Part shown: positions 1 through 64,000 of the stretch, piece after piece | Layout: each line of letters starts with the position of its first letter | Position numbering within the stretch: the stretch's first letter is position 1 | From: Desulfarculaceae bacterium | Lineage (GTDB): Bacteria; Desulfobacterota; Desulfarculia; Desulfarculales; Desulfarculaceae | DNA: 64,000 bases | Assembly: GCA_021737145.1 (NCBI GenBank) | Contig: JAIPEN010000009.1 | Span: forward strand, 62,001 to 126,000 | Reading direction: 5' to 3' | Position numbers and translations under genes: made by a program | The notes under the pieces: generated by a model | What the model saw: only the letters and a program-made list of their open reading frames with translations | Told to the model about the DNA's origin: nothing | Database searches by the model: none

Positions 1-955
1 CGATGAGGTTGGTCAGGGCCCGGGTCAGGGCTCCCCGGTCGGCCTTGAGCATCACCGGACCGGGGGGGAACACCATCTCCACCTCCTGGGCCTCGGCCCG
101 GGAGGATAGCTCGCCGGCGATGCCCGCCAGCACCTCGCCCAGCTCCAGTTCCTCGGGCCTTAGAGGAGACTCCTTGGCCCGGATGTAGGCGTTGACCTCC
201 GAGGCCAGGTCCTCGATGCGCTGCGCGGCCCGTTCGATCTGCCTGATTATGGCCCGCTCTTTTTCGTCCAGGTTGTCGCCGGCCTTGTGGGCCAGCATGC
301 GGGCCAGGCCGTGCACCCCGGTGGCCGGGCTTTTCATGTCGTGGCAGGCGGTGTAGGCGAAAAACTGCACCGCCTCCTTCTGCTCGGCCAACAGGCGGGC
401 CTGGTCGGTCAGCTCCCGGGCCTGCAACACGCTCTCGGCCGAGGTGGCGGCCAGGTTGCCCATGACCATGGACAGGTCGATGGTGGCCAGGTCCAGGGGG
501 ATTATCTCCTCGGCGGCCAGGTTCATCACCCCGATCACCTGATCCCGGGTTATCAGGGGGATGCAGATGACCAGCTTGAAGCCCTTGTGCTTTAGAAACT
601 CGGTGCGCGCGGGGTCGTCCAGGTCATCCACCCGCATGGCCAAAAAGCTGCGGGTGCGCGCCGCCTTGCCGGTGAAGCCGGTGGCCGAGTGCACCATTTC
701 CAGGCCCTTGGGGTCCAGACCGCGATGGATGATGAGCTGGAAGTACTCGCTGCCCGCCTCGCCCAGGTACACCCGCCCCGCCTTGAGGCCGAACTGCTCC
801 AGCACCAGATCCAGGGCCCCCTCCAGCAGGGGCTCCAGCTCGGTGCAGGTGGAGAGATAGTTGGACAATTGCAACAGCACCGCCAGCTGACGGTTGCGGC
901 CGGCCATCTGTTGCTGGTCCAGGGGGACGGTTATAAGCCGTTTATTGCGCAGCAC
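1..955 (-). CDS. GAF-domain sensor histidine kinase (3' part cut by window edge)
   Basis: Soluble two-component sensor kinase; the reading frame is open to the window edge. The N-terminal ~190 residues read as a GAF domain, ending in a typical GVMNLAAEE strand. A HisKA helix follows with the phospho-acceptor H-box ACHDMKSPATGVHG, then the start of the HATPase domain (ALTRALTNLI, the N-box) where the window ends. No membrane segment is seen, so signal input is probably through the GAF pocket. A GTG start at 955 is preferred because GGAG lies six bases upstream; the alternative is ATG at 907. No response regulator is visible. The H-box resembles that of the PAS kinase at 7350, so the two may be distant paralogues. 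The ligand is unknown. Confidence 0.82.
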   Translation of the reverse strand, partial: MLRNKRLITVPLDQQQMAGRNRQLAVLLQLSNYLSTCTELEPLLEGALDLVLEQFGLKAGRVYLGEAGSEYFQLIIHRGLDPKGLEMVHSATGFTGKAARTRSFLAMRVDDLDDPARTEFLKHKGFKLVICIPLITRDQVIGVMNLAAEEIIPLDLATIDLSMVMGNLAATSAESVLQARELTDQARLLAEQKEAVQFFAYTACHDMKSPATGVHGLARMLAHKAGDNLDEKERAIIRQIERAAQRIEDLASEVNAYIRAKESPLRPEELELGEVLAGIAGELSSRAEAQEVEMVFPPGPVMLKADRGALTRALTNLI

Positions 956-971
956 GACAAGCTCCGGCGGG

Positions 972-1000
972 AAAAAAGCCCCGAGGCGTCGCCCCGGGGC
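972..1000 (-). terminator. Intrinsic terminator of the 82-aa gene
   Basis: On the minus strand GCCCCGGGG, a CGACG loop and CCTCGGGGC form a nine-pair stem with one G-U wobble, followed directly by six T. It lies about 25 bases past the stop of the 1026-1274 gene and just before the kinase start, so it separates the two genes. Confidence 0.8.
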
Positions 1001-1025
1001 CCAAGCGCCACGCGGCGTTGGTTAA

Positions 1026-1274
1026 CTAGGCGTAGTACTCGAAGTTCTTTACGAATTGGCCGATCTGCACGCCCAGATACACGCACTGGGTGCCCTCGAT
1101 GCAGGCCTCGGCGTCCTTCTGGTCCAGCAGGGTGTGCAAACGATGATCGCCCTTGGACAGCTTCACCACCCAATAATTATTGTCGGCGTTGAACTCCAGC
1201 TCCATGTCCAGGCTGTGTTCCACTATCTCGGGATACATCTCCTTGAGTTTGGCGGCCAGATCGTCTTTGTTCAT
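1026..1274 (-). CDS. Small conserved-looking hypothetical protein (82 aa)
   Basis: Soluble acidic 82-residue protein with no signal peptide or membrane segment. It begins MNKDDLAAKLKEMYPEI and carries two cysteines (ACIEGTQC). A strong ribosome site (GGAGG, five bases before ATG) and its own downstream terminator support a real monocistronic gene. I do not recognise the family. The helix-strand pattern (WVVKLSKGDHRLHTLL, then VYLGVQIGQFVKNF) suggests a small alpha/beta fold. It has no obvious functional partner: the kinase is downstream beyond the terminator and a lipoprotein operon diverges upstream. Confidence 0.75.
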   Translation of the reverse strand: MNKDDLAAKLKEMYPEIVEHSLDMELEFNADNNYWVVKLSKGDHRLHTLLDQKDAEACIEGTQCVYLGVQIGQFVKNFEYYA

Positions 1275-1418
1275 TGAATTCCTCCGTCAGCTATGGCTCC
1301 GGGCCCTCTGGTTTTGCATTGTGCCCCCATTTTGCTTTCATCCTGGCTAGGTGTCAATCACCAACACCGCTGCCGGGTTATAATGGAGCCATCCGACGCG
1401 CAAAAAGGAGGCTGGCCC

Positions 1419-1940
1419 ATGCCCGCCAAATCCGGGGCCTTCGCGGCCCTCCTGCTGCTCTGCCTGGCCCTGGCCGGCTGCTTGTCCATGCACGCGCCCC
1501 TGGGGCCCACTCCGGGGCGCCTGGAGATAAAGGCCGCGGGCAAGGTGGACCAGGCCATGATCGACCAGGCGGTGTTCGAGCAGGTGGGCCCGCTCATGGA
1601 CCAGCCCTCCCCCTACCACTGGCTGGGACCGCCCACCTGGCAGGTGAGCGCCTATTTGCTGGGCGAGGCCAAGGCCATCTGGCCCCTGGAGCCCCTGGCC
1701 GGGCTGGCCGCTGCCCATGTGGGCCCGAGCGCCCGGGGCGCGGCCATCTTCGCGGTGCCCAGCGGGGCCAACCGCTACCGCCTCACCTGGGCCTGCACGG
1801 TCACCCACTTCTGGAGCGAGGGCCTTAGCACCTGGCAGGAGCCGGTGGGGGTGTATCTGCGCCAGCGGGAGCTGACCCTGACCGTGCCGCCCAACGGGGT
1901 GCTGACCATCGAGCCCTTCAAGGGACCGCCGCCCAAATGA
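1419..1940 (+). CDS. Hypothetical lipoprotein
   Basis: A 173-aa protein predicted to be a lipid-anchored envelope protein. After MPAKSGAF comes a hydrophobic signal ending in the lipobox LALAGC, so cysteine would be acylated and signal peptidase II would cut there. The body is rich in Trp and Pro and I do not recognise it. ATG at 1419 is chosen because AGGAGG sits seven bases upstream; starts further upstream would bury the signal peptide. Its stop overlaps the next gene by four bases (ATGA), so it is translationally coupled to a second lipoprotein, the alpha/beta hydrolase. Confidence 0.8.
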   Translation: MPAKSGAFAALLLLCLALAGCLSMHAPLGPTPGRLEIKAAGKVDQAMIDQAVFEQVGPLMDQPSPYHWLGPPTWQVSAYLLGEAKAIWPLEPLAGLAAAHVGPSARGAAIFAVPSGANRYRLTWACTVTHFWSEGLSTWQEPVGVYLRQRELTLTVPPNGVLTIEPFKGPPPK

Positions 1941-2800
1941 GGGCCTGGGCCCTGATCCTGTGCCTGGGAATTTTGACGCTGGGGTGTGACTCCATGATCG
2001 AGAGCCAGATATTTTTTCCGGAAAAGGGCCACTACGCCGAGCCCGGCTCCTTCGGCCTGTTGTCCCAGGACGTGGAGCTGACCACCTCCGACGGCCTCAA
2101 GCTGCACGGCTGGTACATTCCGGCCGAAGGGGCCCGCAACCTGCTGTTGTTTTGCCACGGCAACGCGGGCAACATCTCCCACCGCCTGGACAACCTGGCC
2201 CGGCTCAACGCAGCGGGGGTGGCGGTGTTCATCTTCGACTACCGGGGCTACGGCCTGAGCCAGGGCAAGCCCAGCGAAAAGGGCATGTACCTGGACGCCG
2301 AGGCGGCCTGGGCCTGGGCCAAGGAGCGGGCCGTCGAACAGGGCGGCCGGGTGGTTATCTTCGGCCGCTCCCTGGGCGGGGTGGCCGCGGTGTATCTGGC
2401 CTCCCGCCACCAGCCCGCGGGCATGATCCTGGAGTCCACCTTCACCGACCTGGGGGCCATGGCCAAGAGCTTTTTCCCGGTGCCGGGCCTGGGCAAGTGG
2501 CTGGGCGGCCGCTTCAACAGCCTGGGCCGCGCGCCCAAGGTCTCCTGCCCGGTGCTGATGCTGCACGGCGACGCGGACGAGATCGTGCCCTACAAGCTGG
2601 GCCGCCAGCTCTACGCCGCCCTGCCCGGGCCCAAGGCCTTCGTGACCCTGGATCGGGCCGGGCACAACGACACCTACCTGGTGGGCGGCGAGGCCTACTT
2701 CCAGCTCCTGGCCGCCTTCACCGCCGACCCGGCCGCGGCCCTGCTCCAGCCGCCGAGCGGCGGCCTGGAGATGGAGCCGCCGCCAGCGCCCAGCAACTGA
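1937..2800 (+). CDS. Alpha/beta hydrolase, lipoprotein-anchored
   Basis: A 287-aa serine hydrolase of the alpha/beta fold, closest in look to the BEM46/YfhR group (DUF1749/peptidase S9-like). The N-terminus is a lipoprotein signal (LGILTLGC). Visible catalytic features are the oxyanion HGNAG segment near residue 74, FDYRGYG, the nucleophile elbow GRSLGG, an acid in HGDADEIVP and the histidine in DRAGHND. The substrate cannot be told; esterase or thioesterase activity at the membrane is likely. It is coupled to the preceding lipoprotein by ATGA, so the two probably act together in the cell envelope. The C-terminus is a Pro-rich tail. Confidence 0.88.
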   Translation: MRAWALILCLGILTLGCDSMIESQIFFPEKGHYAEPGSFGLLSQDVELTTSDGLKLHGWYIPAEGARNLLLFCHGNAGNISHRLDNLARLNAAGVAVFIFDYRGYGLSQGKPSEKGMYLDAEAAWAWAKERAVEQGGRVVIFGRSLGGVAAVYLASRHQPAGMILESTFTDLGAMAKSFFPVPGLGKWLGGRFNSLGRAPKVSCPVLMLHGDADEIVPYKLGRQLYAALPGPKAFVTLDRAGHNDTYLVGGEAYFQLLAAFTADPAAALLQPPSGGLEMEPPPAPSN

Positions 2801-3042
2801 CGAGAGCCCACTCCAGGATTGCGCGTGGGTTGGGTCGAGGGACTCCTGCCCGGAAACCCAGCAAATCCAAGGTATCGTCTCCCCTCTGCCCAAGGAGCCA
2901 GAGCCCTCTGGGCGAGGCCCCTGGCCAAACCACAAGGAACCGTATCGAACCGCCAGGTGTCTGAGGGAAAGGGAAGGGTTGGGAATGAGGGAAAAGGAGT
3001 GGCAAGCAAATTGTGGTTGGGCAGACGCCACGTCACGGCCCT

Positions 3043-3070
3043 AAAAAAGGCGGCCCCAAGCGGGACCGCC
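3043..3070 (-). terminator. Intrinsic terminator downstream of the cysteine hydrolase
   Basis: On the minus strand GGCGGTCCC-GCTT-GGGGCCGCC (nine pairs, one G-U) is followed by six T. The rest of the 2801-3233 gap holds no convincing gene. Next to this terminator lies a repeat core (3093-3210), which would be part of the 3' untranslated region of the minus-strand transcript. Confidence 0.7.
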
Positions 3071-3092
3071 CTAGTCTATATACACCCCCAGC

Positions 3093-3210
3093 GGCACAGC
3101 CAGCCGCCGGTTAACAAGGCGTCCGGCGAGCGCGCGCCGGAGGCGTATTGATCAATACGCCGAGGCGCAAGCGATGCCGGCAACGAAGTTTCCCGGTGGC
3201 TGGCGAAGCC
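3093..3210 (+). repeat. Intergenic repeat core (related to elements at 14.5 and 23.9 kb)
   Basis: Shares with the full elements the segments GGCACAGCCAGCCGCCGG, ACAAGGCGTC, a central GTA...TAC hairpin and a closing GGTGGCTGGCGAAGCC. The outer inverted repeats of the full elements are absent. The centre is a perfect 20-base palindrome (3142-3161, GGCGTATTGATCAATACGCC). It lies between the stop of the minus-strand hydrolase and its terminator. Confidence 0.65.
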
Positions 3211-3233
3211 GTCTAGCCAAGTGGCGAAGCCGC

Positions 3234-3806
3234 CTACAGATCCTCTTTCACCAGGGGCAAAACCTGCCTGAACTCGTCGGTTCCCGCCTGGCGCAGCAGC
3301 TCGTACATGAACATCTCCACGCTGCTGATCACCGCGCCGGCCTGCTGCAAGCGCCCCAGGGCCACCTGGCGGTTTTCCTCGCGGCGCGAGGCCACCGCGT
3401 CGCTGATCACGTGCACCCCGTGCCCGGCCAGGCCGCTCAGGGCGGTCTGGGCCACGCAGATGTGGCTCTCGATGCCCGCGAACACCAGGTTGGGCCGGTC
3501 GTTCTCCCACAGCTTTTCCTGGAAGGGGGCGCAGCCGAAGCAGTCAAAGGCGATCTTCTCGATGGTCTCGGTCCCCTGGGGCAGCACCGAGGCCACCTCG
3601 TCGATGGTGGGGCCCAGGTTCTTTTGCTCGGTGACCACCACCGGCAGGCCCACGATGCCCGCGAAACGGGCCAGGCGCGAGAGGTTGGCCACCAGGCGCT
3701 CTTTGCCGTGCATGATGGGAACCAGCTTGGCCTGCATGTCGATGATCACCAGCAGGCTGTTGCCCCGCCGGAGCAGGGAGGGGGCGTGTCGCAGGTCGCG
3801 TTCCAT
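3234..3806 (-). CDS. Isochorismatase-family cysteine hydrolase
   Basis: A 190-aa cytoplasmic hydrolase of the isochorismatase/YcaC fold. Visible catalytic residues are the Asp in VIIDMQAKL, a Lys in TIEKIAFDCF and the nucleophilic Cys in GIESHICVAQTA, with the typical AGVHVISDAVASR-like strand (HGVHVISDAVASR). Members hydrolyse amide or ether bonds of small molecules (nicotinamide, isochorismate and others); the substrate here is unknown. AAGGAAGG five bases before ATG supports the start. It lies 43 bases downstream of the antiporter gene on the same strand with no terminator between, so the two are probably co-transcribed. Confidence 0.88.
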   Translation of the reverse strand: MERDLRHAPSLLRRGNSLLVIIDMQAKLVPIMHGKERLVANLSRLARFAGIVGLPVVVTEQKNLGPTIDEVASVLPQGTETIEKIAFDCFGCAPFQEKLWENDRPNLVFAGIESHICVAQTALSGLAGHGVHVISDAVASRREENRQVALGRLQQAGAVISSVEMFMYELLRQAGTDEFRQVLPLVKEDL

Positions 3807-3849
3807 GTTCGCCTTCCTTGGTTAAGCGCGGCCGGGCCGCGTGGTCCGG

Positions 3850-5175
3850 TTAGTGTTCGGGCCCCGCCTTTTCGGGGTGGGGGCGGCGGTGGGCCTGGTC
3901 CTGATAAGGCCATCGCACCGGGATGGGGTCCACCACCACGATCTCCTCGGGGGCCTCCCGGCCCGGCGGCCTCGGCGAGGCGGCCACCCGGGCTCCGTAG
4001 GCCTTGGCCAGGGGCGCGGCGCTGATGCCGTGGGCATACACGCTGACCAGCACGGTGATGATCACCAGGCTGAACAGCTCGGCCATGCCCCCTATCTTGA
4101 ACTGATCGTACATCAAAAGGGCGTAGAGAATGGAGGCCAGGCCCCGGGGGCCGAACCACCCCACGAACAAACGGGTGGAGGGCCGCAGCCCGGTGCCCAT
4201 GAGGCACAGCCACACCGGCACCATGCGCACCAGGGTCAGGCTGAGCACCACGTAGGCCAGGGTGCGCCAGGAGAGGTAGGCCATGGACAGGGGCACCATC
4301 ACCGCGCCGAAGGCCAAAAAGGTCACCAGCACCAACAGCTGCCCCTCGGACTCGGCGAACTCGCGCAGATAGCGGCTGGCATCGGGCGCGGTGTTGCCCA
4401 GGGTGAGGCCGCACACAAAGGCGGAGATGAGCCCGTTGCCCCCGATGAGCTCGGCCCCGCAATAGGCCAGCCCGGCCAGGCCCAGGGCGGCCAGGTTGCG
4501 GAACACGTGAGACATCCAGCCGCTTTTCACCGCCCGCACGATTATCCAGCCCCCGGCCCAGCCCACCGCCGCCCCGGCCAATGGCCCCAGGCCCACCTGC
4601 TTGATGGCGAACAGGAGCCAATGGGTGCTCCCGGCCGGCTCCTGGGAGGCGCTGGCCAGCGACAGGGTGATCAGCACCAGGGGCAAGGCCAGCCCGTCGT
4701 TGAGCCCGCTCTCCACGTTCAGGGTCTGGCGGATGCGGCCGGGCACGGCCGGGTTGACGATGGTGGCCTGGCCCAGGGCCGCGTCGGTGGGGGCCAGGAT
4801 GGCGGCCAGGGCCGCGGCCTCCCAGGCCTCCAGGCCGGGCAGCAGCCACCAGCCGGCCAAAAAGCCGGTGAGCACGCTCATGGGCAGGCCGATGCCCAGC
4901 AGGCGCAAAGGCAGCTTGTACTGTTGGCGCAGGCTTTTAAAGCGGATGCGGCTGGCGTCGGTGAACAGCACCAGCACCAGGGTGATCTCGGCCAGCAGCT
5001 TGAGCAGTTCGCTGCTCAGGCGCACGTCGGTGTGCAGGGCCAAAAAGGGGCTGATAACCAGGCCGAAGCCCACGAAGGCCATGGGCGGGGTGAACACCGT
5101 CTTTTCCAGGCGGCCGGAGGCCAGGCCGAACAGGATGAGGAACAAACAGGCCGCCGCTGTGATCCAGAGGTTCAA
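3850..5175 (-). CDS. CPA1-type sodium (or potassium)/proton antiporter
   Basis: A 441-aa inner-membrane protein with about twelve hydrophobic segments, of the NhaP/CPA1 family. Diagnostic motifs are LAPTDAALGQA (ion-binding TD) and NVESGLNDGLALP (family signature with ND), plus GPRGLASILYAL near the end. It exchanges cytoplasmic cations for protons. Start is TTG at 5175, with GGAGG six bases upstream; no better start is available. The C-terminal ~50 residues form a short polar cytoplasmic tail. It probably heads a two-gene unit with the cysteine hydrolase. Whether it prefers Na+ or K+ cannot be told. Confidence 0.9.
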   Translation of the reverse strand: MNLWITAAACLFLILFGLASGRLEKTVFTPPMAFVGFGLVISPFLALHTDVRLSSELLKLLAEITLVLVLFTDASRIRFKSLRQQYKLPLRLLGIGLPMSVLTGFLAGWWLLPGLEAWEAAALAAILAPTDAALGQATIVNPAVPGRIRQTLNVESGLNDGLALPLVLITLSLASASQEPAGSTHWLLFAIKQVGLGPLAGAAVGWAGGWIIVRAVKSGWMSHVFRNLAALGLAGLAYCGAELIGGNGLISAFVCGLTLGNTAPDASRYLREFAESEGQLLVLVTFLAFGAVMVPLSMAYLSWRTLAYVVLSLTLVRMVPVWLCLMGTGLRPSTRLFVGWFGPRGLASILYALLMYDQFKIGGMAELFSLVIITVLVSVYAHGISAAPLAKAYGARVAASPRPPGREAPEEIVVVDPIPVRWPYQDQAHRRPHPEKAGPEH

Positions 5176-5254
5176 CAGAGCCCTCCCCAGGCACGAAATT
5201 CACTCAAGCTCGACCGGAACCTACCCCACTCCGGCCCGGCGCACAAGGCCCAGC

Positions 5255-6520
5255 CTAGGGATACACCCCCCTGAGGCGGGAGGCGGCCAGCACCCGGCCC
5301 ACTCCCAGGATCATGGCCGCGTTGCGCAGGCTCACCTTCTTTTCCTGGGCGATGGCCAAGACCTCCTTCATGGACCGGCAGAGGATGTCTTCCAGGCGCT
5401 GGCCGATCTCGTCCTCGCTCCACAGGAGGTTTTGCAGGTTCTGCACCCACTCGAAGTAGCTCACGGTCACCCCGCCCGCGTTGGCCAGGATGTCGGGCAC
5501 CACCAGCACCCCCTTGTCCTCCAGGATGGCGTCTGCCTCCGGGGTGGTGGGCCCGTTGGCCCCCTCCACCACCAGCTTGGCCTTGATCCTGTCCGCGTTG
5601 TCCGGGGTCAGCACCCCCTCCATGGCGCAGGGGGCCAGGAGGTCCACCTCCAGTTCCAGAAGCTCCTGGTTGCTGATCTCCTCCGAGGCCAGTTCGTGGC
5701 CCAGCAGGCAGGCGTACTGGTCCTTGCAGGCCAGGGCTTGGGCGCTCTCGATCCCCTTGGGGTTGTACACCCCGCTCTTGGAGTCGCTGATGGCCACCAC
5801 CTTGGCCCCGGCCAGCTCGAAGTAGCGGGCCGCCACCCCGCCCACGTTGCCCGAGCCCTGGATGGCCACGGTCATGCCTTCCAGGTCGCGGCCCAGATGG
5901 CGGGCCGCCTCCCGCGCGGTGATCACCACCCCCCGGCCGGTGGCCTCGAAGCGCCCCAGGCTGCCGCCCAGCTCCAGGGGCTTGCCGGTCACCACCCCCG
6001 GGGTGGCCTGGCCCGAGATCATGGAATAGGTGTCCATGATCCAGGCCATCTCCTGGGGCCCGGTGTACACGTCCGGGGCGGGGATGTCGCGCTCCGGGCC
6101 GATGATGGGCGCGATCTCATAGGTGAAGCGCCGGGTCAGGCGTTCGCGCTCCCCCGGGCTCAGGGTCTTGGGGTCGCAGGTCACCCCGCCCTTGGCCCCG
6201 CCGTAGGGGATGTTGACCACCGCCGCCTTCCAGGTCATCCACATGGCCAGGGCGCGCACCTCGCCCAGCTCGGTGGCCGGGTGATAGCGCAGGCCGCCCT
6301 TGTAGGGTCCGCGCACGTCGTTGTGCTGCACCCGGTAGCCGGCGAACATCCTCAGGGAGCCGTCGTCCATCTTCACCGGGAAGTGCACCGTCACCTCGCG
6401 CTCGGTGTGGGTGATGCGTTCCAGCAGGCCCGGTTCTATGTCCATGTGGGCGGCGGCCTGCTTCAGTTGGCGCACGGCCATGGCGTGGGGGTCGAGGGGG
6501 ACGGACGGCTTCTGGCTCAT
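5255..6520 (-). CDS. gdhA: Glutamate dehydrogenase (Glu/Leu/Phe/Val dehydrogenase family)
   Basis: A 421-aa enzyme for reversible oxidative deamination of glutamate to 2-oxoglutarate and ammonia. Family landmarks: the substrate loop GGLRYHP and catalytic-lysine region AVVNIPYGGAKGGV, the Asp in DIPAPDVYTG, the Rossmann motif IQGSGNVGG followed by an Asp (ISDSKSGVY), and VEGANGPTTPEA. Length matches the hexameric NAD-type enzymes of about 420 aa; Asp at the end of the second beta strand fits NAD preference. ATG at 6520 is set by AAGGAG five bases upstream. A branched-chain dehydrogenase role is less likely given the length. Confidence 0.93.
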   Translation of the reverse strand: MSQKPSVPLDPHAMAVRQLKQAAAHMDIEPGLLERITHTEREVTVHFPVKMDDGSLRMFAGYRVQHNDVRGPYKGGLRYHPATELGEVRALAMWMTWKAAVVNIPYGGAKGGVTCDPKTLSPGERERLTRRFTYEIAPIIGPERDIPAPDVYTGPQEMAWIMDTYSMISGQATPGVVTGKPLELGGSLGRFEATGRGVVITAREAARHLGRDLEGMTVAIQGSGNVGGVAARYFELAGAKVVAISDSKSGVYNPKGIESAQALACKDQYACLLGHELASEEISNQELLELEVDLLAPCAMEGVLTPDNADRIKAKLVVEGANGPTTPEADAILEDKGVLVVPDILANAGGVTVSYFEWVQNLQNLLWSEDEIGQRLEDILCRSMKEVLAIAQEKKVSLRNAAMILGVGRVLAASRLRGVYP

Positions 6521-6652
6521 GGGGGCTCCTTTGCAGCGGTGTCGATATCCTGATTCTAGAAAATAGCACAAACTCCGCGCCCGCGAGTTTGCTTCCCGCC
6601 GGGGTCTGGCCGTAAGCTGGGGAGGCGAGACCAGCCCCCCCAGGAGACGAGC

Positions 6653-7297
6653 ATGCCCAACCCCGCCGCCGCCCGGCCCCCTGCCCAGCCTTGGAGAACC
6701 CTGGTGCTCTCGGTCGCCCTGGCCGCCGGGCTCCTGGGGCTGTGCTTCGCCTGGTCCGGGGGCAACTTTTGGGCAAAGACCGCGCTCAGCGCCCTGGTCC
6801 TGGCCGCGCTCTCGCTCCTGGTGCGTCCGCCGGCCCCGGGAGAGTTCCGCTTCCGGGCTTCGGACCTGGCCTGGGGCCTGGCCGCGGCCGTGGCCCTGTG
6901 GCTCCTGTTCTGGCTGGGCAAGGTGGTGTCCACCGCCGTGTTCCCCTTTGCGGCGGATCAGATAGGCGGCATCTACGCCCAGGGGGCGGGAGCCTCGCCG
7001 TGGCTCATCGCCCTGGTCATTTTTCTGGTCACCGGCCCGGGCGAGGAGCTGTTCTGGCGGCGCTACGTGCAAACCAGCCTGCAACAGCGCCTGGGGCCGG
7101 GCCTGGGCTGGCTGGTGGGTTGCCTGGTCTACGCCGGGGTCCATCTGGCCTCGGGCAATTTCATGCTAATGGGCGCGGCCGGGGTGGCTGGAGCCTTTTT
7201 TGGCCTGCTCTACTGGAAGCTGGGGCGCATCATGCCGGTGCTCATCGCCCACGGGGCCTGGAGCGCGGTGATCTTCGCCCTGCTGCCCATCCCCTAG
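6653..7297 (+). CDS. CPBP-family intramembrane metalloprotease
   Basis: A 214-aa membrane protein with about six transmembrane segments. The CPBP/Abi motifs are present: GEELFWRRY (Glu-Glu and Arg), VHLASGN (His) and IAHGAWSA (His), which form the metal site of Rce1-like proteases. Substrates are usually unknown in bacteria; roles in prenyl-protein-like processing or bacteriocin immunity are known in the family. It is divergent from gdhA, with about 130 bases between them that should hold both promoters. A histidine kinase follows 52 bases downstream. Confidence 0.86.
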   Translation: MPNPAAARPPAQPWRTLVLSVALAAGLLGLCFAWSGGNFWAKTALSALVLAALSLLVRPPAPGEFRFRASDLAWGLAAAVALWLLFWLGKVVSTAVFPFAADQIGGIYAQGAGASPWLIALVIFLVTGPGEELFWRRYVQTSLQQRLGPGLGWLVGCLVYAGVHLASGNFMLMGAAGVAGAFFGLLYWKLGRIMPVLIAHGAWSAVIFALLPIP

Positions 7298-7349
7298 CTC
7301 GGATGCCCAAGCGGCTGTTGTATGATGGGGCTGACATAGGAGAGACGCC

Positions 7350-8438
7350 GTGAGCTTTGTAAAGGATTTCCCCTGGCCCGGTCCCGAATGGCCGGCCTTC
7401 ATCCTGCGCCATCTGCCCGTGGGCGTGGTCACCGTGGACGCCTCGCTCAAGATCAACTACATGAACCCCAAGGCCGAGGAGCTTACCGGCAACCAGGCCG
7501 AGCTCTCCCTGGGGCGCAACTGCGGCGTGGTGCTGCAAGGCGGGCTCTGCAACCAGGACTGCCCCCTGCACAAGGTGCTGAACCAGGAGCGCACCTCGGT
7601 GAACGTGGAGACCACCATGACCCGGGTGGACGGCACCGTGTTCCCGGTGTCGCTGCGCATCGCGGCCATGTACGGTCAAGAGGGCGAGCTGGTGGGCGCG
7701 GTGGAGCTGTTCGCCGACATCAGCCGGGTCAAGCGCCTGGAGGCCGAGCGGGCCCAGACCCTGTCCATGTTCGCCCATGACATGAAGTCGCCCCTTATCA
7801 CCGTGGGCGGCCTGGTTGACCGCCTGTTGCAGGGCAAGGCCGGCGAGCTGGAGCCGCGGCAACAAGAGTACCTCAAGGTGGTGGACCACCAGATCAAGCG
7901 GGTGCAGGCCCTGGCCCTGGACTTTTTGGACACCGCCCGTTTGGGCAAGGAGGGCCCGGACCTGGTCACCGTGCCCTTGGACCTGGCGGGCCTGCTCGGC
8001 GGGCTGGCCCGGGACTACGCCGCCCGCCTGGAGGAGGCGGGCCAGAGCCTGGAGCTGTCTCTGCCCGAGTCGCTGCCCCGGGTGCAAGCCGACTCCCAGC
8101 GCCTGCCCCGGGTCTTCGCCAACCTGGTGGAGAACGCCATCCAGTACGCCGGCCACGGGGTGCTCCGCCTGGAGGCCCGCGCCACCGGCGACGGCCAGGT
8201 GGTGGCCAGCCTGTGCGACTCGGGGCCGGGCCTGAGCCCCGAGGACCAGGCCAAGCTCTTCACTCCCTTTTTCCGGGGCAGCGCGGCCCAGGGCAAGGAG
8301 GGCACCGGTCTGGGGCTGGCCGCGGTCAAGGCCATCATGGAGGCCCACGGGGGCGGTATTGAGGCGGAAAACCGGGCGGAAGGGGGCGCGTGCTTCAGAC
8401 TGACCCTGCCCGCCGCTCCGAAAGGGCAGGCGGGCTAG
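7350..8438 (+). CDS. PAS-domain sensor histidine kinase
   Basis: A 362-aa soluble kinase. Residues ~15-130 form a PAS domain (PVGVVTVDASLKINYMNP ... ADISRVKRLE) containing three cysteines (GRNC, GGLC, NQDC) that could sense redox or bind metal. The H-box is FAHDMKSPLITVGG; the ATP-binding domain shows NLVENAIQYA, DSGPGL and GTGLGLAAVKAI. Start is GTG at 7350 with AGGAGA upstream. No receiver partner is adjacent. The stop codon overlaps that of the convergent zinc-ribbon gene within a single CTAG. Confidence 0.9.
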   Translation: MSFVKDFPWPGPEWPAFILRHLPVGVVTVDASLKINYMNPKAEELTGNQAELSLGRNCGVVLQGGLCNQDCPLHKVLNQERTSVNVETTMTRVDGTVFPVSLRIAAMYGQEGELVGAVELFADISRVKRLEAERAQTLSMFAHDMKSPLITVGGLVDRLLQGKAGELEPRQQEYLKVVDHQIKRVQALALDFLDTARLGKEGPDLVTVPLDLAGLLGGLARDYAARLEEAGQSLELSLPESLPRVQADSQRLPRVFANLVENAIQYAGHGVLRLEARATGDGQVVASLCDSGPGLSPEDQAKLFTPFFRGSAAQGKEGTGLGLAAVKAIMEAHGGGIEAENRAEGGACFRLTLPAAPKGQAG

Positions 8439-8692
8439 TCGATGCCGGGCAGGGTGATGGTGCCGCAGTTGCCCGCGTTGGGGCAGGAGCGGTTCTCCAT
8501 GGTGGGGCCGCCCGAGGGGGCCGCGGCCTGGGAGCCGCCGCCGTTGACCACCGAGGAACAGGCGCTCATCACCCGGCTAAGCTCGGTGCCGCCGCAGGAG
8601 GGGCACTTCAGCTCCACCACGTCGCCCTTGCTCAGGGCCAGGTGCTCGAATTGCTGTTCGCAGGAATCGCAACGGAACTCATAGATGGGCAT
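8435..8692 (-). CDS. FmdB-family zinc-ribbon regulatory protein
   Basis: An 85-aa protein starting MPIYEFRCDSCEQQFEH with a second pair in LKCPSCGG, the classic FmdB/CxxC_CxxC_SSSS zinc ribbon. A Ser/Gly-rich tail ends in a further SCPNAGNC pair. Members are small regulators or accessory proteins of poorly known role. ATG at 8692 is chosen because AAGGAG lies nine bases upstream and the family always starts MPxYEF. It converges with the PAS kinase gene and has no terminator of its own. Confidence 0.88.
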   Translation of the reverse strand: MPIYEFRCDSCEQQFEHLALSKGDVVELKCPSCGGTELSRVMSACSSVVNGGGSQAAAPSGGPTMENRSCPNAGNCGTITLPGID

Positions 8693-8770
8693 GACAAATC
8701 TCTCCTTAATGCCCCATGAGTCTATCTTGGAGTGACTTTCCTGGCAAGCCCGGGCCTTGGCAGTTGCGCG

Positions 8771-8852
8771 CCGGCTTCGCCAGACGTCCAAGGGCTGCGT
8801 TAGCGGCTGCCGCTCGCCGGATGCCTTGTCCGCGAACGCCTGGCTGTGCCGG
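8771..8852 (-). repeat. Intergenic repeat core, diverged
   Basis: On the minus strand it reads GGCACAGCCAGGCG, then GGACAAGGCATCCGGCGAGC, a central part and GTCTGGCGAAGCCGG. This is the order of segments found in the cores at 3093 and 61332 and inside the two full elements. The central hairpin is eroded. It fills most of the gap between the FmdB gene and xthA. Confidence 0.5.
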
Positions 8853-8933
8853 GGTTAGGGCCAGCGCTGGCAGGTAAAGTAAGGTATCTAGGAATAATAA
8901 TAAGTAACCCCACACCTGAGAAAGAGACGCCAT

Positions 8934-9704
8934 ATGAGCTGGAGCCTGGCCACATTCAACGTCAACGGGGTGCGCGCCCGCCTGCCCCTGCTGCTGGACT
9001 GGCTGGGCACCGCCGCGCCCGAGGTGGCCTGCCTGCAAGAGACCAAGGTGCAGGACGCCGATTTCCCGGCCTCGGCCTTCGAGGAGCTGGGCTACCATGC
9101 CACCTTCCACGGCCAGAAATCCTTCAACGGGGTGGCCGTGCTCAGCAAGGAAAAGCCGTCCGAGGTGCTCACCGGCCTGGACGACGGCGACGAGCAGGCC
9201 AGGGTGTTGGCCGTGAAGCTCGGCCAGGGCTGGGTGGTCAATCTCTACGTGCCCCAGGGCCGCGAGGTGGGCCACGAGGCCTTCGAGTACAAGTTGGCCT
9301 TTTTGGCCCGGGTGCGCGCCTGGCTGTCCGAGCGTTTCCAGGCCTCTGATCCCTTGGCCGTGGTGGGCGACATGAACGTGGCTCCCACCGACCTGGACGT
9401 CTACGACCCCAAGCGCATGGCCGGCAAGGTGAGCTGCACCCCGGAGGAGCGCGAGGCCCTGGAGGCCATCAAGGGCTGGGGCCTGGCCGACATGTTCCGC
9501 AAGCACCACCCGGATCAAAAGCAGTTCACCTTTTGGGACTACCGCCTGCCCCAATCGTTCAAGCGGGACCTGGGTTGGCGCATCGACCTGATCCTGGCCA
9601 GCACGCCCCTGGCCAAGGCCTGCGAGGAGTGCCTGGTGGACACCGAACCCCGGGGCCGCGCCAAGCCCAGCGACCACACTCCGGTGGTGGCCCGCTTCGC
9701 ATAG
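8934..9704 (+). CDS. xthA: Exodeoxyribonuclease III (AP endonuclease)
   Basis: A 256-aa enzyme of base-excision repair that cuts at abasic sites and digests 3' ends of duplex DNA. Motifs of the EEP/ExoIII fold: TFNVNGVRAR, CLQETKV (metal Glu), VNLYVPQG, GDMNVAPTDLDVYDP (Asp/Asn pair), GWRIDLILAS and the catalytic SDHTPV near the end. Length matches XthA/ExoA proteins. The upstream AAGAGACGCCAT stretch gives a usable ribosome site for ATG at 8934. It appears to be a single-gene unit. Confidence 0.94.
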   Translation: MSWSLATFNVNGVRARLPLLLDWLGTAAPEVACLQETKVQDADFPASAFEELGYHATFHGQKSFNGVAVLSKEKPSEVLTGLDDGDEQARVLAVKLGQGWVVNLYVPQGREVGHEAFEYKLAFLARVRAWLSERFQASDPLAVVGDMNVAPTDLDVYDPKRMAGKVSCTPEEREALEAIKGWGLADMFRKHHPDQKQFTFWDYRLPQSFKRDLGWRIDLILASTPLAKACEECLVDTEPRGRAKPSDHTPVVARFA

Positions 9705-9772
9705 GACCCTTGCCCCTGCTCCGCGCCGGTGCTATGGTGGGCCATTGAGCGGCTCAATCGGGAGGACTCGCC

Positions 9773-9886
9773 GTGAACTGGCAATTCTATTTGATCGTGG
9801 GCGGTTCCATCGCCTTGGCCCTGCTGATCACCTGGCTGGGCAAGCGCGAGAAAACGGACGAGCAAGCCTCCTCCCCGGAGGCCTAG
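9773..9886 (+). CDS. Small single-pass membrane protein (37 aa)
   Basis: GTG start with GGAGG seven bases upstream. The product is a 37-residue peptide with one hydrophobic helix (FYLIVGGSIALALLITWL) followed by a charged tail (GKREKTDEQ). The ribosome site, the helix and codon use like its neighbours argue for a real small membrane protein of the type often missed by gene finders. Function is unknown; it sits alone between xthA and the liv promoter. Confidence 0.6.
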   Translation: MNWQFYLIVGGSIALALLITWLGKREKTDEQASSPEA

Positions 9887-9915
9887 CCATCCGGTCTCCG
9901 GACCCGCCGGTCCGC

Positions 9916-9942
9916 TTGACACCACGCCCGCCTTTACATAAT
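9916..9942 (+). promoter_or_regulatory. Candidate sigma-70 promoter of the liv operon
   Basis: A perfect -35 box TTGACA (9916-9921) and CATAAT (9937-9942) with a short 15-base spacer, in a locally AT-richer stretch about 70 bases before the first livJ gene. Spacing is suboptimal. Confidence 0.4.
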
Positions 9943-9971
9943 TTGAACCGTGTTCATTTTCTGACTTCTTT

Positions 9972-9993
9972 GAGGGCGCATGCCCGCGCCCTC
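9972..9993 (+). promoter_or_regulatory. Leader hairpin before livJ1
   Basis: GAGGGCGC, loop ATGCCC, GCGCCCTC: a perfect eight-pair stem in the 5' leader, just upstream of the ribosome site. There is no T-run, so it is not a terminator; it may stabilise the mRNA or control translation. Confidence 0.4.
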
Positions 9994-10014
9994 GTTCGCT
10001 AGGGAGTGATGAAC

Positions 10015-11172
10015 ATGCCGCGATGTCCTGCCCGGATAGGTCTGGCAATCCTGGCCGCCGCGCTGGGCCTGGTTCTGGCCTGGGGCCCGGCCCCGGCGGC
10101 GGACAAGGCCCCCGTGGTGGTGGGCGCGGTGCTGCCCATGACCGGGGCGGTGGCCGCCTATGGCCAGATGGCCTGGAACGGGGTCAAGCTGGCCCACCAA
10201 ATGCGCCCCACGGTGAACGGCCGCCCGGTGAAGTTGGTGCTGGCCGACAACAAGAGCGACAACGTGGAGGCGGCCAACGCCGCCAGCCGTCTCATTAAAA
10301 AAGAAGGCGCTCTGGCCATTTTGGGCCCGGCCACCAGCGGCCGGGCCCTTGCCGTTGTCCCCCTGTGCGAAGCGGCCAAGCGTCCCATGATTAGCCCCAG
10401 CGCCACCAACCCCCTGGTGACCCAGGGCAAGCGCTACGCCTTCAGGGTGTGCTTCATCGACCCCTTCCAGGGGGCCAAGGCGGCCGAGTTCGCCTATCAG
10501 ACCCTGGGGGCCAGAAAGGCCGCCCTGATCATCGACGTGGCCCAGGACTACTGCGTGGGCCTGGGCGGCTTTTTCATGAAGGCCTTCAAGAAGTTGGGGG
10601 GCAAGGTGGTGGCGGTGACCAAGTGCGCCACCGGGGACCAGGACTTCAGCGCCCAGTTGGGCACGGTCATGTCCTCCGGGGCCGACCTGCTCTATCTGCC
10701 CAACTACTACACCGAGGACGCCCTGGTGGCCCGCCAGGCCAAGGAGCTGGGCCTCGAGCTGCCCATCCTCTCGGGCGACGGGGCCCACGCCCCGGAGCTG
10801 ATCAAGATCGGGGGGCGGTCGGTGGAGGGGCTGATGTTCACCGCCCTGTTCAACCCGGTCAAGCCGGCCAACCCCACCGCGGCCAAGTTCTTCGAGCTCT
10901 ACGCCCGGGCCCGCCAAAAGGGCGAGCTCGGCGAGGACATGACCGCCTTCCACGCCCTGGGGGCGGACACCTATCTGGTGCTTCTGAACGCGGTGAAGCG
11001 CTCGCGCACCAGCAACGGGCCCAACGTGCGCGCCGCCCTGGCCGCCACCAAAGACTTTCCGGGGGTGAGCGGCACCATCAACATCGGACCGGACGGCAAC
11101 GCCGTAAAAAGCGTGACCGTGCTCAAGGTCCAGGACGGCCGGTTCGCTTACGTGACCACCATGAACCCCTGA
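10015..11172 (+). CDS. livJ: Branched-chain amino acid-type ABC transporter substrate-binding protein 1
   Basis: Periplasmic Leu/Ile/Val-binding-family protein (type I fold) of about 385 aa. A Sec signal (GLAILAAALGLVLAWGPAPA) precedes the mature start ADKAPVVVGAVLPMTGAVAAYG, the standard LivJ opening. Conserved blocks include NAASRLIKKEGALAILGP, SPSATNPLVTQGK and DQDFSAQL. ATG at 10015 has GGGAG at good spacing; ATG at 10009 is a close alternative. It is the first of three consecutive paralogues and the most diverged of them. Liv-type systems in anaerobes also import aromatic or dicarboxylic acids, so the substrate need not be an amino acid. Confidence 0.9.
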   Translation: MPRCPARIGLAILAAALGLVLAWGPAPAADKAPVVVGAVLPMTGAVAAYGQMAWNGVKLAHQMRPTVNGRPVKLVLADNKSDNVEAANAASRLIKKEGALAILGPATSGRALAVVPLCEAAKRPMISPSATNPLVTQGKRYAFRVCFIDPFQGAKAAEFAYQTLGARKAALIIDVAQDYCVGLGGFFMKAFKKLGGKVVAVTKCATGDQDFSAQLGTVMSSGADLLYLPNYYTEDALVARQAKELGLELPILSGDGAHAPELIKIGGRSVEGLMFTALFNPVKPANPTAAKFFELYARARQKGELGEDMTAFHALGADTYLVLLNAVKRSRTSNGPNVRAALAATKDFPGVSGTINIGPDGNAVKSVTVLKVQDGRFAYVTTMNP

Positions 11173-11227
11173 GCCCGCCTGCGGCCGGGGTGTGTAATTT
11201 TTAGTTTGTCTATCTCGGGGTGATGAC

Positions 11228-12337
11228 ATGAAGAAAATGCTTCTGATGCTGGGGGCTCTGGTCCTGTGCGCGGGAACCGCCCTGGCCGCCGAACTGGTCA
11301 GGCTGGGGGTGGTCTTTCCCATGACCGGCCCGGCCGCGGTCTACGGACAGAACGGTATCAAGGGCCTCAAGCTGGCCCAGGAAAACCGTCCCACCGTGTT
11401 GGGCCGCCCGGTCAAGCTGATGATCGTCGACAACAAGTCCGACAAGGTGGAGGCCACCAACGCGGCCAACCGGGTGATCCAAAAGGACGAGGTCTGCGCC
11501 CTCATCGGCTGCCTGACCTCCTCCAACTCCCTGGCCGCCGCGCCGGTGGCCGAAAAGGCCAAGGTGCCCATGCTCAGCCCCTGGGCCACCAACCCCCTGG
11601 TCACCCAGAAGAAGGAATACGTCTTCCGCATCTGCTTCATCGACCCCTTCCAGGGCGCGGTGGCCGCCAAGTTCGCCCGCGAAAACCTCAAGGCCAAGAC
11701 CGTGGCCCTGATGATCGACATCAGCCAGGACTACAGCGTGGGCATCGCCGGCTTCTTCCAGCGGGCCTTCACCAAGCTGGGCGGCAAGGTGGTCCTCAAG
11801 ACCCACTACAACACCGGGGACCAGGATTTCAGCGCCCAGCTGGGGGCCATCCAGGCGGCCAAGCCGGACATCATCTACGTGCCCGGCTACTTCACCGAGG
11901 ATGCCCTCATCGCCCGCCAGGCCCGCGAGCTGGGGCTCACGCAGCCGCTGCTGTCGGGCGACGCGGCCCAGGCCGACGAGCTGATCAAGATCGGGGGCAA
12001 GGCGGTGGAGGGGCTCTACTTCACCACCCACTTCGACGAGCAGGGGGTGACCACCGCCAGCGGCAAGCACTTCGTGGCCGCCTACCGCAAGGCCTACGAC
12101 GAGGCCCCGGACTCGGTGAGCGCCCTGAGCTACGACTCCTACAACGCCCTGCTGGACGCCATGGAGCGGGCGAAGAGCACCGACGCGGCCAAGGTGTCGG
12201 CCGCCCTGGCCCAGACCAAGGACTTCCAGGGGGTCACCGGGGTGCTCACCCTGGTGGACCACAACGCGGTGAAACCGGCGGTGATTCTACAGGTCAAAAA
12301 CGGCAATTTCGCCTACGTGGCCACGGTGAATCCCTAG
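11228..12337 (+). CDS. livJ: Branched-chain amino acid-type ABC transporter substrate-binding protein 2
   Basis: A 369-aa periplasmic binding protein, second paralogue of the tandem set. The signal peptide LMLGALVLCAGTALA leads into ELVRLGVVFPMTGPAAVYG. It shares with its neighbours FIDPFQGAVAAKFA, DQDFSAQLGAIQ, GDAAQADELIKIGGKAVEG and TTHFDEQGVTTASGK. It is visibly closer to paralogue 3 than to paralogue 1 (for example both have KAVEG-YFTTHFDEQGVTT-type loops). It lies 55 bases after livJ1 in the same operon. Differences in the ligand pocket would set specificity, but these cannot be read from motifs alone. Confidence 0.92.
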   Translation: MKKMLLMLGALVLCAGTALAAELVRLGVVFPMTGPAAVYGQNGIKGLKLAQENRPTVLGRPVKLMIVDNKSDKVEATNAANRVIQKDEVCALIGCLTSSNSLAAAPVAEKAKVPMLSPWATNPLVTQKKEYVFRICFIDPFQGAVAAKFARENLKAKTVALMIDISQDYSVGIAGFFQRAFTKLGGKVVLKTHYNTGDQDFSAQLGAIQAAKPDIIYVPGYFTEDALIARQARELGLTQPLLSGDAAQADELIKIGGKAVEGLYFTTHFDEQGVTTASGKHFVAAYRKAYDEAPDSVSALSYDSYNALLDAMERAKSTDAAKVSAALAQTKDFQGVTGVLTLVDHNAVKPAVILQVKNGNFAYVATVNP

Positions 12338-12375
12338 CGTGGCGGCGCCCAACTCCTGGCTGCGCGGCGCGCGGC

Positions 12376-12426
12376 GCGATTTGTCTCCTCGCCGTACCGC
12401 GGTGTACGCCTGCGTCGCCAAATCGC
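12376..12426. repeat. Hairpin-forming intergenic repeat between livJ2 and livJ3
   Basis: GCGATTTG (12376) and CAAATCGC (12419) are perfect inverted arms around an inner CGTACCGCGGTGTACG hairpin. The gap of about 150 bases between livJ2 and livJ3 holds no gene. The layout (outer arms, central GTAC hairpin) resembles the other repeat cores, but sequence identity is weak, so membership is uncertain. Confidence 0.45.
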
Positions 12427-12490
12427 TGGCCGACGGACTTGGACGCCGCTTGGACGCAGTTGTCTGTCCGGCTCCGAAGGAGGAGCAGGC

Positions 12491-13612
12491 ATGATCCGCA
12501 AGTTAGTGCTTCTGCTGTGGGCCATGGCCTTGCTCCTGGGGTTGGCTTCCGTGGCTCCGGCGGCCGAGCCCATCAAGATCGGCCTGATTTTGCCCATGAC
12601 CGGCCCGGCCGCCGCCTATGGCGACATGGCCTACAAGGGCATCCAGATGGCCCAGGCCAAGCGGCCCGAGGTGCTGGGGCGGCCGGTGAAGCTCTTGCTG
12701 ATGGACAACAAGTCCGAGAAGGTGGAAAGCTCCAACGCGGCCAACCGGCTCATCCAGCGGGACAAGGTGGCCCTGATCATCGGGGCGCTGAGCTCCACGC
12801 CCACCATGGCCGCCGCGCCGGTGGCCGAGGACGCGGGGGTGCCCCTGGTCAGCGGCTGGGCCACCAACCCCCTGGTCACCAAAAAGAAGAAGTACATCTT
12901 CCGCACCTGCTTCATCGACCCCTTCCAGGGCGCGGTGGCCGCCCGCTTCGCCTTTGACACCCTCCGGGCCCGCAAGGCCGCGGTGCTCATCGACATCTCC
13001 CGCGACTACTCCATGGGCCTGGCCAGCTTTTTCATCAAGGCCTTCAAGAAGCTGGGCGGCAAGATCGTGGCCCGCGCCATGTACAGCCACGGCGACCAGG
13101 AGTTCAGCGCCCAGCTAGGCATGATCAAAAAGCGCTCGCCCGACCTCATCTACCTGCCCGGCTACCTGCCCGAGCTGCCGCTTATCGTGCGCCAGGCTCG
13201 CAAGATGGGCCTGGAGCAACCTTTTCTGGGAGGCGACTCGGCCCAGGCCGACGAGGTGGTCAAGATCGGGGGCAAGGCGGTGGAGGGCTTTTACCTCACC
13301 ACCCACTTCGACGAGCAGGGGGTGACCACCCCGGCGGGCAAGAGCTACGCCAGCGACTACCGCAAGAAGCACAACAAGGCCCCCGACGCCCTGGGCGCCC
13401 TGGGTTACGACGCCTACAACGTGGTCTTGGACGCCCTGGCCAAGGCCGGCTCCACCGACCCGGCCAAGGTGACCAAGGCCATGGAGGCCACCAAGGGCTT
13501 TGCCGGGGTATGCGGCGTCATGGACATCGTGGAGCACAACGCGGTGAAACCGGTGGTGGTTCTGACCGTGGACAAGGGTAGGTTCAAATACGTCACCACC
13601 GTAAAGCCGTGA
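12491..13612 (+). CDS. livJ: Branched-chain amino acid-type ABC transporter substrate-binding protein 3
   Basis: A 373-aa periplasmic binding protein, third paralogue. The signal region LVLLLWAMALLLGLASVAPA precedes AEPIKIGLILPMTGPAAAYG. Conserved blocks are SNAANRLIQRDKVALIIG, GWATNPLVTKKKKYIFRT, IDISRDYSMGLA and GDSAQADEVVKIGGKAVEG. AGGAGGAG ends five bases before ATG. It is the copy nearest the permease genes. Having three adjacent binding proteins for one permease/ATPase set suggests a broadened substrate range. Orthology to a specific characterised LivJ, HmtA or aromatic-acid binder cannot be decided here. Confidence 0.92.
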   Translation: MIRKLVLLLWAMALLLGLASVAPAAEPIKIGLILPMTGPAAAYGDMAYKGIQMAQAKRPEVLGRPVKLLLMDNKSEKVESSNAANRLIQRDKVALIIGALSSTPTMAAAPVAEDAGVPLVSGWATNPLVTKKKKYIFRTCFIDPFQGAVAARFAFDTLRARKAAVLIDISRDYSMGLASFFIKAFKKLGGKIVARAMYSHGDQEFSAQLGMIKKRSPDLIYLPGYLPELPLIVRQARKMGLEQPFLGGDSAQADEVVKIGGKAVEGFYLTTHFDEQGVTTPAGKSYASDYRKKHNKAPDALGALGYDAYNVVLDALAKAGSTDPAKVTKAMEATKGFAGVCGVMDIVEHNAVKPVVVLTVDKGRFKYVTTVKP

Positions 13613-13649
13613 GCCTGCCCCTTGGGCCCGGCATATTGAGTTAGGCAAT

Positions 13650-14537
13650 ATGGACGCGGCCCAACTAACCCAACAGATGATCAACGGCCTGACCCTGGGC
13701 AGCCTGTATGCGCTCATCGCCATCGGCTACACCATGGTCTACGGCATCCTGCGCCTGATCAACTTCGCCCACGGCGACGTGCTCATGGTGGGCTGCTACT
13801 TCGCCTGGTTCGGGGCGGTGCAGTTCGGCCTGCCCTGGTGGGTGGCGCTCATGGGCTCCATGGCCCTCACCGCCGCCCTGGGGGTGCTCATCGACCAGGG
13901 GGCCTACCGCCCCTTGAGGCAGGCGCCGCGCATCAGCGCCCTGATCACCGCCATCGGGGTGAGCTTCTTTTTGGAAAACCTGGGCCTGGTGGTCTTCGGC
14001 GGCCGCCCCAAGGCCTTTGCCCGGCCGGAGATGTTCAACCACATCTACCAGTGGGGCGAGGTGAGGGTGCTCTCCTTGTCCATCTGGGTGCCCATCCTCA
14101 CCGCCATCATCCTAGCCGGGCTGATCCTGTTCATCCACCGCACCAGGATGGGCATGGCCATGCGGGCTCTCAGCCGCGACCTGGTCACCGTGCAGCTCAT
14201 GGGCATCGACCCCAACCGCATCATCGCGGCCACCTTCGCCCTGGGCAGCGCCCTGGCCGCGGCCGGTGGGGTGCTCTGGGCCATGAAATACCCCCAGATC
14301 AATCCGCTCATGGGTGTGCTGCCCGGGCTCAAGGCGTTCGTGGCCGCGGTGCTGGGCGGCATCGGCAACGTCACCGGGGCCATGCTGGGCGGCCTGCTCC
14401 TGGGCATGGCCGAGATCATGCTGGTGGCCCTGTTGCCCGAGCTGGCCGGCTACCGCGACGCCCTGGCCTTCGTAATGCTCATCGGCATCCTCATCTTCCG
14501 GCCCACCGGCATCATGGGCGAGGAGCTGCCCGAGTGA
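13650..14537 (+). CDS. livH: Branched-chain amino acid ABC transporter permease LivH
   Basis: A 295-aa inner-membrane permease with about eight helices. Opening QQMINGLTLGSLYALIAIGY and RLINFAHGDVLMVGCY are signatures of LivH/BraD; AVLGGIGNVTGAMLGGLLLG is the EAA-like loop that contacts the ATPases. It forms the channel with LivM. The start ATG at 13650 has only a weak ribosome site, though the protein begins at the expected place for the family. Its stop abuts the left end of the dispersed element at 14539, which separates it from livM. Confidence 0.95.
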   Translation: MDAAQLTQQMINGLTLGSLYALIAIGYTMVYGILRLINFAHGDVLMVGCYFAWFGAVQFGLPWWVALMGSMALTAALGVLIDQGAYRPLRQAPRISALITAIGVSFFLENLGLVVFGGRPKAFARPEMFNHIYQWGEVRVLSLSIWVPILTAIILAGLILFIHRTRMGMAMRALSRDLVTVQLMGIDPNRIIAATFALGSALAAAGGVLWAMKYPQINPLMGVLPGLKAFVAAVLGGIGNVTGAMLGGLLLGMAEIMLVALLPELAGYRDALAFVMLIGILIFRPTGIMGEELPE

Positions 14538-14538
14538 A

Positions 14539-14805
14539 GTTAGCCCGAATATTTCATGAGGGCTGTGCGTCCGGCTGCGTCAGCCGCCGGCATACTGTGT
14601 TGCTGGCTGCGCTCGGGCCTCGACGTAGCACTTTGGCTACGCCTGCGGCCCTCGCTTACCAGACGTCTTGTCTGCCGGCGGCTGACTGTGCCGGGCCTGG
14701 GCACAACCGTAACCAAACAGTGTTGGCACGTTTTTCATAGGGGAACCAATTAATATCGAATCGCTGTTTTATGCCACGCAACCCTCATGAAAAATTCGGG
14801 CTGAC
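14539..14805 (-). repeat. Dispersed element copy B with terminal inverted repeats (about 267 bp)
   Basis: Ends are 27-base inverted repeats (14539-14565 and 14779-14805) that match at 24 of 27 positions. The left end begins GTTAGCCCGAATATTTCATG. On the minus strand the interior aligns along its full length with copy A (23923-24185): GGCATAAAAC, TATGAAAAA, CCCAGGCCCGGCACAG, AGCCGCCGGCAGACAAG, GGCGTAGCCAAAG and CTACGTCGAGGCCCGAG in the same order. The core folds into nested hairpins. No transposase is encoded. It sits between livH and livM and runs into the livM reading frame. Confidence 0.8.
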
Positions 14806-15907
14806 CGCTCTGCTCAAGCCGGGCGGCCTGCTCTCGCCCGGGGCTCTGCCCCCGGCCCACCAGACCCGGCGGCGGGACACCATGCTCACCATCGGGGCCT
14901 GCCTGCTGGCGGCCCTGGGCCTGTGGCTGCTGGAGGGCCACGCCTCGGGCTATGTGGTGCACCTGACCTGCGTGGGGGCCATCTTCGCCACCCTGGCGGT
15001 CAGCTACAACCTTATCAACGGGGTCACCGGCCAGTTCTCCCTGGAGCCCAACGCCTTCGTGGCCTGCGGGGCCTATGTAACCGCCCTGCTCACCCTCTCG
15101 CCCGCCGAGAAGGAGGCCTCCTTCATCCTGGAGCCCCTGATCTGGCCGCTGAGCGCCTTTTCCATCCCCCTGCTGCCCGCCCTGGTCATCGCCGGACTGC
15201 TCACCGCGCTCATGGCCTTCTTGATGGGCTTCCCGGTGTTCAGGGTGCGCGGCGACTACCTGGCCATAGTCACCCTGGGCTTCGGCGAGGTGATCCGGGT
15301 GGTGGCCAACAACGCCCAGAGCGTGACCAACGGCCCCCTGGGGCTCAAGGGCATTCCCCACATCACCAACCTGTGGTGGTCCTGGGGCCTGTTGGCGGTG
15401 TGCCTGTTCTTCATCGTGCGCCTGGTGCACAGCTCCTACGGCCGGGCGCTCATGGCCATCCGCGAGGACGAGACCGCGGCCGAGGCCATGGGCATCAACG
15501 CCTTTTGGCACAAGATGCTGGCCTTCACCCTGAGCGCCTTTTTCGAGGGAGTGGCCGGCGGCCTGCTGGCCCACCTCATCACCACCATCAGCCCCAGCCT
15601 GTTCACCTTCTTCCTCACCTTCAATCTGCTGATCATCATCGTGGTGGGCGGCCTGGGCTCCACCACCGGGGCGGTGCTGGGGGCCTTTTTGTTCACCTAC
15701 GGCGGGGAGTGGCTCCGGGTGGTGGAGGAGCCCATGCAGCTCATGGGCCTGGACATACCGGGCATCCCGGGCATGCGCATGGTCATCTTCAGCCTGATCC
15801 TGGTGGGGGTGATGATCTTCCTGCGCCGCGGCATCCTGGGGCGCCACGACTTCTCCTGGCGCTGGCTGCTGGCCTCCCTGGGCCTGGGACGGGGGAGCAA
15901 GGCGTGA
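14771..15907 (+). CDS. livM: Branched-chain amino acid ABC transporter permease LivM
   Basis: A 378-aa permease with about ten membrane segments, partner of LivH. Family blocks are LAVSYNLINGVTGQFSLEPNAF-like (AVSYNLINGVTGQFS), FRVRGDYLAIVTLGFGEV, IREDETAAEAMGIN and VVGGLGSTTGAVLGA. The start is unusual: ATG at 14771 lies inside the dispersed element and the first dozen residues (MPRNPHEKFGLT) are encoded by its right terminal repeat, with no clear ribosome site. ATG at 14882 (MLTIGACLLAALG) is an alternative that would still keep all membrane helices. The stop overlaps the livG start by four bases. Confidence 0.93.
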   Translation: MPRNPHEKFGLTALLKPGGLLSPGALPPAHQTRRRDTMLTIGACLLAALGLWLLEGHASGYVVHLTCVGAIFATLAVSYNLINGVTGQFSLEPNAFVACGAYVTALLTLSPAEKEASFILEPLIWPLSAFSIPLLPALVIAGLLTALMAFLMGFPVFRVRGDYLAIVTLGFGEVIRVVANNAQSVTNGPLGLKGIPHITNLWWSWGLLAVCLFFIVRLVHSSYGRALMAIREDETAAEAMGINAFWHKMLAFTLSAFFEGVAGGLLAHLITTISPSLFTFFLTFNLLIIIVVGGLGSTTGAVLGAFLFTYGGEWLRVVEEPMQLMGLDIPGIPGMRMVIFSLILVGVMIFLRRGILGRHDFSWRWLLASLGLGRGSKA

Positions 15908-16692
15908 GCCAGCCCATCCTCCAGGCGCGGGGCCTGACGGTGCGCTTCGGCGGGCTCACCGCCGTGGACCGGGTGGAGCTGGACCTGCCCGAGGGCCAGT
16001 TGGCCGGGCTTATCGGCCCCAACGGGGCGGGCAAGACCACCTGCTTCAACCTGTTCACCGGGCGCATCAAGCCCAACGAGGGCAAGCTCACCTTCGCGGG
16101 ACAGCCCATCGTGGGCCTGAGGCCCAGCCGCATCAACCAACTGGGCATGGCCCGCACCTTTCAGAACATCCGCCTGTTCGGGGAGCTCAGCGTGCTGGAC
16201 AACGTGCTGGTGGGCTTTCACGGCGGGCTCAAGAGCAACTTCCTCTCGGCCATCCTGCGCCTGCCGGGCTATGTGGCCGAGGAGCGGGGCATGCAGCGCC
16301 GGGCCGGGGAGATATTGGAGCTGACCGGCCTCACCCGCCTGCGCGACGAGCCAGCGGGCAGTTTGGCCTATGGCCAGCAGCGCCTGCTGGAGATCGCCCG
16401 GGCCCTGGCCACCGATCCCAAGCTGATCCTCCTGGACGAGCCGGCCGCGGGCATGAACCCCCAGGAGACCACCGGGCTGGCCGCCTTGGTGCGCCGCCTG
16501 CGCGACGAGCTGGGGGTCACCGTGCTGCTCATAGAGCACGACATGCGCTTTGTGATGAAGCTCTGCGAGCAGATCACCGTCTTGGACCACGGCAAGGTCA
16601 TCGCCCGGGGCGCGCCCCACCAGGTGCAGCGTGACCCGGCGGTGATCCAGGCCTATCTGGGGGCGGGCGAGGGCGAGGGGGTGGCCTCGTGA
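15904..16692 (+). CDS. livG: Branched-chain amino acid ABC transporter ATP-binding protein LivG
   Basis: A 262-aa ATPase of the importer. Walker A is GPNGAGKTT near residue 40, the Q-loop region reads ARTFQNIRLF, the signature is the LivG-type variant LAYGQQRLLEIARALA, and Walker B is LILLDEPAAGMNP, followed by the IEHDM switch histidine. Start is GTG at 15904, overlapping the livM stop (GTGA), so translation is coupled. The C-terminal extension (IQAYLGAGEGEG) is typical of LivG. It pairs with LivF on the cytoplasmic face. Confidence 0.95.
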   Translation: MSQPILQARGLTVRFGGLTAVDRVELDLPEGQLAGLIGPNGAGKTTCFNLFTGRIKPNEGKLTFAGQPIVGLRPSRINQLGMARTFQNIRLFGELSVLDNVLVGFHGGLKSNFLSAILRLPGYVAEERGMQRRAGEILELTGLTRLRDEPAGSLAYGQQRLLEIARALATDPKLILLDEPAAGMNPQETTGLAALVRRLRDELGVTVLLIEHDMRFVMKLCEQITVLDHGKVIARGAPHQVQRDPAVIQAYLGAGEGEGVAS

Positions 16693-17411
16693 GCCGGGCG
16701 GAGATGCTGACGGTGCGGGATCTGACCGTGAGCTACGGCGGCATCACCGCCCTGCGCGGGGTGGAGCTGGAGGTCAGGCGCGGCGAGATCGTGACCCTGG
16801 TGGGGGCCAACGGGGCGGGCAAGTCCACCCTGCTGGGAGCCATCAGCGGGCTGATAAAACCGGCGGCGGGCTCCATCACCTACAGGGGCCAGGAGGTGGC
16901 CGGCACCAAGGCCCACCGCCTCTCGCGGCGGGGCCTGATCCTGGTGCCCGAGGGCCGCCGCATCTTCGTAAACCTCAGCGTCAAGGAGAACCTCATCCTG
17001 GGGGGCTACTTCCGGCCCCACGACGCCGGGTTCAGCCAGGACCTGGAGCGGGTGCTGGACACCTTCCCCCGCCTGGCCGAGCGGGCGGACCAGCCGGCCG
17101 GCACCCTGAGCGGGGGCGAGCGCCAGATGCTGGCCCTGGGCCGGGGGCTCATGGGCAGCCCCAAGCTGATGATGCTCGACGAGCCCTCCCTGGGCCTGGC
17201 CCCGCTCATGGTGGCCGAGGTGTTCGGGGTGATCCGGCGCATCCACGAGCAGGGGGTCACCGTGCTGCTGGTGGAGCAGAACGCGGCCGCCGCCCTGAAG
17301 GTGGCTGACCGGGCCTACGTCTTGGAGACCGGCAAGGTGGTGCTCTCGGGCACCGGCAAGGAGCTGGCCGCCGACGGCCGGGTGCAGCGCGCCTATCTGG
17401 GCATGGACTAG
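16689..17411 (+). CDS. livF: Branched-chain amino acid ABC transporter ATP-binding protein LivF
   Basis: A 240-aa ATPase, last gene of the liv operon. Walker A GANGAGKST, signature LSGGERQMLALGRGLM, Walker B LMMLDEPSLGLAP and switch VEQNA are all intact. GTG at 16689 overlaps the livG stop (GTGA). The family C-terminus (VQRAYLGMD) is present. After it come about 265 bases without a gene, holding a large hairpin and a bidirectional terminator-like palindrome before the convergent thiolase gene. Confidence 0.95.
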   Translation: MSRAEMLTVRDLTVSYGGITALRGVELEVRRGEIVTLVGANGAGKSTLLGAISGLIKPAAGSITYRGQEVAGTKAHRLSRRGLILVPEGRRIFVNLSVKENLILGGYFRPHDAGFSQDLERVLDTFPRLAERADQPAGTLSGGERQMLALGRGLMGSPKLMMLDEPSLGLAPLMVAEVFGVIRRIHEQGVTVLLVEQNAAAALKVADRAYVLETGKVVLSGTGKELAADGRVQRAYLGMD

Positions 17412-17567
17412 GGCGAGCCTTGCCCGGGTTGGCGGGAACAATTTCAGAATAACGTAGGTTGGGTGGAGGGGCTTCTGCCCCGAATCCGATGACTCGTCTT
17501 CCCCTGTCGCGGCGGTAGCGCTCCTCGCATGCATGACAAGGGGTGTTCCATTATTTGTGCGGCCAAA

Positions 17568-17664
17568 GCAATTGCCGGGCGGGTCATCCCGTCCGGCAAT
17601 TGCTTGAGCGCAAAGTTTTTTGCGGGGGGCGCGGGGGGCGCTTTTTTACAAAAAAGCTCCCCCC
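17568..17664. terminator. Two-hairpin terminator region between convergent livF and thiolase genes
   Basis: First hairpin 17568-17603: GCAATTGCCGGGCGGG, loop TCAT, then a 15-of-16 match of its complement. Second 17633-17664: G6-CGC-T6, ACA, A6-GCT-C6, a near-perfect palindrome with internal T/A runs readable on both strands. Together they fit termination of both converging transcripts. The rest of this gap (17412-17567) shows nothing supportable. Confidence 0.55.
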
Positions 17665-17677
17665 GTTGCTTGATGAA

Positions 17678-18871
17678 TTAGGAAACCTTGACCACGATGG
17701 CCGCGGCGGTGTCGCCGGCGGCGCAGCCGGCGAACAGGCCGTAACCGCCCCCCTTGAGCACCAGCTCCTCGATCAGCTCCACGATGCAGCGGGCGCCGGT
17801 GGGGCCCTGGGGGTGGCCGAAGATCAGCGACGAGCCGTAGTTGTTGAAGATGTCGGGCGGGATGTTCATCAGCCGGCCCATGATGATGTCGTTGATGGTG
17901 AAGGGGTTGTGGGTCTTCACCGCGGCCAGGTCGCCCACGGTGATGCCCGCGTTTTTCAGGGCCATCTCGGCCGAGGGGGTCACCGCGGCGGCCATGCGCG
18001 CCTTGGCCGCCCGGGCGTGGCCGTAGGACATCACCTGGATGGTCACGCTCTTGTCCGCGCTGAGTTCCTTGGCCTTTTCCTCGGTGGTCACGATGAGCCC
18101 GGCGTTGCCGTCGGCCGGGTGGGTCTGGGCCCCGAAGGTCAGGGCGCCGTCGGGCAGGATGGGCTTGAGGCTGGCCAGGCCATCGGCGGTGGTGGGCATG
18201 ATGCCCTCGTCGGCGTCCACGGTGAGGGTCTTTTTCTTGGAGATCTTGATGTCCACCGGGATCATGTAGCCCTTTTGGAAGGCGCGGTCGTCGGCCAGGG
18301 ACATCTCGTACTGCTGGTAGCGCTTGAGGGCCAGCTCGTCGGACTCCTCCTTGGCCACCCCGCCGTTGTCCTGGCCCACCAGCTCGGCGGTGACGAACAT
18401 GGGCTTGCCGCCGTAGGGGTCGTTGTTGAAGTTGTCCATCATCCAGTTTTCGCTGATCACCTCGCCGCCCGGGCCCTTGGGGTTGGGCCAGACGCTGTGG
18501 GGGCCGTTGGAGCAGCGGTCGGTGGTGGCCACCAGGTTGCACTGGTAGGCTCCGCACTCCACGCCGGCGGCGGCGGTGTACAGGGAGGTGGCGCTGGTGG
18601 CGCAGGCCTGGCTGACGGTGGGGCCGGAGATCTTGTCGTTGCCCATCAGGGCGCAGAACCAGGGGTTGGCGTAGAACCAGGAGGGCATGCCGATGGTCAT
18701 GCCGAAGGTGCAGCCGTCCAGCTCGGCCGGGTCGATCTGCCTCAGCTCCAGGCATTTCTTGGCGGTGGAGGCGGCCAGCTTGATGGGGTGCTCGTTCTGA
18801 AAGGACATCTGCCAGCGGGAAAAGGGCGAAGACCAGTAGCCTTTGTGGGGGATATAGACGTTTTTGAACAT
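17678..18871 (-). CDS. Thiolase-family protein (acetyl-CoA acetyltransferase-like)
   Basis: A 397-aa thiolase-fold enzyme. The acyl-accepting Cys is in VSQACATSATSLYTA near residue 90; the C-terminal half has HNPFTINDI, where classic thiolases have NEAFA, then FGHPQGPTGAR (catalytic His) and FAGCAAGDTAAA with the second Cys. These altered loops place it among the less-studied thiolase-like proteins rather than biosynthetic AtoB; CoA-dependent cleavage of a branched or ring-derived 3-ketoacyl-CoA is plausible. It is last in a minus-strand unit after the HgdB-like protein, its activator and the CoA ligase. GGAG lies seven bases before ATG. Confidence 0.85.
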   Translation of the reverse strand: MFKNVYIPHKGYWSSPFSRWQMSFQNEHPIKLAASTAKKCLELRQIDPAELDGCTFGMTIGMPSWFYANPWFCALMGNDKISGPTVSQACATSATSLYTAAAGVECGAYQCNLVATTDRCSNGPHSVWPNPKGPGGEVISENWMMDNFNNDPYGGKPMFVTAELVGQDNGGVAKEESDELALKRYQQYEMSLADDRAFQKGYMIPVDIKISKKKTLTVDADEGIMPTTADGLASLKPILPDGALTFGAQTHPADGNAGLIVTTEEKAKELSADKSVTIQVMSYGHARAAKARMAAAVTPSAEMALKNAGITVGDLAAVKTHNPFTINDIIMGRLMNIPPDIFNNYGSSLIFGHPQGPTGARCIVELIEELVLKGGGYGLFAGCAAGDTAAAIVVKVS

Positions 18872-18935
18872 CGCTTGGCTCCGTTGCTAAAAAGGGTCGT
18901 TTGCGGCGCTTACCTAGGTCCCCGGCGCGCGGGGG

Positions 18936-20519
18936 TTATTTCTCTTTGTCCGACCAGTGGCCGTAGCGCTCCCGCAGCACCCGATGCAAAATCTTGCCGG
19001 TGCCGGTGCGGGGCATCTCCGCCTCGGGCACGAAGTGCACGCTCTTGGGGCGCTTGAAGCCGGCGATCTTGCCCTTGGTGAAGTTCTTGATCTCCACGGC
19101 CAGCTCCTCGCTGGGCTCGTACTCCTGGTGCAGGATGATCACCGCGGTGACGCTCTCGCCCCATTTTTCGTCGGGCACCCCGATCACGGCCACGTCCTTG
19201 ACCGCCGAGTGGCCGCCCAAGACGTCCTCCACCTCGGAGGGGTAGACGTTCTCGCCGCCGGTGATGATCATGTTTTTCTTGCGGTCCACCAGGTAGTAGT
19301 AGCCCTGGTCGTCCTTGTAGGCCATGTCCCCGGCGCTGAAGAAGTCGCCCACGAACGCCTCGGCGGTCTGCTCGGGCAGCTTCCAATATTCGGTGAACAG
19401 GGCCGGGCCCCGGCTGTAGAGCTCGCCCACCTCGCCCACGGGCACCTCGTTCTTGTCCTCGTCCAACAGCTTGATGATGTCGGTGCCCGGTATCTCGCGG
19501 CCGATGGAGCCCAGCTTGTCGAACTGCTCCGAGGGCAGGAGCAGGGTCACCAGGCCGGCCTCGGTGGAGCCGTAGGCCTCGTAGAGCTCGCTGTTTTTGA
19601 AGTAGTCCATGATGGCCAGCTTCAGATCGCGGCGGGCGGGCGCGCTGGAGATCAGCAGCTTCTTCACGCAGTCCACGTTGTAGCTGGCTTTCACCTCCTC
19701 GGGCAGGGCCAGCATCATGATGTAGTGGGTGGGCACCAGGGAGGTGAAGGTCACCTTGAAATCGGCCAGGGTCTTGATCATGTGCTCGGCGTCGAAGCTC
19801 ACCGAGTTGTAGACCAGGGCGGTGGCCCCCAGGCAGGTGAACACAAAGCTGTAGTACACGCTGTTGATGTGGCACATGGGCATGACCAGCAGGCCGCGGT
19901 CTTCGGTGTCGTAGCCCATGGCCGCTATGTTGGTCCAGTACTTGCCGGAGAAGGACTCGTGGGTGCGCACCACGCCCTTGGGGCGGCCGGTGGTGCCGGA
20001 GGTGTACATGATGATCCACACGTCCTCGTCGATCACCTTGGTGGCGGGCTCCTCGGGGCTGGCCTCGGCCATGATCTGTTCCAGGCCCACGAACCCCTCC
20101 GGGGTGTCGCCCTCGCCGAAGGAGATGTAGTTGCCCGCCGGGATGCTCTCGAAGTCGGGCTTGGCCTCGGCCACGTCGGCGGCGAAAGGCTTCTCCACGA
20201 TGATGGCGCCGACCTCGGCGTTGTTGAGGATGTAGGTGTATTCCACCGGGGTCAGGCGGAACATGATGGGCACCGCGATGAAGCCGCCCTTGGCGCAGGC
20301 GCCGTAGAGCTCCAGCCACTCCAGGCAGTTGTAGGCGATCATGGCCACCCGGTCGCCCTTTTTCAGGCCCATGTCGGCCAGGGCGTTGGCCAGGCGGTTG
20401 CAGCGCTCGTTCCATTCTTTGAAGGTCAGCGAACGGAAAAGGTCGGCCGCCCCCTCCTTGTCCGGAAACTTGACGGCGTTGATCCTAAGGATGTCGGCCA
20501 CGGTCAGCCAGCGGTTCAT
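18936..20519 (-). CDS. AMP-forming acyl-CoA synthetase (ANL superfamily)
   Basis: A 527-aa ligase that activates a carboxylic acid to its CoA ester through an acyl-adenylate. Core motifs: MYTSGTTGRPKGVV (P-loop), EAYGSTEAG (A5), DRKKNMIITGGENVYP (hinge) and PRTGTGKILHRVLR (catalytic Lys). The length suits medium-chain, aromatic or fatty acids. The substrate is not deducible. Start is ATG at 20519; GTG at 20525 is equally possible. Its neighbours (HgdB-type enzyme and thiolase on the same strand, Liv importer next door) suggest it feeds an imported acid into this CoA pathway. Confidence 0.92.
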   Translation of the reverse strand: MNRWLTVADILRINAVKFPDKEGAADLFRSLTFKEWNERCNRLANALADMGLKKGDRVAMIAYNCLEWLELYGACAKGGFIAVPIMFRLTPVEYTYILNNAEVGAIIVEKPFAADVAEAKPDFESIPAGNYISFGEGDTPEGFVGLEQIMAEASPEEPATKVIDEDVWIIMYTSGTTGRPKGVVRTHESFSGKYWTNIAAMGYDTEDRGLLVMPMCHINSVYYSFVFTCLGATALVYNSVSFDAEHMIKTLADFKVTFTSLVPTHYIMMLALPEEVKASYNVDCVKKLLISSAPARRDLKLAIMDYFKNSELYEAYGSTEAGLVTLLLPSEQFDKLGSIGREIPGTDIIKLLDEDKNEVPVGEVGELYSRGPALFTEYWKLPEQTAEAFVGDFFSAGDMAYKDDQGYYYLVDRKKNMIITGGENVYPSEVEDVLGGHSAVKDVAVIGVPDEKWGESVTAVIILHQEYEPSEELAVEIKNFTKGKIAGFKRPKSVHFVPEAEMPRTGTGKILHRVLRERYGHWSDKEK

Positions 20520-20588
20520 GCTCACCTCTCTCCCTCGTGGTTGTTCATGGCTCGTCCGGGCCCCTCTCGCCCGGGGTCGGCCAGCTCC

Positions 20589-21362
20589 TTATCCCTCCCC
20601 GTCCCGGCCGGCCAGGATTGCCGCGCCCCAGGCCCCCATCAGTTGGGGATGGGGCGGCAGAAGCACCTCGCCGTCCAGTTCCGCGCCCAGCATCTGAGCC
20701 AGGTAGGGGTTGTGCGCCGCCACTCCGCCGGTCATGACCACCGCGCCGTTCAGGGTGTCCATCTCCATCACCCTTTTGACCACCGAGCGGAACAGCCCCT
20801 TTACCAGGGCCTCCACCTGGACTCCCTCCCGGATCTTGGCCAGGACCTCGGTGGCGGTGAACACGGTGCAATAGGCCCCCAGGGTGGCTTCGCTGGTGGC
20901 CTTGGCGGCCAGGTCGTTGAAGCTCTCCAGGGGCAAATCCAGGCGCAGGGCCATCTCCTCAAGGAAGGCCCCGGTGCCGGCGGCGCACTTGCGATTCATC
21001 TTGAACGAGGTCCTCAGACCCCGCTGGTTGATCTTGATGACCTTGTTGTCCTGTCCCCCGATGTCCACCACGGTGATGGCCCGGGGGAAGTGGTGATAGG
21101 CTCCGGCCGCGTGGCAGGCGATCTCGGTGCGGGTGGCGGCGGCCATGGCCGCGTTGGAGCGGCCGTAACCGCAGGCAAAGACCTTGCCCAGGTCCCCGGC
21201 CTTCAGCCCCGCCTGGGTCAGGGCCTCGCCCAGCCCGGCGGCGGCGCTGGCCGCGAAATCCACCCCCGAGCGCCGGATGGAAAAGCCCAGCAACCGGCCC
21301 TTTTCGTCCACCAGCACCGCCTTGGTGGCGCTGGCCCCTATGTCCAGTCCGCCAAAGACCAT
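20589..21362 (-). CDS. BadF/BadG/BcrA/BcrD-type ATPase activator
   Basis: A 257-aa ASKHA-fold ATPase that passes low-potential electrons from ferredoxin to its partner dehydratase or reductase while hydrolysing ATP. Phosphate loop GGLDIGASATKAV at the N-terminus, DIGGQDNKVI near residue 100, and the cysteines in NRKCAAGTGAF (C126) and LGAYCTVF (C165) that would hold the [4Fe-4S] cluster bridging the homodimer; these positions match those of the HgdC activator. ATG at 21362 shares its A with the stop of the HgdB-like gene, so the two are translationally coupled and almost certainly functional partners. Confidence 0.93.
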   Translation of the reverse strand: MVFGGLDIGASATKAVLVDEKGRLLGFSIRRSGVDFAASAAAGLGEALTQAGLKAGDLGKVFACGYGRSNAAMAAATRTEIACHAAGAYHHFPRAITVVDIGGQDNKVIKINQRGLRTSFKMNRKCAAGTGAFLEEMALRLDLPLESFNDLAAKATSEATLGAYCTVFTATEVLAKIREGVQVEALVKGLFRSVVKRVMEMDTLNGAVVMTGGVAAHNPYLAQMLGAELDGEVLLPPHPQLMGAWGAAILAGRDGEG

Positions 21363-22600
21363 CAGGCGGCCGCCGCCTCCGCGATCTGCTCCATGAACGC
21401 CTCGAGGTTGGTCTTGGCCTGTTCGTCGGAGAAGCAGCGCAGGTCGTTGAGGTCGCCGTTGATCACCAGGGTGGGCACGCCGTGCACCTCGGCGAAGCGC
21501 TGGGGCATGGCGTAGCGGTTGTTGGAGTTGTTGGGGCAGGTCTTGGCATCGTGGAACACGATGCCCTGGCAGCCGTAAAGCTCCACATGGTCCTGGATGT
21601 AGCGCTCCTTGAAGGCCTCGTCGCGCACGATGAACAGCTCCAGATAGGCCCGGGCCATGGAGCGGAAGGGGTCGTCCGCGTCGAAGGCGTCGAAGATCCA
21701 GGAGTTGCAATAGGTGCTGGCCACGATGGCGGTGTCCAGCTCCATCATCAGGTCGCCCAGCATGCGCAGGCGGCCCCACACCGGCATGCCGTCCCAGTAG
21801 AGCCGGAAGCGCTCGCCGGGCACCGCGGCCATCCCGGCCGCGTCGCGCTCTTGCAGCTCGGCCAGCAGGGTCTCGTAATAGGCCACCGCCTCGGGCTTGC
21901 CGCGCAGGACCACCGCCGGGGCCATGTGGATGGTGTGGTCGAAAAAACTCAGCTGGGCCGGGGTCTTGTCCCCGTATTCCAGCACCTTGCGCCACATGAC
22001 CGTGCACTGCTTGGACAGGTCCACCGTCTCGCGCAGGCGGTCGATGTCAAACTTGTTGCCCGATATCTCTTCCAGGGCGGGCACCAAGCCCTCTATCTGG
22101 GCGGCGATGTCCTCCACCATGGACTCGTGCACATCGCCCACCCCGCGCTGGGTGCGCACCCCGATCACCGGCGCGCCGTAGTGGCGTCCGTACCACTCGA
22201 ACCAGTCCTGCACGTCGCGGCACTGGTTGGTGTTGAACACCAGCACGTCGGGCTTGGGCACGCTCTCAATGCCGTAGGCCTTGGTCAGGGGGGTCACGCC
22301 CTTCAAGAAGGCGCCCACGTCGGCGGTGAGATAGGAGCAGATGTCCGGGCTGTAGCCCACCGCGTTGGCCACGGGAATGGTGTCGGTGGCCATGCGGGTG
22401 GCTCCCAGCAGGGCGCCGTGATTCTCGGGGTAGTACACGTCGAAGCCCATGGCGTGCAGCAGCTCGGCCGGACCCACGCTGGTGCACCAGGCCACCTTGG
22501 GGCTGCCCTCGCGGGCGGCCCGGTCCAGGCCCAGGAAGTGGTCGGCCATGAGCTTTTTCATCATTTTGGTGGCCGCGATGGGCGGAGGCCCTTGGGTCAT
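21362..22600 (-). CDS. 2-hydroxyacyl-CoA dehydratase / benzoyl-CoA reductase family protein (single HgdB-like subunit)
   Basis: A 412-aa protein of the HgdB/BcrB/BcrC/YjiM superfamily. The family opening KVAWCTSVGPAELLHAMG (C39) is clear; further cysteines at about 88, 127, 199, 298, 344, 355 and 389 are candidates for Fe-S ligation. Known members bind a [4Fe-4S] or a double-cubane [8Fe-9S] cluster and do radical dehydration or difficult reductions. Normally two unlike subunits are needed, but only one gene is present with its ATPase, the arrangement of YjiM/YjiL and double-cubane proteins. GGAGG six bases before ATG. The CoA ligase and thiolase in the same unit argue for a CoA-ester substrate, but this is inference. 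Confidence 0.9.
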   Translation of the reverse strand: MTQGPPPIAATKMMKKLMADHFLGLDRAAREGSPKVAWCTSVGPAELLHAMGFDVYYPENHGALLGATRMATDTIPVANAVGYSPDICSYLTADVGAFLKGVTPLTKAYGIESVPKPDVLVFNTNQCRDVQDWFEWYGRHYGAPVIGVRTQRGVGDVHESMVEDIAAQIEGLVPALEEISGNKFDIDRLRETVDLSKQCTVMWRKVLEYGDKTPAQLSFFDHTIHMAPAVVLRGKPEAVAYYETLLAELQERDAAGMAAVPGERFRLYWDGMPVWGRLRMLGDLMMELDTAIVASTYCNSWIFDAFDADDPFRSMARAYLELFIVRDEAFKERYIQDHVELYGCQGIVFHDAKTCPNNSNNRYAMPQRFAEVHGVPTLVINGDLNDLRCFSDEQAKTNLEAFMEQIAEAAAA

Positions 22601-22691
22601 TAATATCCTCCGGGGACTAGGCTGCCCGGGGCCCCTCTGCGTTACAAAATGGTCGCCAGGGGCCGAAAATAGTGGACAAAATGATTACATG

Positions 22692-22710
22692 TTAGCTACA
22701 ATCTAGCTAA
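22692..22710. promoter_or_regulatory. Perfect dyad, candidate operator
   Basis: TTAGCTA, CAATC, TAGCTAA: seven-base perfect inverted arms with a five-base spacer, in an AT-rich patch of an otherwise GC-rich 255-base divergent intergenic region. The size and symmetry fit a TetR/FadR-type dimer site controlling one or both of the divergent units. No regulator gene is adjacent. Confidence 0.5.
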
Positions 22711-22855
22711 TTCGCATCATAGGCAGGCCAAATAAGCTTGTCAAGCGATAATATGGGGCGCTAAATCCGGAGCTTAGGGCTCGCGGCCCGCGTGGGGCCG
22801 GGGGTGGGGAGAGGGCCGGTGCGCCCCTGAATTCAACCATATTCCAGAGGCTACT

Positions 22856-23926
22856 TTGAACCCAGCCGAGATTGACACGCCGGTGTTGATAATAGGAGGC
22901 GGGGTGGCCGGGCTCAGCGCGGCGGTGGAGCTGTCCCGCCGGGGGCTGGCCAGCACCGTTGTGGAGCGCGAGGCGGCTCCCGGAGGCCGGGCGGGCGAGT
23001 TCTGCTGCAAGGCGGTCGCCGCCTGCGCCCGTTGCGGGGCCTGCCGCTTGGGCGACCTGCTGGCCGAGGCCGCCGCCCGCCCCGAGATCACCCTGCACAC
23101 CGCCGCCCTGGTGACCAGCGCCGAACAAAAAGACGGCCTCTGGACCGTGGAGCTGTCCCCTCAGCCGGCGGGCGATGACGCCCCCGGCCCGGGCGCGCCG
23201 CTGGGCGAGCGGTGTTCCCTAACCACCGGGGCGGTGATTCTGGCGGTGGGCGGCCAAGTGTTCGACCCGGCCGGCAAGAGCCGCTTTGCCCACGGCCGGG
23301 TGGAAGGGGTGCACAGCGCCCTGGAGCTGGAGGCCATGCTGGCCATGGGGGCCATCGGGCCCGGGGCCATGGCCCCGGCCAAGGTGGCCTTTATCCAGTG
23401 CGTGGGCAGCCGCGACGCCGCCGGAGGACGCCCCTGGTGCTCCCGGGTGTGCTGCGGCTATGCCCTGCGCATGGCCCGGGTGATCCGCCACCGCCTGCCC
23501 GAGACCGAGGTGACCTTTTTCCACATGGACGTGCAGGACTACGGCCGGGCCTGGGAAGAGGAGCTTCCCAGCCTCAAAGAGGACATACGCTTTGTGCGGG
23601 CCATGCCCGGCGAGGTGACCGCCGGGGAGCAAGGCCCCCGGGTGGTCTTTGCCGGGCCCGAGGGCGCGCCCGTCAGCGAGGGCTTTGACCTGGTGATCCT
23701 CTCGGTGGGCATCGGACCGCCCAACGGGGCCGGCTCCCTGCACGAGCTGTTCGGCGCGGCCCCGGACCAGGACGGCTTTTTGGCCGAGGAGGGCCCGGAC
23801 GGCCTGTTCGTGGCCGGCGCGGCGGCCGGCCCCCGCTCTTTGAACGAGTCCATCACCCACGCCGGGCTGGCCGCTTCCCGCGCCGCCGCCCGGGTGGGGG
23901 CCCTGTTGGAGGCGGCCCGTGGCTAG
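22856..23926 (+). CDS. QmoA/HdrA-like FAD flavoprotein
   Basis: A 356-aa flavoprotein related to HdrA and the QmoA subunit of the Qmo complex. FAD-binding GGGVAG at residues 14-19, a cysteine-rich stretch FCCKAVAACARCGAC (C50-C63), and the HdrA hallmark QCVGSRD (181-187) with CSRVCC (195-200). It ends with an ESITHAG flavin-contact motif. No ferredoxin motifs are present; those are on the next gene, as in QmoA/QmoB. Start is TTG at 22856, with AGAGG five bases upstream. The stop codon lies in the left terminal repeat of the dispersed element that separates it from the QmoB-like gene. Confidence 0.87.
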   Translation: MNPAEIDTPVLIIGGGVAGLSAAVELSRRGLASTVVEREAAPGGRAGEFCCKAVAACARCGACRLGDLLAEAAARPEITLHTAALVTSAEQKDGLWTVELSPQPAGDDAPGPGAPLGERCSLTTGAVILAVGGQVFDPAGKSRFAHGRVEGVHSALELEAMLAMGAIGPGAMAPAKVAFIQCVGSRDAAGGRPWCSRVCCGYALRMARVIRHRLPETEVTFFHMDVQDYGRAWEEELPSLKEDIRFVRAMPGEVTAGEQGPRVVFAGPEGAPVSEGFDLVILSVGIGPPNGAGSLHELFGAAPDQDGFLAEEGPDGLFVAGAAAGPRSLNESITHAGLAASRAAARVGALLEAARG

Positions 23927-24185
23927 CCGGCATGCTTCACGAGGGCCGGGCGGCATAAAACTATGTAGGAGTATTTCTAGGACTCTTATGAAAAAGGTGG
24001 CGACATTATCAGATTATGGTTTGCACCCAGGCCCGGCACAGCCAGCCGCCGGCAGACAAGGCGTCTGGCAAGCGAGGGCCGCTGGCGTAGCCAAAGCTAC
24101 GTCGAGGCCCGAGTGTAGCCAGCAACACAGGGTGTCGGCGGCTGGCGCAGCCGGACGCACGGCCTTCGTGAAGCATGCCGGCTAG
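23923..24185 (+). repeat. Dispersed element copy A with terminal inverted repeats (263 bp)
   Basis: Ends are 25-base inverted repeats (23923-23947 and 24161-24185) with one mismatch; both outer ends read CTAG. The interior aligns full-length with copy B on the opposite strand. Inner arms CAGCCGCCG/CGGCGGCTG enclose a GTAGC-CAAA-GCTAC hairpin. The left repeat contains the stop codon of the QmoA-like gene and the right repeat contains the ATG of the QmoB-like gene. No coding capacity is seen. The look is that of a non-autonomous MITE or a large REP-like palindromic element. Confidence 0.8.
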
Positions 24186-26034
24186 GGTCAGCCTGATCTG
24201 GCAAGAGGCCCCGGGCCTGAGCGGCCTGGACCCCGCCCAGGTGGCCCTGGCCGCCGGGGTGGAGCTGGACGACGGCGGGCTGGTCGAGGCGGCGGTGGTG
24301 ACCGTTGCCCAGGAGCGGGCCCCGCGTGGCTTGCAAGAGCGCCTGGCCGGGCTGCCGGTGTCCTGGCTGGACCTGGCGGCTGAAATTGGGGGCGGCGGCG
24401 ACGCCCACCGCCTGGCCCGCGCGGCCACCGCCGTGGCCCGCGCGGCCGGACGGGCGGCCAAGGGAACCCTGCCTCCGGTCTACGCCCCCCAGCCGGCCCA
24501 GAGCGTGTTGGTGGCCGGGGCGGGCCTCGGCGCATTGGCCGCAGCCTGGGAAGCGGCGGCCCTGGGCCACCCGGTCACCCTGGCCACGCCCTTTGGCGAT
24601 GCGGCCACGCCGGGGGCTGACGACGATCCCCAGGCGGTGGGCCTCATGGCCGCCCAGCTCCCGGCCCAGGTGGAGCTGGCCACCGAGTGCGAGCTGATCG
24701 GCCTGGCCGGCTCGGCCGGGGGCTTCAGCGCCCGGCTCATGGGTCCCCAGGGCGAAAGCTCCCAGGGCTTCGGCGCGGTTTTCCTGGCCCCGCCCGGCGA
24801 GCTGGCCCCTGGCTGCGAGATCCATGGCCTGAACCCCGAGCTATGCGTTTTGGCCTCCAAGCTGGACCCCGAGGACTGGCAAGGGCCCGAAGACGCCTGG
24901 CTGCACGCGGCGGTCTTGGCGGGCAGCGCGCAGGCGGCGCCGTCCTACAGCTTCGCGGCCGCCCTGGAGGCGGCCCTGGCCCTGGCCAAGCGGCCCCGGG
25001 TGCAGGTGAGCCTGTTCTACACCGAGGCCCGGGTGGCCGTGCCCGGCGCGGAGCGCCTGTTCCGCGACTGCCGCGCCGCCGGGGTGCTGCCAATGCGGGT
25101 GGAGCCCGGCGGCCTGGAGGTGCGGGGTGGCCACACCCTGGCCTGGTTCGACCCGCTCCTGGGCGAGGAGATAACCCTGGAGCCGGCCGTGGCCGTCATG
25201 GCCGAGCAATCCGGTGCCCCGCGGCCCGCCTGGCTGGACAACGAGCTGACCGTAAAGCCCTGGGACCTGCTGGTGCCCGAGAACCCCCGCCTGGCCGGGG
25301 GCAAGACCAGCCGCTCCGGGCTCTATATTCTGGGCTCTCTCCGGGGAACCGCGCCCGGCGCGCCCCGCCGGGCCGAGGCGGCCGCCGCCACGGCGGACAT
25401 GCACGCGCGCCTCACCGGCAGGGTGGTGCCCATGCCCGCGGTGCGCGACCAGCTCTGCGCCCGCTGTCTAAGCTGCGTGCGGGCCTGCCCCCACGGGGTG
25501 CCCCAGTTCGTGGGCTTCGGCATCGCCTGCTCGCCGGCCGGTTGCGTGGCCTGCGGCATCTGCGCGGCCGAGTGCCCGGCCGAGGCCATCGCCCCGCCGG
25601 GCTGGGGCCAGCCCGAGATGCTGGCCGCCCTGGAAGCGGCCCTGGCCGTGGCCCCGGAGCCCAAGATGGTGCTGTTCGCCTGCGGCCAGTCGGGCATGCC
25701 CGCCGCGTCGGCCCTGTCGGCCTCGGGGCACCAGTGGCCCGCCGGTCTGGTGATCTTCCCCCTGGTCTGCGCCGGGCGCACCAGCCAGGTGCTGGTCACC
25801 CGCGCCCTGGAGTTGGGGGCCAAGGGAGTGCTCACCGCGGGCTGCCATCCGGGCAACTGCCGCTCCATCAGCGGCAACCTGGTGGCCGCGGCCAAGCTGG
25901 AGATGGTCCAGGGCATGCTGGCCGAGCTGGGCCTGGACCCCGAGGCGGTGAGCTTCCTGCCCCTGGCCAGCAACCAGACCCGCGAGCTGGCCCAAGCGGT
26001 GGAGGCCCTGGCGGTCAAGGCGGAGGAGGCGTGA
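24175..26034 (+). CDS. QmoB-like HdrA/ferredoxin/MvhD fusion protein
   Basis: A 619-aa Fe-S flavoprotein. A degenerate Rossmann motif (VAGAGLGAL, ~113-121) opens an HdrA-like middle; two [4Fe-4S] ferredoxin motifs follow (CARCLSCVRAC from C428, CVACGICAAEC from C457), then an MvhD-like tail with FACGQSG (C503) and GCHPGNC (C557, C562). This domain order is that of QmoB. MvhD-type domains pass electrons to HdrA flavin. ATG at 24175 lies inside the repeat and lacks a good ribosome site; GTG at 24241 is a possible alternative. It overlaps hdrC by one base. The partner complex probably comprises QmoA-like, HdrC and HdrB. Confidence 0.87.
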   Translation: MPARVSLIWQEAPGLSGLDPAQVALAAGVELDDGGLVEAAVVTVAQERAPRGLQERLAGLPVSWLDLAAEIGGGGDAHRLARAATAVARAAGRAAKGTLPPVYAPQPAQSVLVAGAGLGALAAAWEAAALGHPVTLATPFGDAATPGADDDPQAVGLMAAQLPAQVELATECELIGLAGSAGGFSARLMGPQGESSQGFGAVFLAPPGELAPGCEIHGLNPELCVLASKLDPEDWQGPEDAWLHAAVLAGSAQAAPSYSFAAALEAALALAKRPRVQVSLFYTEARVAVPGAERLFRDCRAAGVLPMRVEPGGLEVRGGHTLAWFDPLLGEEITLEPAVAVMAEQSGAPRPAWLDNELTVKPWDLLVPENPRLAGGKTSRSGLYILGSLRGTAPGAPRRAEAAAATADMHARLTGRVVPMPAVRDQLCARCLSCVRACPHGVPQFVGFGIACSPAGCVACGICAAECPAEAIAPPGWGQPEMLAALEAALAVAPEPKMVLFACGQSGMPAASALSASGHQWPAGLVIFPLVCAGRTSQVLVTRALELGAKGVLTAGCHPGNCRSISGNLVAAAKLEMVQGMLAELGLDPEAVSFLPLASNQTRELAQAVEALAVKAEEA

Positions 26035-26531
26035 TGCGGCTCAATGACTGCGATCCCGGCTTCAAGCACCAGGTGGCCGCCGAGCCCGGGGGAGAGGGCA
26101 TCCGGGTATGCTTTGGCTGCGCAGCCTGCAGCGCCCGCTGCCCGGTGGGGGCCAACCGCCCGGAGTACGACCCTCGGCGCATCATCCGGGCCGCCCTGCT
26201 GGGCCGGCGCGAGGAGGTGCTGGCCTCGCCCCTGATCTGGCTCTGCTCCTCCTGCTACACCTGCGGCGAGGTCTGCCCCCAGGGGGTGCGCTTCACCGAC
26301 GTGCTCACCGCCATCAAGAACATCGCCGCCCGGGCGGGACACGCCCCGCCCTCGGCCCGGATCACCGCCGAGCTTTTGGCCAAGCAGGGCCGTTTGCTGG
26401 AGGTCACCGAGTTCGAAAACGACAAGCGGGCCGAGCTGGGCCTGCCCCCGGTGGAGCAGCGGCCCCATGACTTCCAGAGCATCCTGGGCCTAGAGCCCCC
26501 GCCCGAGGGCGGGGAAGGGGAGGGCGCGTGA
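26034..26531 (+). CDS. hdrC: HdrC-like iron-sulfur protein
   Basis: A 165-aa soluble ferredoxin-like subunit with two [4Fe-4S] motifs, CFGCAACSARC (C26, C29, C32, C36) and CSSCYTCGEVC (C71, C74, C77, C81), as in HdrC of heterodisulfide reductases. It relays electrons between the HdrA/QmoB-type flavoprotein and HdrB. Unlike QmoC or HdrE fusions there is no membrane cytochrome domain. ATG at 26034 shares a base with the upstream stop, and its own stop shares a base with the hdrB start: tight coupling of three genes. Length is within the usual 150-190 aa. Confidence 0.92.
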   Translation: MRLNDCDPGFKHQVAAEPGGEGIRVCFGCAACSARCPVGANRPEYDPRRIIRAALLGRREEVLASPLIWLCSSCYTCGEVCPQGVRFTDVLTAIKNIAARAGHAPPSARITAELLAKQGRLLEVTEFENDKRAELGLPPVEQRPHDFQSILGLEPPPEGGEGEGA

Positions 26532-27406
26532 TGAAGGCTCTCCTGTTTTTGGGCTGCACCGTGCCGGTGCGCAACCTCAACTACGAGCTCAGCGCCCGCA
26601 AGGTGTGCCAAGCCCTGGGGGTGGAGCTGGTGGACGACCCGGCCCTGGCCTGCTGCGGCTATCCCCTCAAGGGCTCGGACCAGGGCCACGCCCTGGTCAT
26701 CGCCGCCCGGGCCCTGGCCCAGGCCAAGGCCCACGATCTGCCCCTGGTGGCCCTGTGCTCGGCCTGCGCCGGCACCCTGGCCGAGGCCGAGCATCACCTG
26801 GCCCACGACCCGGCCGCGGCCGAGGCGGTCAACCGGGAGCTGGAGCCCCTGGGCCTCAAGTACGAGCCCGGCGCGCGGGTGAACCACCTGATGCGCTTTT
26901 TGCTCAGCGAGGTGGGCCTGGAGGCCATTCAGGCCAAGATGAGCAAGAGCCTGGAGGGCTTTTCCTTCGCGCCCCACTACGGCTGCCACTATCTGAAGCC
27001 GGCCGAGGTGATCGGCGGGCTGGACGACCCTGAAAACCCCCAGAGCATGGGCCAGCTCATCGCGGCCACCGGGGCCAGGGCGGTCAGCCACCCCCGGCTC
27101 AAGGACTGCTGCGGGGGCGGAGTGCTGGGCGCGGACGAAGAGCTGGCCGGGTCGTTGGCCGGGGCCAAGCTGGCCGAGCTCAACGAACTGGGGGTCACGG
27201 CCATGGTGCTGGTCTGCCCCTTTTGCAACGTGATGTACGAGGGCCAGCAAAAGGCCATCGCCAAGCGCCTGGACACCAAGTTCAAGGTGCCGGTGGTCTA
27301 TCTGACCCAAATCCTGGGCCTGGGCCTGGGCCTGAGCCCGGACGAAGTGGGCCTAAAGCTCAACCGGGTCAAGCCCAAGGAGCTGATCAAGGCCTTCAAG
27401 GAATAG
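26531..27406 (+). CDS. hdrB: HdrB-like subunit with two CCG domains
   Basis: A 291-aa catalytic-type HdrB. Both cysteine-rich CCG domains are complete: C9, C41-C42, C76xxC79 and C152, C193-C194, C229xxC232. In HdrB these hold two non-cubane [4Fe-4S] clusters that split a disulfide. Here the acceptor is unknown; the lipoyl-carrier gene just downstream makes a lipoamide disulfide one candidate. Start is ATG at 26531 (TGATG overlap with hdrC). QmoAB with HdrCB in place of QmoC is the arrangement known from Gram-positive sulfate reducers, though there it is beside aprBA. Confidence 0.92.
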   Translation: MKALLFLGCTVPVRNLNYELSARKVCQALGVELVDDPALACCGYPLKGSDQGHALVIAARALAQAKAHDLPLVALCSACAGTLAEAEHHLAHDPAAAEAVNRELEPLGLKYEPGARVNHLMRFLLSEVGLEAIQAKMSKSLEGFSFAPHYGCHYLKPAEVIGGLDDPENPQSMGQLIAATGARAVSHPRLKDCCGGGVLGADEELAGSLAGAKLAELNELGVTAMVLVCPFCNVMYEGQQKAIAKRLDTKFKVPVVYLTQILGLGLGLSPDEVGLKLNRVKPKELIKAFKE

Positions 27407-27527
27407 CAATTTGGCGCTGCTTGGCTGCTATGCTATAGCTAGCGGAACAAGCAGGGGGCGCGGCCCGCGCCCGGTCCAAAACAGACATGAACCAACCCCA
27501 GCGGGGAGCTTGAGGAGGAGTCGGCCC

Positions 27528-27956
27528 ATGGAGGTTTCAGGCTACAATTTTCCCGATGAGCTGTACTACGACACCAACCACTTCTGGGCCCGGGTGGAGG
27601 GCGATGTGGTGGTGATGGGCACCACCGACCTGACCCAGCGCCTGGCTGGCGAGATCACCTTCGTGGACGTGCCCGAAGAGGACGACGAGGTGACCCAGGG
27701 CAAGCCCTTCGGCTCCATCGAGAGCGGCAAATGGGTGGGCCGGGTCTATGCCGTGGTCTCCGGCGAGGTTGCCGAGGGCAACGAGGAGCTGGAGGACGAG
27801 CCGGAGCTGATCAACTCCGACTGCTACGGCGAGGGTTGGATTTGCAAGATAACGCCCGGCGACCTGGAGGGAGACCTGTCCAAGTTGATGCAAGGCGAGG
27901 CCTACGCCAAGTGGGTGGAGGCCGAGATCGCCAAGCTGGACCAGGACCAGGGCTAG
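27528..27956 (+). CDS. GcvH-like lipoyl-carrier protein
   Basis: A 142-aa protein of the glycine-cleavage H family. The lipoylation site is GSIESGKWVGRVYAVVSGEV, with Lys68 in the expected ESxK context. The N-terminal part DTNHFWARVEGDVVVMGTT is standard for GcvH. No glycine cleavage P, T or L genes are in the window. It lies 121 bases after hdrB; a GC-rich hairpin (GGGCGCG-GCC-CGCGCCC) sits in the gap. GcvH-like proteins (LbpA) are known partners of Hdr-like sulfur-oxidising complexes, so a carrier role for this Hdr set is plausible but unproven. GGAGGAG seven bases before ATG is strong. Confidence 0.88.
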   Translation: MEVSGYNFPDELYYDTNHFWARVEGDVVVMGTTDLTQRLAGEITFVDVPEEDDEVTQGKPFGSIESGKWVGRVYAVVSGEVAEGNEELEDEPELINSDCYGEGWICKITPGDLEGDLSKLMQGEAYAKWVEAEIAKLDQDQG

Positions 27957-28132
27957 GAGCCGGGCATGAGCATCGCACTGACCATGCGATATTGCCGGCC
28001 GGCTGAAGGAGGGCGGGGCCCCTGGCCCCGTGTCTTTAGCCGGAAGTAGGGGCGAATCTTCGGGGAGGGCGCAGCGGCGTCCTCCCCGCCTGCTTGTAGT
28101 GGCCCGGAGCGCCGGGCCTGGGAGGGAGCATC
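27957..28132 (+). other. Leader region before the GlcD-GlcF fusion gene
   Basis: Holds two hairpins: GGGGCC-CCT-GGCCCC and GGGGAGG...CCTCCCC (about 28057-28083). A 27-codon open frame begins at ATG 27966 with GGAG six bases upstream and stops at 28049 (MSIALTMRYCRPAEGG...). It could be a leader peptide or chance; nothing confirms it. Confidence 0.3.
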
Positions 28133-30721
28133 ATGGAGATCAACGCAAAGCTTGCCGAGATCGTGGGAGAGGAGAACGTCGTCACCAACCAGGCCGACTG
28201 CCTGGCCTATGCCCGGGACATGTCGGTGCATATCGGCCTGCCCGACGCCATGGTCTTTGCCGAGACCACCGAGCAGGTCAGCCAGGTCATGGCCGCGTGT
28301 CACCAGGCCGGGGTGCCGGTGACCGCCCGGGGCGGCGGCACCAGCGTCACTGGCGCGGCCCTGGCCCCCCACGGCGGGGTGGTGCTCAACCTTATCCGCA
28401 TGAACCAGGTGTTGGAGATAAACCTGCCGGACCACTACGCCCGGGCGCAGGCCGGGGTGGTCTGCGGGGCGCTAAACGCGGCGGTGGCGGCCCAGGGATT
28501 TTTCTTCCCGCCCGATCCGGGCAGCGCGGGCATCGCCACCATCGGCGGCATGATCAACACCAACGCCTCGGGCATCCGGGCGGTGAAGTACGGCACCACC
28601 AAGGACTACGTAATGGGCCTGACCGTGGTGCTGGCCGACGGCCGCATCCTTCAGACCGGCTCCAAGGCCCCCAAGAGCTCCAGCGGCTACAACCTCACCC
28701 AGCTCTTCTGCGCGTCCGAGGGCACCCTGGGGGTGATCACCGAGGCCACGGTTAAGATCCTGCCCGCCCCGCCCTATGCCATCAGCGCCCGCCTGGAGTT
28801 CCCGGACATCCAGAGCGCGGGCGACGCGGTCACCGAGATGCTCACCTCCGGCGTGCCCATCGCCACCTGCGAGATTTTGGACGACGTGTCCATCCAGGTG
28901 CTGCAAAAGGCCATCAGCCTGGAGGTGGACGACGGCGTGGGCTGCATGATCATGCTGGAGCTGGACGGCCACAAGGCGGCGGTGGAGGACTACGTCAAGC
29001 AGGTCGACGCCATCTGCGGCAAGCACAATATCGTGGGCGCCAAGTGGACCGACGACGACCTGGAAAAGGCCCCCCTGTGGGAGGCGCGCCACCGCCTGGT
29101 GCCGGCCATGAGCCGCCTGAAGCCCGGCTACCGTCTGGTGCCCCTGATGGAGGACTTCGGGGTGCCCATGACCAAGATCCCGGAGACCATCCGGCAGATT
29201 CAGGCCATCGGCAAAAAGCACGGCTTCCCCATCGCCACCTTCGGCCACATCGGCGACGGCAACCTGCACGCCACCTTCATCATGGACGTGAAAAACGCCG
29301 ACGAGTGGGACGCGGTGAAAAAGATCGCCCTGGAGTTCGTGGAGCTCACCGCCTCGATGGAAGGCACCATGAGCGCCGAGCACGGCCTGGGCATGGCCAA
29401 GAGCCCCATCATCGAGGCCGAGCTGGGGGTCACCGGCAAGCAGACCATGCAGGTCATCAAGGACGCCATGGACCCCAAGGGCATCCTCAACCCGGCCAAG
29501 ATGGGCCTCAAGGACTCCATCGAGGACATCTACGAGCGCAGCGGCTTCGACCCCCTGCGCATGGCCCACCCGGACGTAAGCAGCCTGGGCGCGGCCGACA
29601 ACGAGATCGTGGCCTGCATCCAGTGCGGCTTCTGCCGCCTGGGCTGCCCCACCTACGCCCAGACCGACCTGGAGTCCATGAACGCCAAGGGCCGCATAAC
29701 CCTGGCCTTCGCTCTGCTCACCGGGGCCATGCAGGGCTCGGCCGACATGGCCGAGCGCCTGTATCAGTGCATGCTGTGCATGAACTGCAAATACACCTGC
29801 CCGGCCCAGGTGGACCTGGCCGTGGTGGTGCAGGCCGCCCGCCAGCGACTGGTGGAGCAGGGCTATCTGCCCGAGATATTCAAGAAGCTCATGGTGGACA
29901 TGATCGAGGCGGGCAACCCCTTTGCCCAGCCCCGCGAGACCCGCACCGACTCCTATCCCGTGGGTTACGAGGCCAAGGACAAGGCCGACACCCTCTTGCA
30001 CCTGGGCTGCGTGGCCTCCTACCAGGACGTGAAGATCATCCCCGCGGTGATGAAAATCCTGGACAAGGCGGGCATCGACTTCACCACCCTGGGCCAGGAT
30101 GAGAACTGCTGCGGCTATTTGGCCTACCTGGTGGGCGACATGCCCACCTTTGACAAGGTGGCCTCGGCCAACGCGGCCATCTTCAAGGACAAGGGCATCA
30201 ACCAGCTGCTCACCACCTGCGCCGGTTGCTACAAGACCTTTGAGGACCTCTATCCCAAGCACGGCCACGGCGACGGGTACAAGCCCAACCATGTGGTGTT
30301 TTTGCTAAAGGAGCTCATCGAGGGCGGCAAGCTCAGCTTCAAGGACGACGCCAAGCCGCTCAAGGTGGCCTATCACGATCCCTGCGACCTGGGCCGCCAC
30401 CTGGGGGTCTACGAGGAGCCCCGCGAGGTGATAAAGGCCCTGCCCGGGGTGGAGCTGATCGAGTTCCCCCTGAACCGCCAGCTTGCCAAGTGCTGCGGCG
30501 GCGGCGGCGGGGTCAAGGCGTTCGCCAACGACCTGAACCAGGACATCGCTCTGGCCCGCATCAAGCAGGCCATCGACGTGGGGGCCGACACCGTGGTCAG
30601 CGCCTGCCCCAGCTGCAAGAACTCCCTGAACCAGGGCGCGGCCCGGGCCCGCAAGGAGAAGCTGGGCAAGGTCAAGGTCATGGACATCACCGAGCTGGTG
30701 GCCGGCCGCCTGGTCAAGTAA
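28133..30721 (+). CDS. FAD-linked 2-hydroxyacid dehydrogenase fused to Fe-S/CCG subunit (GlcD-GlcF fusion)
   Basis: An 862-aa fusion. Residues ~36-215 form a PCMH FAD domain (TARGGGTSVTGAA, PPDPGSAGIATIGG), ~216-455 the FAD-oxidase C domain with HIGDGNLHATF, then two ferredoxin motifs (CIQCGFCRLGC, CMLCMNCKYTC) and two CCG domains (ENCCGYL with CAGC, KCCGGGGG with CPSC). This matches glycolate/D-lactate dehydrogenases in which GlcD and GlcF are joined. It would oxidise a 2-hydroxy acid and pass electrons through Fe-S clusters to the neighbouring Hdr set or to quinones. GGGAGG seven bases before ATG; a strong terminator follows. The actual substrate is unknown. Confidence 0.92.
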   Translation: MEINAKLAEIVGEENVVTNQADCLAYARDMSVHIGLPDAMVFAETTEQVSQVMAACHQAGVPVTARGGGTSVTGAALAPHGGVVLNLIRMNQVLEINLPDHYARAQAGVVCGALNAAVAAQGFFFPPDPGSAGIATIGGMINTNASGIRAVKYGTTKDYVMGLTVVLADGRILQTGSKAPKSSSGYNLTQLFCASEGTLGVITEATVKILPAPPYAISARLEFPDIQSAGDAVTEMLTSGVPIATCEILDDVSIQVLQKAISLEVDDGVGCMIMLELDGHKAAVEDYVKQVDAICGKHNIVGAKWTDDDLEKAPLWEARHRLVPAMSRLKPGYRLVPLMEDFGVPMTKIPETIRQIQAIGKKHGFPIATFGHIGDGNLHATFIMDVKNADEWDAVKKIALEFVELTASMEGTMSAEHGLGMAKSPIIEAELGVTGKQTMQVIKDAMDPKGILNPAKMGLKDSIEDIYERSGFDPLRMAHPDVSSLGAADNEIVACIQCGFCRLGCPTYAQTDLESMNAKGRITLAFALLTGAMQGSADMAERLYQCMLCMNCKYTCPAQVDLAVVVQAARQRLVEQGYLPEIFKKLMVDMIEAGNPFAQPRETRTDSYPVGYEAKDKADTLLHLGCVASYQDVKIIPAVMKILDKAGIDFTTLGQDENCCGYLAYLVGDMPTFDKVASANAAIFKDKGINQLLTTCAGCYKTFEDLYPKHGHGDGYKPNHVVFLLKELIEGGKLSFKDDAKPLKVAYHDPCDLGRHLGVYEEPREVIKALPGVELIEFPLNRQLAKCCGGGGGVKAFANDLNQDIALARIKQAIDVGADTVVSACPSCKNSLNQGAARARKEKLGKVKVMDITELVAGRLVK

Positions 30722-30741
30722 GCCCCTCTACTCGCCTCCCC

Positions 30742-30779
30742 GGCCGCCCGGCGCACCCCACGCCGGGCGGCCTCTTTTT
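30742..30779 (+). terminator. Strong intrinsic terminator ending the Hdr/GlcDF operon
   Basis: GGCCGCCCGGCG, loop CACCCCA, CGCCGGGCGGCC (12 perfect pairs) followed by TCTTTTT, about 20 bases after the stop codon of the fusion gene. Confidence 0.9.
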
Positions 30780-30956
30780 CGGGATGCGCTGCCCCGGCTT
30801 ACGGTAAACCGCCCGCGCTCCGCGCCCCGGCCCTTGCCGGGCTTGCCCCCTAAGTGCCCGCAATCATAAGCTTGCCGGAAATGAAGCAGGATTCAGCACC
30901 GCCGGCGGCATCTTTGCATTGCTTTTCTCCTGCCCCGCCGGGGGCAGGGGGAAAGT

Positions 30957-31355
30957 GTGCGGTTTTATCAGCTAAAAGCGATCAGCCTGGCCTGGCTGGG
31001 CGGCTGGCTATTGCCCGGCTGCCTGGCCCAGCCCGTGGGCCGGGCGCGGGCTCCGGGGCCTGTTTTGGCCGGTGGGCCGGTGAGCGGCAGCGAGGCCCTG
31101 TGGTGGCCCTGGGCCGTGGGGCTGGGCATCGTGCTGGGAGCGGGCCTGGCCCTGGCGGCGTGGGCCTGGCTCAGCCGCCCGGCCCCGCGCTCGCCCGGGC
31201 GCTGGTGGGGCAGCGGCGACACGGGCAACCTCCGCGCCGCCCTGCGCCTGGTGGAGCAGGTGATCCACGACTCCAACCACCGCATGAAGGTGGTGCCGTT
31301 TGATAAGTGGGTGGCGGAGAGGAGGAGGAAGAAGGATGGTAAGGGAAAGAAATAG
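30957..31355 (+). CDS. Hypothetical membrane or lipoprotein
   Basis: A 132-aa protein. The N-terminus (LAWLGGWLLPGC) looks like a signal with a possible lipobox, followed by a Pro/Gly linker, one transmembrane helix (WAVGLGIVLGAGLALAAWAW) and a basic cytoplasmic tail ending KKDGKGKK. I do not recognise it. Start is GTG at 30957 after AGGGGG; the start is not certain. The gene is flanked by terminators on both sides (30742 and 31452), so it is monocistronic. The preceding 30780-30956 stretch shows a C/G-rich hairpin but no gene. Confidence 0.6.
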   Translation: MRFYQLKAISLAWLGGWLLPGCLAQPVGRARAPGPVLAGGPVSGSEALWWPWAVGLGIVLGAGLALAAWAWLSRPAPRSPGRWWGSGDTGNLRAALRLVEQVIHDSNHRMKVVPFDKWVAERRRKKDGKGKK

Positions 31356-31451
31356 ACCGGAAGCCCCAGGGTTGACAGGGGGATTGCAATAATGGCAGGG
31401 TGATAAAGGTTCTCAGTGGGGGGAACCCCACTAAAGTTTGGGTCATGATTG

Positions 31452-31484
31452 CCCGGCCTGCCCCGCCAGGGGTGGCCGGGTTTT
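31452..31484 (+). terminator. Intrinsic terminator
   Basis: CCCGGCC-T-GCCCC, loop GCCA, GGGG-T-GGCCGGG then TTTT. It ends the 132-aa membrane protein gene and marks the left edge of the AT-rich islet. A weaker hairpin (AGTGGGG-GGAA-CCCCACT) lies just upstream at 31415-31432. Confidence 0.7.
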
Positions 31485-31508
31485 CATTTTCGACACTGGA
31501 TTTATAAT
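31481..31508 (+). promoter_or_regulatory. Candidate promoter of the DUF397 gene pair
   Basis: A perfect -10 box TATAAT (31503-31508) with TTTTCA 16 bases upstream (4 of 6 to the -35 consensus). It overlaps the T-run of the preceding terminator and lies about 90 bases before the DUF397 start. Confidence 0.5.
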
Positions 31509-31510
31509 TG

Positions 31511-31537
31511 GCTTTGTTCCTAGAATTTGAACAAAGC
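31511..31537. promoter_or_regulatory. Inverted repeat just downstream of the -10 box, candidate operator
   Basis: GCTTTGTTC, nine bases, GAACAAAGC: nine-base perfect arms starting three bases after the TATAAT box, where a bound dimer would block initiation. No T-run follows, so a terminator is unlikely. Confidence 0.5.
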
Positions 31538-31598
31538 TTTCACCAAGACCAATTCGCAATAACGCAATTCATTTTACAGTTGATAGGAGTGAAGAACT

Positions 31599-31799
31599 AT
31601 GCGCAATTGCCAACCAGTTTTCAAGATAAGCTCTCTTAGTAGACGCGGTAGGTCGTGTGTTGCGGTTGCAATGACACCAGGGAAAATATTAGTTAAACAT
31701 TCCAGCCGTAAAGGGCCAGTTTTGTCCTTCACAGAAAAAGAATGGAGTGCTTTTATTGCAGGAGTAAAATCTGGTGAATTTGATTTGGACTTAAAATAG
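31599..31799 (+). CDS. DUF397-domain protein
   Basis: A 66-aa protein that reads as an almost pure DUF397 domain: FKISSLSRRGRSCVAVAM, then GPVLSFTEKEWSAFIAGVKSG-like (GPVLSFTEKEW, AFIAGVKSGEFDLD). DUF397 is typical of Actinobacteria, where it accompanies XRE regulators; finding it in a Desulfobacterota-like genome is unusual. Codon use and base composition are AT-rich, unlike the surrounding genes, which suggests transfer. AGGAG nine bases before ATG. The next gene starts 16 bases later on the same strand, so the two form a small operon under a promoter with an adjoining inverted repeat. Confidence 0.82.
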   Translation: MRNCQPVFKISSLSRRGRSCVAVAMTPGKILVKHSSRKGPVLSFTEKEWSAFIAGVKSGEFDLDLK

Positions 31800-31815
31800 A
31801 TAGGAGAAACACCAG

Positions 31816-32313
31816 ATGGATTTTACACTGATTAGTCTGATTATATCCTTATTCATTGGTCAGGCAACCTTATACTTTTGGGAGGATCCGCAAATACCTG
31901 ATCTAGAGGCAGCGCGCCGGAGACGACTTGAGAAAATGGCGAAAAAATTCATCGACACAATAGGTAGAAACCCTGGACAGGATGACGACGCCGGATTGCC
32001 AACCAGTTTTTTACTAAAAATCACATCAGAAAACAGAGAGCTTGCATCTCCCGTAAGAGAACTTACACCGCATAAAAAAATTAGATGGCTTTTGTCTGGT
32101 GCTTTTGTTCTTTCCTTTGCCTATGGTCTGCTCAACGATTCACTTTCGTATTGGAACCTAACAGTTTTTAAATTGCTAGGCGCGCTCGTAGGTGTTACAG
32201 ATATTTTAGCTATTATAGCGATTGGACTGGCGGCAATCGCGTTCTGGTATGGTATACAAGAATTTATTTATATATTAGAGATAAGGAAGATACTTAATGA
32301 AGATGAAAGTTAA
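31816..32313 (+). CDS. Hypothetical three-helix membrane protein
   Basis: A 165-aa AT-rich gene product: one N-terminal helix (LISLIISLFIGQATLYFW), a basic/acidic cytoplasmic segment (EAARRRRLEKMAKKF) and two C-terminal helices (WLLSGAFVLSFAYGLL; LAIIAIGLAAIAFWYG). I do not recognise it. AGGAG nine bases before ATG; it follows the DUF397 gene by 16 bases, so it is probably co-expressed. The low GC content shared by the pair and absent outside 31.48-32.42 kb points to a joint insertion. Confidence 0.75.
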   Translation: MDFTLISLIISLFIGQATLYFWEDPQIPDLEAARRRRLEKMAKKFIDTIGRNPGQDDDAGLPTSFLLKITSENRELASPVRELTPHKKIRWLLSGAFVLSFAYGLLNDSLSYWNLTVFKLLGALVGVTDILAIIAIGLAAIAFWYGIQEFIYILEIRKILNEDES

Positions 32314-32425
32314 TGGCGAGATTACACCTCTTTGCTATTAACAACGTAAGCTCGACAAGAATTAAAATAGTTTTCGGCCTCGTTTGGTTTTTAGTTTTTT
32401 CTCAAATATTGTGTAGTATCTCCAC

Positions 32426-33055
32426 CTACCCCGCCGTAAGGTAGTACGCCAGGTTGTCCAGCTTCACGGTGAAGTCCACGTTCTCCACGCGCACCCCCTC
32501 GGGGGCGTGAATCTGGGTGGGCGCAAAGTTCAGGATGCCCTTGACCCCCACGTCGATGAAGCGGTTGGCGATCTCCTGGGCAAAGTTGGGCGGCGCGGCG
32601 ATGACCCCCATCTCCACCTGCTTTTCCTTGCAGATGTTGGCCATCTCGTTGGGCGGGTGGATCACCAGGCCGGTGACCAGCTTGCGCCCGATCTTCATGG
32701 GGTCGGCGTCAAAGGCGGCCACGAAACGGTAGCCCTGCTTGGAGAAGTTCTCGTGGGCCACCAGGGCGCAACCCAGGTTTCCCACCCCCACCAAGGCCAG
32801 GTTCCATTCCTTGTTCAGGCCCAGGATCTTCTTGATGTCGAACAGAAGCTCTTTTACGTAATAGCCGACTCCCCGCACGCCGAACTGGCCGAAGTAGGCC
32901 AGATCCTTGCGTATCTGGGCCGGATTGACCCCGCAGAGCTCGGCCAGCCTCTTGGAAGACACCACGGTCACCTGCTCGACCACCAGGCCCTCCAGGGCGC
33001 GGGTGTAGAGCGAGAGGCGGGTGATGGTGGCTGCCGGAATCTTCAAGAACTTCAT
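32426..33055 (-). CDS. rex: Redox-sensing transcriptional repressor Rex
   Basis: A 209-aa NAD(H)-sensing repressor. The winged-helix N-terminus (IPAATITRLSLYTRALEGL ... AQIRKDLAYFGQFG) includes the RKDLxxFGxFG recognition element; the Rossmann domain has LVGVGNLGCAL and an Asp in AAFDADP. Rex leaves DNA when NADH rises. The gene follows atpE on the same strand, separated by an intrinsic terminator, as in Desulfovibrio where Rex controls energy genes. ATG at 33055 has a weak ribosome site (AGGTTGG, long spacer). It may be expressed by read-through or its own promoter. Confidence 0.95.
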   Translation of the reverse strand: MKFLKIPAATITRLSLYTRALEGLVVEQVTVVSSKRLAELCGVNPAQIRKDLAYFGQFGVRGVGYYVKELLFDIKKILGLNKEWNLALVGVGNLGCALVAHENFSKQGYRFVAAFDADPMKIGRKLVTGLVIHPPNEMANICKEKQVEMGVIAAPPNFAQEIANRFIDVGVKGILNFAPTQIHAPEGVRVENVDFTVKLDNLAYYLTAG

Positions 33056-33101
33056 TGCAAAACGCCAACCTTTTTGTGCTTAGAGGCACATGCGGGCCCC
33101 T

Positions 33102-33136
33102 AAAAAAAGGACCGGGCCCCTTGCGGAGCCCGGCCC
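33102..33136 (-). terminator. Intrinsic terminator after atpE
   Basis: Minus strand GGGCCGGGCTCC, loop GCAA, GGGGCCCGGTCC (12 pairs, two G-U) followed by seven T. It separates atpE from rex. Confidence 0.85.
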
Positions 33137-33145
33137 TATTGTTCT

Positions 33146-33514
33146 CTAGGACATACCCAGGAACTTGGCCACGGGAGCGGCCATGGGGTAGGCGTAGAGC
33201 AGGATCAGGCTGATAACCAAGGCGTAAATACAAAGCGACTCGACCATGGCCAAGCCGATGAGCATGGTCACGGTGATCTTGCCGCTGGCCTCGGGGTTGC
33301 GGGCGGTGCCTTCCACCGCGCCCTTGATGGCGATGCCCTGGCCGATGCCGGTGCCGAAAGCCGCGATGCCGATGCCGAAGCCGGCGGCGGTCACGGTGGC
33401 GGCGAACAGCTTGGCGGCCTCAGCCATGGCGCCGGCGTCGGCGGCCATGGCCACTGCGGCCAGACCCAAGGTGAACAGGCCGGTCAGACCCGCGATCAGA
33501 GAGAACTTCTTCAT
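33146..33514 (-). CDS. atpE: F0F1 ATP synthase subunit c
   Basis: A 122-aa c-ring subunit. An N-terminal hydrophobic signal-like segment ([12 protein letters not shown]) precedes the hairpin of two helices joined by [11 protein letters not shown]. The ion-carrying carboxylate is E92 in [12 protein letters not shown]59 (GIGQG), S93 and Y97 occupy positions used for Na+ coordination in Na+-type rings, whereas the Thr after Ser is Leu here; so Na+ or H+ coupling is open. It lies 80 bases after atpB and before a terminator. The cleavable-looking leader is longer than in E. coli AtpE. Confidence 0.95.
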
Positions 33515-33594
33515 GATTCGCTCCTCAATTGACGGTTTATGCCTTCTTCCTTATATGGGTGCCTTCTTCCCTATTTGGAAGCTAAACTCGATAC

Positions 33595-34290
33595 TTAGTG
33601 GGCCTCTTCCAGCGAACCGGCGATGTAGAGCATGGTCAGCAGGCTGAAGATGAACGCCTGCACGAAGCTGGTGAAGATGGCCAGGAACATCATGGGCAGG
33701 GGCGCGAAGAACATGCCCGCCAACACGAACAGGATGGCCAGCACCAGGTCCTCGCCCAGCACGTTGCCGAACAGACGGAAGGTGAGGCTCAGGATGCGGC
33801 TGAAGTGCCCGATGAGCTCGATGGGCAGCATCAACGGAGCCAGCCACCAGATGGGGCCCATGAAGTGCTTGATGTAGGAGAAGCCGTGGCTCTTGATGCC
33901 CACCACGTTGTAGATGACAAACACCACCAGGGCCATGGACAGCGGGGTGTTGATGTTGCTGGTGGGCGACATCATGCCCGGGATCAGGCCGATCCAGTTC
34001 ATGCACAGGATGTAGATGAACAGGGTGGCGATCAGGGGATAGAAGGGCCGGCCGTGCTCGCCCATGACATCCACGCTGAAGTCCTCGAAACCGCCGATGA
34101 GCACCTCGAAGAAGTTCTGCCCGCCGGAGGGGATCATCTTCACCGCGCCCACCGCCAGCTTGGCGGCCACCAGCAGGAACAGGATGATGAGCCAGGAATA
34201 GACCACGTGGGGGTTGTGGTGATACCAGGCCGAGAGCCCCGGGCCCATGTGGTCGAACAACAACCCCAACAGCGTCAGTGGATGTTCCAT
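33595..34290 (-). CDS. atpB: F0F1 ATP synthase subunit a
   Basis: A 231-aa membrane stator subunit that forms the ion half-channels against the c-ring. The essential Arg is in SLTFRLFGNVLGED; the following IFSLLTMLYIAGSLEEAH end is typical. About five to six helices. It starts three bases after the stop of the AtpI-like gene with an AAGGAGG ribosome site inside that gene's end. The order atpZ-atpI-atpB-atpE is a separate F0 cluster, with F1 genes elsewhere outside the window, as is common in Desulfobacterota. Confidence 0.95.
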   Translation of the reverse strand: MEHPLTLLGLLFDHMGPGLSAWYHHNPHVVYSWLIILFLLVAAKLAVGAVKMIPSGGQNFFEVLIGGFEDFSVDVMGEHGRPFYPLIATLFIYILCMNWIGLIPGMMSPTSNINTPLSMALVVFVIYNVVGIKSHGFSYIKHFMGPIWWLAPLMLPIELIGHFSRILSLTFRLFGNVLGEDLVLAILFVLAGMFFAPLPMMFLAIFTSFVQAFIFSLLTMLYIAGSLEEAH

Positions 34291-34293
34291 GTT

Positions 34294-34704
34294 CTAAAAC
34301 GCCTCCTTGCGAAGCCTTAAAGCCTGGCGGATGCCCCAGGCGAAGATCGTAAGCACCACAACCGACAGGCCCACCAAAAGCCCCAGCGGCTCCACCATTC
34401 CCTGGCGAACCAGGAAAAATAGGACAACCGCGGTGGCCAAAAAGCGCAGATAGTATTTGGCCAGCACTTTTTTGAGCACGCCCTCTTTTTCCTTGGGCAA
34501 AAGGGCGCGGCACACGGTGCGCTGCAACAGGCGGTAGTTGATCAGGGCTATGGCCCCGCCCACCACCACGCTCAGCGCGCTGTGCCAACTCACCAGGATA
34601 AAGGCGCCGCCGCTGAGCACCCCGAAGGTGATCAGATTGGCCCACCACAGGCCCCTCATGATCGCCGCCTCGGGCGTTGCCATGGTCAGCGGTTGATGCG
34701 CCAC
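34294..34704 (-). CDS. AtpI-like ATP synthase assembly protein
   Basis: A 136-aa membrane protein with four helices (ANLITFGVLSGGAFILVS; LSVVVGGAIALINYRLL; FLATAVVLFFLVR; LLVGLSVVVLTIFAWGI), the ATP synthase I/AtpI type encoded before atpB and thought to help c-ring assembly. Start GTG at 34704 is preferred: AGAGG lies five bases upstream and the codon overlaps the previous stop (TAGTG). ATG at 34683 is the alternative and lacks a ribosome site. It ends three bases before atpB. Confidence 0.82.
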   Translation of the reverse strand: MAHQPLTMATPEAAIMRGLWWANLITFGVLSGGAFILVSWHSALSVVVGGAIALINYRLLQRTVCRALLPKEKEGVLKKVLAKYYLRFLATAVVLFFLVRQGMVEPLGLLVGLSVVVLTIFAWGIRQALRLRKEAF

Positions 34705-34973
34705 TATCGCCTCTGCGCCTTTTCCTTCTGGTCGATGCGCTCCTGGGCGCGTTCCGACCGTTTGTACAGGATGTACAGGTTGCGGAAACCGGCCACGATG
34801 CCCAACCCCAGGCCCACGAAAAAGCCCCAGGGATGAGTGCCGAAGTATTTGTCCACCAGCCAGCCCGCGCCCAGACCCATTATCGTGGCCAACACCATGG
34901 CGATGCCCATGGAGCTGACCCGGGCCAGGATAATCAGATACTCGCGGGTGGTCTCGCTGATGAACCGGCCCAA
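34704..34973 (-). CDS. AtpZ/AtpI-family F0F1 ATP synthase accessory protein
   Basis: An 89-aa protein with two helices: SSMGIAMVLATIMGLGAGWLVD-type first helix (IAMVLATIMGLGAGWL) and FFVGLGLGIVAGFRNLY with the following basic KRSERAQERIDQKEKAQRR tail. This is the AtpZ/DUF6 AtpI pattern (GxxxD-KxFGTHPWGFFxGLxLG). AtpZ with AtpI is proposed as an Mg2+/Ca2+ transporter or assembly factor. The start appears to be TTG at 34973, with a weak ribosome site. It heads the F0 cluster and has a leader of about 120 bases. Confidence 0.8.
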   Translation of the reverse strand: MGRFISETTREYLIILARVSSMGIAMVLATIMGLGAGWLVDKYFGTHPWGFFVGLGLGIVAGFRNLYILYKRSERAQERIDQKEKAQRR

Positions 34974-35098
34974 ACCGGTAGCCCGCCTTGCGCCCCCTGG
35001 GCGCTTTTACGTTTAGTTTTGCCGCCCTAATAGGGGTCCGCGCCAAAGCCGTCTCGGGGCGCACCTCGCCCCGCCCAGCCGGTTTTGGCGGTCAAGAT

Positions 35099-35152
35099 TT
35101 GCTATCATGCTGACATTTTCAAGTCAACTCTTTTTTGTGCCAATAGGTGCAA
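35099..35152 (-). promoter_or_regulatory. Candidate promoter of the atp cluster with Rex-like palindrome
   Basis: Minus strand: TTGACT (-35, 35122-35127), 17 bases, TAGCAA (-10, 35099-35104). Just upstream lies TTGCACC-TATT-GGCACAA (35135-35152), symmetric except for two wobble positions and similar in size and ends to the Rex consensus TTGTGAA-N4-TTCACAA. The match is partial. The rest of the 34974-35262 gap shows nothing else supportable. Confidence 0.35.
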
Positions 35153-35262
35153 TCTGGGCCCGGATGCACATGGTCTCATAATCTATTGCTTTTTTAGGTG
35201 GTAGTGGTTATTCATATAGTAAGGGGTTAGTAGGATTTGTTTAAGCTCTAGGGAGCGTTTCC

Positions 35263-36024
35263 ATGGGTCTACTTCACAAAGCGATCCGCCCCCTGCTGGC
35301 GGCACTGCTGGTTGCGCTGGTTCTTGCGCCCCTCGGCGCCTCGGCCTCGTCGTTCACCTTTGGCGGCGACAACTCCTTCAAGGTCCAGAGCAAGGGCAAG
35401 GTCAATCCCTACCAGTCCGGAGTCACCGGCAGCTCGTCGGGCACCGGCGACCTGGTCACCGACTACTACGTGGGTCTGTACGGCTTCAACCTGTTCGATG
35501 CCATCGGCACCAGCGACGTCTCGGTGGGCGACAGCTTCGCCGGCCTGAACTACTCCATCAGCGACCAGCGCTCGGTCAAAGACCCCAACTTCTACGTGAC
35601 CTCGGACTACTTCCGCAAGCAGGGCCCGGACAAAAGACACATCCCCGACTCCTACGAGATGGCCGGCAGCCTGGTGCTGGACTCGGTGACCTTTGACTCG
35701 CCCTATGAGATAACCCTCAAGGGCTATCTCACCGACCTGTCCTTCAACGACTCCACCGGCTCGGCCATCCTGCAAGACCTGCGGGGCTCGGAAACGGTGG
35801 ATTTCCTGCTCACCGTGTCCTACGCCAGCAAGACCTCGGGCGAGTTCATCCCGGTGTTGCAGTCCAAGCACAAGTCCACTTGGGCCTCCATGAGCGGCAG
35901 CATCAGCGGGGGCGGCTCCCCGGCCGCCGCCCCGGAGCCCGGCACCCTGCTTCTGGTGGCCTCGTCCCTGGGCGGCCTGGCCGCCTGGCGCCGCCGCAAA
36001 AAAATAGTTTCCGCCCGCGCCTAG
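35263..36024 (+). CDS. PEP-CTERM sorting-domain protein
   Basis: A 253-aa exported protein. The signal peptide (LLAALLVALVLAPLGASAS) is followed by a Ser/Gly/Thr-rich beta-type domain and the C-terminal sorting tripartite signal: PEPGT, hydrophobic LLLVASSLGGLAAW, then RRRKK. Such proteins are processed by exosortase and linked to exopolysaccharide export; no exosortase is in the window. GGGAG seven bases before ATG. The gene is monocistronic with a bidirectional terminator behind it. The function of the middle domain is unknown. Confidence 0.9.
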   Translation: MGLLHKAIRPLLAALLVALVLAPLGASASSFTFGGDNSFKVQSKGKVNPYQSGVTGSSSGTGDLVTDYYVGLYGFNLFDAIGTSDVSVGDSFAGLNYSISDQRSVKDPNFYVTSDYFRKQGPDKRHIPDSYEMAGSLVLDSVTFDSPYEITLKGYLTDLSFNDSTGSAILQDLRGSETVDFLLTVSYASKTSGEFIPVLQSKHKSTWASMSGSISGGGSPAAAPEPGTLLLVASSLGGLAAWRRRKKIVSARA

Positions 36025-36057
36025 CCCCTCTGGCTCTCGCGGTCCGCAACGGGAAAA

Positions 36058-36087
36058 GCCCCCGCCCTTGGGCGGGGGCAAATTTTT
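36058..36087. terminator. Bidirectional intrinsic terminator
   Basis: GCCCCCGCC, loop CTTG, GGCGGGGGC flanked by AAAA on the left and AAATTTTT on the right, between the convergent PEP-CTERM and 36116-36457 genes. Confidence 0.85.
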
Positions 36088-36115
36088 GGGCGGCCTCCGG
36101 TTGGCAGGTTTCTGG

Positions 36116-36457
36116 TTATTTGGATGTGGGTTTGCCCAGGGTCAGGGTGTTGCCGCTTTTGTGCACCACCCTGTCCTCGGTGGCTAATATCTCGCTTCCG
36201 CCACCAGAGGTGTAGGTGGTGGTGCAGACGCCCTCGCCGTTGGTGAACTCGAATCTGGTCCCTTGCCCGAAGTTGTAGCCCTTGGAGGTTTTCTGGTCAT
36301 AGGTGGCGGCCTCGGCGGCGGTGAGGGACATGGTGCTGCCGGTGCCGTGGTCGCCGCACCACGCGGCTATCTTTTGGCCCAGGTCGTCGGCCAGGGCCGG
36401 GGCGGACAAGGCAAGCAACAGGGCCAGGCATCCCAGCAATTTAGGCATCATTTTCAA
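36116..36457 (-). CDS. Small exported hypothetical protein
   Basis: About 113 aa with a clear Sec signal (LLGCLALLLALSAPALA) and a mature part of about 88 residues containing two cysteines (AAWCGDHG and EGVCTTTYTSGG). I do not recognise it. TTG at 36457 has GGAG seven bases upstream; ATG at 36451 or 36448 would give the same signal peptide with poor spacing. It converges with the PEP-CTERM gene. The disulfide-capable cysteines and small size suggest a periplasmic or secreted protein. Confidence 0.7.
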   Translation of the reverse strand: MKMMPKLLGCLALLLALSAPALADDLGQKIAAWCGDHGTGSTMSLTAAEAATYDQKTSKGYNFGQGTRFEFTNGEGVCTTTYTSGGGSEILATEDRVVHKSGNTLTLGKPTSK

Positions 36458-36729
36458 TGCTATTCTCCTCTTGGGCATAAACATCCAGTGTTTAGGTATA
36501 AATTATACAGCAGCCGCCGAGTTCAAATAATTTGCTGATTCCCTTGGCCCGGGTGGAGCGGCGTTGTCGCACCGGCCGCCCGCTCCCGCCCCCGGGGCCT
36601 GTAAAAAAACCGCTCCCAGCGGCCTTGCCGGGCCGCTGAGACGTTTCATCATTTGACCGGTCCCCACCTCATGCCGTAGGCTAAATATTTGAGCATTTGG
36701 CGGCGCGCAATCATTTCAGCGAGGCGTTT

Positions 36730-38067
36730 TTGAACTACGAAGTGGCCATACTCGTCGCCGAAGCGGTGGTGGTCTATCTGCTGGTCCTGGGGGCCCACTC
36801 CCTGCGCCACCGGGTGGGCTTGGCCCACTTCTACGCCCTCATCGGCGGGCTCACCGCGGTGATGTCCTGGGTCACCGACGCGGGCGTGCTGGTCCAGGTG
36901 GCGGGGGTGCGCTTCATGGTGGGCTCCACCGTGTTCTACACCTCGCTGTTGCTGGCCGTGTTCGTGGTCTATGTGTTCGACGGGGTGCGGGCCACCCGCA
37001 TCGCCATCTCCACGGTGATCGGCGTGTCGATCATGGTGCCCATCATCGCGGTGGTGCTCAACCTGCAAATGACCCTGGCGGGCATGCCCCCCCTGGGCTA
37101 CGTGCCTTCCCCCAGCCTGCGTATCAACGCCGCCTCGGTGCTGGCCACCTTCATGGACCTGCTGTTTCTGGCCATCGCCTGGGAGTTCATGAACAACCGC
37201 CTGCAGTGGATCCCCCTGGGCATCCGGGCCTTCTTCACCCTGCTGGGGGTCATGTGGCTGGACGTTTTCCTGTTCACCACCGGGGCCTTTGGCGGTTCGC
37301 CGGGCTATGTGGCCATCATGCAGGGAACCGCCTTCAGCCGGTTCATCGTCTCCTGCTTTGCCGCGCCCATCCTCTGGGCCTATCTGGCCTGGCAGAACCG
37401 GGTCTGGGACACCGAGATGACCAAGCGGCCGGTGCTGGCCATCCTCAGGCAGTTCGCCCAGATGAAGCAGGAGCTCACCCGGGCCCAACTGGAGATCGAG
37501 CGGCGCAAGAAGGCCGAGAGGGCCCTTCGCCAGAGCGAGGAGCGCCTGCGCTTCTTGGCCACCACCGACGAACTGACCAGCCTGCCCAACCGCCGCCGCT
37601 TTTGGGAGCTGGCCAACAGCGAGTTTCAGCGGGCCCAGCGCTACGGCTCTCCCCTGACCCTGGGCCTGATGGACATCGACATTTTCAAGGATGTCAACGA
37701 TACCAAGGGCCATGCCGCCGGCGACCAGGTGCTGGCCGGGCTGGCCCGGGTGTGCCTGGGACAGCTCCGGTCCGTGGATTCCCTGGCCCGGGTGGGGGGC
37801 GAGGAGTTCGTCCTGCTGCTGCCCGAGACCGGCCTGGACACGGCCATGATGGTGGCCGAGCGGCTGCGGGCCGCGGTGGAGGCGTCGGTGTTCGAGACTG
37901 ACAAGGGCCCGGTGAATATCACGGTGAGCATCGGGCTGGCCCCCCTGCGCCAGGACACCAGCGGAGCCGAGGAGCTCTACACCCAGGCCGACCAGGCCCT
38001 GTACCAGGCCAAGGGCGTGGGCCGCAACCGCGTCTGCCCCGCCCAGGGGCCCCAGGCGGCGGCTTAA
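36730..38067 (+). CDS. Membrane-bound diguanylate cyclase
   Basis: About 445 aa. The N-terminal ~240 residues form six to seven membrane helices (an uncharacterised sensor module), then a coiled-coil linker (MKQELTRAQLEIERRKKAE) and a GGDEF domain: TTDELTSLPNRRRFWE, DIDIFKDVNDTKGHAAGD and the active site RVGGEEFVLLL. GGEEF is a catalytically competent variant, so it should make cyclic di-GMP. No RxxD inhibitory site is seen at the usual place. TTG at 36730 is chosen for GAGG five bases upstream; TTG at 36697 is the alternative. It is followed by the AT-rich XRE islet on the other strand. Confidence 0.9.
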   Translation: MNYEVAILVAEAVVVYLLVLGAHSLRHRVGLAHFYALIGGLTAVMSWVTDAGVLVQVAGVRFMVGSTVFYTSLLLAVFVVYVFDGVRATRIAISTVIGVSIMVPIIAVVLNLQMTLAGMPPLGYVPSPSLRINAASVLATFMDLLFLAIAWEFMNNRLQWIPLGIRAFFTLLGVMWLDVFLFTTGAFGGSPGYVAIMQGTAFSRFIVSCFAAPILWAYLAWQNRVWDTEMTKRPVLAILRQFAQMKQELTRAQLEIERRKKAERALRQSEERLRFLATTDELTSLPNRRRFWELANSEFQRAQRYGSPLTLGLMDIDIFKDVNDTKGHAAGDQVLAGLARVCLGQLRSVDSLARVGGEEFVLLLPETGLDTAMMVAERLRAAVEASVFETDKGPVNITVSIGLAPLRQDTSGAEELYTQADQALYQAKGVGRNRVCPAQGPQAAA

Positions 38068-38158
38068 AATAATTTCAAAAAAATGCAGGCCGGGTAGATG
38101 GTCTTTGCCGCGATACTAAAACAAAGATTCATCGTATAGTCGATGATGCAATAGATAA

Positions 38159-39274
38159 CTACTTTCGTTTTTTAATACTTATATTGACGACCTTAGGGCT
38201 CAAATACCCGCGAGGCAAACAACATAAACTTTCGATGTCCTGCTGAAGTAACTTTAAGCGAAATGCAATTTCATTTCTTGTTAATAACTGATTGTTGACT
38301 ATCATTTTAATTGCTTCCGGTAGTACGTAGGGTGTCTCCGGTTGCATGATATCGTCATATGTTTCTCTCCTTTTATTTTTAGTTTTGTTTATTTGTCTCC
38401 ACAAATAGCGATACTGGTTATCTGAAATAATATCTAAATCTTTGCATCGATATACCATGGCCTGGATGGAGACTTTCCACCGTTTTTTTAATTCCGTGAA
38501 AAAACTTAAAGAGGTAGAGACTACTTCTGACGAAAAGCTGTCGCGGGGTAGCAGAAATGCACCGGAAAATCTGTGGGCCTGTTTTTCCATTTCATCGATA
38601 GTATCTGACGTTACATCAATTTTGTTGTGCAAAAATAAATGCGCAAGTTCATGCGCCGCGTCAAAGCGCGAACGTACGGCAGCATTTTTATCCGAGGCCA
38701 AATATATCAGAGGCCTTCCATTATTCCATTCAGATAGTGCGTCTAAATCATCGGAGTCTGTTTGTTCTCTGGAGACAATGATTCCGTTGCTTTCCAGCAA
38801 GTTTATAATATTATCAATAGGGCCCATTCCGAGCCCCCAAGTTCTCCTTAGTTCGTTTGCGTGAAACTCAATTAGATCAGTATTTGTTAAATCGCTAAGG
38901 CGATAATTAAATGCTTTTGGAAGATTTATACTCGGCAGTTCAACGAACTCGTCAACTAAAGATAAGATGTCGGATAGCCAATCCAGACGTATTTTTAATT
39001 TGTTTCTGTCGGTTCCTAGTGCCCTCTTTAAACTACGGAAAAATATTTTTCTAAGCTCTGCAGGCGCTCTTTTTCGCTCAGTTGTGAAAAAATCTATTGG
39101 CATTTCGAGTAGAGAAATAATTCTTGTGAATGATTCTGCGCTAGGAGATATGTCTCCGTTTTCGTACTGGGATATAGTTTGCCTGGTAACATCTAGTGCT
39201 TTGGCCAACTGGGTAGTGCTATATCCTCTGGCTTCTCTGGCCTCTCGCAAGTTGTTTGGAATAAGAAGGGGCAT
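38159..39274 (-). CDS. XRE-family regulator with ImmA/IrrE (M78) metallopeptidase domain
   Basis: A 371-aa protein. Residues ~9-60 are an XRE helix-turn-helix (REARGYSTTQLAKALDVTRQ ... ISQYENG); the middle holds the zinc-protease motif DAAHELAHLFLH with a downstream Glu in EMEKQAHRFSGAFLLPR, as in ImmA/IrrE. Such fusions act as protease-controlled repressors or as antitoxin-like parts of mobile elements and defence loci. The gene is strongly AT-rich compared with its surroundings. It starts 17 bases after the end of an unknown gene on the same strand, and the pair share one promoter. Confidence 0.9.
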   Translation of the reverse strand: MPLLIPNNLREAREARGYSTTQLAKALDVTRQTISQYENGDISPSAESFTRIISLLEMPIDFFTTERKRAPAELRKIFFRSLKRALGTDRNKLKIRLDWLSDILSLVDEFVELPSINLPKAFNYRLSDLTNTDLIEFHANELRRTWGLGMGPIDNIINLLESNGIIVSREQTDSDDLDALSEWNNGRPLIYLASDKNAAVRSRFDAAHELAHLFLHNKIDVTSDTIDEMEKQAHRFSGAFLLPRDSFSSEVVSTSLSFFTELKKRWKVSIQAMVYRCKDLDIISDNQYRYLWRQINKTKNKRRETYDDIMQPETPYVLPEAIKMIVNNQLLTRNEIAFRLKLLQQDIESLCCLPRGYLSPKVVNISIKKRK

Positions 39275-39291
39275 ATGTATACCTTTGCTGG

Positions 39292-39936
39292 TTAGCTATC
39301 CAACCCGGACTTGGACTTCACTTCCTTCTCAAACTTGTGTTTGAGTTTTAGCAAAGGCTCTGAAGCCTTTTCCATGGTTGCTTTGCTGCCTTGTTTGGTG
39401 ATCTCGGCGGTGAGGTTTATGCGGTCCAACCACTGTTGACCGCTCTCTGTCGGAAGGCCGATGCAGATGAATTCCAAGCCACCATCATTGCTGGCTCCAA
39501 ACGTCAGCCACCCATACCATCGGCTCGAAAATTCCGGCTGGGCGTTGTCCGCGAACAGCAGAAACTGGTTTGACCGTCGGCCCTTGTTACGTAGAGGCGT
39601 GTCTTTGGGGAACTGACGTTGACCTCCTACTTGAGTAACGTGGAGATACATGTTGTTGCTGTGAAGCTCAATGTGCCGACAGTTTCGGACAGTGTTGCGC
39701 CTCACCTTACACAAAAACGGCAGATCCCCGGAGTTACATGCCTCACGCAGGGAGAACATTACTCCAACCCTGCGCAGGTCGCCTCTCTGGTCTCTGCCAA
39801 CGGGCCAATTAAGGAAAGGGTTGTCGGCAATTAAGGCATCCGCCAAGATAATGCCGCTGTTGGCAGCTTGGACGATTTTCGGCCAAGTGTCGGGGGGGAA
39901 GGACTTCCGGATGGCGTCTAAGAACTCTTTGGGCAT
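39292..39936 (-). CDS. Hypothetical partner of the XRE-ImmA/IrrE protein
   Basis: A 214-aa soluble protein I do not recognise. Features: a helical N-terminus (PKEFLDAIRKSFPPDTWPKIV), Arg-rich middle (RDQRGDLRRVGVMFSLREA), a Trp/Tyr-rich beta segment (SSRWYGWLTFGASND) and a charged helical end (LLKLKHKFEKEVKS). GGAG six bases before ATG at 39936. It is transcribed first in the two-gene AT-rich unit. The context suggests an addiction or defence pair, where this would be the effector, but no catalytic motif is evident. Confidence 0.75.
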   Translation of the reverse strand: MPKEFLDAIRKSFPPDTWPKIVQAANSGIILADALIADNPFLNWPVGRDQRGDLRRVGVMFSLREACNSGDLPFLCKVRRNTVRNCRHIELHSNNMYLHVTQVGGQRQFPKDTPLRNKGRRSNQFLLFADNAQPEFSSRWYGWLTFGASNDGGLEFICIGLPTESGQQWLDRINLTAEITKQGSKATMEKASEPLLKLKHKFEKEVKSKSGLDS

Positions 39937-39971
39937 CTCACTCTCCTGCTGTAGCCAAAACAACGTAAATC

Positions 39972-40000
39972 AAATTACCAAAAAGTGGCTATCGCGTCAA
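39972..40000 (-). promoter_or_regulatory. Promoter of the XRE-ImmA unit
   Basis: Minus strand TTGACG (39995-40000), exactly 17 bases, TAATTT (39972-39977), about 36 bases before the start codon of the first gene. Confidence 0.5.
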
Positions 40001-40060
40001 GTGAATTGCCTTGTAGGCCAAACTGGGTAAGTTAGATTAATAATATCAATATCTTTGCCC

Positions 40061-41344
40061 CTAGACCTCCTTGACCGCTTCCGCTGCCGCGCTCAGCGTC
40101 TGATCAATGGCGTCGCCGTCGTGGGCCAGGGACATGAAGGTGCACTCGTACTGGCTGGGGGCCAGGTAGATGCCGCGGGCCAGCATGGCGTTGTGCCAGC
40201 GGGCGAAGGCCTGGTTGTCGCTCTGGCTGGCCGAGGCGTAGTCGGTCACCGGGCCCTTTTGGAAGAAGTAGCAGAACATGGAGCCCACCCGGTTGCCGCA
40301 GTGGGGCAGCTTGGCCTCGGAGAAGACCTGGCCCAGGCCGTCGAACAGGCGGGCCGCCAGCTCCTCCAGGCGCTCGTAGACCCCGGCCACGTCCAGCAGG
40401 TCCAGGGCCCGGAGCCCCGCGGCGGTGGCCAGGGGGTTGCCCGACAGGGTGCCCGCCTGATACACCGGCCCGGAGGGGGCCACCTTGCTCATTATCTCGG
40501 TCTTGCCGCCATAGGCCCCCAGGGGCAGGCCGCCGCCGATGATCTTGCCCAGGGTGGTCAGGTCCGGGGTCACCTCGTATATGGACTGGGCTCCGCCCAG
40601 GGCCACCCGGAAGCCGGTTATAACCTCGTCGAAGATCAACAGGGTGTTGTACTCGTCGCAGATGTCCCTGAGCCCCTGCAGATAGCCCGGAGCCGGGGGC
40701 ACCACGCCCATGTTGCCGGCCACCGGCTCGATGATCACCGCGGCCACCTGCTCGCCCTTTTCGTGGAACAGCTTTTCCACCGCGGCCAGGTCGTTGTAGG
40801 GCAGGCTCACCGAAAGCTCGGCTATCTCGTCGGGCACCCCCGGGCAAGAGGGGATGCCCAGGGTGGCCAGGCCCGAGCCGGCCGCCACCAGCAGGCCGTC
40901 GCCGTGGCCGTGGTAACAGCCGTCGAACTTCACGATAAGGTCGCGCCCGGTGTAGCCCCGGGCCAGGCGCAGGGCGCTCATGGTGGCCTCGGTGCCGCTG
41001 GAGACCAGGCGCACCTGCTCCAGGTTGGGCATGAGCCGGCCCAGCATCTCGGCAAAGGTCACCTCGGCCTCGGTGGGGGCCCCGAAGCTGGTGCCCCGCT
41101 CGGCCGCTTTTTTCACCGCCGCCACCACGTCCTCGTTGGCGTGGCCCAGGATCATGGGGCCCCAGGAGCCCACGTAGTCGATGTAACGGTTGCCGTCCAC
41201 GTCCTCGATATGGCAGCCACGGGCCGAGCGTATGAAGATCGGCTCGCGGCCCACCGCGGACATGGCCCGCACCGGACTGTTGACCCCCCCGGGCATCACT
41301 TTTTGAGCCCGCTGCCACAGCTCGCGGGACCGGTCATCCTTCAT
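40061..41344 (-). CDS. hemL: Glutamate-1-semialdehyde 2,1-aminomutase
   Basis: A 427-aa PLP enzyme that makes 5-aminolevulinate in the C5 tetrapyrrole pathway. Family blocks: MPGGVNSPVRA near the N-terminus, SSGTEATMSALRLARGYTGR, FDGCYHGHGDG, LLIFDEVITGFRVA and the PLP Lys in TTLGKIIGGGLPLGAYGG. ATG at 41344 has AGAGGG at good spacing; the start at 41353 is too close to it. Its 5' end overlaps the end of the siroheme decarboxylase gene by 11 bases, tying early and late steps of heme synthesis into one unit. Confidence 0.96.
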   Translation of the reverse strand: MKDDRSRELWQRAQKVMPGGVNSPVRAMSAVGREPIFIRSARGCHIEDVDGNRYIDYVGSWGPMILGHANEDVVAAVKKAAERGTSFGAPTEAEVTFAEMLGRLMPNLEQVRLVSSGTEATMSALRLARGYTGRDLIVKFDGCYHGHGDGLLVAAGSGLATLGIPSCPGVPDEIAELSVSLPYNDLAAVEKLFHEKGEQVAAVIIEPVAGNMGVVPPAPGYLQGLRDICDEYNTLLIFDEVITGFRVALGGAQSIYEVTPDLTTLGKIIGGGLPLGAYGGKTEIMSKVAPSGPVYQAGTLSGNPLATAAGLRALDLLDVAGVYERLEELAARLFDGLGQVFSEAKLPHCGNRVGSMFCYFFQKGPVTDYASASQSDNQAFARWHNAMLARGIYLAPSQYECTFMSLAHDGDAIDQTLSAAAEAVKEV

Positions 41345-41828
41345 GAATTTCACCCTCTCGGTCGAAATAGCGCATTGAGGTCTTTTTTAGCTCCTCTAGC
41401 GAGAATAGCAAGTCATATTCCTCGGCCTCGGCCGTCTGGGCCATCTCGGCCACCATTGCCCGGCACTCGGCCTCGTCGCGGCCGTGCACCATGGAAAACA
41501 GGTTGTAGGGAAAGTCGTCGCAGGGCTCCCGCCAGTAGCAGTGGCTCACCTGGCGGAAGGCGGACAGGGCCCGGCCCACCTCCCGGGCCCGCTCCGGCGG
41601 CACCCGCCAGGCCACCATCACGTTGCTGGCAAAGCCGGAACGCTGGTGCCGCAGGGTGGCCCCGAAGCGGCGCATGACCTTGTGGTCGGACAATGCCTGG
41701 ATGCGCGCCACCACCTCGGCCTCGCTCAGGCCCAGCTCTCGGGCCAAGGCGGCGAAGGGACGGGACTCCAGCGGGAGGTCGCCCTGCAAGCGGGCGATGA
41801 TCTTCTTGTCAGTGGCCTCAAGTTGCAT
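41334..41828 (-). CDS. ahbB: Siroheme decarboxylase subunit (Lrp/AsnC-like, AhbB type)
   Basis: A 164-aa protein with an AsnC-type helix-turn-helix (ALARELGLSEAEVVARIQAL) and the AhbA/AhbB signature RRFGATLRHQRSGFASNVMVAW plus CYWREPCDDFPYNLFSMVHG in two stretches. AhbAB decarboxylates siroheme to didecarboxysiroheme in the alternative heme pathway of sulfate reducers and archaea; subunit type B is inferred from the HQRSGF motif. Adjacent overlapping hemL supports a biosynthetic, not regulatory, role. GGAG seven bases before ATG. The 41829-42059 gap is partly AT-rich (promoter-like) but I see no clear site. Confidence 0.87.
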   Translation of the reverse strand: MQLEATDKKIIARLQGDLPLESRPFAALARELGLSEAEVVARIQALSDHKVMRRFGATLRHQRSGFASNVMVAWRVPPERAREVGRALSAFRQVSHCYWREPCDDFPYNLFSMVHGRDEAECRAMVAEMAQTAEAEEYDLLFSLEELKKTSMRYFDREGEIHEG

Positions 41829-42059
41829 TTACTTACTCCGGAAGCAAAATTATGTCGGTGCCCCGCAGGCTTGTCAAGGATGGCCCGCTGCGGCGCCTAC
41901 CGGGGGTCAGGCCGGCCCCGAATGCAAATGAATGCTATTACTAATTGGTATCGTTAATAATTTATTGACCATTCCTAGCCGGGAAGGCTATTGTGAATAG
42001 GCCTGGCCCCTGGTGTTCCCGCCAAAAAACCGCAACCTCCCGCCTTGGTTGAGGGGGTC

Positions 42060-42497
42060 ATGGTCCCACGCCTGGCCAGCGCCTTGAGCAAATTCGTAAT
42101 ATACCGCCCGTTTCTTTGCGGCGCCTTGGCCGGCACCGCGGCGGTCTGGCTCCTGGTAAGCCTGTATGGCCATCTGCACAGCCAGTGGCCCGACGACTGG
42201 TTCAACGCCCTGTTGTCCCTGGCCCTGGGCGCGGTGGCCGGGGCCCTGGCCCTGCGGGCCCTGATGGCCGGGCGGCGGCGCATGCTCACCACGTGCATGC
42301 ATTGCCACGCCGTCAAGGAAACCGGCGCCCACTTCGGGAAGGACGATGCCTGGCTGCCCTCCGAGCGTTACCTGGCCCGGTCCCTGAAGGCCGAGATATC
42401 CCACGGCCTTTGCCCCCACTGCCAGAGCGAGCACTACAACGGCCTCGTGCCGCCCCGTCTGAGCGCCTCCGGCCACGAGAAGTCCCGCCGCGCTTGA
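42060..42497 (+). CDS. Membrane protein with C-terminal CxxC zinc-ribbon-like domain
   Basis: A 145-aa protein: two membrane helices (FLCGALAGTAAVWLLVSLYG; ALLSLALGAVAGALALRALM) followed by a cytoplasmic domain with CMHCH, DAWLPSERYLARSLKAEISH in outline and GLCPHCQSEHY. The C-terminal motif (CxxC, W..xE.Y......SHG.CP.C) is the one often found at the end of deltaproteobacterial sensor proteins, here detached and membrane-anchored. CxxCH also satisfies a heme c motif, but the domain would be cytoplasmic. ATG at 42060 follows GAGG; TTG at 42045 is less likely. Function unknown. Confidence 0.7.
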   Translation: MVPRLASALSKFVIYRPFLCGALAGTAAVWLLVSLYGHLHSQWPDDWFNALLSLALGAVAGALALRALMAGRRRMLTTCMHCHAVKETGAHFGKDDAWLPSERYLARSLKAEISHGLCPHCQSEHYNGLVPPRLSASGHEKSRRA

Positions 42498-42555
42498 CCC
42501 CGCCCCTTGCCACGTCCTATAGACTTGGGAGACCCTTTTGCCTGGGAGGCAAGCC

Positions 42556-43341
42556 ATGACCCCCGGTCTGATCTTCGACCCCGCCGCAGCCGGACGCCCC
42601 CTCAAGGTGGCCGCCTTCATGTCCGGCTCGGGCACCAACGTGATCAAGCTTTTGGAAACTCCCGAGCCCGCCTTTGAGGTGGCCTTCATCTTCAGCGACA
42701 CGGCTGGCGACAAGTGCCGGGGCCAGGAGATCGCCCGCCGCTTTGATTTGCCTTACTTCGCCTATGACACCCGCCGCTTTCACGACAAGCGAGGCCTCAA
42801 GCGCAGCGTAAAGACCCCCGAGGGCCTGGCCGCCCGGCGTGAGTACGACCAAGTGGCGGGCAAGCTCATCAAGGCCTTTGGGGTGGACCTCATCGCCCTG
42901 GGCGGCTACATGAGTTTCCTTACCCTCACCGGCGCGGTGAACGTGCACCCGGCCGACCTCAGCCTGGTGGAGGCCGACGGTTCGCGCACCTTTGTGGGCG
43001 ACGATGCGGTCATGGACGCCATCGTGGCCGGGCGGGGCGAGCTGCGCTCCTCCACCCTGTTCACCGACCTGGGGGTGGACTCCGGCCCCTTGCTCATGGT
43101 CTCGGACCCCATCGCCGTGGAGCTGCCCGCGCCCTTGGAGGAGCTAAAGGCCGATCCCCAACGCCTGCGCCAGGTGGCCGACGACAACCAGGAGCGGCTC
43201 AAGGAGGCCGGCGACTGGGTGGTCTTCCCCACCACCATTCAGCTCATCGCCCAGGGCCGCCTGGGACTGATGGAAGACGGCGTGGTCACCCTGGACGGCC
43301 AGGCCCGTCCCGGCGGGGTGCGCCCGGCCGAGCTGGCCTGA
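42556..43341 (+). CDS. PurN-like formyltransferase-family protein
   Basis: A 261-aa protein with the formyltransferase fold. The opening KVAAFMSGSGTNVIKLLE is the PurN-type nucleotide/GAR loop, IALGGYMSFLT precedes the folate region, and NVHPADLS stands for the NxHPS/LLP catalytic Asn-His segment; the Asp expected later is in FTDLGVDSGP. It is longer than PurN (about 200 aa) and has an extra C-terminal region, so the substrate may differ from glycinamide ribonucleotide. GGAGG six bases before ATG. It is followed five bases later by tadA, probably one operon. Confidence 0.78.
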   Translation: MTPGLIFDPAAAGRPLKVAAFMSGSGTNVIKLLETPEPAFEVAFIFSDTAGDKCRGQEIARRFDLPYFAYDTRRFHDKRGLKRSVKTPEGLAARREYDQVAGKLIKAFGVDLIALGGYMSFLTLTGAVNVHPADLSLVEADGSRTFVGDDAVMDAIVAGRGELRSSTLFTDLGVDSGPLLMVSDPIAVELPAPLEELKADPQRLRQVADDNQERLKEAGDWVVFPTTIQLIAQGRLGLMEDGVVTLDGQARPGGVRPAELA

Positions 43342-43346
43342 GCGCC

Positions 43347-43817
43347 ATGGACCAGGACTCCTTCAGCCAAGCCGACCGGGGGTTCATGGCCCGGGCTCTG
43401 GAGCTGGCCGCCCGGTCGGGCCAACGGGGCGAGGTGCCGGTGGGCGCGCTGCTGGTGGACCAGGAGGGCGCGGTGCTGGCCGAGGCTGGCAACCGCTCCA
43501 TCAGCCACAACGACCCCACCGCCCATGCCGAGATGCTCTGCCTGCGGGCCGCTTCCCGGGCCGAGGGCAACTACCGCCTCACCGGCTGCACCCTCTACGT
43601 GACCCTGGAGCCCTGCCCCATGTGCGCCGGAGCCGTGGTCTGGGCCCGCCTGGCCCGGGTGGTCTACGCGGCCCGCGACCCCAAGGCCGGGGCCTATGGC
43701 TCGGCCCTGGACCTGGCCTCCCTGGAGAGCCTCAACCACCATCCCCTGGTGGAAGGCGGGCTGCTGGCCGTGGAGGCGGCCGCCCTGCTCAAGGAGTTCT
43801 TCGCCCAGCGCCGCTAG
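43347..43817 (+). CDS. tadA: tRNA-specific adenosine deaminase
   Basis: A 156-aa zinc deaminase that converts A34 to inosine in tRNA-Arg(ACG). Catalytic HAE is in DPTAHAEMLCLR and the zinc cysteines in EPCPMCAGAVVWARL. The preceding GEVPVGALLV and NRSISHNDPTAH match TadA. Start ATG is five bases after the formyltransferase stop. tRNA-Ser(CGA) lies 65 bases downstream on the same strand and may share the transcript. Confidence 0.94.
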   Translation: MDQDSFSQADRGFMARALELAARSGQRGEVPVGALLVDQEGAVLAEAGNRSISHNDPTAHAEMLCLRAASRAEGNYRLTGCTLYVTLEPCPMCAGAVVWARLARVVYAARDPKAGAYGSALDLASLESLNHHPLVEGGLLAVEAAALLKEFFAQRR

Positions 43818-43882
43818 TGCGCAGGGTTGCGGCGCCGCATGGCCTATGGTAGCTTCGGCCTTGGCCATCACCGGCCCAAAGC

Positions 43883-43977
43883 GGAGAGGTACCGAAGTCC
43901 GGTCGTAACGGGCCCGACTCGAAATCGGGTTGTCCCTTAACCGGGGCACGTGGGTTCGAATCCCACCCTCTCCGCCA
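43883..43977 (+). tRNA. tRNA-Ser (anticodon CGA)
   Basis: A 95-base class II tRNA. Acceptor GGAGAGG pairs with CCTCTCC, discriminator G, and CCA is encoded. The anticodon stem CCCGA/TCGGG encloses the loop CTCGAAA with anticodon CGA, reading UCG. A long variable arm (TGTCCC...GGGGCA) marks Ser. The T-arm is GTGGGTTCGAATCCCAC. A terminator hairpin follows 16 bases later. Confidence 0.96.
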
Positions 43978-43993
43978 TTGATTACCAAGCACT

Positions 43994-44025
43994 GGGAGCC
44001 AGCCGTCCGGCTGGCTCCCTTGTTT
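43994..44025 (+). terminator. Intrinsic terminator after tRNA-Ser
   Basis: GGGAGCCAGCC, loop GTCC, GGCTGGCTCCC (11 perfect pairs), then TTGTTT with a further T6 run nearby. Confidence 0.85.
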
Positions 44026-44146
44026 AATGCTTTTTTAGGGCCTCCCCAGCTTGCGAACCCCCCAATCCGGTGTTACCTTTTTTTGCCTGCCAGATCTGCT
44101 GAACAATGGGTAAGGCAGAAAACACACTAGTTCCTGAGAGGGGAAA

Positions 44147-44533
44147 ATGCGCAAAACTTCGATCCTTGGCGTACTGCTCTTGGCCGCGGCCCTGCTGTTA
44201 AGCTTTGCTCCGGCGGCCATGGCCGATATAACCGGCAACTACTCCGGTCAGTGGAAATGCACTCCTCCGGATTGCGTGAAGCCGGGCGGCGCCATGCACG
44301 GCAACATCACTCAGAACGGCGGCAATTACGGGGGCAGCTTCACCCTGGAAAACACCACGGTTGGAACGCTTACCGGCACCATCAACGCCACGCTCCAGGG
44401 CAACCAGTTCAACGGGACTATTTCCAACAGCGAAGGCACCATCAACTTCCAAGGCAATATCTCGGGGAACACCCTCAACGGCTCGTTCAATGGGCCTCTG
44501 GGCAACGGCACCTTCAGCGTCAACAAGCAGTAG
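44147..44533 (+). CDS. Small secreted paralogue 1
   Basis: A 128-aa exported protein. Signal peptide GVLLLAAALLLSFAPAAMA, then a mature part of about 100 residues starting DITGNYSGQWKCTPPDCVKPGG with two cysteines, followed by Gly/Asn/Thr-rich repeats of strand-like character (LTGTINATLQGNQFNGTIS). It belongs to the same family as 44974, 45445 and 45916 (G-x-W-x-C ... C-x-K-x-GG ... end in N/S-x-x-L/V-x-R/K). Function unknown; a small beta-barrel or sandwich in the periplasm is likely. AGAGGGG precedes ATG. Its 3' end and terminator are duplicated downstream. Confidence 0.85.
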   Translation: MRKTSILGVLLLAAALLLSFAPAAMADITGNYSGQWKCTPPDCVKPGGAMHGNITQNGGNYGGSFTLENTTVGTLTGTINATLQGNQFNGTISNSEGTINFQGNISGNTLNGSFNGPLGNGTFSVNKQ

Positions 44534-44551
44534 GCATACAAACCTATTAGC

Positions 44552-44586
44552 AAAAGCCAGGGCGGGGGACCCCCCGGGCTTTTTTG
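44552..44586 (+). terminator. Terminator of secreted paralogue 1 (copy 1)
   Basis: AAAGCC ... GGGGG-A-CCCCC ... GGGCTTTTTT: a GC-rich hairpin flanked by A and T runs, 20 bases after the stop codon. It is part of the first unit of the tandem duplication. Confidence 0.75.
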
Positions 44587-44654
44587 GGTCCCTGGCCCCC
44601 CTGGCCACCGGCCCCTCCAGCGCCAACAAGCAGTAGCCATACAACCCTATTAGC

Positions 44655-44688
44655 AAAGCCCCGGGGGGTGCCCCCCCCGGGCTTTTTT
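44655..44688 (+). terminator. Duplicated terminator (copy 2)
   Basis: AAAGCCCCGGGGGG-TG-CCCCCCCCGGGCTTTTTT, the diverged second copy 103 bases downstream of the first, now with a longer stem. Confidence 0.75.
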
Positions 44689-44815
44689 GCGTCCATGGCC
44701 CGCCTGCCCACCGGCCTTGGCTTGGCAGAGGCGGTGGTCCGTGTTATCCTGGGCGCCCTGCCGCGCACCCTTGATGACAGGATCATAAAGATCAGCTAAA
44801 AACCCGGAGAGTCTC

Positions 44816-44896
44816 ATGCGAAAAGAGCCGCTCCTGTGCGCCGTGATGCTGGCGGTGGCCCTGGTGTTGGCCGCCTCGCCGGTTCTGGCCGAATAA
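44816..44896 (+). pseudogene. Signal-peptide-only remnant of the secreted paralogue family
   Basis: A 26-codon frame, MRKEPLLCAVMLAVALVLAA-SPVLAE then stop, with GGAG six bases before ATG. It is a complete signal peptide of the same style as its neighbours with almost no mature part. Most simply it is a truncated family copy between paralogues 1 and 2; a secreted or membrane micropeptide cannot be excluded. The sequence after the stop does not visibly continue the family in another frame. Confidence 0.55.
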
Positions 44897-44973
44897 ACCG
44901 CTGAACCGGGCCGCTTGGGCCCTGGCATTACGGCGGGTTTCCGCCGGCCATAACCGTTAAGAGGGGAAACTCA

Positions 44974-45378
44974 ATGAAAAGGTTCGCATCGTTAACCGCT
45001 CTTTTACTGTCCCTGGGCCTGCTTCTGGCCGTGGCCCCAGCCTGGGCCCGGCCGGACGTCAGCGGCGTCTGGCGCGGCACCTGGACCTGCACCAAACAGC
45101 CCTGCCCCAAAACCACGGGCCACATATTCGCCGACATGCAGCAGGACGACACAGGCCATCTAAAAGGCACCTACACCGTGGACGGCAGCTCCAAAGGCTC
45201 GCTCCGCTGCACCATGGCCACGGGCATAGTGTCCAGCGACGACCAGTTCGGCACCACCCTGAAGTGCGGCTCCTACAGCATCGGAATGATGGGCAAGGTC
45301 GTGGGCGATACCATCGTGGGGGAATACGACGGCACGCCGGTGGGCATGAGCATAGGCAACTTCACGCTCTCCCGCTGA
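44974..45378 (+). CDS. Small secreted paralogue 2
   Basis: A 134-aa exported protein: signal LTALLLSLGLLLAVAPAWA, mature start RPDVSGVWRGTWTCTKQPCP with the family cysteine pair, two further cysteines later (LRCTMATG, LKCGSYS). It is a close duplicate of paralogue 3: both have LLLAVAPAWARPDVSGVW and the block GTPVGMS/GTQVGMS near the end. GAGGGG lies upstream of ATG. The internal cysteines differ from paralogues 1 and 4, so the array falls into two subgroups. Function unknown. Confidence 0.85.
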   Translation: MKRFASLTALLLSLGLLLAVAPAWARPDVSGVWRGTWTCTKQPCPKTTGHIFADMQQDDTGHLKGTYTVDGSSKGSLRCTMATGIVSSDDQFGTTLKCGSYSIGMMGKVVGDTIVGEYDGTPVGMSIGNFTLSR

Positions 45379-45444
45379 GGCAGCCGGCCCCGCGCGGCGC
45401 ATGCGGATTTTTTGGTCAGCGACGAGCAACCAAGGAGATGTTTC

Positions 45445-45849
45445 GTGAAAAAGTATCTAGCAATCATGGCCCTGCTCTTGGCCCTGGGCCTGCTTCTGGC
45501 CGTGGCCCCGGCCTGGGCCCGGCCGGACGTCAGCGGCGTCTGGCACGGCACCTGGACCTGCACCGAACAACCCTGCGCCAAGGCCGGCGGCAAAGTGAGC
45601 GCCAACATGGAGCAGGACGGCTCGGGTCATTTAAAGGGCAGCTACACGGTGGACGGCGGCCCCAAGGGCGTTCTCCGCTGCACCGTGGTCACGGGCGTGG
45701 TTTCCAGCGACCACCAGTTCGGCACCGAACTGCAGTGCGGCTCCCACAGCCTCTGGATGTCGGGCGAGGTCCGTGGCGACACCATCCAGGGGCGTTACGA
45801 CGGCACCCAGGTGGGCATGAGCACAGGCAGCCTCAAGCTCAGCCGCTAA
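45445..45849 (+). CDS. Small secreted paralogue 3
   Basis: A 134-aa exported protein nearly superimposable on paralogue 2: signal IMALLLALGLLLAVAPAWA, then RPDVSGVWHGTWTCTEQPCA, LRCTVVTGVVSSDHQFG and LQCGSHSLW. The start is GTG at 45445 with AAGGAG seven bases upstream; frames further upstream would add residues before the signal peptide. Strong nucleotide similarity to 44974-45378 shows a recent tandem duplication. It retains an open frame and matching signal, so both copies are probably functional. Confidence 0.85.
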   Translation: MKKYLAIMALLLALGLLLAVAPAWARPDVSGVWHGTWTCTEQPCAKAGGKVSANMEQDGSGHLKGSYTVDGGPKGVLRCTVVTGVVSSDHQFGTELQCGSHSLWMSGEVRGDTIQGRYDGTQVGMSTGSLKLSR

Positions 45850-45915
45850 GGCCAACCGCCCCGGCGCACGTTAACTTCGAGGGTTAATCAGGCAACACAA
45901 AAAGAGGAAAAAACC

Positions 45916-46311
45916 ATGAAGAAGTTCATACTACCGTTTAGCTTGTTACTGGCCCTGGCCCTGATGTTGGCCGCGGCCCCGGCCGCCATGGCCGATGACG
46001 ATCCCTATGTGGGCAACTGGTCCGGCACCTGGACCTGCGCGGGCTCCGGCTGCGAAAAGACCGGCGGCACCATGCACGGCAACATCACCAAGAACGGCAG
46101 TGAATATGGTGGTCAATTCACCATGGAAAACACCTTGGCCGGCACCATCTCGGGCCCCTTGCAGGCCTGGGACCGGGGCGGCCTGAACGGCCGTATCGAC
46201 ACCAGCGCGGGCAGCATCGGCTTCCTGGGCAAGGTGAACGGCAACACCTTCGAGGGCACCTTCGAGTCCCAGGGCATGGGCAACGGCTCCTTCCGCCTCA
46301 ACCGCCAGTAA
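45916..46311 (+). CDS. Small secreted paralogue 4
   Basis: A 131-aa exported protein: signal FSLLLALALMLAAAPAAMA, then DDDPYVGNWSGTWTCAGSGC with the cysteine pair, GGTMHGNITKNGSEYGGQF closely matching GGAMHGNITQNGGNYGGSF of paralogue 1. Thus copies 1 and 4 form one subgroup and flank copies 2 and 3. AGAGGAAAAAACC precedes ATG. A strong terminator follows. Family function unknown; the single disulfide and Gly-rich strands suggest a small stable extracytoplasmic domain. Confidence 0.85.
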   Translation: MKKFILPFSLLLALALMLAAAPAAMADDDPYVGNWSGTWTCAGSGCEKTGGTMHGNITKNGSEYGGQFTMENTLAGTISGPLQAWDRGGLNGRIDTSAGSIGFLGKVNGNTFEGTFESQGMGNGSFRLNRQ

Positions 46312-46332
46312 ACCTGTGGGATACTCACGTCC

Positions 46333-46364
46333 GGCCCCGGCGTTTCGGCGCCGGGGCCTTTTTT
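46333..46364 (+). terminator. Intrinsic terminator ending the secreted-protein array
   Basis: GGCCCCGGCG, loop TTTCGG, CGCCGGGGCC (10 perfect pairs), then six T. Confidence 0.9.
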
Positions 46365-46381
46365 GTCGGGGCGCGGTTGGT

Positions 46382-47521
46382 TTAGGCGAACAAGGCGGCC
46401 GCCGCGTCGGCCATGGCCAGGCCGGCGGGGGTGGGTATAAGGCGGCCCTGGCGCACCAGGGCCCAGCCCCGCGCCTGTAGCTGAGCCATGGCGGGGCCGT
46501 ACATTCGGCGCGGGTCCGTGCCCAGCAGGGCGGCCAGGGGGGCCAGCTCCACCCCGTGGGTGGTCCTGAGCCCCAGCATGATCAGCTCCAAAGCCCGCTG
46601 CTCCCGGCTCAGCTCCTCCCGGAAGGCATGGGGCTCCTCGCCCCTTTCCATTGCATCGCAATACTCCGCCGGATCGGACAGCCAGGCCCAACGCACCCCG
46701 CTCAGGTGCCCGTGGGCCCCCGGCCCCAGGGATAGGTAGTCGCCTCCCGCCCAGGTGTTTTGGTTGTGGCGGCACTCCATGCCCGGCCGGGCGAAGTTGC
46801 TCACCTCGTAGCGCTCCAGCCCGGCCGCCTCCAGGGCGGCCAAGGCGTGCTGCTCCATGGCGGCCATCTCGTCGTCGCCGGGCAGGGGGGGCTGGCCCGG
46901 CCGGTACTGGCGGCCGAATGGCGTTCCGGGCGCCAGGGTCAGCTCGTACAAGGACAGGTGCTTGGGCTCCAGCTCCAGGGCGGCGGCGATGTCGGCGGCG
47001 GCCTGGGCCGGGCTCTGGCCGGGCAGGCCGTGGATGAGGTCCAGGTTCAAATCGCCGAAGCCCACCTGCCTGGCCTGGGCCGCGGCGCGGCGGGTGTCGT
47101 CCGGGGTGTGGCCACGGCCGATGGCCTTCAGCAGGCCGGGATCGAAGCTCTGGGCCCCCAATGACAGGCGGTTGAAGCCGGCCGAGCGCAGGGCGGCCAG
47201 CTTGCCCCGGCTCAGGGCCCCGGGGTTGGCCTCCAGGGATATCTCGGCCCGGGGCGTGAAACCCATCAGCCCCCGCATGCGGGCCAGCAGGGCGGCCAGC
47301 TCGGTGGCGGGCAGCATGGCCGGGGTGCCCCCGCCGAAGTACACCGTGTCCAGGGGGCGGCCCTGGGCCAGGGGGACGATGCGCTCCAAATGAACGGCGA
47401 GGCCCGCCAGAAGGCGGCGGGCCTCGCCGTGGTCATATCGCTTGGCATTGAAGTCGCAGTAGGGGCAGCGGGCCGGGCAATAGGGCAGGTGCAGATAAAG
47501 CCCCAGGCCAGAGCGCGCCAT
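46382..47521 (-). CDS. hemW: HemW-like radical SAM protein
   Basis: A 379-aa radical SAM enzyme of the HemN/HemW group. The cluster motif is C15-PAR-C19-PY-C22 (LPYCPARCPYCDF), followed by VYFGGGTPAML, EISLEANPG, RLSLGAQSFD and DLIHGLPGQS. The absence of the extra N-terminal cysteine and HemN trip-wire features, and the length, fit HemW, which handles heme insertion rather than coproporphyrinogen oxidation. It converges with the secreted-protein array and follows the CoA-ligase gene by 12 bases on the same strand. Confidence 0.9.
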   Translation of the reverse strand: MARSGLGLYLHLPYCPARCPYCDFNAKRYDHGEARRLLAGLAVHLERIVPLAQGRPLDTVYFGGGTPAMLPATELAALLARMRGLMGFTPRAEISLEANPGALSRGKLAALRSAGFNRLSLGAQSFDPGLLKAIGRGHTPDDTRRAAAQARQVGFGDLNLDLIHGLPGQSPAQAAADIAAALELEPKHLSLYELTLAPGTPFGRQYRPGQPPLPGDDEMAAMEQHALAALEAAGLERYEVSNFARPGMECRHNQNTWAGGDYLSLGPGAHGHLSGVRWAWLSDPAEYCDAMERGEEPHAFREELSREQRALELIMLGLRTTHGVELAPLAALLGTDPRRMYGPAMAQLQARGWALVRQGRLIPTPAGLAMADAAAALFA

Positions 47522-47533
47522 ACCCCGCGCCGC

Positions 47534-49252
47534 TTAGCTGGCCTTGGCCTGCTCTTCCTCCTTGAGCACCCGCCTGAGCACCTTGCCCACCATGGTCTTG
47601 GGCAGCTCGTCGCGGAACTCCACGAGGGAGGGGACCTTGTAGTGGGTCATGTTCTCCTTGCACCAGGCGATGATCTCCTCTTCGCTGACCTTGCCCTCGC
47701 TCTCGGGTTGCAGCACCACGAAGGCCTTGAGGATCTCGCCCACCTTGGGATGGGGCAGCCCGATGACCGCCACCTCCAGGATGTCGGGGTGGCTGAACAT
47801 GTAGTCCTCCACCTCCTTGGGGAACACGCTGAAGCCCTTGAACTTCACCAGGTCCTTGGCCCGGTCCATGATGAAGATCCAGCCCCGTTCGTTCATGTAG
47901 GCGATGTCGCCGGTGTAGAGCCAGCCATCGCGCAGGGTGCGCTCGGACTCCTCGGGCCGGTTCAGATAGCCCTTCATCACCTGGGGCCCCTTGACGCACA
48001 GCTCGCCCACCTGGTCCTCGCCCAGGCCCAGCTGGTTGTCGCCGGTCTCGATGTCCATGATCTTGCAGTCGGTGTTGGGGAAGGGCAGGCCGATGGAGCC
48101 CATCACCCGCTCCTTGCCCGGCGGGTCCACGATGGGGTTGGCCGTGACCACCGGGGAGGATTCGGACAGGCCGTAGCCCTCCACCACCCGCGCGCCGGTC
48201 TTTTCCTCGAACTTGAGCTGCACGTCGCGGGGCAGGGGGCCGGCCCCGCTCAGACAGGTGGTCAACGCGCTCAGGTCGTACTTTTCCAGACCCTCGGTGT
48301 TGTTGATCTTGTTGAACAACACCGCCACGCCGGCCATGCACATCTGGGTTCCCTTGCCCCACTTCTCCACCTCGGCCGCCCACTCCAGCATGGTGTCGGG
48401 CGGCTTGGGGAACAGCAGCATGAAGCCGCCGGTGGCCACCGCGATGTTCATGCAGCAGGTCATGGCGAACACGTGGAACAGGGGCAGCACGCCCAGCCAG
48501 CCGGTGGCGGCGGGCAGGTCGTCGCCGATCCAGGCCTTGCCGCTGATGGCGTTGGTCACCAGGTTGTAGGAGGTGAGCATGGCCCCCTTGGGGGTGCCGG
48601 TGGTGCCGCCGGTGTACTGCAGGGCGGCGATGTCGCTCATGGGGTCGATGGTCACCTGGGGCGGGTTGGGCGCGGTGGCCATCAGGTCCTTGAAGCTCAG
48701 GGCGTTGGCGGGCAGCTGGCCGGTGGGAATCTTGCCCAGCTTCTTGCCCAGCCATTTTTTCAGGCCGCTCATCTGGACCAGGTCCACCACGTTGGTGCCG
48801 ATCACATGCTTGACCCCGGTCTGGGCCAGGATGCGCCCCGCCTCGGCGTACACCGAGTCCAATACCACCAGGGCCTTGGCCCCGGAGTCGTTGAGCTGGT
48901 GCTTGATCTCCAGGCCCTTGTAGGTGGGGTTGATGGCCGTGACCGCCATGCCCAGGCGCTGGGCGGCGTAAAAGGCGATGACGAACTGGAAGGAGTTGGG
49001 CAGGATCAGGGCCAGCACGTCGCCCTTAACCAGGCCCAAGTTGGCCAGGGCCGTGGCAAAGCGGTCCACGGCGTCGTCCAGCTCCCGGTAGGTCATCACC
49101 GAGTCCAAGAACACGATCGCTTTTTCGTTGGGGTATTGACCGGTGGTGTCCCTAAGAAGATCAGACAAGGAGATGTTGGGAAAGTCGATCATCTTGGGCA
49201 CGCCCTGGGGCCAGTCGCCGTACCAGGGGCGGTCGCCAAGGTCCTGGGCCAT
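47534..49252 (-). CDS. Long-chain acyl-CoA synthetase (AMP-forming)
   Basis: A 572-aa ANL-superfamily ligase, FadD-like. Motifs: LQYTGGTTGTPKGAML (P-loop), EGYGLSESSPVVTANP (A5), GWLYTGDIAYM, DRAKDLVKFKGFSVFPKEVE (hinge) and PKTMVGKVLRRVL (catalytic Lys). The N-terminus WPQGVPKMIDFP and an ISLSDLLRDTTGQYP segment are typical of fatty acid-CoA ligases. It would activate medium- to long-chain fatty acids for beta-oxidation or lipid synthesis. GGAGGAG five bases before ATG is strong. It is co-directional with hemW, but a functional link is not implied. Confidence 0.93.
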   Translation of the reverse strand: MAQDLGDRPWYGDWPQGVPKMIDFPNISLSDLLRDTTGQYPNEKAIVFLDSVMTYRELDDAVDRFATALANLGLVKGDVLALILPNSFQFVIAFYAAQRLGMAVTAINPTYKGLEIKHQLNDSGAKALVVLDSVYAEAGRILAQTGVKHVIGTNVVDLVQMSGLKKWLGKKLGKIPTGQLPANALSFKDLMATAPNPPQVTIDPMSDIAALQYTGGTTGTPKGAMLTSYNLVTNAISGKAWIGDDLPAATGWLGVLPLFHVFAMTCCMNIAVATGGFMLLFPKPPDTMLEWAAEVEKWGKGTQMCMAGVAVLFNKINNTEGLEKYDLSALTTCLSGAGPLPRDVQLKFEEKTGARVVEGYGLSESSPVVTANPIVDPPGKERVMGSIGLPFPNTDCKIMDIETGDNQLGLGEDQVGELCVKGPQVMKGYLNRPEESERTLRDGWLYTGDIAYMNERGWIFIMDRAKDLVKFKGFSVFPKEVEDYMFSHPDILEVAVIGLPHPKVGEILKAFVVLQPESEGKVSEEEIIAWCKENMTHYKVPSLVEFRDELPKTMVGKVLRRVLKEEEQAKAS

Positions 49253-49407
49253 GGTTCTCCTCCCGGGGCCGTGACGGCCCCGCCAAGCTGTGCGGTAGCG
49301 GGCGCGAGATAAAAACTAACCCACCCCCCTGGCGGCTGTCAATGATAGTGGAGCGTTTTCAGGCGGATTGCAGTCTTAATTCCGCCCGCTCCGGTCTGGG
49401 CGGGGGG

Positions 49408-49848
49408 CTAGGGGGCCGGCCTGGAGAAGCTTTTCCAGGCCAGCGCCTGGGGCAGGCCCAGGACCACCAGCAACAGGCAGTTGAGCCCCACGTTGATCCA
49501 CACCCCGTGATAGAGCGAATAAAAGGTGTCCACCGCGAACCACAGCCCCAGGGGCACCGCCATGGCGTAGCGGGCCCAGGGCTCCCGGCGGCCCCAGGCG
49601 GTCCAGGCCAAAAAGGCCATCATCAGGCCCCAGCCGGCCGCGGTGGCCCCCGAGGCCCCGTAGATCCAGCTTTGGAACTCCAGCGCGGCCGCCGGAGGCC
49701 CGGCCGGACCCCAGAAGACGGGGTCCACCCGTTTCGTGAAAAAAGCGAACAGCTCCCCCCGGCTGCCCAGGGCCAGGGCCAGGCCAAAGGCCGACACCAG
49801 CAGGCCGGCCAGGGCAAGCCAAGCGCGGTAAAAACTAAAGGCGTGCAT
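49408..49848 (-). CDS. Hypothetical four-helix membrane protein
   Basis: A 146-aa inner-membrane protein with four hydrophobic segments (WLALAGLLVSAFGLALAL; ASGATAAGWGLMMAFLAWT; YAMAVPLGLWFAVDTFYSL; INVGLNCLLLVVLGLPQAL). The second half (GLMMAFLAW, DTFYSLYHGVW) recalls small uncharacterised DUF families but I cannot name one. ATG at 49848 has AAGG eight bases upstream. It is divergent from dprA and separate from the ligase gene by about 155 bases, in which I see no further feature. Confidence 0.75.
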   Translation of the reverse strand: MHAFSFYRAWLALAGLLVSAFGLALALGSRGELFAFFTKRVDPVFWGPAGPPAAALEFQSWIYGASGATAAGWGLMMAFLAWTAWGRREPWARYAMAVPLGLWFAVDTFYSLYHGVWINVGLNCLLLVVLGLPQALAWKSFSRPAP

Positions 49849-49974
49849 GATAATAACCTTCTCCGCCAAGGCCGGCGGCGTGGGTGGAGGCGGTTTACGA
49901 CATTATAATACGACCGCCCCGGTCACAAAAACCCCTTGACCGGAGGGGGCCCGGCTGGTTAGCTTCTTTTCCCC

Positions 49975-51093
49975 ATGGGAGACCAATCACCGACGCTGGA
50001 GCGCCAGGAGCTTTTGGACTGGCTGGGGCTCAAGCTAATTCCGGGCGTGGGCAGCGTTACCTACGCCCGTCTGCTGGCCGCCTTCGGCTCGCCGGGAGCG
50101 GCCCTGGGGGCTCCCCTGGGCGCACTCAAGGCCATCCCCCGTTTGCGCGAAGGGGTGGCCCGGGCGGTGCACCGGCGGGCCTGGGCGGCGGACCCCGAGG
50201 CCGAGCTCAAGGGCCTGGAGGCCCTGGGCGCCCGAGTGGTCGCCCTGGGATCACCGGAGTATCCCCCCCTGTTGGCCGGGGTCCATGCCCCGCCGCCCTT
50301 GCTGTTCGTGCGCGGCTCCCTGGGGCCCTGCGCCGGGGGCGGGGTGGCCGTGGTGGGCAGCCGCAACATGAGCCCCTATGGCCGCCGCCTGGCCGGAGAG
50401 CTGGGCCGCGACCTGGCCCGGAGCGGGGTGAGCCTGGTCTCCGGGCTGGCCCGGGGGGTGGACGCGGCGGCCCACGAGGGATCCCTGAAGGCCGGGGGGC
50501 ACACGGTGGGCGTTCTGGGCTGCGGCCTGGACGTGGCCTACCCCCGGGAACACAAGGCCCTTATAGAGAAGATGGCCGCCCAGGGGGCGGTGATCAGCGA
50601 ATTTCCCCTGGCCACCCAGCCCGCCCCGGCCCACTTCCCGGTGCGCAACCGGGTGATCAGCGGGCTGGCCAGGGCGGTGGTGGTGGTGGAGGCGGGCCTC
50701 AAGAGCGGCTCGCTCATCACCGCGCGCCACGCCCTGGAGCAGGGGCGGGAGGTCTTGGCGGTGCCCGGCCCGGTGGGCGCCCCCTTGAGCGCGGGCTGCA
50801 ATCAACTCATAAAAGAGGGAGCCCGTCTGCTAAGCTCCAGCCGGGACCTGTTGGAGCCCGGAGCCCTGCCGCCGGGTCCGGGGCCGGGCACTCCCCGGCC
50901 CGATGAGCCGGGAGAGCTGAACCCGGCCGAGGCCGAGCTGCTCGGGCACCTGGGCCCCGAGCCGCAGCACATCGACGTGATCGCCCGGGCCAGCGGCCTG
51001 GACCATGGCGCGCTGAGCACCCTGCTGCTCAACCTGGTGCTCGGCGAAAGAGTGCTGGAGTTGCCGGGCAAGCATTATGTGCTTAGCCTCTAG
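49975..51093 (+). CDS. dprA: DNA processing protein DprA
   Basis: A 372-aa protein that loads RecA on incoming single-stranded DNA. The N-terminal helical domain (LKLIPGVGSVTYARLLAAFG) precedes the Rossmann-like core: VAVVGSRNMSPYGRR, SGLARGVDAAAHEGSL, GVLGCGLDVAYP, SEFPLATQPAPAHFPVRNR and EAGLKSGSLITARHALEQGR. A C-terminal winged-helix-like domain (LGPEPQHIDVIARASGL) is present. topA follows 45 bases later, a common pairing in Desulfobacterota. The gene is complete; other competence genes are not in the window. Confidence 0.95.
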   Translation: MGDQSPTLERQELLDWLGLKLIPGVGSVTYARLLAAFGSPGAALGAPLGALKAIPRLREGVARAVHRRAWAADPEAELKGLEALGARVVALGSPEYPPLLAGVHAPPPLLFVRGSLGPCAGGGVAVVGSRNMSPYGRRLAGELGRDLARSGVSLVSGLARGVDAAAHEGSLKAGGHTVGVLGCGLDVAYPREHKALIEKMAAQGAVISEFPLATQPAPAHFPVRNRVISGLARAVVVVEAGLKSGSLITARHALEQGREVLAVPGPVGAPLSAGCNQLIKEGARLLSSSRDLLEPGALPPGPGPGTPRPDEPGELNPAEAELLGHLGPEPQHIDVIARASGLDHGALSTLLLNLVLGERVLELPGKHYVLSL

Positions 51094-51138
51094 TGACGTT
51101 ATAGAAAATCAGACATCCGGAGAGCGACAGCTTTAGAT

Positions 51139-53508
<2,370 letters not shown>

Positions 53509-53529
53509 GACCTCTGCCCCAATAGCAAA

Positions 53530-53563
53530 GGCCCCGCCCATCCGGGCGGGGCCTCTTATTTTT
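53530..53563. terminator. Terminator between convergent topA and binding-protein genes
   Basis: GGCCCCGCCC, loop ATCC, GGGCGGGGCC (10 perfect pairs) followed by TCTTATTTTT on the plus strand; only TTT follows on the minus strand, so it mainly serves topA. Confidence 0.9.
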
Positions 53564-53575
53564 CAGCGGCGCGCC

Positions 53576-54388
53576 TTATTCGTCGGCGGGCAGGTTCTTC
53601 ATCCAGCCAGACTTCTTGAACCAACGGATCTTGAGCTGGTCCAGGCCGCCGGAGGCGCCCATGGTGCCGATGAAGTTGTTCACCAGGTTGAGCATCTGGG
53701 GATCGTCGGCCGACACGGCCACGCCCAGGGGCTCATAGGTGAAGGGCTTTTCCAGGGCGGCCAGGTTGTCCTTGCGGTGACGGAAGGAGGCCAGCACGCA
53801 GAAGGGGAAGTCGGTCACCATGACCTGGGCCTTGCCGGTCAGCACCGCCTGCAGGGCGCCCTCCATGTCCTTGGCCACCAGCAGCTTGGCCTTGGGCATG
53901 AGCTGCTTGGCGGTGATCTCGCCGGTGGTGCCCTCGGACACGGCCACGGTGTACATGGGCTGGTTGAGGTCCTGCAAGCCACGCACCTTCGTCATCATTT
54001 CGCCCTTGAGCACCGCGCCCTGGCCGGTGACGAAGTAGGGGCCGGCAAAGGTGATCTTCAGGTTGCGCAGGGGCAGCATGGTCATGCCCGCGATCACCAT
54101 GTCCACCTTGCCCGCTTGCAGGGCGCCGATGAGCTTGGGAAAGGGCATGATCTTGACTTTGAGTTTAACCTTCAGGGCCTTGGCCAAGATGGTGGCCAGG
54201 TCCATGTCCAGGCCCATGGCCTTGCCGTTGGTGGCCTTGAAGTTCAAGGGCGGATAGTCGGCGGAGGTGCCCACCACCAAGACCTTGTTCTTGACGATTC
54301 GGTCCACCACCGGACCGGCAATGGCGGTGGCCGCGAAAGCCAGCACCAGGGCCAGACAAAGGAACAGAACAACTCCGCGCTTCAACAT
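53576..54388 (-). CDS. Polar amino acid-type ABC substrate-binding protein 1
   Basis: A 270-aa periplasmic protein of the SBP_bac_3 family. Signal LFLCLALVLAFAATAIA, then the family start VLVVGTSADYPPLNFK, GLDMDLATILAKALKV, MVIAGMTMLPLRNLKITFAGPYF-type core (MVIAGMTMLP) and EPLGVAVSADDP. The expected substrate is a polar amino acid or related small ligand. It has its own AAGGAG ribosome site and lies behind a terminator, so it may be transcribed separately from paralogue 2. No permease or ATPase gene is nearby: an orphan binding protein. Confidence 0.9.
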   Translation of the reverse strand: MLKRGVVLFLCLALVLAFAATAIAGPVVDRIVKNKVLVVGTSADYPPLNFKATNGKAMGLDMDLATILAKALKVKLKVKIMPFPKLIGALQAGKVDMVIAGMTMLPLRNLKITFAGPYFVTGQGAVLKGEMMTKVRGLQDLNQPMYTVAVSEGTTGEITAKQLMPKAKLLVAKDMEGALQAVLTGKAQVMVTDFPFCVLASFRHRKDNLAALEKPFTYEPLGVAVSADDPQMLNLVNNFIGTMGASGGLDQLKIRWFKKSGWMKNLPADE

Positions 54389-54481
54389 TAGAGCATCTCC
54401 TTAATTGGGTTAAGCGTGGTTATCGCCCAATAATGGGCCAAGCCGGGGCGGATGGGCAAGAACCTAATGCGCGCGGGGGAT

Positions 54482-54510
54482 AAAAAAACCGCTCGGCCCG
54501 CGCCGACCGG
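54482..54510 (-). terminator. Intrinsic terminator between the two binding-protein genes
   Basis: Minus strand CCGGTCGGC, loop GCGG, GCCGAGCGG (eight of nine pairs) followed by seven T, just after the stop of paralogue 2. Confidence 0.7.
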
Positions 54511-54518
54511 GCAGGTGA

Positions 54519-55325
54519 CTATTTGGGCAACAGGCGCATCCAAGAGGGGTTCTGGAACCACCGGTTCTTGAGATAGCTCATCTTGCCCCCTCCCTCCATG
54601 TTGAACAGGAAGTTGGTCACCAGGTTGTCCCACAGGGGGTCGCCCGGCGGCAGGGCCAGGCCCAAGGGCTCGAAGGTGAAGGGCTTTTGCAGGGTGCCCA
54701 GCTTGGCCTCGGGGTTGCGGAACACCGCCACCGCGCAATAGGGATAATCGGCCACCATGGCCTTGACCTTGCCGCTCAGCACCAGCTTCAGGGCGGCGTC
54801 GTTGTTTTCGGTCAACACGAACTTGGCCTTGGGCATCACCGAGCGGGCGGCCCCCTCGCTGGTGGTGTCCTTGGCCACGGCCACGCTGAAGCCGGGGCGG
54901 TTCACGTCGGCCAGGCCGTTTATGCCCGCGCCCACCTCGCGGGTGGCCAGCAGGGTCTGGCCGGAGACGAAATAGGGCCCCGCGAAAAAGACCCTGGCGT
55001 TGCGCTGCGGGGTTATGGTGATGCCTCCCACCGCCACGTCCACCTCGCCGGCGGCCGCAGCCGGGATCAGCTTGTCAAAGGCCATGGGCTCGAACCGGAT
55101 CTTCACCCCCAGGGAGGCGGCCAGGTCCTTGACCAGGTCCACGTCCAAACCGATGAACTCGCCCTTGGCGGTCTTGGCGCTCAGGGGGGGCATGCCGGTG
55201 GCGATGCCCACCACCAGGGTCTTTTCCTTGAGCACCCGGTCCAACACCGGCCCGGCCAGGGCCGGAGCGGCGGCCAGGAGCAGGGCCGCGGCTAGGGCGG
55301 CCAGAGCGCATAGTCTTTTGAGCAT
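54519..55325 (-). CDS. Polar amino acid-type ABC substrate-binding protein 2
   Basis: A 268-aa periplasmic protein, paralogue of the downstream gene. Signal CALAALAAALLLAAAPALA, mature part LVVGIATGMPPLSAK, GEFIGLDVDLVKDLAASLGV, VAVGGITITPQRNARVFF, and the matching end PLWDNLVTNFLFNME. Both paralogues share the order and spacing of the SBP_bac_3 lobes and a WF-K/Q-x-P/S-W-M end. ATG at 55325 has GGAG eight bases upstream; ATG at 55331 is too close to it. It starts 11 bases after the M20 peptidase stop, so it is in an operon with it. Confidence 0.9.
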   Translation of the reverse strand: MLKRLCALAALAAALLLAAAPALAGPVLDRVLKEKTLVVGIATGMPPLSAKTAKGEFIGLDVDLVKDLAASLGVKIRFEPMAFDKLIPAAAAGEVDVAVGGITITPQRNARVFFAGPYFVSGQTLLATREVGAGINGLADVNRPGFSVAVAKDTTSEGAARSVMPKAKFVLTENNDAALKLVLSGKVKAMVADYPYCAVAVFRNPEAKLGTLQKPFTFEPLGLALPPGDPLWDNLVTNFLFNMEGGGKMSYLKNRWFQNPSWMRLLPK

Positions 55326-55336
55326 TTCCATCTCTC

Positions 55337-56566
55337 CTAGGCCAGGCCAGCGTAGATCAGGGCGAACACCTTGGCGTCGGCAATCAGGGACGACACCCGG
55401 GCGTACTCGTCGGGCTGGTGCACCGAGTGCTCGCAGGTGCTCCACACCGCCACCGGCAGGTCCCGCTGCCGGAAAAAGGCTGCCACCGTGCCGCCGCCCA
55501 CCCCGCCCACCTGGGGCTCGGCCCCGTGCACCCGGGCGATGGCCCGGGACAGAGCCCGGACCACCGGGGCCCGCGGGTCGGTGGCCGGGGGGGCTTGCAG
55601 GTACATGGCCGGCTCGATGCTCACCGTGGCCCCCTCCTGGTCGGCGATGGCCTGGAACTCCTCCCGGAACAGGGCCAGGGCGTCTTCCAGGGGTATGCCG
55701 GGCAAAATGCGGCCGTCCACGTAGAACACGTCGCGGCCGGGCACGGTGTTGATGTTGCTCACCCCGGCCTCCTTGCGGGTGGGCTCGCAGGTGGTGACCA
55801 TGGGATCGAACAGGGGGTCTTCGCCCCCCAGCCTGGTGGCCAGCTCCCGGGTGGCCACCATCATGCGGGCCGCGGTGTACAGGGCGTTCACCCCCTTGTG
55901 GGGGGTGGAGCCGTGCACCTGCTTGCCCTCCACGGTGACCTTGAGCCACAGGAGCGACTTTTCGGCCACCTCGATGAACAGGCCGTCGGGCTCGCCCGCG
56001 TCGGGCACCATGATCAGGTCGTCCGGCGCGAACAGCTCGGGCTTTTGGGTGAGCACGTAGTCCAGGCCCAGGGCCGAGCCGGTTTCCTCGTCGGCCACCG
56101 CGATTAGCCCCGCGTCGCCCGGCGGGGCCACGCCTAGCTCCTTGAGGGCCTTCAGGGCGAAAAAGGACGACACGATGGCCGAGTGGTTGTCCTGCACCCC
56201 CCGGCCGTAGATGAGGTCGCCCTCCACCCTCAACTGCCAGGGGTCGCTGGACCACAGCTCGCGCTCGCCCTCGGGCACCACGTCGGTGTGGCCCAACACC
56301 CAGGCCCGGGGGCCTTTTCCGCCGGGCAACACGGCCAGCAGGTTGGGCCGGATGCCGCTTTCCACCCGCTGGTCCGTGGCGTCCACCCGGGTCAGCTCCA
56401 AGCCCAGCTCTTCCAGCCAGCCCTGGATCAGCAGGGTCTTGGCCAGCTCGCCCTGGCCTCCGTTGGTGGGCCCCAGGGCGGGGATGGCCACCAGCTCGCG
56501 CTGGGCCTCGATCATCTGGGGGGCGTAGCTCTCGATGTGCTTAAGCAGTGCCTGGCCTTGGTCCAT
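55337..56566 (-). CDS. M20-family metallopeptidase (ArgE/DapE/CPG2-like)
   Basis: A 409-aa zinc amidohydrolase. Metal and catalytic residues: GHTDVVPEG (His, Asp), GRGVQDNHSA (bridging Asp), ADEETGS (catalytic Glu-Glu), VPDAGEPDG (Asp), and a C-terminal EHSVHQPDEYA (His). The dimerisation domain lies between about 195 and 320. It would cleave a di- or N-acyl-amino acid; the pairing with two amino-acid-type binding proteins suggests handling of an imported peptide or acyl amino acid. It is first in the minus-strand unit, divergent from the 1539-aa gene. Confidence 0.92.
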   Translation of the reverse strand: MDQGQALLKHIESYAPQMIEAQRELVAIPALGPTNGGQGELAKTLLIQGWLEELGLELTRVDATDQRVESGIRPNLLAVLPGGKGPRAWVLGHTDVVPEGERELWSSDPWQLRVEGDLIYGRGVQDNHSAIVSSFFALKALKELGVAPPGDAGLIAVADEETGSALGLDYVLTQKPELFAPDDLIMVPDAGEPDGLFIEVAEKSLLWLKVTVEGKQVHGSTPHKGVNALYTAARMMVATRELATRLGGEDPLFDPMVTTCEPTRKEAGVSNINTVPGRDVFYVDGRILPGIPLEDALALFREEFQAIADQEGATVSIEPAMYLQAPPATDPRAPVVRALSRAIARVHGAEPQVGGVGGGTVAAFFRQRDLPVAVWSTCEHSVHQPDEYARVSSLIADAKVFALIYAGLA

Positions 56567-56645
56567 GGTGCGCTTTGTTCTCCCTGTGGGGGCTGGGTTG
56601 GTCTGTTCCCAGCCTAGCCCGCCCCCGGTCGGGGGTCAAGCCGCG

Positions 56646-56674
56646 TTGACACATACAATCCGGGGAGTTAACAT
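56646..56674 (+). promoter_or_regulatory. Sigma-70-type promoter of the 1539-aa gene
   Basis: TTGACA (56646-56651), exactly 17 bases, TAACAT (56669-56674); the GTG start codon follows about 30 bases later. It is the best promoter match in the window. Confidence 0.65.
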
Positions 56675-56704
56675 GCCTTTCACCCTCTGCACCCGAGGAC
56701 GCTT

Positions 56705-59700
56705 GTGCCCCATACCGGCTCCAAGGCGGCCCTGCCACCCGAAGCGCGGCGTTTGGCGGGACTCTACCGCATCATCGATCCCGAGCGCTTCTCCGAATTG
56801 GGCATTGATCCCGAGGACGTACCCCTGGGCACCTACCCCGCCGAGGACCACCCGCCCTTTTTGCCCGACCGGATGGGGGGCAACGCCTACGGCCTGGGCC
56901 TGTTCGAGCACGCCACCCTGCCTCCGGCCGAGGCGGGCCTGGTGGACAAGCTCGACCTGGACAACGTGGCGGACGTATCGGCCAACTACCGCAAACTGAA
57001 CGACATTTTCAAGCGCCTCGGCATGCTGATCCGCTACAGCCGCCAGGGGGCGCCCTTTTACCTCATCCCCCGGCAATATCTGGCCCACTTCCTGGTGGAG
57101 GTGCGGGCCCGGGCCGACGAGATCATCACCTTTTTGAGCGGGCTCATGGCCCGGCGGCTCAAGGAGACCCTCAGGGTGGGCCTGCTCACCGGCGAGAGCG
57201 AGCTCCTGTTGCCCGAGCTCAGCAGCCGCATGCCCCATCTGGAGTTCGTGGTGCTCAACTCCCTGGAGGCGGTGAGCTACCCGCCCTACTCCCTGGAGGC
57301 GGTGGTGCTGGTGCAGGAGCCCCGGGGGCTTTTCGGCGACTTTCTGCACGCCTCCGGGGCGGCCCTGCCCCGGGACCGGCGCTCCCGGGAAGACCTGGGC
57401 TACTTCGCGGCCAGCCAGGTGCACCAACTCCTGGGCGAGGGCGGCGAGCTGCTCATTTTGGCGGACCGGCCCCTGGCCCCCACCCACGACACCATGGAGG
57501 TGCAGTTCAAGAGCCAGCTTGATTTCAAGCGCTTCTTGATGTTCAGCCACGTGTACCGCACCCGCCGCCGCTATCAGAGCGCCGGGGACATGGCCATGGA
57601 GGTCAACCGTTTCGACTTCTACTCCTTTCTCAGCGGCCTGGGGGTGTACCACGAGACGGTGGAGGGGCTGCTGGAGGGGCGCAGCCTGGCCTCCCTGGAG
57701 CCCGAGGAGATCGACCGCCTGGACCACCAGGACCTGCCCCTGCCCCGGGGCAGCGAAGACCGCCTCCTGGCCGGATGGAGCCGCTGGTTCGGGGCCTTTT
57801 TCGCCCCCGAGCGCCTGACCACCGCCCTGCCCGAGGTGCAGCGGGCCGAGTGGGAGTCGCGTTACCAGATCGAGGGGGCCTTTCCGGCCACCCTGGCCCT
57901 GTTCCAGGGGGCGCGGCGCCAGCCGCCCGAGACCGCCGAGGCGGTGGCCGGCCGGGTGCGGCGGCGGCGGGTGGCGGGCTGCGAGCGCGAGCTCCTAGCC
58001 TCCTACAAGGACTCCTTCGCCTATGTGCTCAGGGTGCTGGAGATCCTGGAGCAGGTGCGCCGGGGGGCCTACACCCAGCTTCCCGGCCTGGAGCTAAGCC
58101 GCCTGCGCAAGCCCTTCGAAACCAGCGCCCACCAGAGCCAGCTAAAGGACGTGCGCCGCCTCATGGAGCTGGCCCCCCGCCTGGCCCGCCTGGAAGAGCG
58201 CCTCAACCCCCAGAACGTGCTGGGGCCGCGCACCCCGGTGCTGGAGAATCTGGAGCAGCTCTCTCTCATGGGCCTGGAGCCCGGGCCCCTGTTGCAGCTC
58301 TATCTCATGGTGCTGGGCCACTCCACCATGACCCGGGTCACCTTTGGCAAGCTGCCCGAGACCTCGCTCACTCCCTTGACCGACCTGAACAACTACGCGG
58401 ACATGGAAGAGGCCCTGGCCACCATCCGGCTCTACCGTTTGCTCTCGGTGGCCGAGGCCGCCGCGGCCAGCGCCGCGGGCCTGAGCCCCGGCCAGGCCAA
58501 GGAGATGTTCGAGCTCTACGACAAGGCCATCCGGGTGCTCACCGAACCGGATATCGGCTGGGCCGACATCCTCGACGCCCAGATCAGCCGGGCCGGCGGG
58601 GTGCAGGCCAAGGCCACCCGCAAGATGCTCAAGATGTTCGACCTGTTCGAATACCTGGACGACTGGCCCCGCCTGGAGCTGGCCGGCCCCCGGGGAAAGG
58701 AGGCCATGGCCGACTTCGACCCGGGCCGCCTGGAGCGCATCGGACAGGTGATCGAGCTGGTGCAGCAGGAGCGCCGCTTCGTGGAGCACTTCTACCAGCG
58801 CGACGCATCGGCCCGGCCCTACTTTTTCCGGGCCCTGCTCAGCTGCGAGCTGCACGGCACCGGGCGCCTGCTGCCCCGCTTGGGCACCGCGGCCAGCTTC
58901 ACCCTGCTGTGGATCTGCGTGCATGTTAGCGAGAAGCACCTGATCAACTTCAACCCCCTGCTCACCGGCGGCGACCTGGGCGGCCTGGACGAGCGCCTGA
59001 GCAAGCTGCGCCGGGCCCTGATGGCCTTCACCCCCCCGGAGCTTCCCCCCCTGGAGCTGGTGGAGCTGCGCAAGGTCATGGCCGCGGGCAAGGAGGCCTA
59101 TCTGGGCGACTCGGGGCTCTACCTGGGCCTGGACCCGGCCACCGGCGCCCTGACCCCGCAGTTCATCGACCCGGACCAGGAGTTGAACCGGCTGCACAGC
59201 CTGCTGGAAGAGACCGAGGCCGGGCCCCTGGCGGCCAGCCCCTCGGCCCGCCTGGCCCAGATGGACAGCTGTTGTCACGAGCTGGCCCGCTTCTTCGCGG
59301 CCCAGCCCCAGCCCATGGCCCAGGCCCTCAAGGCCATGGCCGAGACCCTGGAGCGGCTGCGCGGCCGCTTGGAGCGCTATCTGGTGGAGCAGCTGTTCCA
59401 CCTGCCCCGCTTTGCCGAGCATCTAAAGCGCCTGCTCAGGCACTGCCCCCACCTGATGGCCCGCCTGCTGCCCCAGCCGGCCGACCACCCCATGACCCGC
59501 CGCCGCCTGGCCGCCGCCTCCAAGCTCAGCGCCCTGGAGCAGCGCCGCCTGGAGGGCTTCCAGGACATGCAGCTCAGCCACGAGATGGCCCGCCAGGAGT
59601 TCGGGGCCGCCGCGGCGGGCATCGTGGGGGTCACCCCCTTGCAGTTCCAGCGGCTCACCGCCTCCCTGGCCCAGCTTTTGGACCGCCAGCCCCAGTTGGG

Positions 59701-61324
59701 CCGTTTGCTCATGCTGGCTGTGCTGCTCTATGACGAGCAGTGGCCCCAGGGCACCCTGGCCGCGGCTTCCTCGCCCCTGCTCAGCTATCTGGAGCTGGGC
59801 CCCAACCAGCCCCGGGACCTGGCCTTCCTTTTGGAGAGCCACGATCTGTTCAGGCAGGTGATCTTCGGCGAGGCCTGCCTGGCCGGCCTCAGGCCCCTGC
59901 TGGACTGCCAGGACCCGCCCCTGGTGGAGGCCCTGTTCCTGCTGGCCGTGGTCTGCGGGGCCGCCCGGCGCGAGGGCCTGATGACCGAGGACCTCCAGGA
60001 GCGCTACTTCGCGCGTCTGGATTTGGTGCGCCGCCTCTCGGCTTCGGGGTCCTCGGCCCGCCAGGCCCAGGAGGAGCTGATCCTGGACAACGCCCGCCGC
60101 CGCCTGGCCCTGGAGCGCTATCTGGAGCTGCAAGAGGCCGGGGCCCCGGCGGCCAGCCTGCGCCACATGCTGGAGAACACCCGCCTGCCCCAGGGCGGGC
60201 GGGAGCCCTGGATGGAGCAGGGCCGGGTGCTGGTGGGCATAAACCGGCTGTTGATGCTCAGGGGCCTGGTGCGGGTGGACGCCTCGGACCTGTTCATGCT
60301 CGACAACGAGGTGCCGGTGAAATACATCTACCGGCTCAAGAACTTGCGCTCGGTGGGCATGCTGCACTTCGAGCGCGACCTCTACGAGGGACGCCGGGTG
60401 CTGCGGGGCCTGGAGCAGCTGAGCCAGCGGGTGCGCCACTTTCTCCTGCCCGCCCTGGCCCGCGAGGACCGTCCCTGCCGCCTGGCCTCCTTTTCCCAGG
60501 CGGCCGAGCGCCTTTCCTATCCCAACCAGATCCGCCTGCTGACCCTGGGCCTGGCCGCGGCCAAACTCATCGCGGCGGCGAACCAGGGCCCGGTGACCGT
60601 GAGCTTCGCGCCCCTGGCCCGGGTCATGGGCCGCAAGTTCGAGATGGTCAACGAGCTGGTGGGCGGCCTGGACTACGAGGCCCTGGTGGACAATCCCCGC
60701 CAGGCCGCCTCCCTCAAAGGGGCCAGCGAAGGTCTGTCCCTGAGCCTGGAGCCCTTGCAGCGCATGGTCAGCCTGTCGGTGGCCGACCCCCTGCGCCTGG
60801 ACCGCAAGATCGAGGCGGTGCGCCGCGCCTCCAGCCCGGGCAAGCTCAAGCGGCTCTACCACCAGGAGTTGAAGAAGCTGTCCCTCACCGCCCATGGCAG
60901 CCTGGATTATCAGCAGCGTTTGGAAGAGGCCTTCCGGGATAACCTGGACCGCCTGGGCGCCCAGTTCTTGGACCGCATGCGCCGCCGCATGGCCCTGGAG
61001 AGCGACCTGGAGCATCTGGAGGAGATGTTCAAGGCGGCCTGGGACGAGGGCATCGAGCTGCCCCTGAACCCGGACCGGCAGGGGGCCCTGCGCGATTTGT
61101 TCGAGATGAACGCCGAGCGCCTGCGCATCCAGTGGCTGGACCGCATCAACGCCCGCCTGACCCGGGTCAAGAGCTTCCCCGAGCTGGAGGAGCTGTGGGA
61201 GCGCACCCGCCGCCGCTTCAAGGAGCAGAAGCGCCAGTTGGGCCGCTCCTTCCAACTGGAGGCGGCCCGGCGCTTTGACCAGAGGGCGCGGGAGTTGCGC
61301 GCCAGGGGCCGGGTGGACTTTTAG
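56705..61324 (+). CDS. Very large cytoplasmic protein of unknown function (1539 aa)
   Basis: A 1539-aa soluble, mostly helical, Leu/Arg/Glu-rich protein without signal peptide or membrane helices. I do not recognise it. Residues ~155-275 look like an alpha/beta domain (ETLRVGLLTGESELLLPEL, LEAVVLVQEPRG, GGELLILADRPLAP) that could be a degenerate methyltransferase-like fold. A segment near residue 1050 (DLAFLLESHDLFRQVIF ... VEALFLLAVVCGA) faintly resembles the HD region of GlnD-type proteins but lacks the HD residues. The end is a charged coiled coil (RRRFKEQKRQLGRSFQLEAA). GTG at 56705 has GAGG six bases upstream and a good promoter before it. Monocistronic. Confidence 0.88.
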   Translation: MPHTGSKAALPPEARRLAGLYRIIDPERFSELGIDPEDVPLGTYPAEDHPPFLPDRMGGNAYGLGLFEHATLPPAEAGLVDKLDLDNVADVSANYRKLNDIFKRLGMLIRYSRQGAPFYLIPRQYLAHFLVEVRARADEIITFLSGLMARRLKETLRVGLLTGESELLLPELSSRMPHLEFVVLNSLEAVSYPPYSLEAVVLVQEPRGLFGDFLHASGAALPRDRRSREDLGYFAASQVHQLLGEGGELLILADRPLAPTHDTMEVQFKSQLDFKRFLMFSHVYRTRRRYQSAGDMAMEVNRFDFYSFLSGLGVYHETVEGLLEGRSLASLEPEEIDRLDHQDLPLPRGSEDRLLAGWSRWFGAFFAPERLTTALPEVQRAEWESRYQIEGAFPATLALFQGARRQPPETAEAVAGRVRRRRVAGCERELLASYKDSFAYVLRVLEILEQVRRGAYTQLPGLELSRLRKPFETSAHQSQLKDVRRLMELAPRLARLEERLNPQNVLGPRTPVLENLEQLSLMGLEPGPLLQLYLMVLGHSTMTRVTFGKLPETSLTPLTDLNNYADMEEALATIRLYRLLSVAEAAAASAAGLSPGQAKEMFELYDKAIRVLTEPDIGWADILDAQISRAGGVQAKATRKMLKMFDLFEYLDDWPRLELAGPRGKEAMADFDPGRLERIGQVIELVQQERRFVEHFYQRDASARPYFFRALLSCELHGTGRLLPRLGTAASFTLLWICVHVSEKHLINFNPLLTGGDLGGLDERLSKLRRALMAFTPPELPPLELVELRKVMAAGKEAYLGDSGLYLGLDPATGALTPQFIDPDQELNRLHSLLEETEAGPLAASPSARLAQMDSCCHELARFFAAQPQPMAQALKAMAETLERLRGRLERYLVEQLFHLPRFAEHLKRLLRHCPHLMARLLPQPADHPMTRRRLAAASKLSALEQRRLEGFQDMQLSHEMARQEFGAAAAGIVGVTPLQFQRLTASLAQLLDRQPQLGRLLMLAVLLYDEQWPQGTLAAASSPLLSYLELGPNQPRDLAFLLESHDLFRQVIFGEACLAGLRPLLDCQDPPLVEALFLLAVVCGAARREGLMTEDLQERYFARLDLVRRLSASGSSARQAQEELILDNARRRLALERYLELQEAGAPAASLRHMLENTRLPQGGREPWMEQGRVLVGINRLLMLRGLVRVDASDLFMLDNEVPVKYIYRLKNLRSVGMLHFERDLYEGRRVLRGLEQLSQRVRHFLLPALAREDRPCRLASFSQAAERLSYPNQIRLLTLGLAAAKLIAAANQGPVTVSFAPLARVMGRKFEMVNELVGGLDYEALVDNPRQAASLKGASEGLSLSLEPLQRMVSLSVADPLRLDRKIEAVRRASSPGKLKRLYHQELKKLSLTAHGSLDYQQRLEEAFRDNLDRLGAQFLDRMRRRMALESDLEHLEEMFKAAWDEGIELPLNPDRQGALRDLFEMNAERLRIQWLDRINARLTRVKSFPELEELWERTRRRFKEQKRQLGRSFQLEAARRFDQRARELRARGRVDF

Positions 61325-61331
61325 GCCCGGC

Positions 61332-61448
61332 TTGGCCAGCCGCCCCCATACTGTGTCGCCCGAAGCGCCCCAGCCTGGCTGTAGGTTTCACTACAGCTCC
61401 GGCTGCCGCGCTCCGGCCGCCTTGTACGCTGGCGGCTGACTGTGCCGG
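61332..61448 (-). repeat. Intergenic repeat core
   Basis: On the minus strand: CCGGCACAGTCAGCCGCC, ACAAGGCGGCCGGAGCGCGG, the central hairpin GCTGTAG-TGAAAC-CTACAGC (61378-61397), then GACACAGTATGGGGGCGGCTGGCCAAGCCGG. This is the same segment order as the cores of the full elements. It lies between the convergent 1539-aa and nitroreductase genes and may act as a terminator. Confidence 0.65.
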
Positions 61449-61484
61449 ACATCCCGCGGGCGAAGCCCTTGCCTGGCGGAGAGG

Positions 61485-62087
61485 CTAGCCCCGGTGGCGC
61501 TCCCAGTGCAGCACCGTCTCCAGGGAACGCTTGGGCACGAACTGCTGCTCGGCCTCGTCCCGCCAGTACTTGATGACTTCCTTGCCCGCCTCTTCGGGCT
61601 TCAGGTCCACCTGCACCGGTTCTTCGGCCGGAACTCCCAAGGCCAGGATGGAGTCCAGCTTGAGCCCCTCGGGCAGGTTCAGCAGCTTGCTCACCTTGGG
61701 AGAGTTGATGTTCTTGATCCAGCAGGAGCCCAGGCCCTGGTCCACGGCCAGGATGGTCAGCGAGGCCGCGGCCGCGCCCAGGTCGTAGTCGGTGCCCACC
61801 GGGGAGGCGTACTCCGGGCGCACGCACATGGCCACGTAGGCGGTGGGGCGGTGCCCGGCGTCCGGGGTGCCCCTGGGAGTGGTGTAGGCGGCCCACTTGA
61901 GGCACTCGAAAACCTGTTCGCACAGCTCGGGCTCGGTGACCACCACGAACTCCAAGGGCTGCAGGTTGGCCGCCGAGGGGGCGATGCGGGCCGCGTTGAT
62001 CAGGGCCTTCAAGACCTCGGGGTCGATGGGGTCCTGGGCGAAACTGCGCACTGAGCGCCGCTTGAGGATGGCTTGCAGGGTGTCCAT
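61485..62087 (-). CDS. Nitroreductase-family flavoprotein
   Basis: A 200-aa FMN enzyme. The N-terminal RRSVRSFAQDPID with the RRSxR FMN-phosphate motif, ARIAPSAANLQPLEFVVVT and the C-terminal ILALGVPAEEP fit the nitroreductase fold. NAD(P)H-dependent reduction of quinones, nitro compounds or a specific metabolite is possible. AAGGAG six bases before ATG overlaps the stop codon of the IspH-UbiA gene, with ten bases between the genes, so the two are surely co-transcribed; an isoprenoid/quinone connection is inferred from this only. Confidence 0.9.
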   Translation of the reverse strand: MDTLQAILKRRSVRSFAQDPIDPEVLKALINAARIAPSAANLQPLEFVVVTEPELCEQVFECLKWAAYTTPRGTPDAGHRPTAYVAMCVRPEYASPVGTDYDLGAAAASLTILAVDQGLGSCWIKNINSPKVSKLLNLPEGLKLDSILALGVPAEEPVQVDLKPEEAGKEVIKYWRDEAEQQFVPKRSLETVLHWERHRG

Positions 62088-62097
62088 GCTTTTCTCC

Positions 62098-63840
62098 TTA
62101 TAGTCTCCACCAGGCCAGAGCCAGGGCCCCGGCCAGCAAAAAGTTCAGATCCACCAGACCTTCGCTGAGCGCGCCGGGCAGCATGTCGCCCCGGACCAGC
62201 ACCCGCTGCATCACCGCCATGCCCGCGATGGGGGCCAACAGCGACCAGCTCTCCCCGGCCGGAGCCCCGGCCAAGGGCGCCAGGAGCATCACCCCGCCCA
62301 GCCCGGCCAAAAGCCACCACACCAGGCGCTGGGTCTTGGTCTCGCCCAGCACGATGGGCAGGGTCTCCTTGCCCACCACCAGGTCGCCCTGCACGTCGAG
62401 CACATCGAAGATGGCGCAGCGGCAAAAGACCAGGGTGGCCACATAGACAAAGGCCAGGGCCAGGTACACCGGATGCCAGATATTGAAAGCCATGGCCGGC
62501 AAGACCGCGGCCATCACCGCCCAGGCCCCGGCGGCGCTCACCGTCTTGGAGCCCGGGATGTCCTTGAGGCTGGCGAAATTCAGCCGTTTCCGGAGGGAGG
62601 GGGGCACCACCGGCAGCGAATAGGTGATGCCAAGAAGGCTCAGGAGGCTGACCACGATGAAGGGCAAGACGCCTATCATCAGGCACAGCACCAGGGCGGC
62701 GGCGGCGCTGAAGATGCCCGCCCCGATCAGCAAGAAGCGGTGCTTGATCAAAAACTGGGCCCGGTCCGGGTCGTTGTACTGGCCTGCTTCCTTGTCCAGG
62801 AACTGGTTGAGGATGTGCATGGCGTAGATATAGAAGAAGGCCAGTGCCGCCAGGGCCGGGTGAGGCACCAGGCCCTGCAAGAGGCAGCTCGCCCCGGTCA
62901 CGCCCGCCGCGCCCAGGGCCACCAATAGCTGGGAGCGCACGAAGAAGCGGAAGGTGCGGCGAACCGCGTAAGACAGGCCGCCCTCGCGGGACGAGCGCAC
63001 CGCAGCCAGCTCCCTGAGCACCCGCTTGATGAGCCAGTTGGGGGTGGAGGCCCCGGCGGTCACCCCCACCACGCCCAGGTCGGCCAGGCGCTCCCGGGGC
63101 AGCTCTTCCTCGGTCTCCACCAAAAACACCGGGCGGCCCGATTCGCCGGCCACCTCGGCCAGGCGGCGGGTGTTGCCGCTTTCGCGGCCGCCCACCACCA
63201 CCATGCCGTCCACCTCCCGGGACAGGGAGCGCACCTCGTCCTGGCGGCGATGGGTGGCCGCGCAGATGGTCTCGTGCACCTCCACTTGGCCGAAGCGCTT
63301 GTTGAGCTCGCGCACCACGGCCGCGAAATTCTCGCCGGTCTGGGTGGTCTGGGCCACCGCCACCACCCGCTCCAGGGAGGGCAGGGCGGCCACCTCTTCG
63401 GGTTTGGACACCACCCGCCCCCGGCCCTTGGCGTGGCCCAACAGGCCCACCACCTCGGGATGGCTGGCGTCGCCCACGATGATCACGTCGGCGCCCTTTT
63501 TGGCCGCCCGGCCGATGATGGCCTGCACCCGGATCACCCGGGGGCAGGTGCCCTCCACCACCCGGCTGAAGCCCGCCTCGCTCAGGCGGGCCTTTTCCTC
63601 GGGCGGCACCCCGTGGGCCCGGATGATCACGATGCCCCCGTCCACGCTGCCCGGAGGCGGCATCTCCCGGAGCACCTCGATGCCCTTGCCGGCCAACAGC
63701 TCCAGCACCTGGGGATTGTGGATCAGGGGGCCGTAGGTGTAGACCTTGTCCTCGCTCTGGTGGGACTGGGCCAAGACCAGCTCCATGGCCCGGCGCACCC
63801 CCATGCAAAAACCGGCGTGGCGGGCCAGACGCACCCTCAT
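62098..63840 (-). CDS. ispH: IspH (HMBPP reductase) fused to UbiA-type prenyltransferase
   Basis: A 580-aa fusion. Residues 1-~283 are a complete IspH: cluster cysteines C12 (AGFCMGV), C99 (EGTCPRV), C193 (TICAATH), plus RAHGVPP, ASHPEVVG and SGNTRRL. IspH makes IPP and DMAPP, the last MEP-pathway step. Residues ~300-580 are a UbiA membrane prenyltransferase with eight or nine helices and both Asp motifs, NQFLDKEAGQYND and DVLDVQGD, followed by GKETLPIVLG. The frame is continuous with no stop or shift at the junction. ATG at 63840 overlaps the upstream dus stop (ATGA). The acceptor for prenylation is unknown. Confidence 0.92.
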   Translation of the reverse strand: MRVRLARHAGFCMGVRRAMELVLAQSHQSEDKVYTYGPLIHNPQVLELLAGKGIEVLREMPPPGSVDGGIVIIRAHGVPPEEKARLSEAGFSRVVEGTCPRVIRVQAIIGRAAKKGADVIIVGDASHPEVVGLLGHAKGRGRVVSKPEEVAALPSLERVVAVAQTTQTGENFAAVVRELNKRFGQVEVHETICAATHRRQDEVRSLSREVDGMVVVGGRESGNTRRLAEVAGESGRPVFLVETEEELPRERLADLGVVGVTAGASTPNWLIKRVLRELAAVRSSREGGLSYAVRRTFRFFVRSQLLVALGAAGVTGASCLLQGLVPHPALAALAFFYIYAMHILNQFLDKEAGQYNDPDRAQFLIKHRFLLIGAGIFSAAAALVLCLMIGVLPFIVVSLLSLLGITYSLPVVPPSLRKRLNFASLKDIPGSKTVSAAGAWAVMAAVLPAMAFNIWHPVYLALAFVYVATLVFCRCAIFDVLDVQGDLVVGKETLPIVLGETKTQRLVWWLLAGLGGVMLLAPLAGAPAGESWSLLAPIAGMAVMQRVLVRGDMLPGALSEGLVDLNFLLAGALALAWWRL

Positions 63841-64000
63841 GCCGCCTGCTCCAGGGCCCCGAAGAAGCTCTCGCACTCGGCCCACAGTTCGTCCAGGCCG
63901 GTGCAGGAGCCGGCGGTGCGCCGGAAGGCGGACGCGCCGGGCAGCCCCCGGGAGTACCACATCATGAACTGACGCACGAAGTGCACCGCGTGACCCTCCC
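63837..64000 (-). CDS. tRNA-dihydrouridine synthase, C-terminal end only (cut by window edge)
   Basis: The frame is open to the right edge; the last 53 or so residues are visible: EGHAVHFVRQFMMWYSRGLPG, ASAFRRTAG, then LDELWAECESFFGALEQAA. The pattern (H...R....Y..GLPGA..FR) is the helical C-terminus of Dus enzymes, which reduce uridine to dihydrouridine in tRNA. The stop overlaps the IspH-UbiA start by four bases, so they are in one operon. The catalytic FMN barrel is outside the window, so the call rests on the tail alone. Confidence 0.7.
   Translation of the reverse strand, partial: EGHAVHFVRQFMMWYSRGLPGASAFRRTAGSCTGLDELWAECESFFGALEQAA

Follow-up and report, generated by a model that had tools for sequence, protein, structure and literature searches.

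2-Hydroxyacyl-CoA dehydratases are two-subunit radical enzymes of amino-acid fermenters and, to our knowledge, those of the HadB type have two unlike subunits. The locus studied here lies in a stretch of 64,000 nucleotides from a Desulfarculaceae bacterium (the whole of which is called the window), and it carries one gene of this family beside one activator gene. It thus raises the question of whether a catalytic subunit can work without its partner, and for which pathway. We propose that the protein, HGDB, is a one-subunit (R)-2-hydroxyacyl-CoA dehydratase, probably acting on aryllactyl-CoA and feeding benzoyl-CoA, a reading to which we give about an even chance (0.5). If it is true, a one-subunit form derived from a catalytic subunit would be a simpler machine, and would reveal the purpose of the second subunit. 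The open-licence PMC literature yielded no account of such a one-subunit dehydratase, subscription papers being outside the scope of the search.

The locus and its conserved neighbourhood

HGDB (412 aa; 21362-22600, minus strand) belongs to the BCR/HAD superfamily, as it reached 221.8 bits with PF06050 (HGD-D; curated cut-off 28.4). It is followed on the same strand by ACT (20589-21362; 257 aa), an ATPase activator of the HgdC/HadI type, by LIG (18936-20525, with a start at 20525 or 20519), an AMP-forming acyl-CoA ligase (PF00501 and PF13193), and by THI (17678-18871), a thiolase (PF00108 and PF02803). The stop TGA of HGDB and the start ATG of ACT overlap by one base (TGATG), and the gaps between ACT, LIG and THI are of 63 and 64 bases. 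This order on one strand, described in the original prediction, was confirmed: among 17 loci from 16 genomes of relatives, 14 carry all four genes together, a grouping which is not due to chance. The other three loci comprised one cut at a contig end, one with HGDB and ACT only, and one with HGDB alone. ACT passed the activase model TIGR00241 (190.3 bits, cut-off 125.4) and its closest solved protein was HadI (155.9 bits); its cysteines 126 and 165, predicted to be HgdC-like, sit in KCAAGTG and CTVF. THI possesses the three catalytic motifs (SQAC, GHPQG, AGCAAG) and was rightly termed atypical, since its score with the general thiolase model (170.8 bits) is under the curated cut-off of 240.55. 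For the substrates of LIG and THI, NCBIfam and PDB matches were not informative.

The conserved block extends past HGDB over a putative divergent promoter region (22601-22855, both directions). Two promoter-like pairs, which are consensus matches only, were detected within 17300-22950, versus 0.7 expected in shuffles: a putative promoter towards HGDB (22744-22716, minus strand, TTGACA-17-TATGAT) and another towards hdrA (22673-22702, plus strand, TGGACA-18-TACAAT). The plus-strand part of the block (22856-30721) encodes an HdrA-like N-terminal part, kept beside HGDB in the family (hdrA-N, 22856-23926, with a start at 22856 or 22904), an HdrA-like C-terminal part with a VhuD-like end (hdrA-C, 24175-26034), HdrC-like (26034-26531) and HdrB-like (26531-27406) proteins, a GcvH-like lipoyl protein with ESGKW at position 65 (27528-27956), and GlcDF (28133-30721). 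The latter fuses an FAD 2-hydroxyacid-dehydrogenase-like part to a CCG iron-sulfur protein; it scored 400 bits with the glcD model (cut-off 568) and matched part of the YdiJ 2-hydroxyglutarate dehydrogenase model (220 bits, cut-off 1350). Branched-chain-type transporter genes at 10006-17411 adjoin HGDB in genome G006 and partly in G003 and G004, and livK/livH-like genes were seen near HGDB in a few distant loci; because of this patchy presence they were left out of the system.

A scan for the HGDB family returned at least 517 related stretches, of which the best-scoring 80 (59-81% identity), a non-random sample, were read as named loci. Within 9 kb of HGDB, a distance before which many contigs end, ACT was found in 70 of these 80 loci, a CoA-activating enzyme in 58, a GlcDF or PanE-type dehydrogenase in 36 and a thiolase in 24. 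The 58 loci bear out the prediction of a CoA-ester pathway setting. CoA ligases were commoner than CoA-transferases, unlike in the HadBC system with HadA, which we take to be its CoA-transferase. In 11 of the 80 loci, and also in G021 and G053, the gene immediately upstream of HGDB, in the same orientation, encodes GlcDF; in locus L088 this place is held by an Ldh_2 dehydrogenase. As a control, 33 other genes of the window, not picked as universal, were searched for in 72 loci. Thirty were near HGDB in none, two were near it in 1 and 2 loci, and one AMP ligase was near it in 15, which is taken as homology to LIG. Genes of the fetched loci were called by a custom script, unreliable in some GC-rich loci, and L145, L146, L234 and L238 were left out of the counts. 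By record title, HGDB occurs in sulfate reducers, Geobacter, Zixibacteria, Aminicenantes, Planctomycetota and archaeal MAGs; some titles with "Deltaproteobacteria" map to Myxococcota. This family of oxygen-sensitive enzymes is widespread, conserved and apparently unstudied, and it often stands beside genes of anaerobic aromatic degradation.

Descent and cysteines of HGDB

The closest solved protein to HGDB was HadB (164.9 bits). Its scores did not reach the cut-offs of the HadB equivalog NF052455 (204.3 bits, cut-off 750), the double-cubane model NF040772 (53.8, cut-off 350), or the BcrB (135.1, cut-off 486.55) and BzdO (74.7, cut-off 448.6) equivalogs, so that none of these was called. In phylogenetic analysis HGDB grouped in one clade with HadB and further catalytic subunits of two-subunit enzymes. 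The larger tree held 113 of 141 hand-chosen sequences, after removal of one partial sequence, surplus HGDB sequences and eight that were nearly identical to others, and a careful tree was built from 36 of these 113. In the careful tree the sister clade of HGDB (support 94/93) was formed by the C5-type two-subunit dehydratases, one of which, C5, is encoded in the same genome as HGDB. They share 36% identity with HGDB and retain an adjoining A subunit (L011:10069-11160), whereas HGDB has none. By the tree, HGDB descends from the HadB-type catalytic subunits of dehydratases with two subunits.

HadBC, an (R)-2-hydroxyisocaproyl-CoA dehydratase (with its activator HadI; PDB 3o3m, 4eht), has in common with the HGDB system the family, the three cluster cysteines, the glutamate, the motifs W-x-T-S-V-x-P and YPEN, and a separate HgdC-type activator; HGDB differs in having no HadC. 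HadB C84, C117, C346 and E55 align with C88, C127, C355 and E59 of HGDB. A loss of cluster ligands was looked for, and the three putative ligands were kept, here as in all 34 hand-picked family members. The eight cysteines of HGDB that had been announced were counted at positions 39, 88, 127, 199, 298, 344, 355 and 389. Two of them, C39 and C298, come in addition to the three of HadB and are typical of the family; they replace HadB S35 and P291, while HadB C267 corresponds to V274, and the C5 protein of the same genome has neither. Their conservation among the scanned loci is partly built in, because the search patterns YCNSWIF and AWCTSVGP contain C298 and C39. Among loci found independently of the patterns, L040 and L220 have both cysteines, and L224, a further copy in Geobacter argillaceus, has a glycine at 298.

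The additional cysteines recall double-cubane cluster proteins (DCCP; PDB 6eno, 7yyl), in which one catalytic subunit is likewise served by one activator. C298 aligns with DCCP C309 and BzdN C263, and C39 stands one residue from DCCP C76 and BzdN C36. However, only four of the six double-cubane ligand positions are aligned, with one a residue off and the sixth missing from HGDB, and the double-cubane model scored far below its cut-off. DCCP fell on the other side of the tree, and a single clade of HGDB and DCCP was rejected (p-AU 0.00014, in a tree with DCCP and without YjiM). The kinship with DCCP and the full double-cubane site suggested by the original prediction were not supported, and it is hardly credible that HGDB is a DCCP- or YjiM-like small-molecule reductase with such a cluster.

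Is there a second subunit elsewhere?

The HGDB operon contains no HGD-D partner gene. HGDB was the sole HGD-D match, at the thresholds used, in six genomes: G063 (a closed chromosome), G069 and G070 among 16 HGDB genomes, and G165, G179 and G261 among 35. In these genomes the prediction of one subunit with its own activator holds. An unlinked partner, for example a DCCP-like or a 330-aa C11-type HGD-D protein, would be favored by the many HGDB genomes which have other HGD-D genes, the window's own genome having 8 in all. Nevertheless, beyond the six genomes above, the closed Desulfonema magnum has just HGDB and one DCCP-like gene, and genes scoring like the DCCP and C11 types are also present in G009, which lacks an HGDB ortholog. 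A two-subunit enzyme with a distant partner is thus quite improbable. The grouping with two-subunit enzymes, one half of what had been expected to speak against the one-subunit form, was observed on the HadB side; no unlinked partner gene, which would have made up the second half, was found.

Proposed reaction and link to benzoyl-CoA

In the proposed mechanism, the second subunit (HadC/HgdA) would have been lost and HGDB would work probably as a homodimer. LIG would make the CoA ester, and ACT, an ATPase with a [4Fe-4S] cluster, would pass a single electron to HGDB at the expense of ATP. A [4Fe-4S] cluster held by C88, C127 and C355 would then form a ketyl radical from the 2-hydroxyacyl-CoA, after which the hydroxyl would be expelled, the enoyl-CoA released and the electron recycled. 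C39 and C298 may take over the relay of electrons for which the second subunit is no longer there. GlcDF, or elsewhere a PanE-type or Ldh_2-type dehydrogenase, would interconvert 2-oxoacid and 2-hydroxyacid, and THI would complete a single beta-oxidation round. Aryllactates are the most likely substrates, for example phenyllactate from phenylalanine, which would be converted via cinnamoyl-CoA to benzoyl-CoA for the ring pathway. We infer the reaction, the substrate and the direction alike, as well as a coupling of GlcDF to the Hdr proteins. GlcDF-type enzymes normally oxidise hydroxyacids, which is the wrong direction for the use of phenylpyruvate. Also counting against a dehydratase are the lack of a HadB equivalog call and the presence of GlcDF or PanE-type dehydrogenases in only 36 of 80 loci, together with 7 of 41 HGDB genomes without the ring hydrolase Oah.

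The Fld module combines a hydroxyacid dehydrogenase, CoA activation, a dehydratase and an activator. By description, the phenyllactyl-CoA dehydratase FldABC/FldI of Clostridium sporogenes, which is mentioned in PMC13416013, resembles our proposal in reaction and module logic; it differs in having two catalytic subunits and a CoA-transferase, and in serving a reductive Stickland pathway. That paper, published in 2026 on a sulfate reducer which degrades benzene, requires a phenyllactyl-CoA dehydratase without assigning it (PMC13416013). A fuller version of our reading, possible though doubtful, is that of a secondarily one-subunit dehydratase: when the partner was lost, C39 and C298 would have been gained in or close to the places of double-cubane ligands, rebuilding an electron relay within the same chain. 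The resulting homodimer would dehydrate aryllactyl-CoA in a route from phenylalanine or hydroxyacids to benzoyl-CoA in more than 10 phyla (by record names), and it could also be the dehydratase that has been postulated where benzene is broken down anaerobically via phenylpyruvate.

Among 247 near-complete genomes, Oah was present in 34 of 41 with HGDB versus 31 of 206 without (Fisher p 3.7e-17, kinship not accounted for). Seven HGDB genomes had no Oah at the threshold used, and in four of these (G249, G286, G117, G297) no ligase was seen adjoining HGDB and ACT. The benzoyl-CoA ring-cleavage genes Dch, Had or Oah, over the NCBIfam cut-off, adjoin HGDB in nine of the 80 loci (L087, L091, L095, L101, L103, L106, L127, L133, L140). 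DCH2-type hydratases of L080, L082, L088 and L125 were not included among the ring genes, as none matched at E 1e-70. With exceptions, the HGDB route has the look of an adjunct to the benzoyl-CoA pathway rather than of an independent one. This tie suggests a peripheral route, which we did not find assigned in the open-licence PMC literature, and HGDB may feed aromatic compounds into the central aromatic pathway.

In L236 and L237, a PanE-type reductase and IorAB lie beside Oah, with PaaK in addition in L237. Genome-wide, IorA was uninformative as a substrate marker, being present in 14 of 16 HGDB genomes versus 6 of 10 without HGDB and absent from two closed Zixibacteria that have HGDB. Since IorA does not discriminate, the link to phenylalanine rests on local gene order. 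The PaaK and IorAB neighbours of some loci point to aryl acids and argue against an interconversion of 2-hydroxyglutaryl-CoA and glutaconyl-CoA. Here the enzyme would connect either benzoyl-CoA breakdown, a source of glutaryl- and glutaconyl-CoA, or glutamate with 2-oxoglutarate, and GlcDF would be the D-2-hydroxyglutarate dehydrogenase. We consider this role unlikely, even if GlcDF partly matches YdiJ, if a thiolase and an NDP-forming ligase would suit an energy-conserving end, and if glutaconyl-CoA is common to the benzoyl-CoA pathway, as PMC13416013 has it.

The Dch, Had and Oah neighbours raised the idea that HGDB is the missing benzoyl-CoA reductase, HGDB and ACT forming a minimal one-subunit reductase of benzoyl-CoA, or of another aryl- or dienoyl-CoA, with ATP-driven ring reduction at one [4Fe-4S] cluster. 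The co-occurrence of Oah is in its favor, and so is the HGD-D search, in which HGDB was the sole match despite Oah in G261 (100% complete), G165, G179 and G070 (of these, the AFOR search covered G070, with five matches). In G069, of completeness not established, no BCR was found beside one HGD-D match (HGDB), one weak AFOR match and a partial Oah. Class I benzoyl-CoA reductases (BzdNOPQ, MbdONPQ; PDB 8s02, 9g87) belong to the same superfamily; the BzdO ligands C95, C128 and C380 align with those of HGDB, and MbdO also has the C39 position. Unlike HGDB, they are described as having two catalytic subunits, on separate chains, and a pair of ATPase subunits. BzdO His131 is replaced by V130 in HGDB and by F in MbdO, BzdO Trp46 corresponds to W38 in one alignment and to G43 in another, and a single clade of HGDB and BzdO was weakly rejected (p 0.023). 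Geobacter metallireducens, according to PMC1924859, degrades benzoate without a catalytic subunit of this kind. The discovery of BamB and BzdNO in HGDB genomes lowered the idea, and we hold such a reductase to be distinctly unlikely, less firmly so for G261, G165, G179, G070 and G069. The window's genome has a BamB-type benzoyl-CoA reductase (982 bits to 4z3w), so HGDB need not be one there; in the Zixibacteria genome G062, true BzdN (496 bits) and BzdO (705 bits) are encoded some 12 kb away from HGDB, and AFOR_N matches with a BamB-like start, as BamB candidates, were detected in G008, G010, G063 and G066.

Conserved unit around the HgdB-family gene

As originally predicted, the window carries an HgdB-family protein (21362-22600, minus strand, 412 aa; hereafter HGDB), an activator, a CoA ligase and a thiolase, and the names were backed by domain scans. 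A TGATG overlap joins HGDB to the activator (20589-21362), followed by the ligase (18936-20525) and the thiolase (17678-18871); the intergenic spacers measure 63 and 64 bases. The eight cysteines of HGDB and Cys126 and Cys165 of the activator were also confirmed. A near-consensus promoter (TTGACA-17-TATGAT) lies ahead of HGDB and a second promoter-like match faces the divergent hdr genes; both are consensus matches only (2 found vs 0.7 expected).

The four genes were kept together in 14 of 17 loci of relatives, and in the window's family they are accompanied by divergent hdrA-N, hdrA-C, hdrC, hdrB, gcvH-like and glcDF genes. The conserved unit is larger than the four genes. One scan of the genome collection found at least 517 stretches encoding HGDB relatives, the best 80 of which (L062-L141) are called here the named loci. 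Members of other families (G021, G053) and 11 of the 80 named loci have GlcDF, an FAD-oxidase fused to a CCG iron-sulfur protein, immediately 5' of HGDB and in the same orientation.

The divergent block (22856-30721) encodes HdrA as two separate parts, then HdrC, HdrB, a GcvH-like lipoyl protein (motif ESGKW) and GlcDF; this lipoyl-protein/Hdr unit is similar to sHdr/LbpA sets, yet joined to a 2-hydroxyacid dehydrogenase. HdrABC and the GcvH-like protein may serve as electron carriers for GlcDF. Elsewhere in the window, three LivK-type binding-protein genes in a row (10006-13612) precede livH, livM, livG and livF (named by eye and synteny), and three small tandem paralogues have exported-looking starts and a common WxGTWT motif (45031-46311). 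Just past the window, L014:1893-6098 (contig C23) encodes a CoA-enzyme activase of 1401 aa with two ATPase stretches and DUF2229.

Gene neighbours and the benzoyl-CoA pathway

Neighbours were counted within 9 kb of HGDB in the 80 named loci (best 80 of at least 517). An activator was present in 70, a thiolase in 24 and some CoA-activating enzyme in 58 (NDP-forming acyl-CoA ligase 40, AMP ligase 24), while GlcDF and a PanE/ApbA-type reductase each occurred in 18, one or the other in 36. In L088 the gene immediately 5' of HGDB belongs to Ldh_2, a third 2-hydroxyacid dehydrogenase family unrelated to these two, and L131 has a family III CoA-transferase nearby. The same search was run as a control with 33 other window genes in 72 loci, eight loci syntenic with the window being excluded: 30 were near HGDB in no locus, two in 1 and 2 loci, and one AMP ligase in 15, which we take as homology to the window's ligase. 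Unrelated hydroxyacid dehydrogenases and varied CoA-activating enzymes around one catalytic pair point to a 2-hydroxyacyl-CoA as the substrate.

Benzoyl-CoA ring-pathway genes (Dch, Had or Oah, over NCBIfam cut-offs) adjoin HGDB in nine of the 80 named loci (L087, L091, L095, L101, L103, L106, L127, L133, L140). In G211 (one contig; L236) and G269 (L237), HGDB and its activator, a PanE-type reductase, IorAB, a Dch-like hydratase and the ring hydrolase Oah all lie in less than 20 kb, with PaaK added in G269, where the contig ends within HGDB. Of 16 chosen HGDB genomes, 13 have Oah over the cut-off and the remaining three a partial Oah (the gene is partly X in G060; the match is broken in G071). 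Among 60 relatives it occurred in 18/21 genomes with HGDB vs 1/39 others (14/14 vs 1/16 in the 30 that are at least 90% complete). Across 247 genomes of the phylum at least 90% complete, a set overlapping these relatives, the counts were 34/41 vs 31/206 (p 3.7e-17, uncorrected for kinship). The seven HGDB genomes that lack Oah genuinely speak against a strict tie: G249, G286, G117 and G297 showed no ligase in the vicinity of HGDB and its activator, and the usual neighbours are present in G147, G234 and G148.

HadB-type enzymes act by ATP-driven one-electron activation, a ketyl radical and hydroxide elimination, the electron being recycled; HGDB and its activator would follow the same course. 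Aryllactyl-CoA is the favoured substrate, given the benzoyl-CoA tie and the PaaK, IorAB and PanE-type neighbours in some loci; 2-hydroxyglutaryl-CoA is the main alternative. IorA lies near HGDB in 4 of the 80 named loci, plus L236 and L237, and was not upheld as a genome-wide marker.

It is improbable that HGDB and its activator are themselves the benzoyl-CoA reductase. This idea is kept alive by G261, G165, G179 and G070, where HGDB is the sole match in the search for the HgdB-type domain (PF06050), and neither reductase class was found in G069. However, a BamB gene (982 bits to 4z3w) is present in the genome of the window, and in Zixibacteria G062 BzdN and BzdO (496 and 705 bits) are encoded some 12 kb away from HGDB. 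Oah is often found in genomes that lack HGDB (31 of them), and Geobacter metallireducens has, from the available text of PMC1924859, no catalytic subunits of this kind. HGDB therefore looks peripheral, feeding into the pathway.

Phylogeny, cluster cysteines and a missing partner

In a 113-row tree HGDB formed one clade (SH-aLRT 99), nested in a clade of 36 rows (99) that comprises HadB and other catalytic subunits of two-subunit enzymes, with double-cubane cluster proteins (DCCP), BzdN and HadC on the opposite side. A careful 36-row tree gave the same placement, the two-subunit clade C5B being sister to HGDB (94/93). The suggested kinship with DCCP was rejected there (p-AU 0.00014); grouping with BzdO was weakly rejected (0.023).

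C88/C127/C355 of HGDB align with C84/C117/C346 of HadB and with the BzdO ligands Cys95/128/380 published in the available text of PMC11971306, which also gives Cys36/73/100/263/293/327 as the BzdN double-cubane ligands. Cys263 corresponds to C298 of HGDB, whereas Cys36 faces T40, next to C39, and Cys293 faces no residue, so the full double cubane once envisaged is not supported. By alignment, the site appears to be neither plain HadB type nor full double cubane. C39 and C298 occur jointly in HGDB-family rows only; outside them, that alignment has cysteine at 39 in one row (MbdO) and at 298 in 24. C39, C88, C127, C355, S41 and E59 are present in 34/34 hand-picked members and C298 in 33/34. Since both scan patterns include C39 and C298, their conservation among scan loci is partly built in; of members found without patterns, L040 and L220 have both and L224 has glycine at 298.

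Both subunits of known dehydratases belong to PF06050 (HadC via its kin), so a partner of HGDB should surface in this search. The window's genome has eight such genes: HGDB, two DCCP-like ones (C10, C6; scores over the double-cubane cut-off), a pair on C5, a pair with two ATPases on C22 and a singleton on C11. No second match was present in G063 (closed chromosome CP070727), G069 and G070 among 16 genomes searched, nor in G165, G179 and G261 among 35; these six HGDB genomes uphold the one-subunit claim. The closed Desulfonema magnum genome has HGDB and one DCCP-like protein, and Dethiosulfatarculus (G008, 97% complete) adds to HGDB two proteins scoring like the DCCP and C11 types; genes with such scores are also present in G009, a genome without an HGDB ortholog. 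Thus, HGDB needs no partner, unless from another family.

C39 and C298 may form an extra relay replacing the lost subunit. We give roughly one chance in five to the reading that a HadC-like partner was lost, this relay gained, and a homodimer dehydrates aryllactyl-CoA into the benzoyl-CoA route, an estimate lowered somewhat by the variation seen at position 298. Searches of the literature, including the available text of PMC11971306, PMC13416013 and PMC1924859, brought up no one-subunit dehydratase of this type. The BzS1 benzene paper, in its available text, requires a phenyllactyl-CoA dehydratase and gives candidates, one a singular gene with 30% identity to FldB (PMC13416013).

Family spread and related genes

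Identity was 59-81% among the best 80 of at least 517 relatives, which by record name come from Desulfarculaceae, Dethiosulfatarculus, Desulfocarbo, Desulfonema magnum, Geobacter argillaceus, Aminicenantes, Zixibacteria, Planctomycetota, Acidobacteria, Elusimicrobia, Spirochaetia, Dehalococcoidia and archaeal MAGs. L224 (Geobacter argillaceus G067, contig C30), the Gly298 form, is the third family copy of that genome. G003 has the full cluster (L048) and a second copy (L061:9681-10799, about 61%) with no activator or ligase nearby.

In the window's genome, L012 (C22:99500-119400) holds at 7174-11138 a second class-I-reductase-like set of two PF06050 proteins, on their own tree branches, and two ATPases, adjoining TRAP-transporter-like genes, a FadB-like protein and a thiolase (these three by eye). 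L011 (C5:3000-22900) encodes at 6347-11850 a two-subunit HadBC-like dehydratase, its B subunit in the sister clade to HGDB, and an activator, with aldo/keto-reductase-like, AhpD-like and glyoxalase-like genes by eye. At L013:8321-10427 (C11), a short PF06050 protein of 332 aa adjoins an ApbC/Mrp-like iron-sulfur carrier; similarly scoring matches occur in most of 18 relatives, with or without HGDB.
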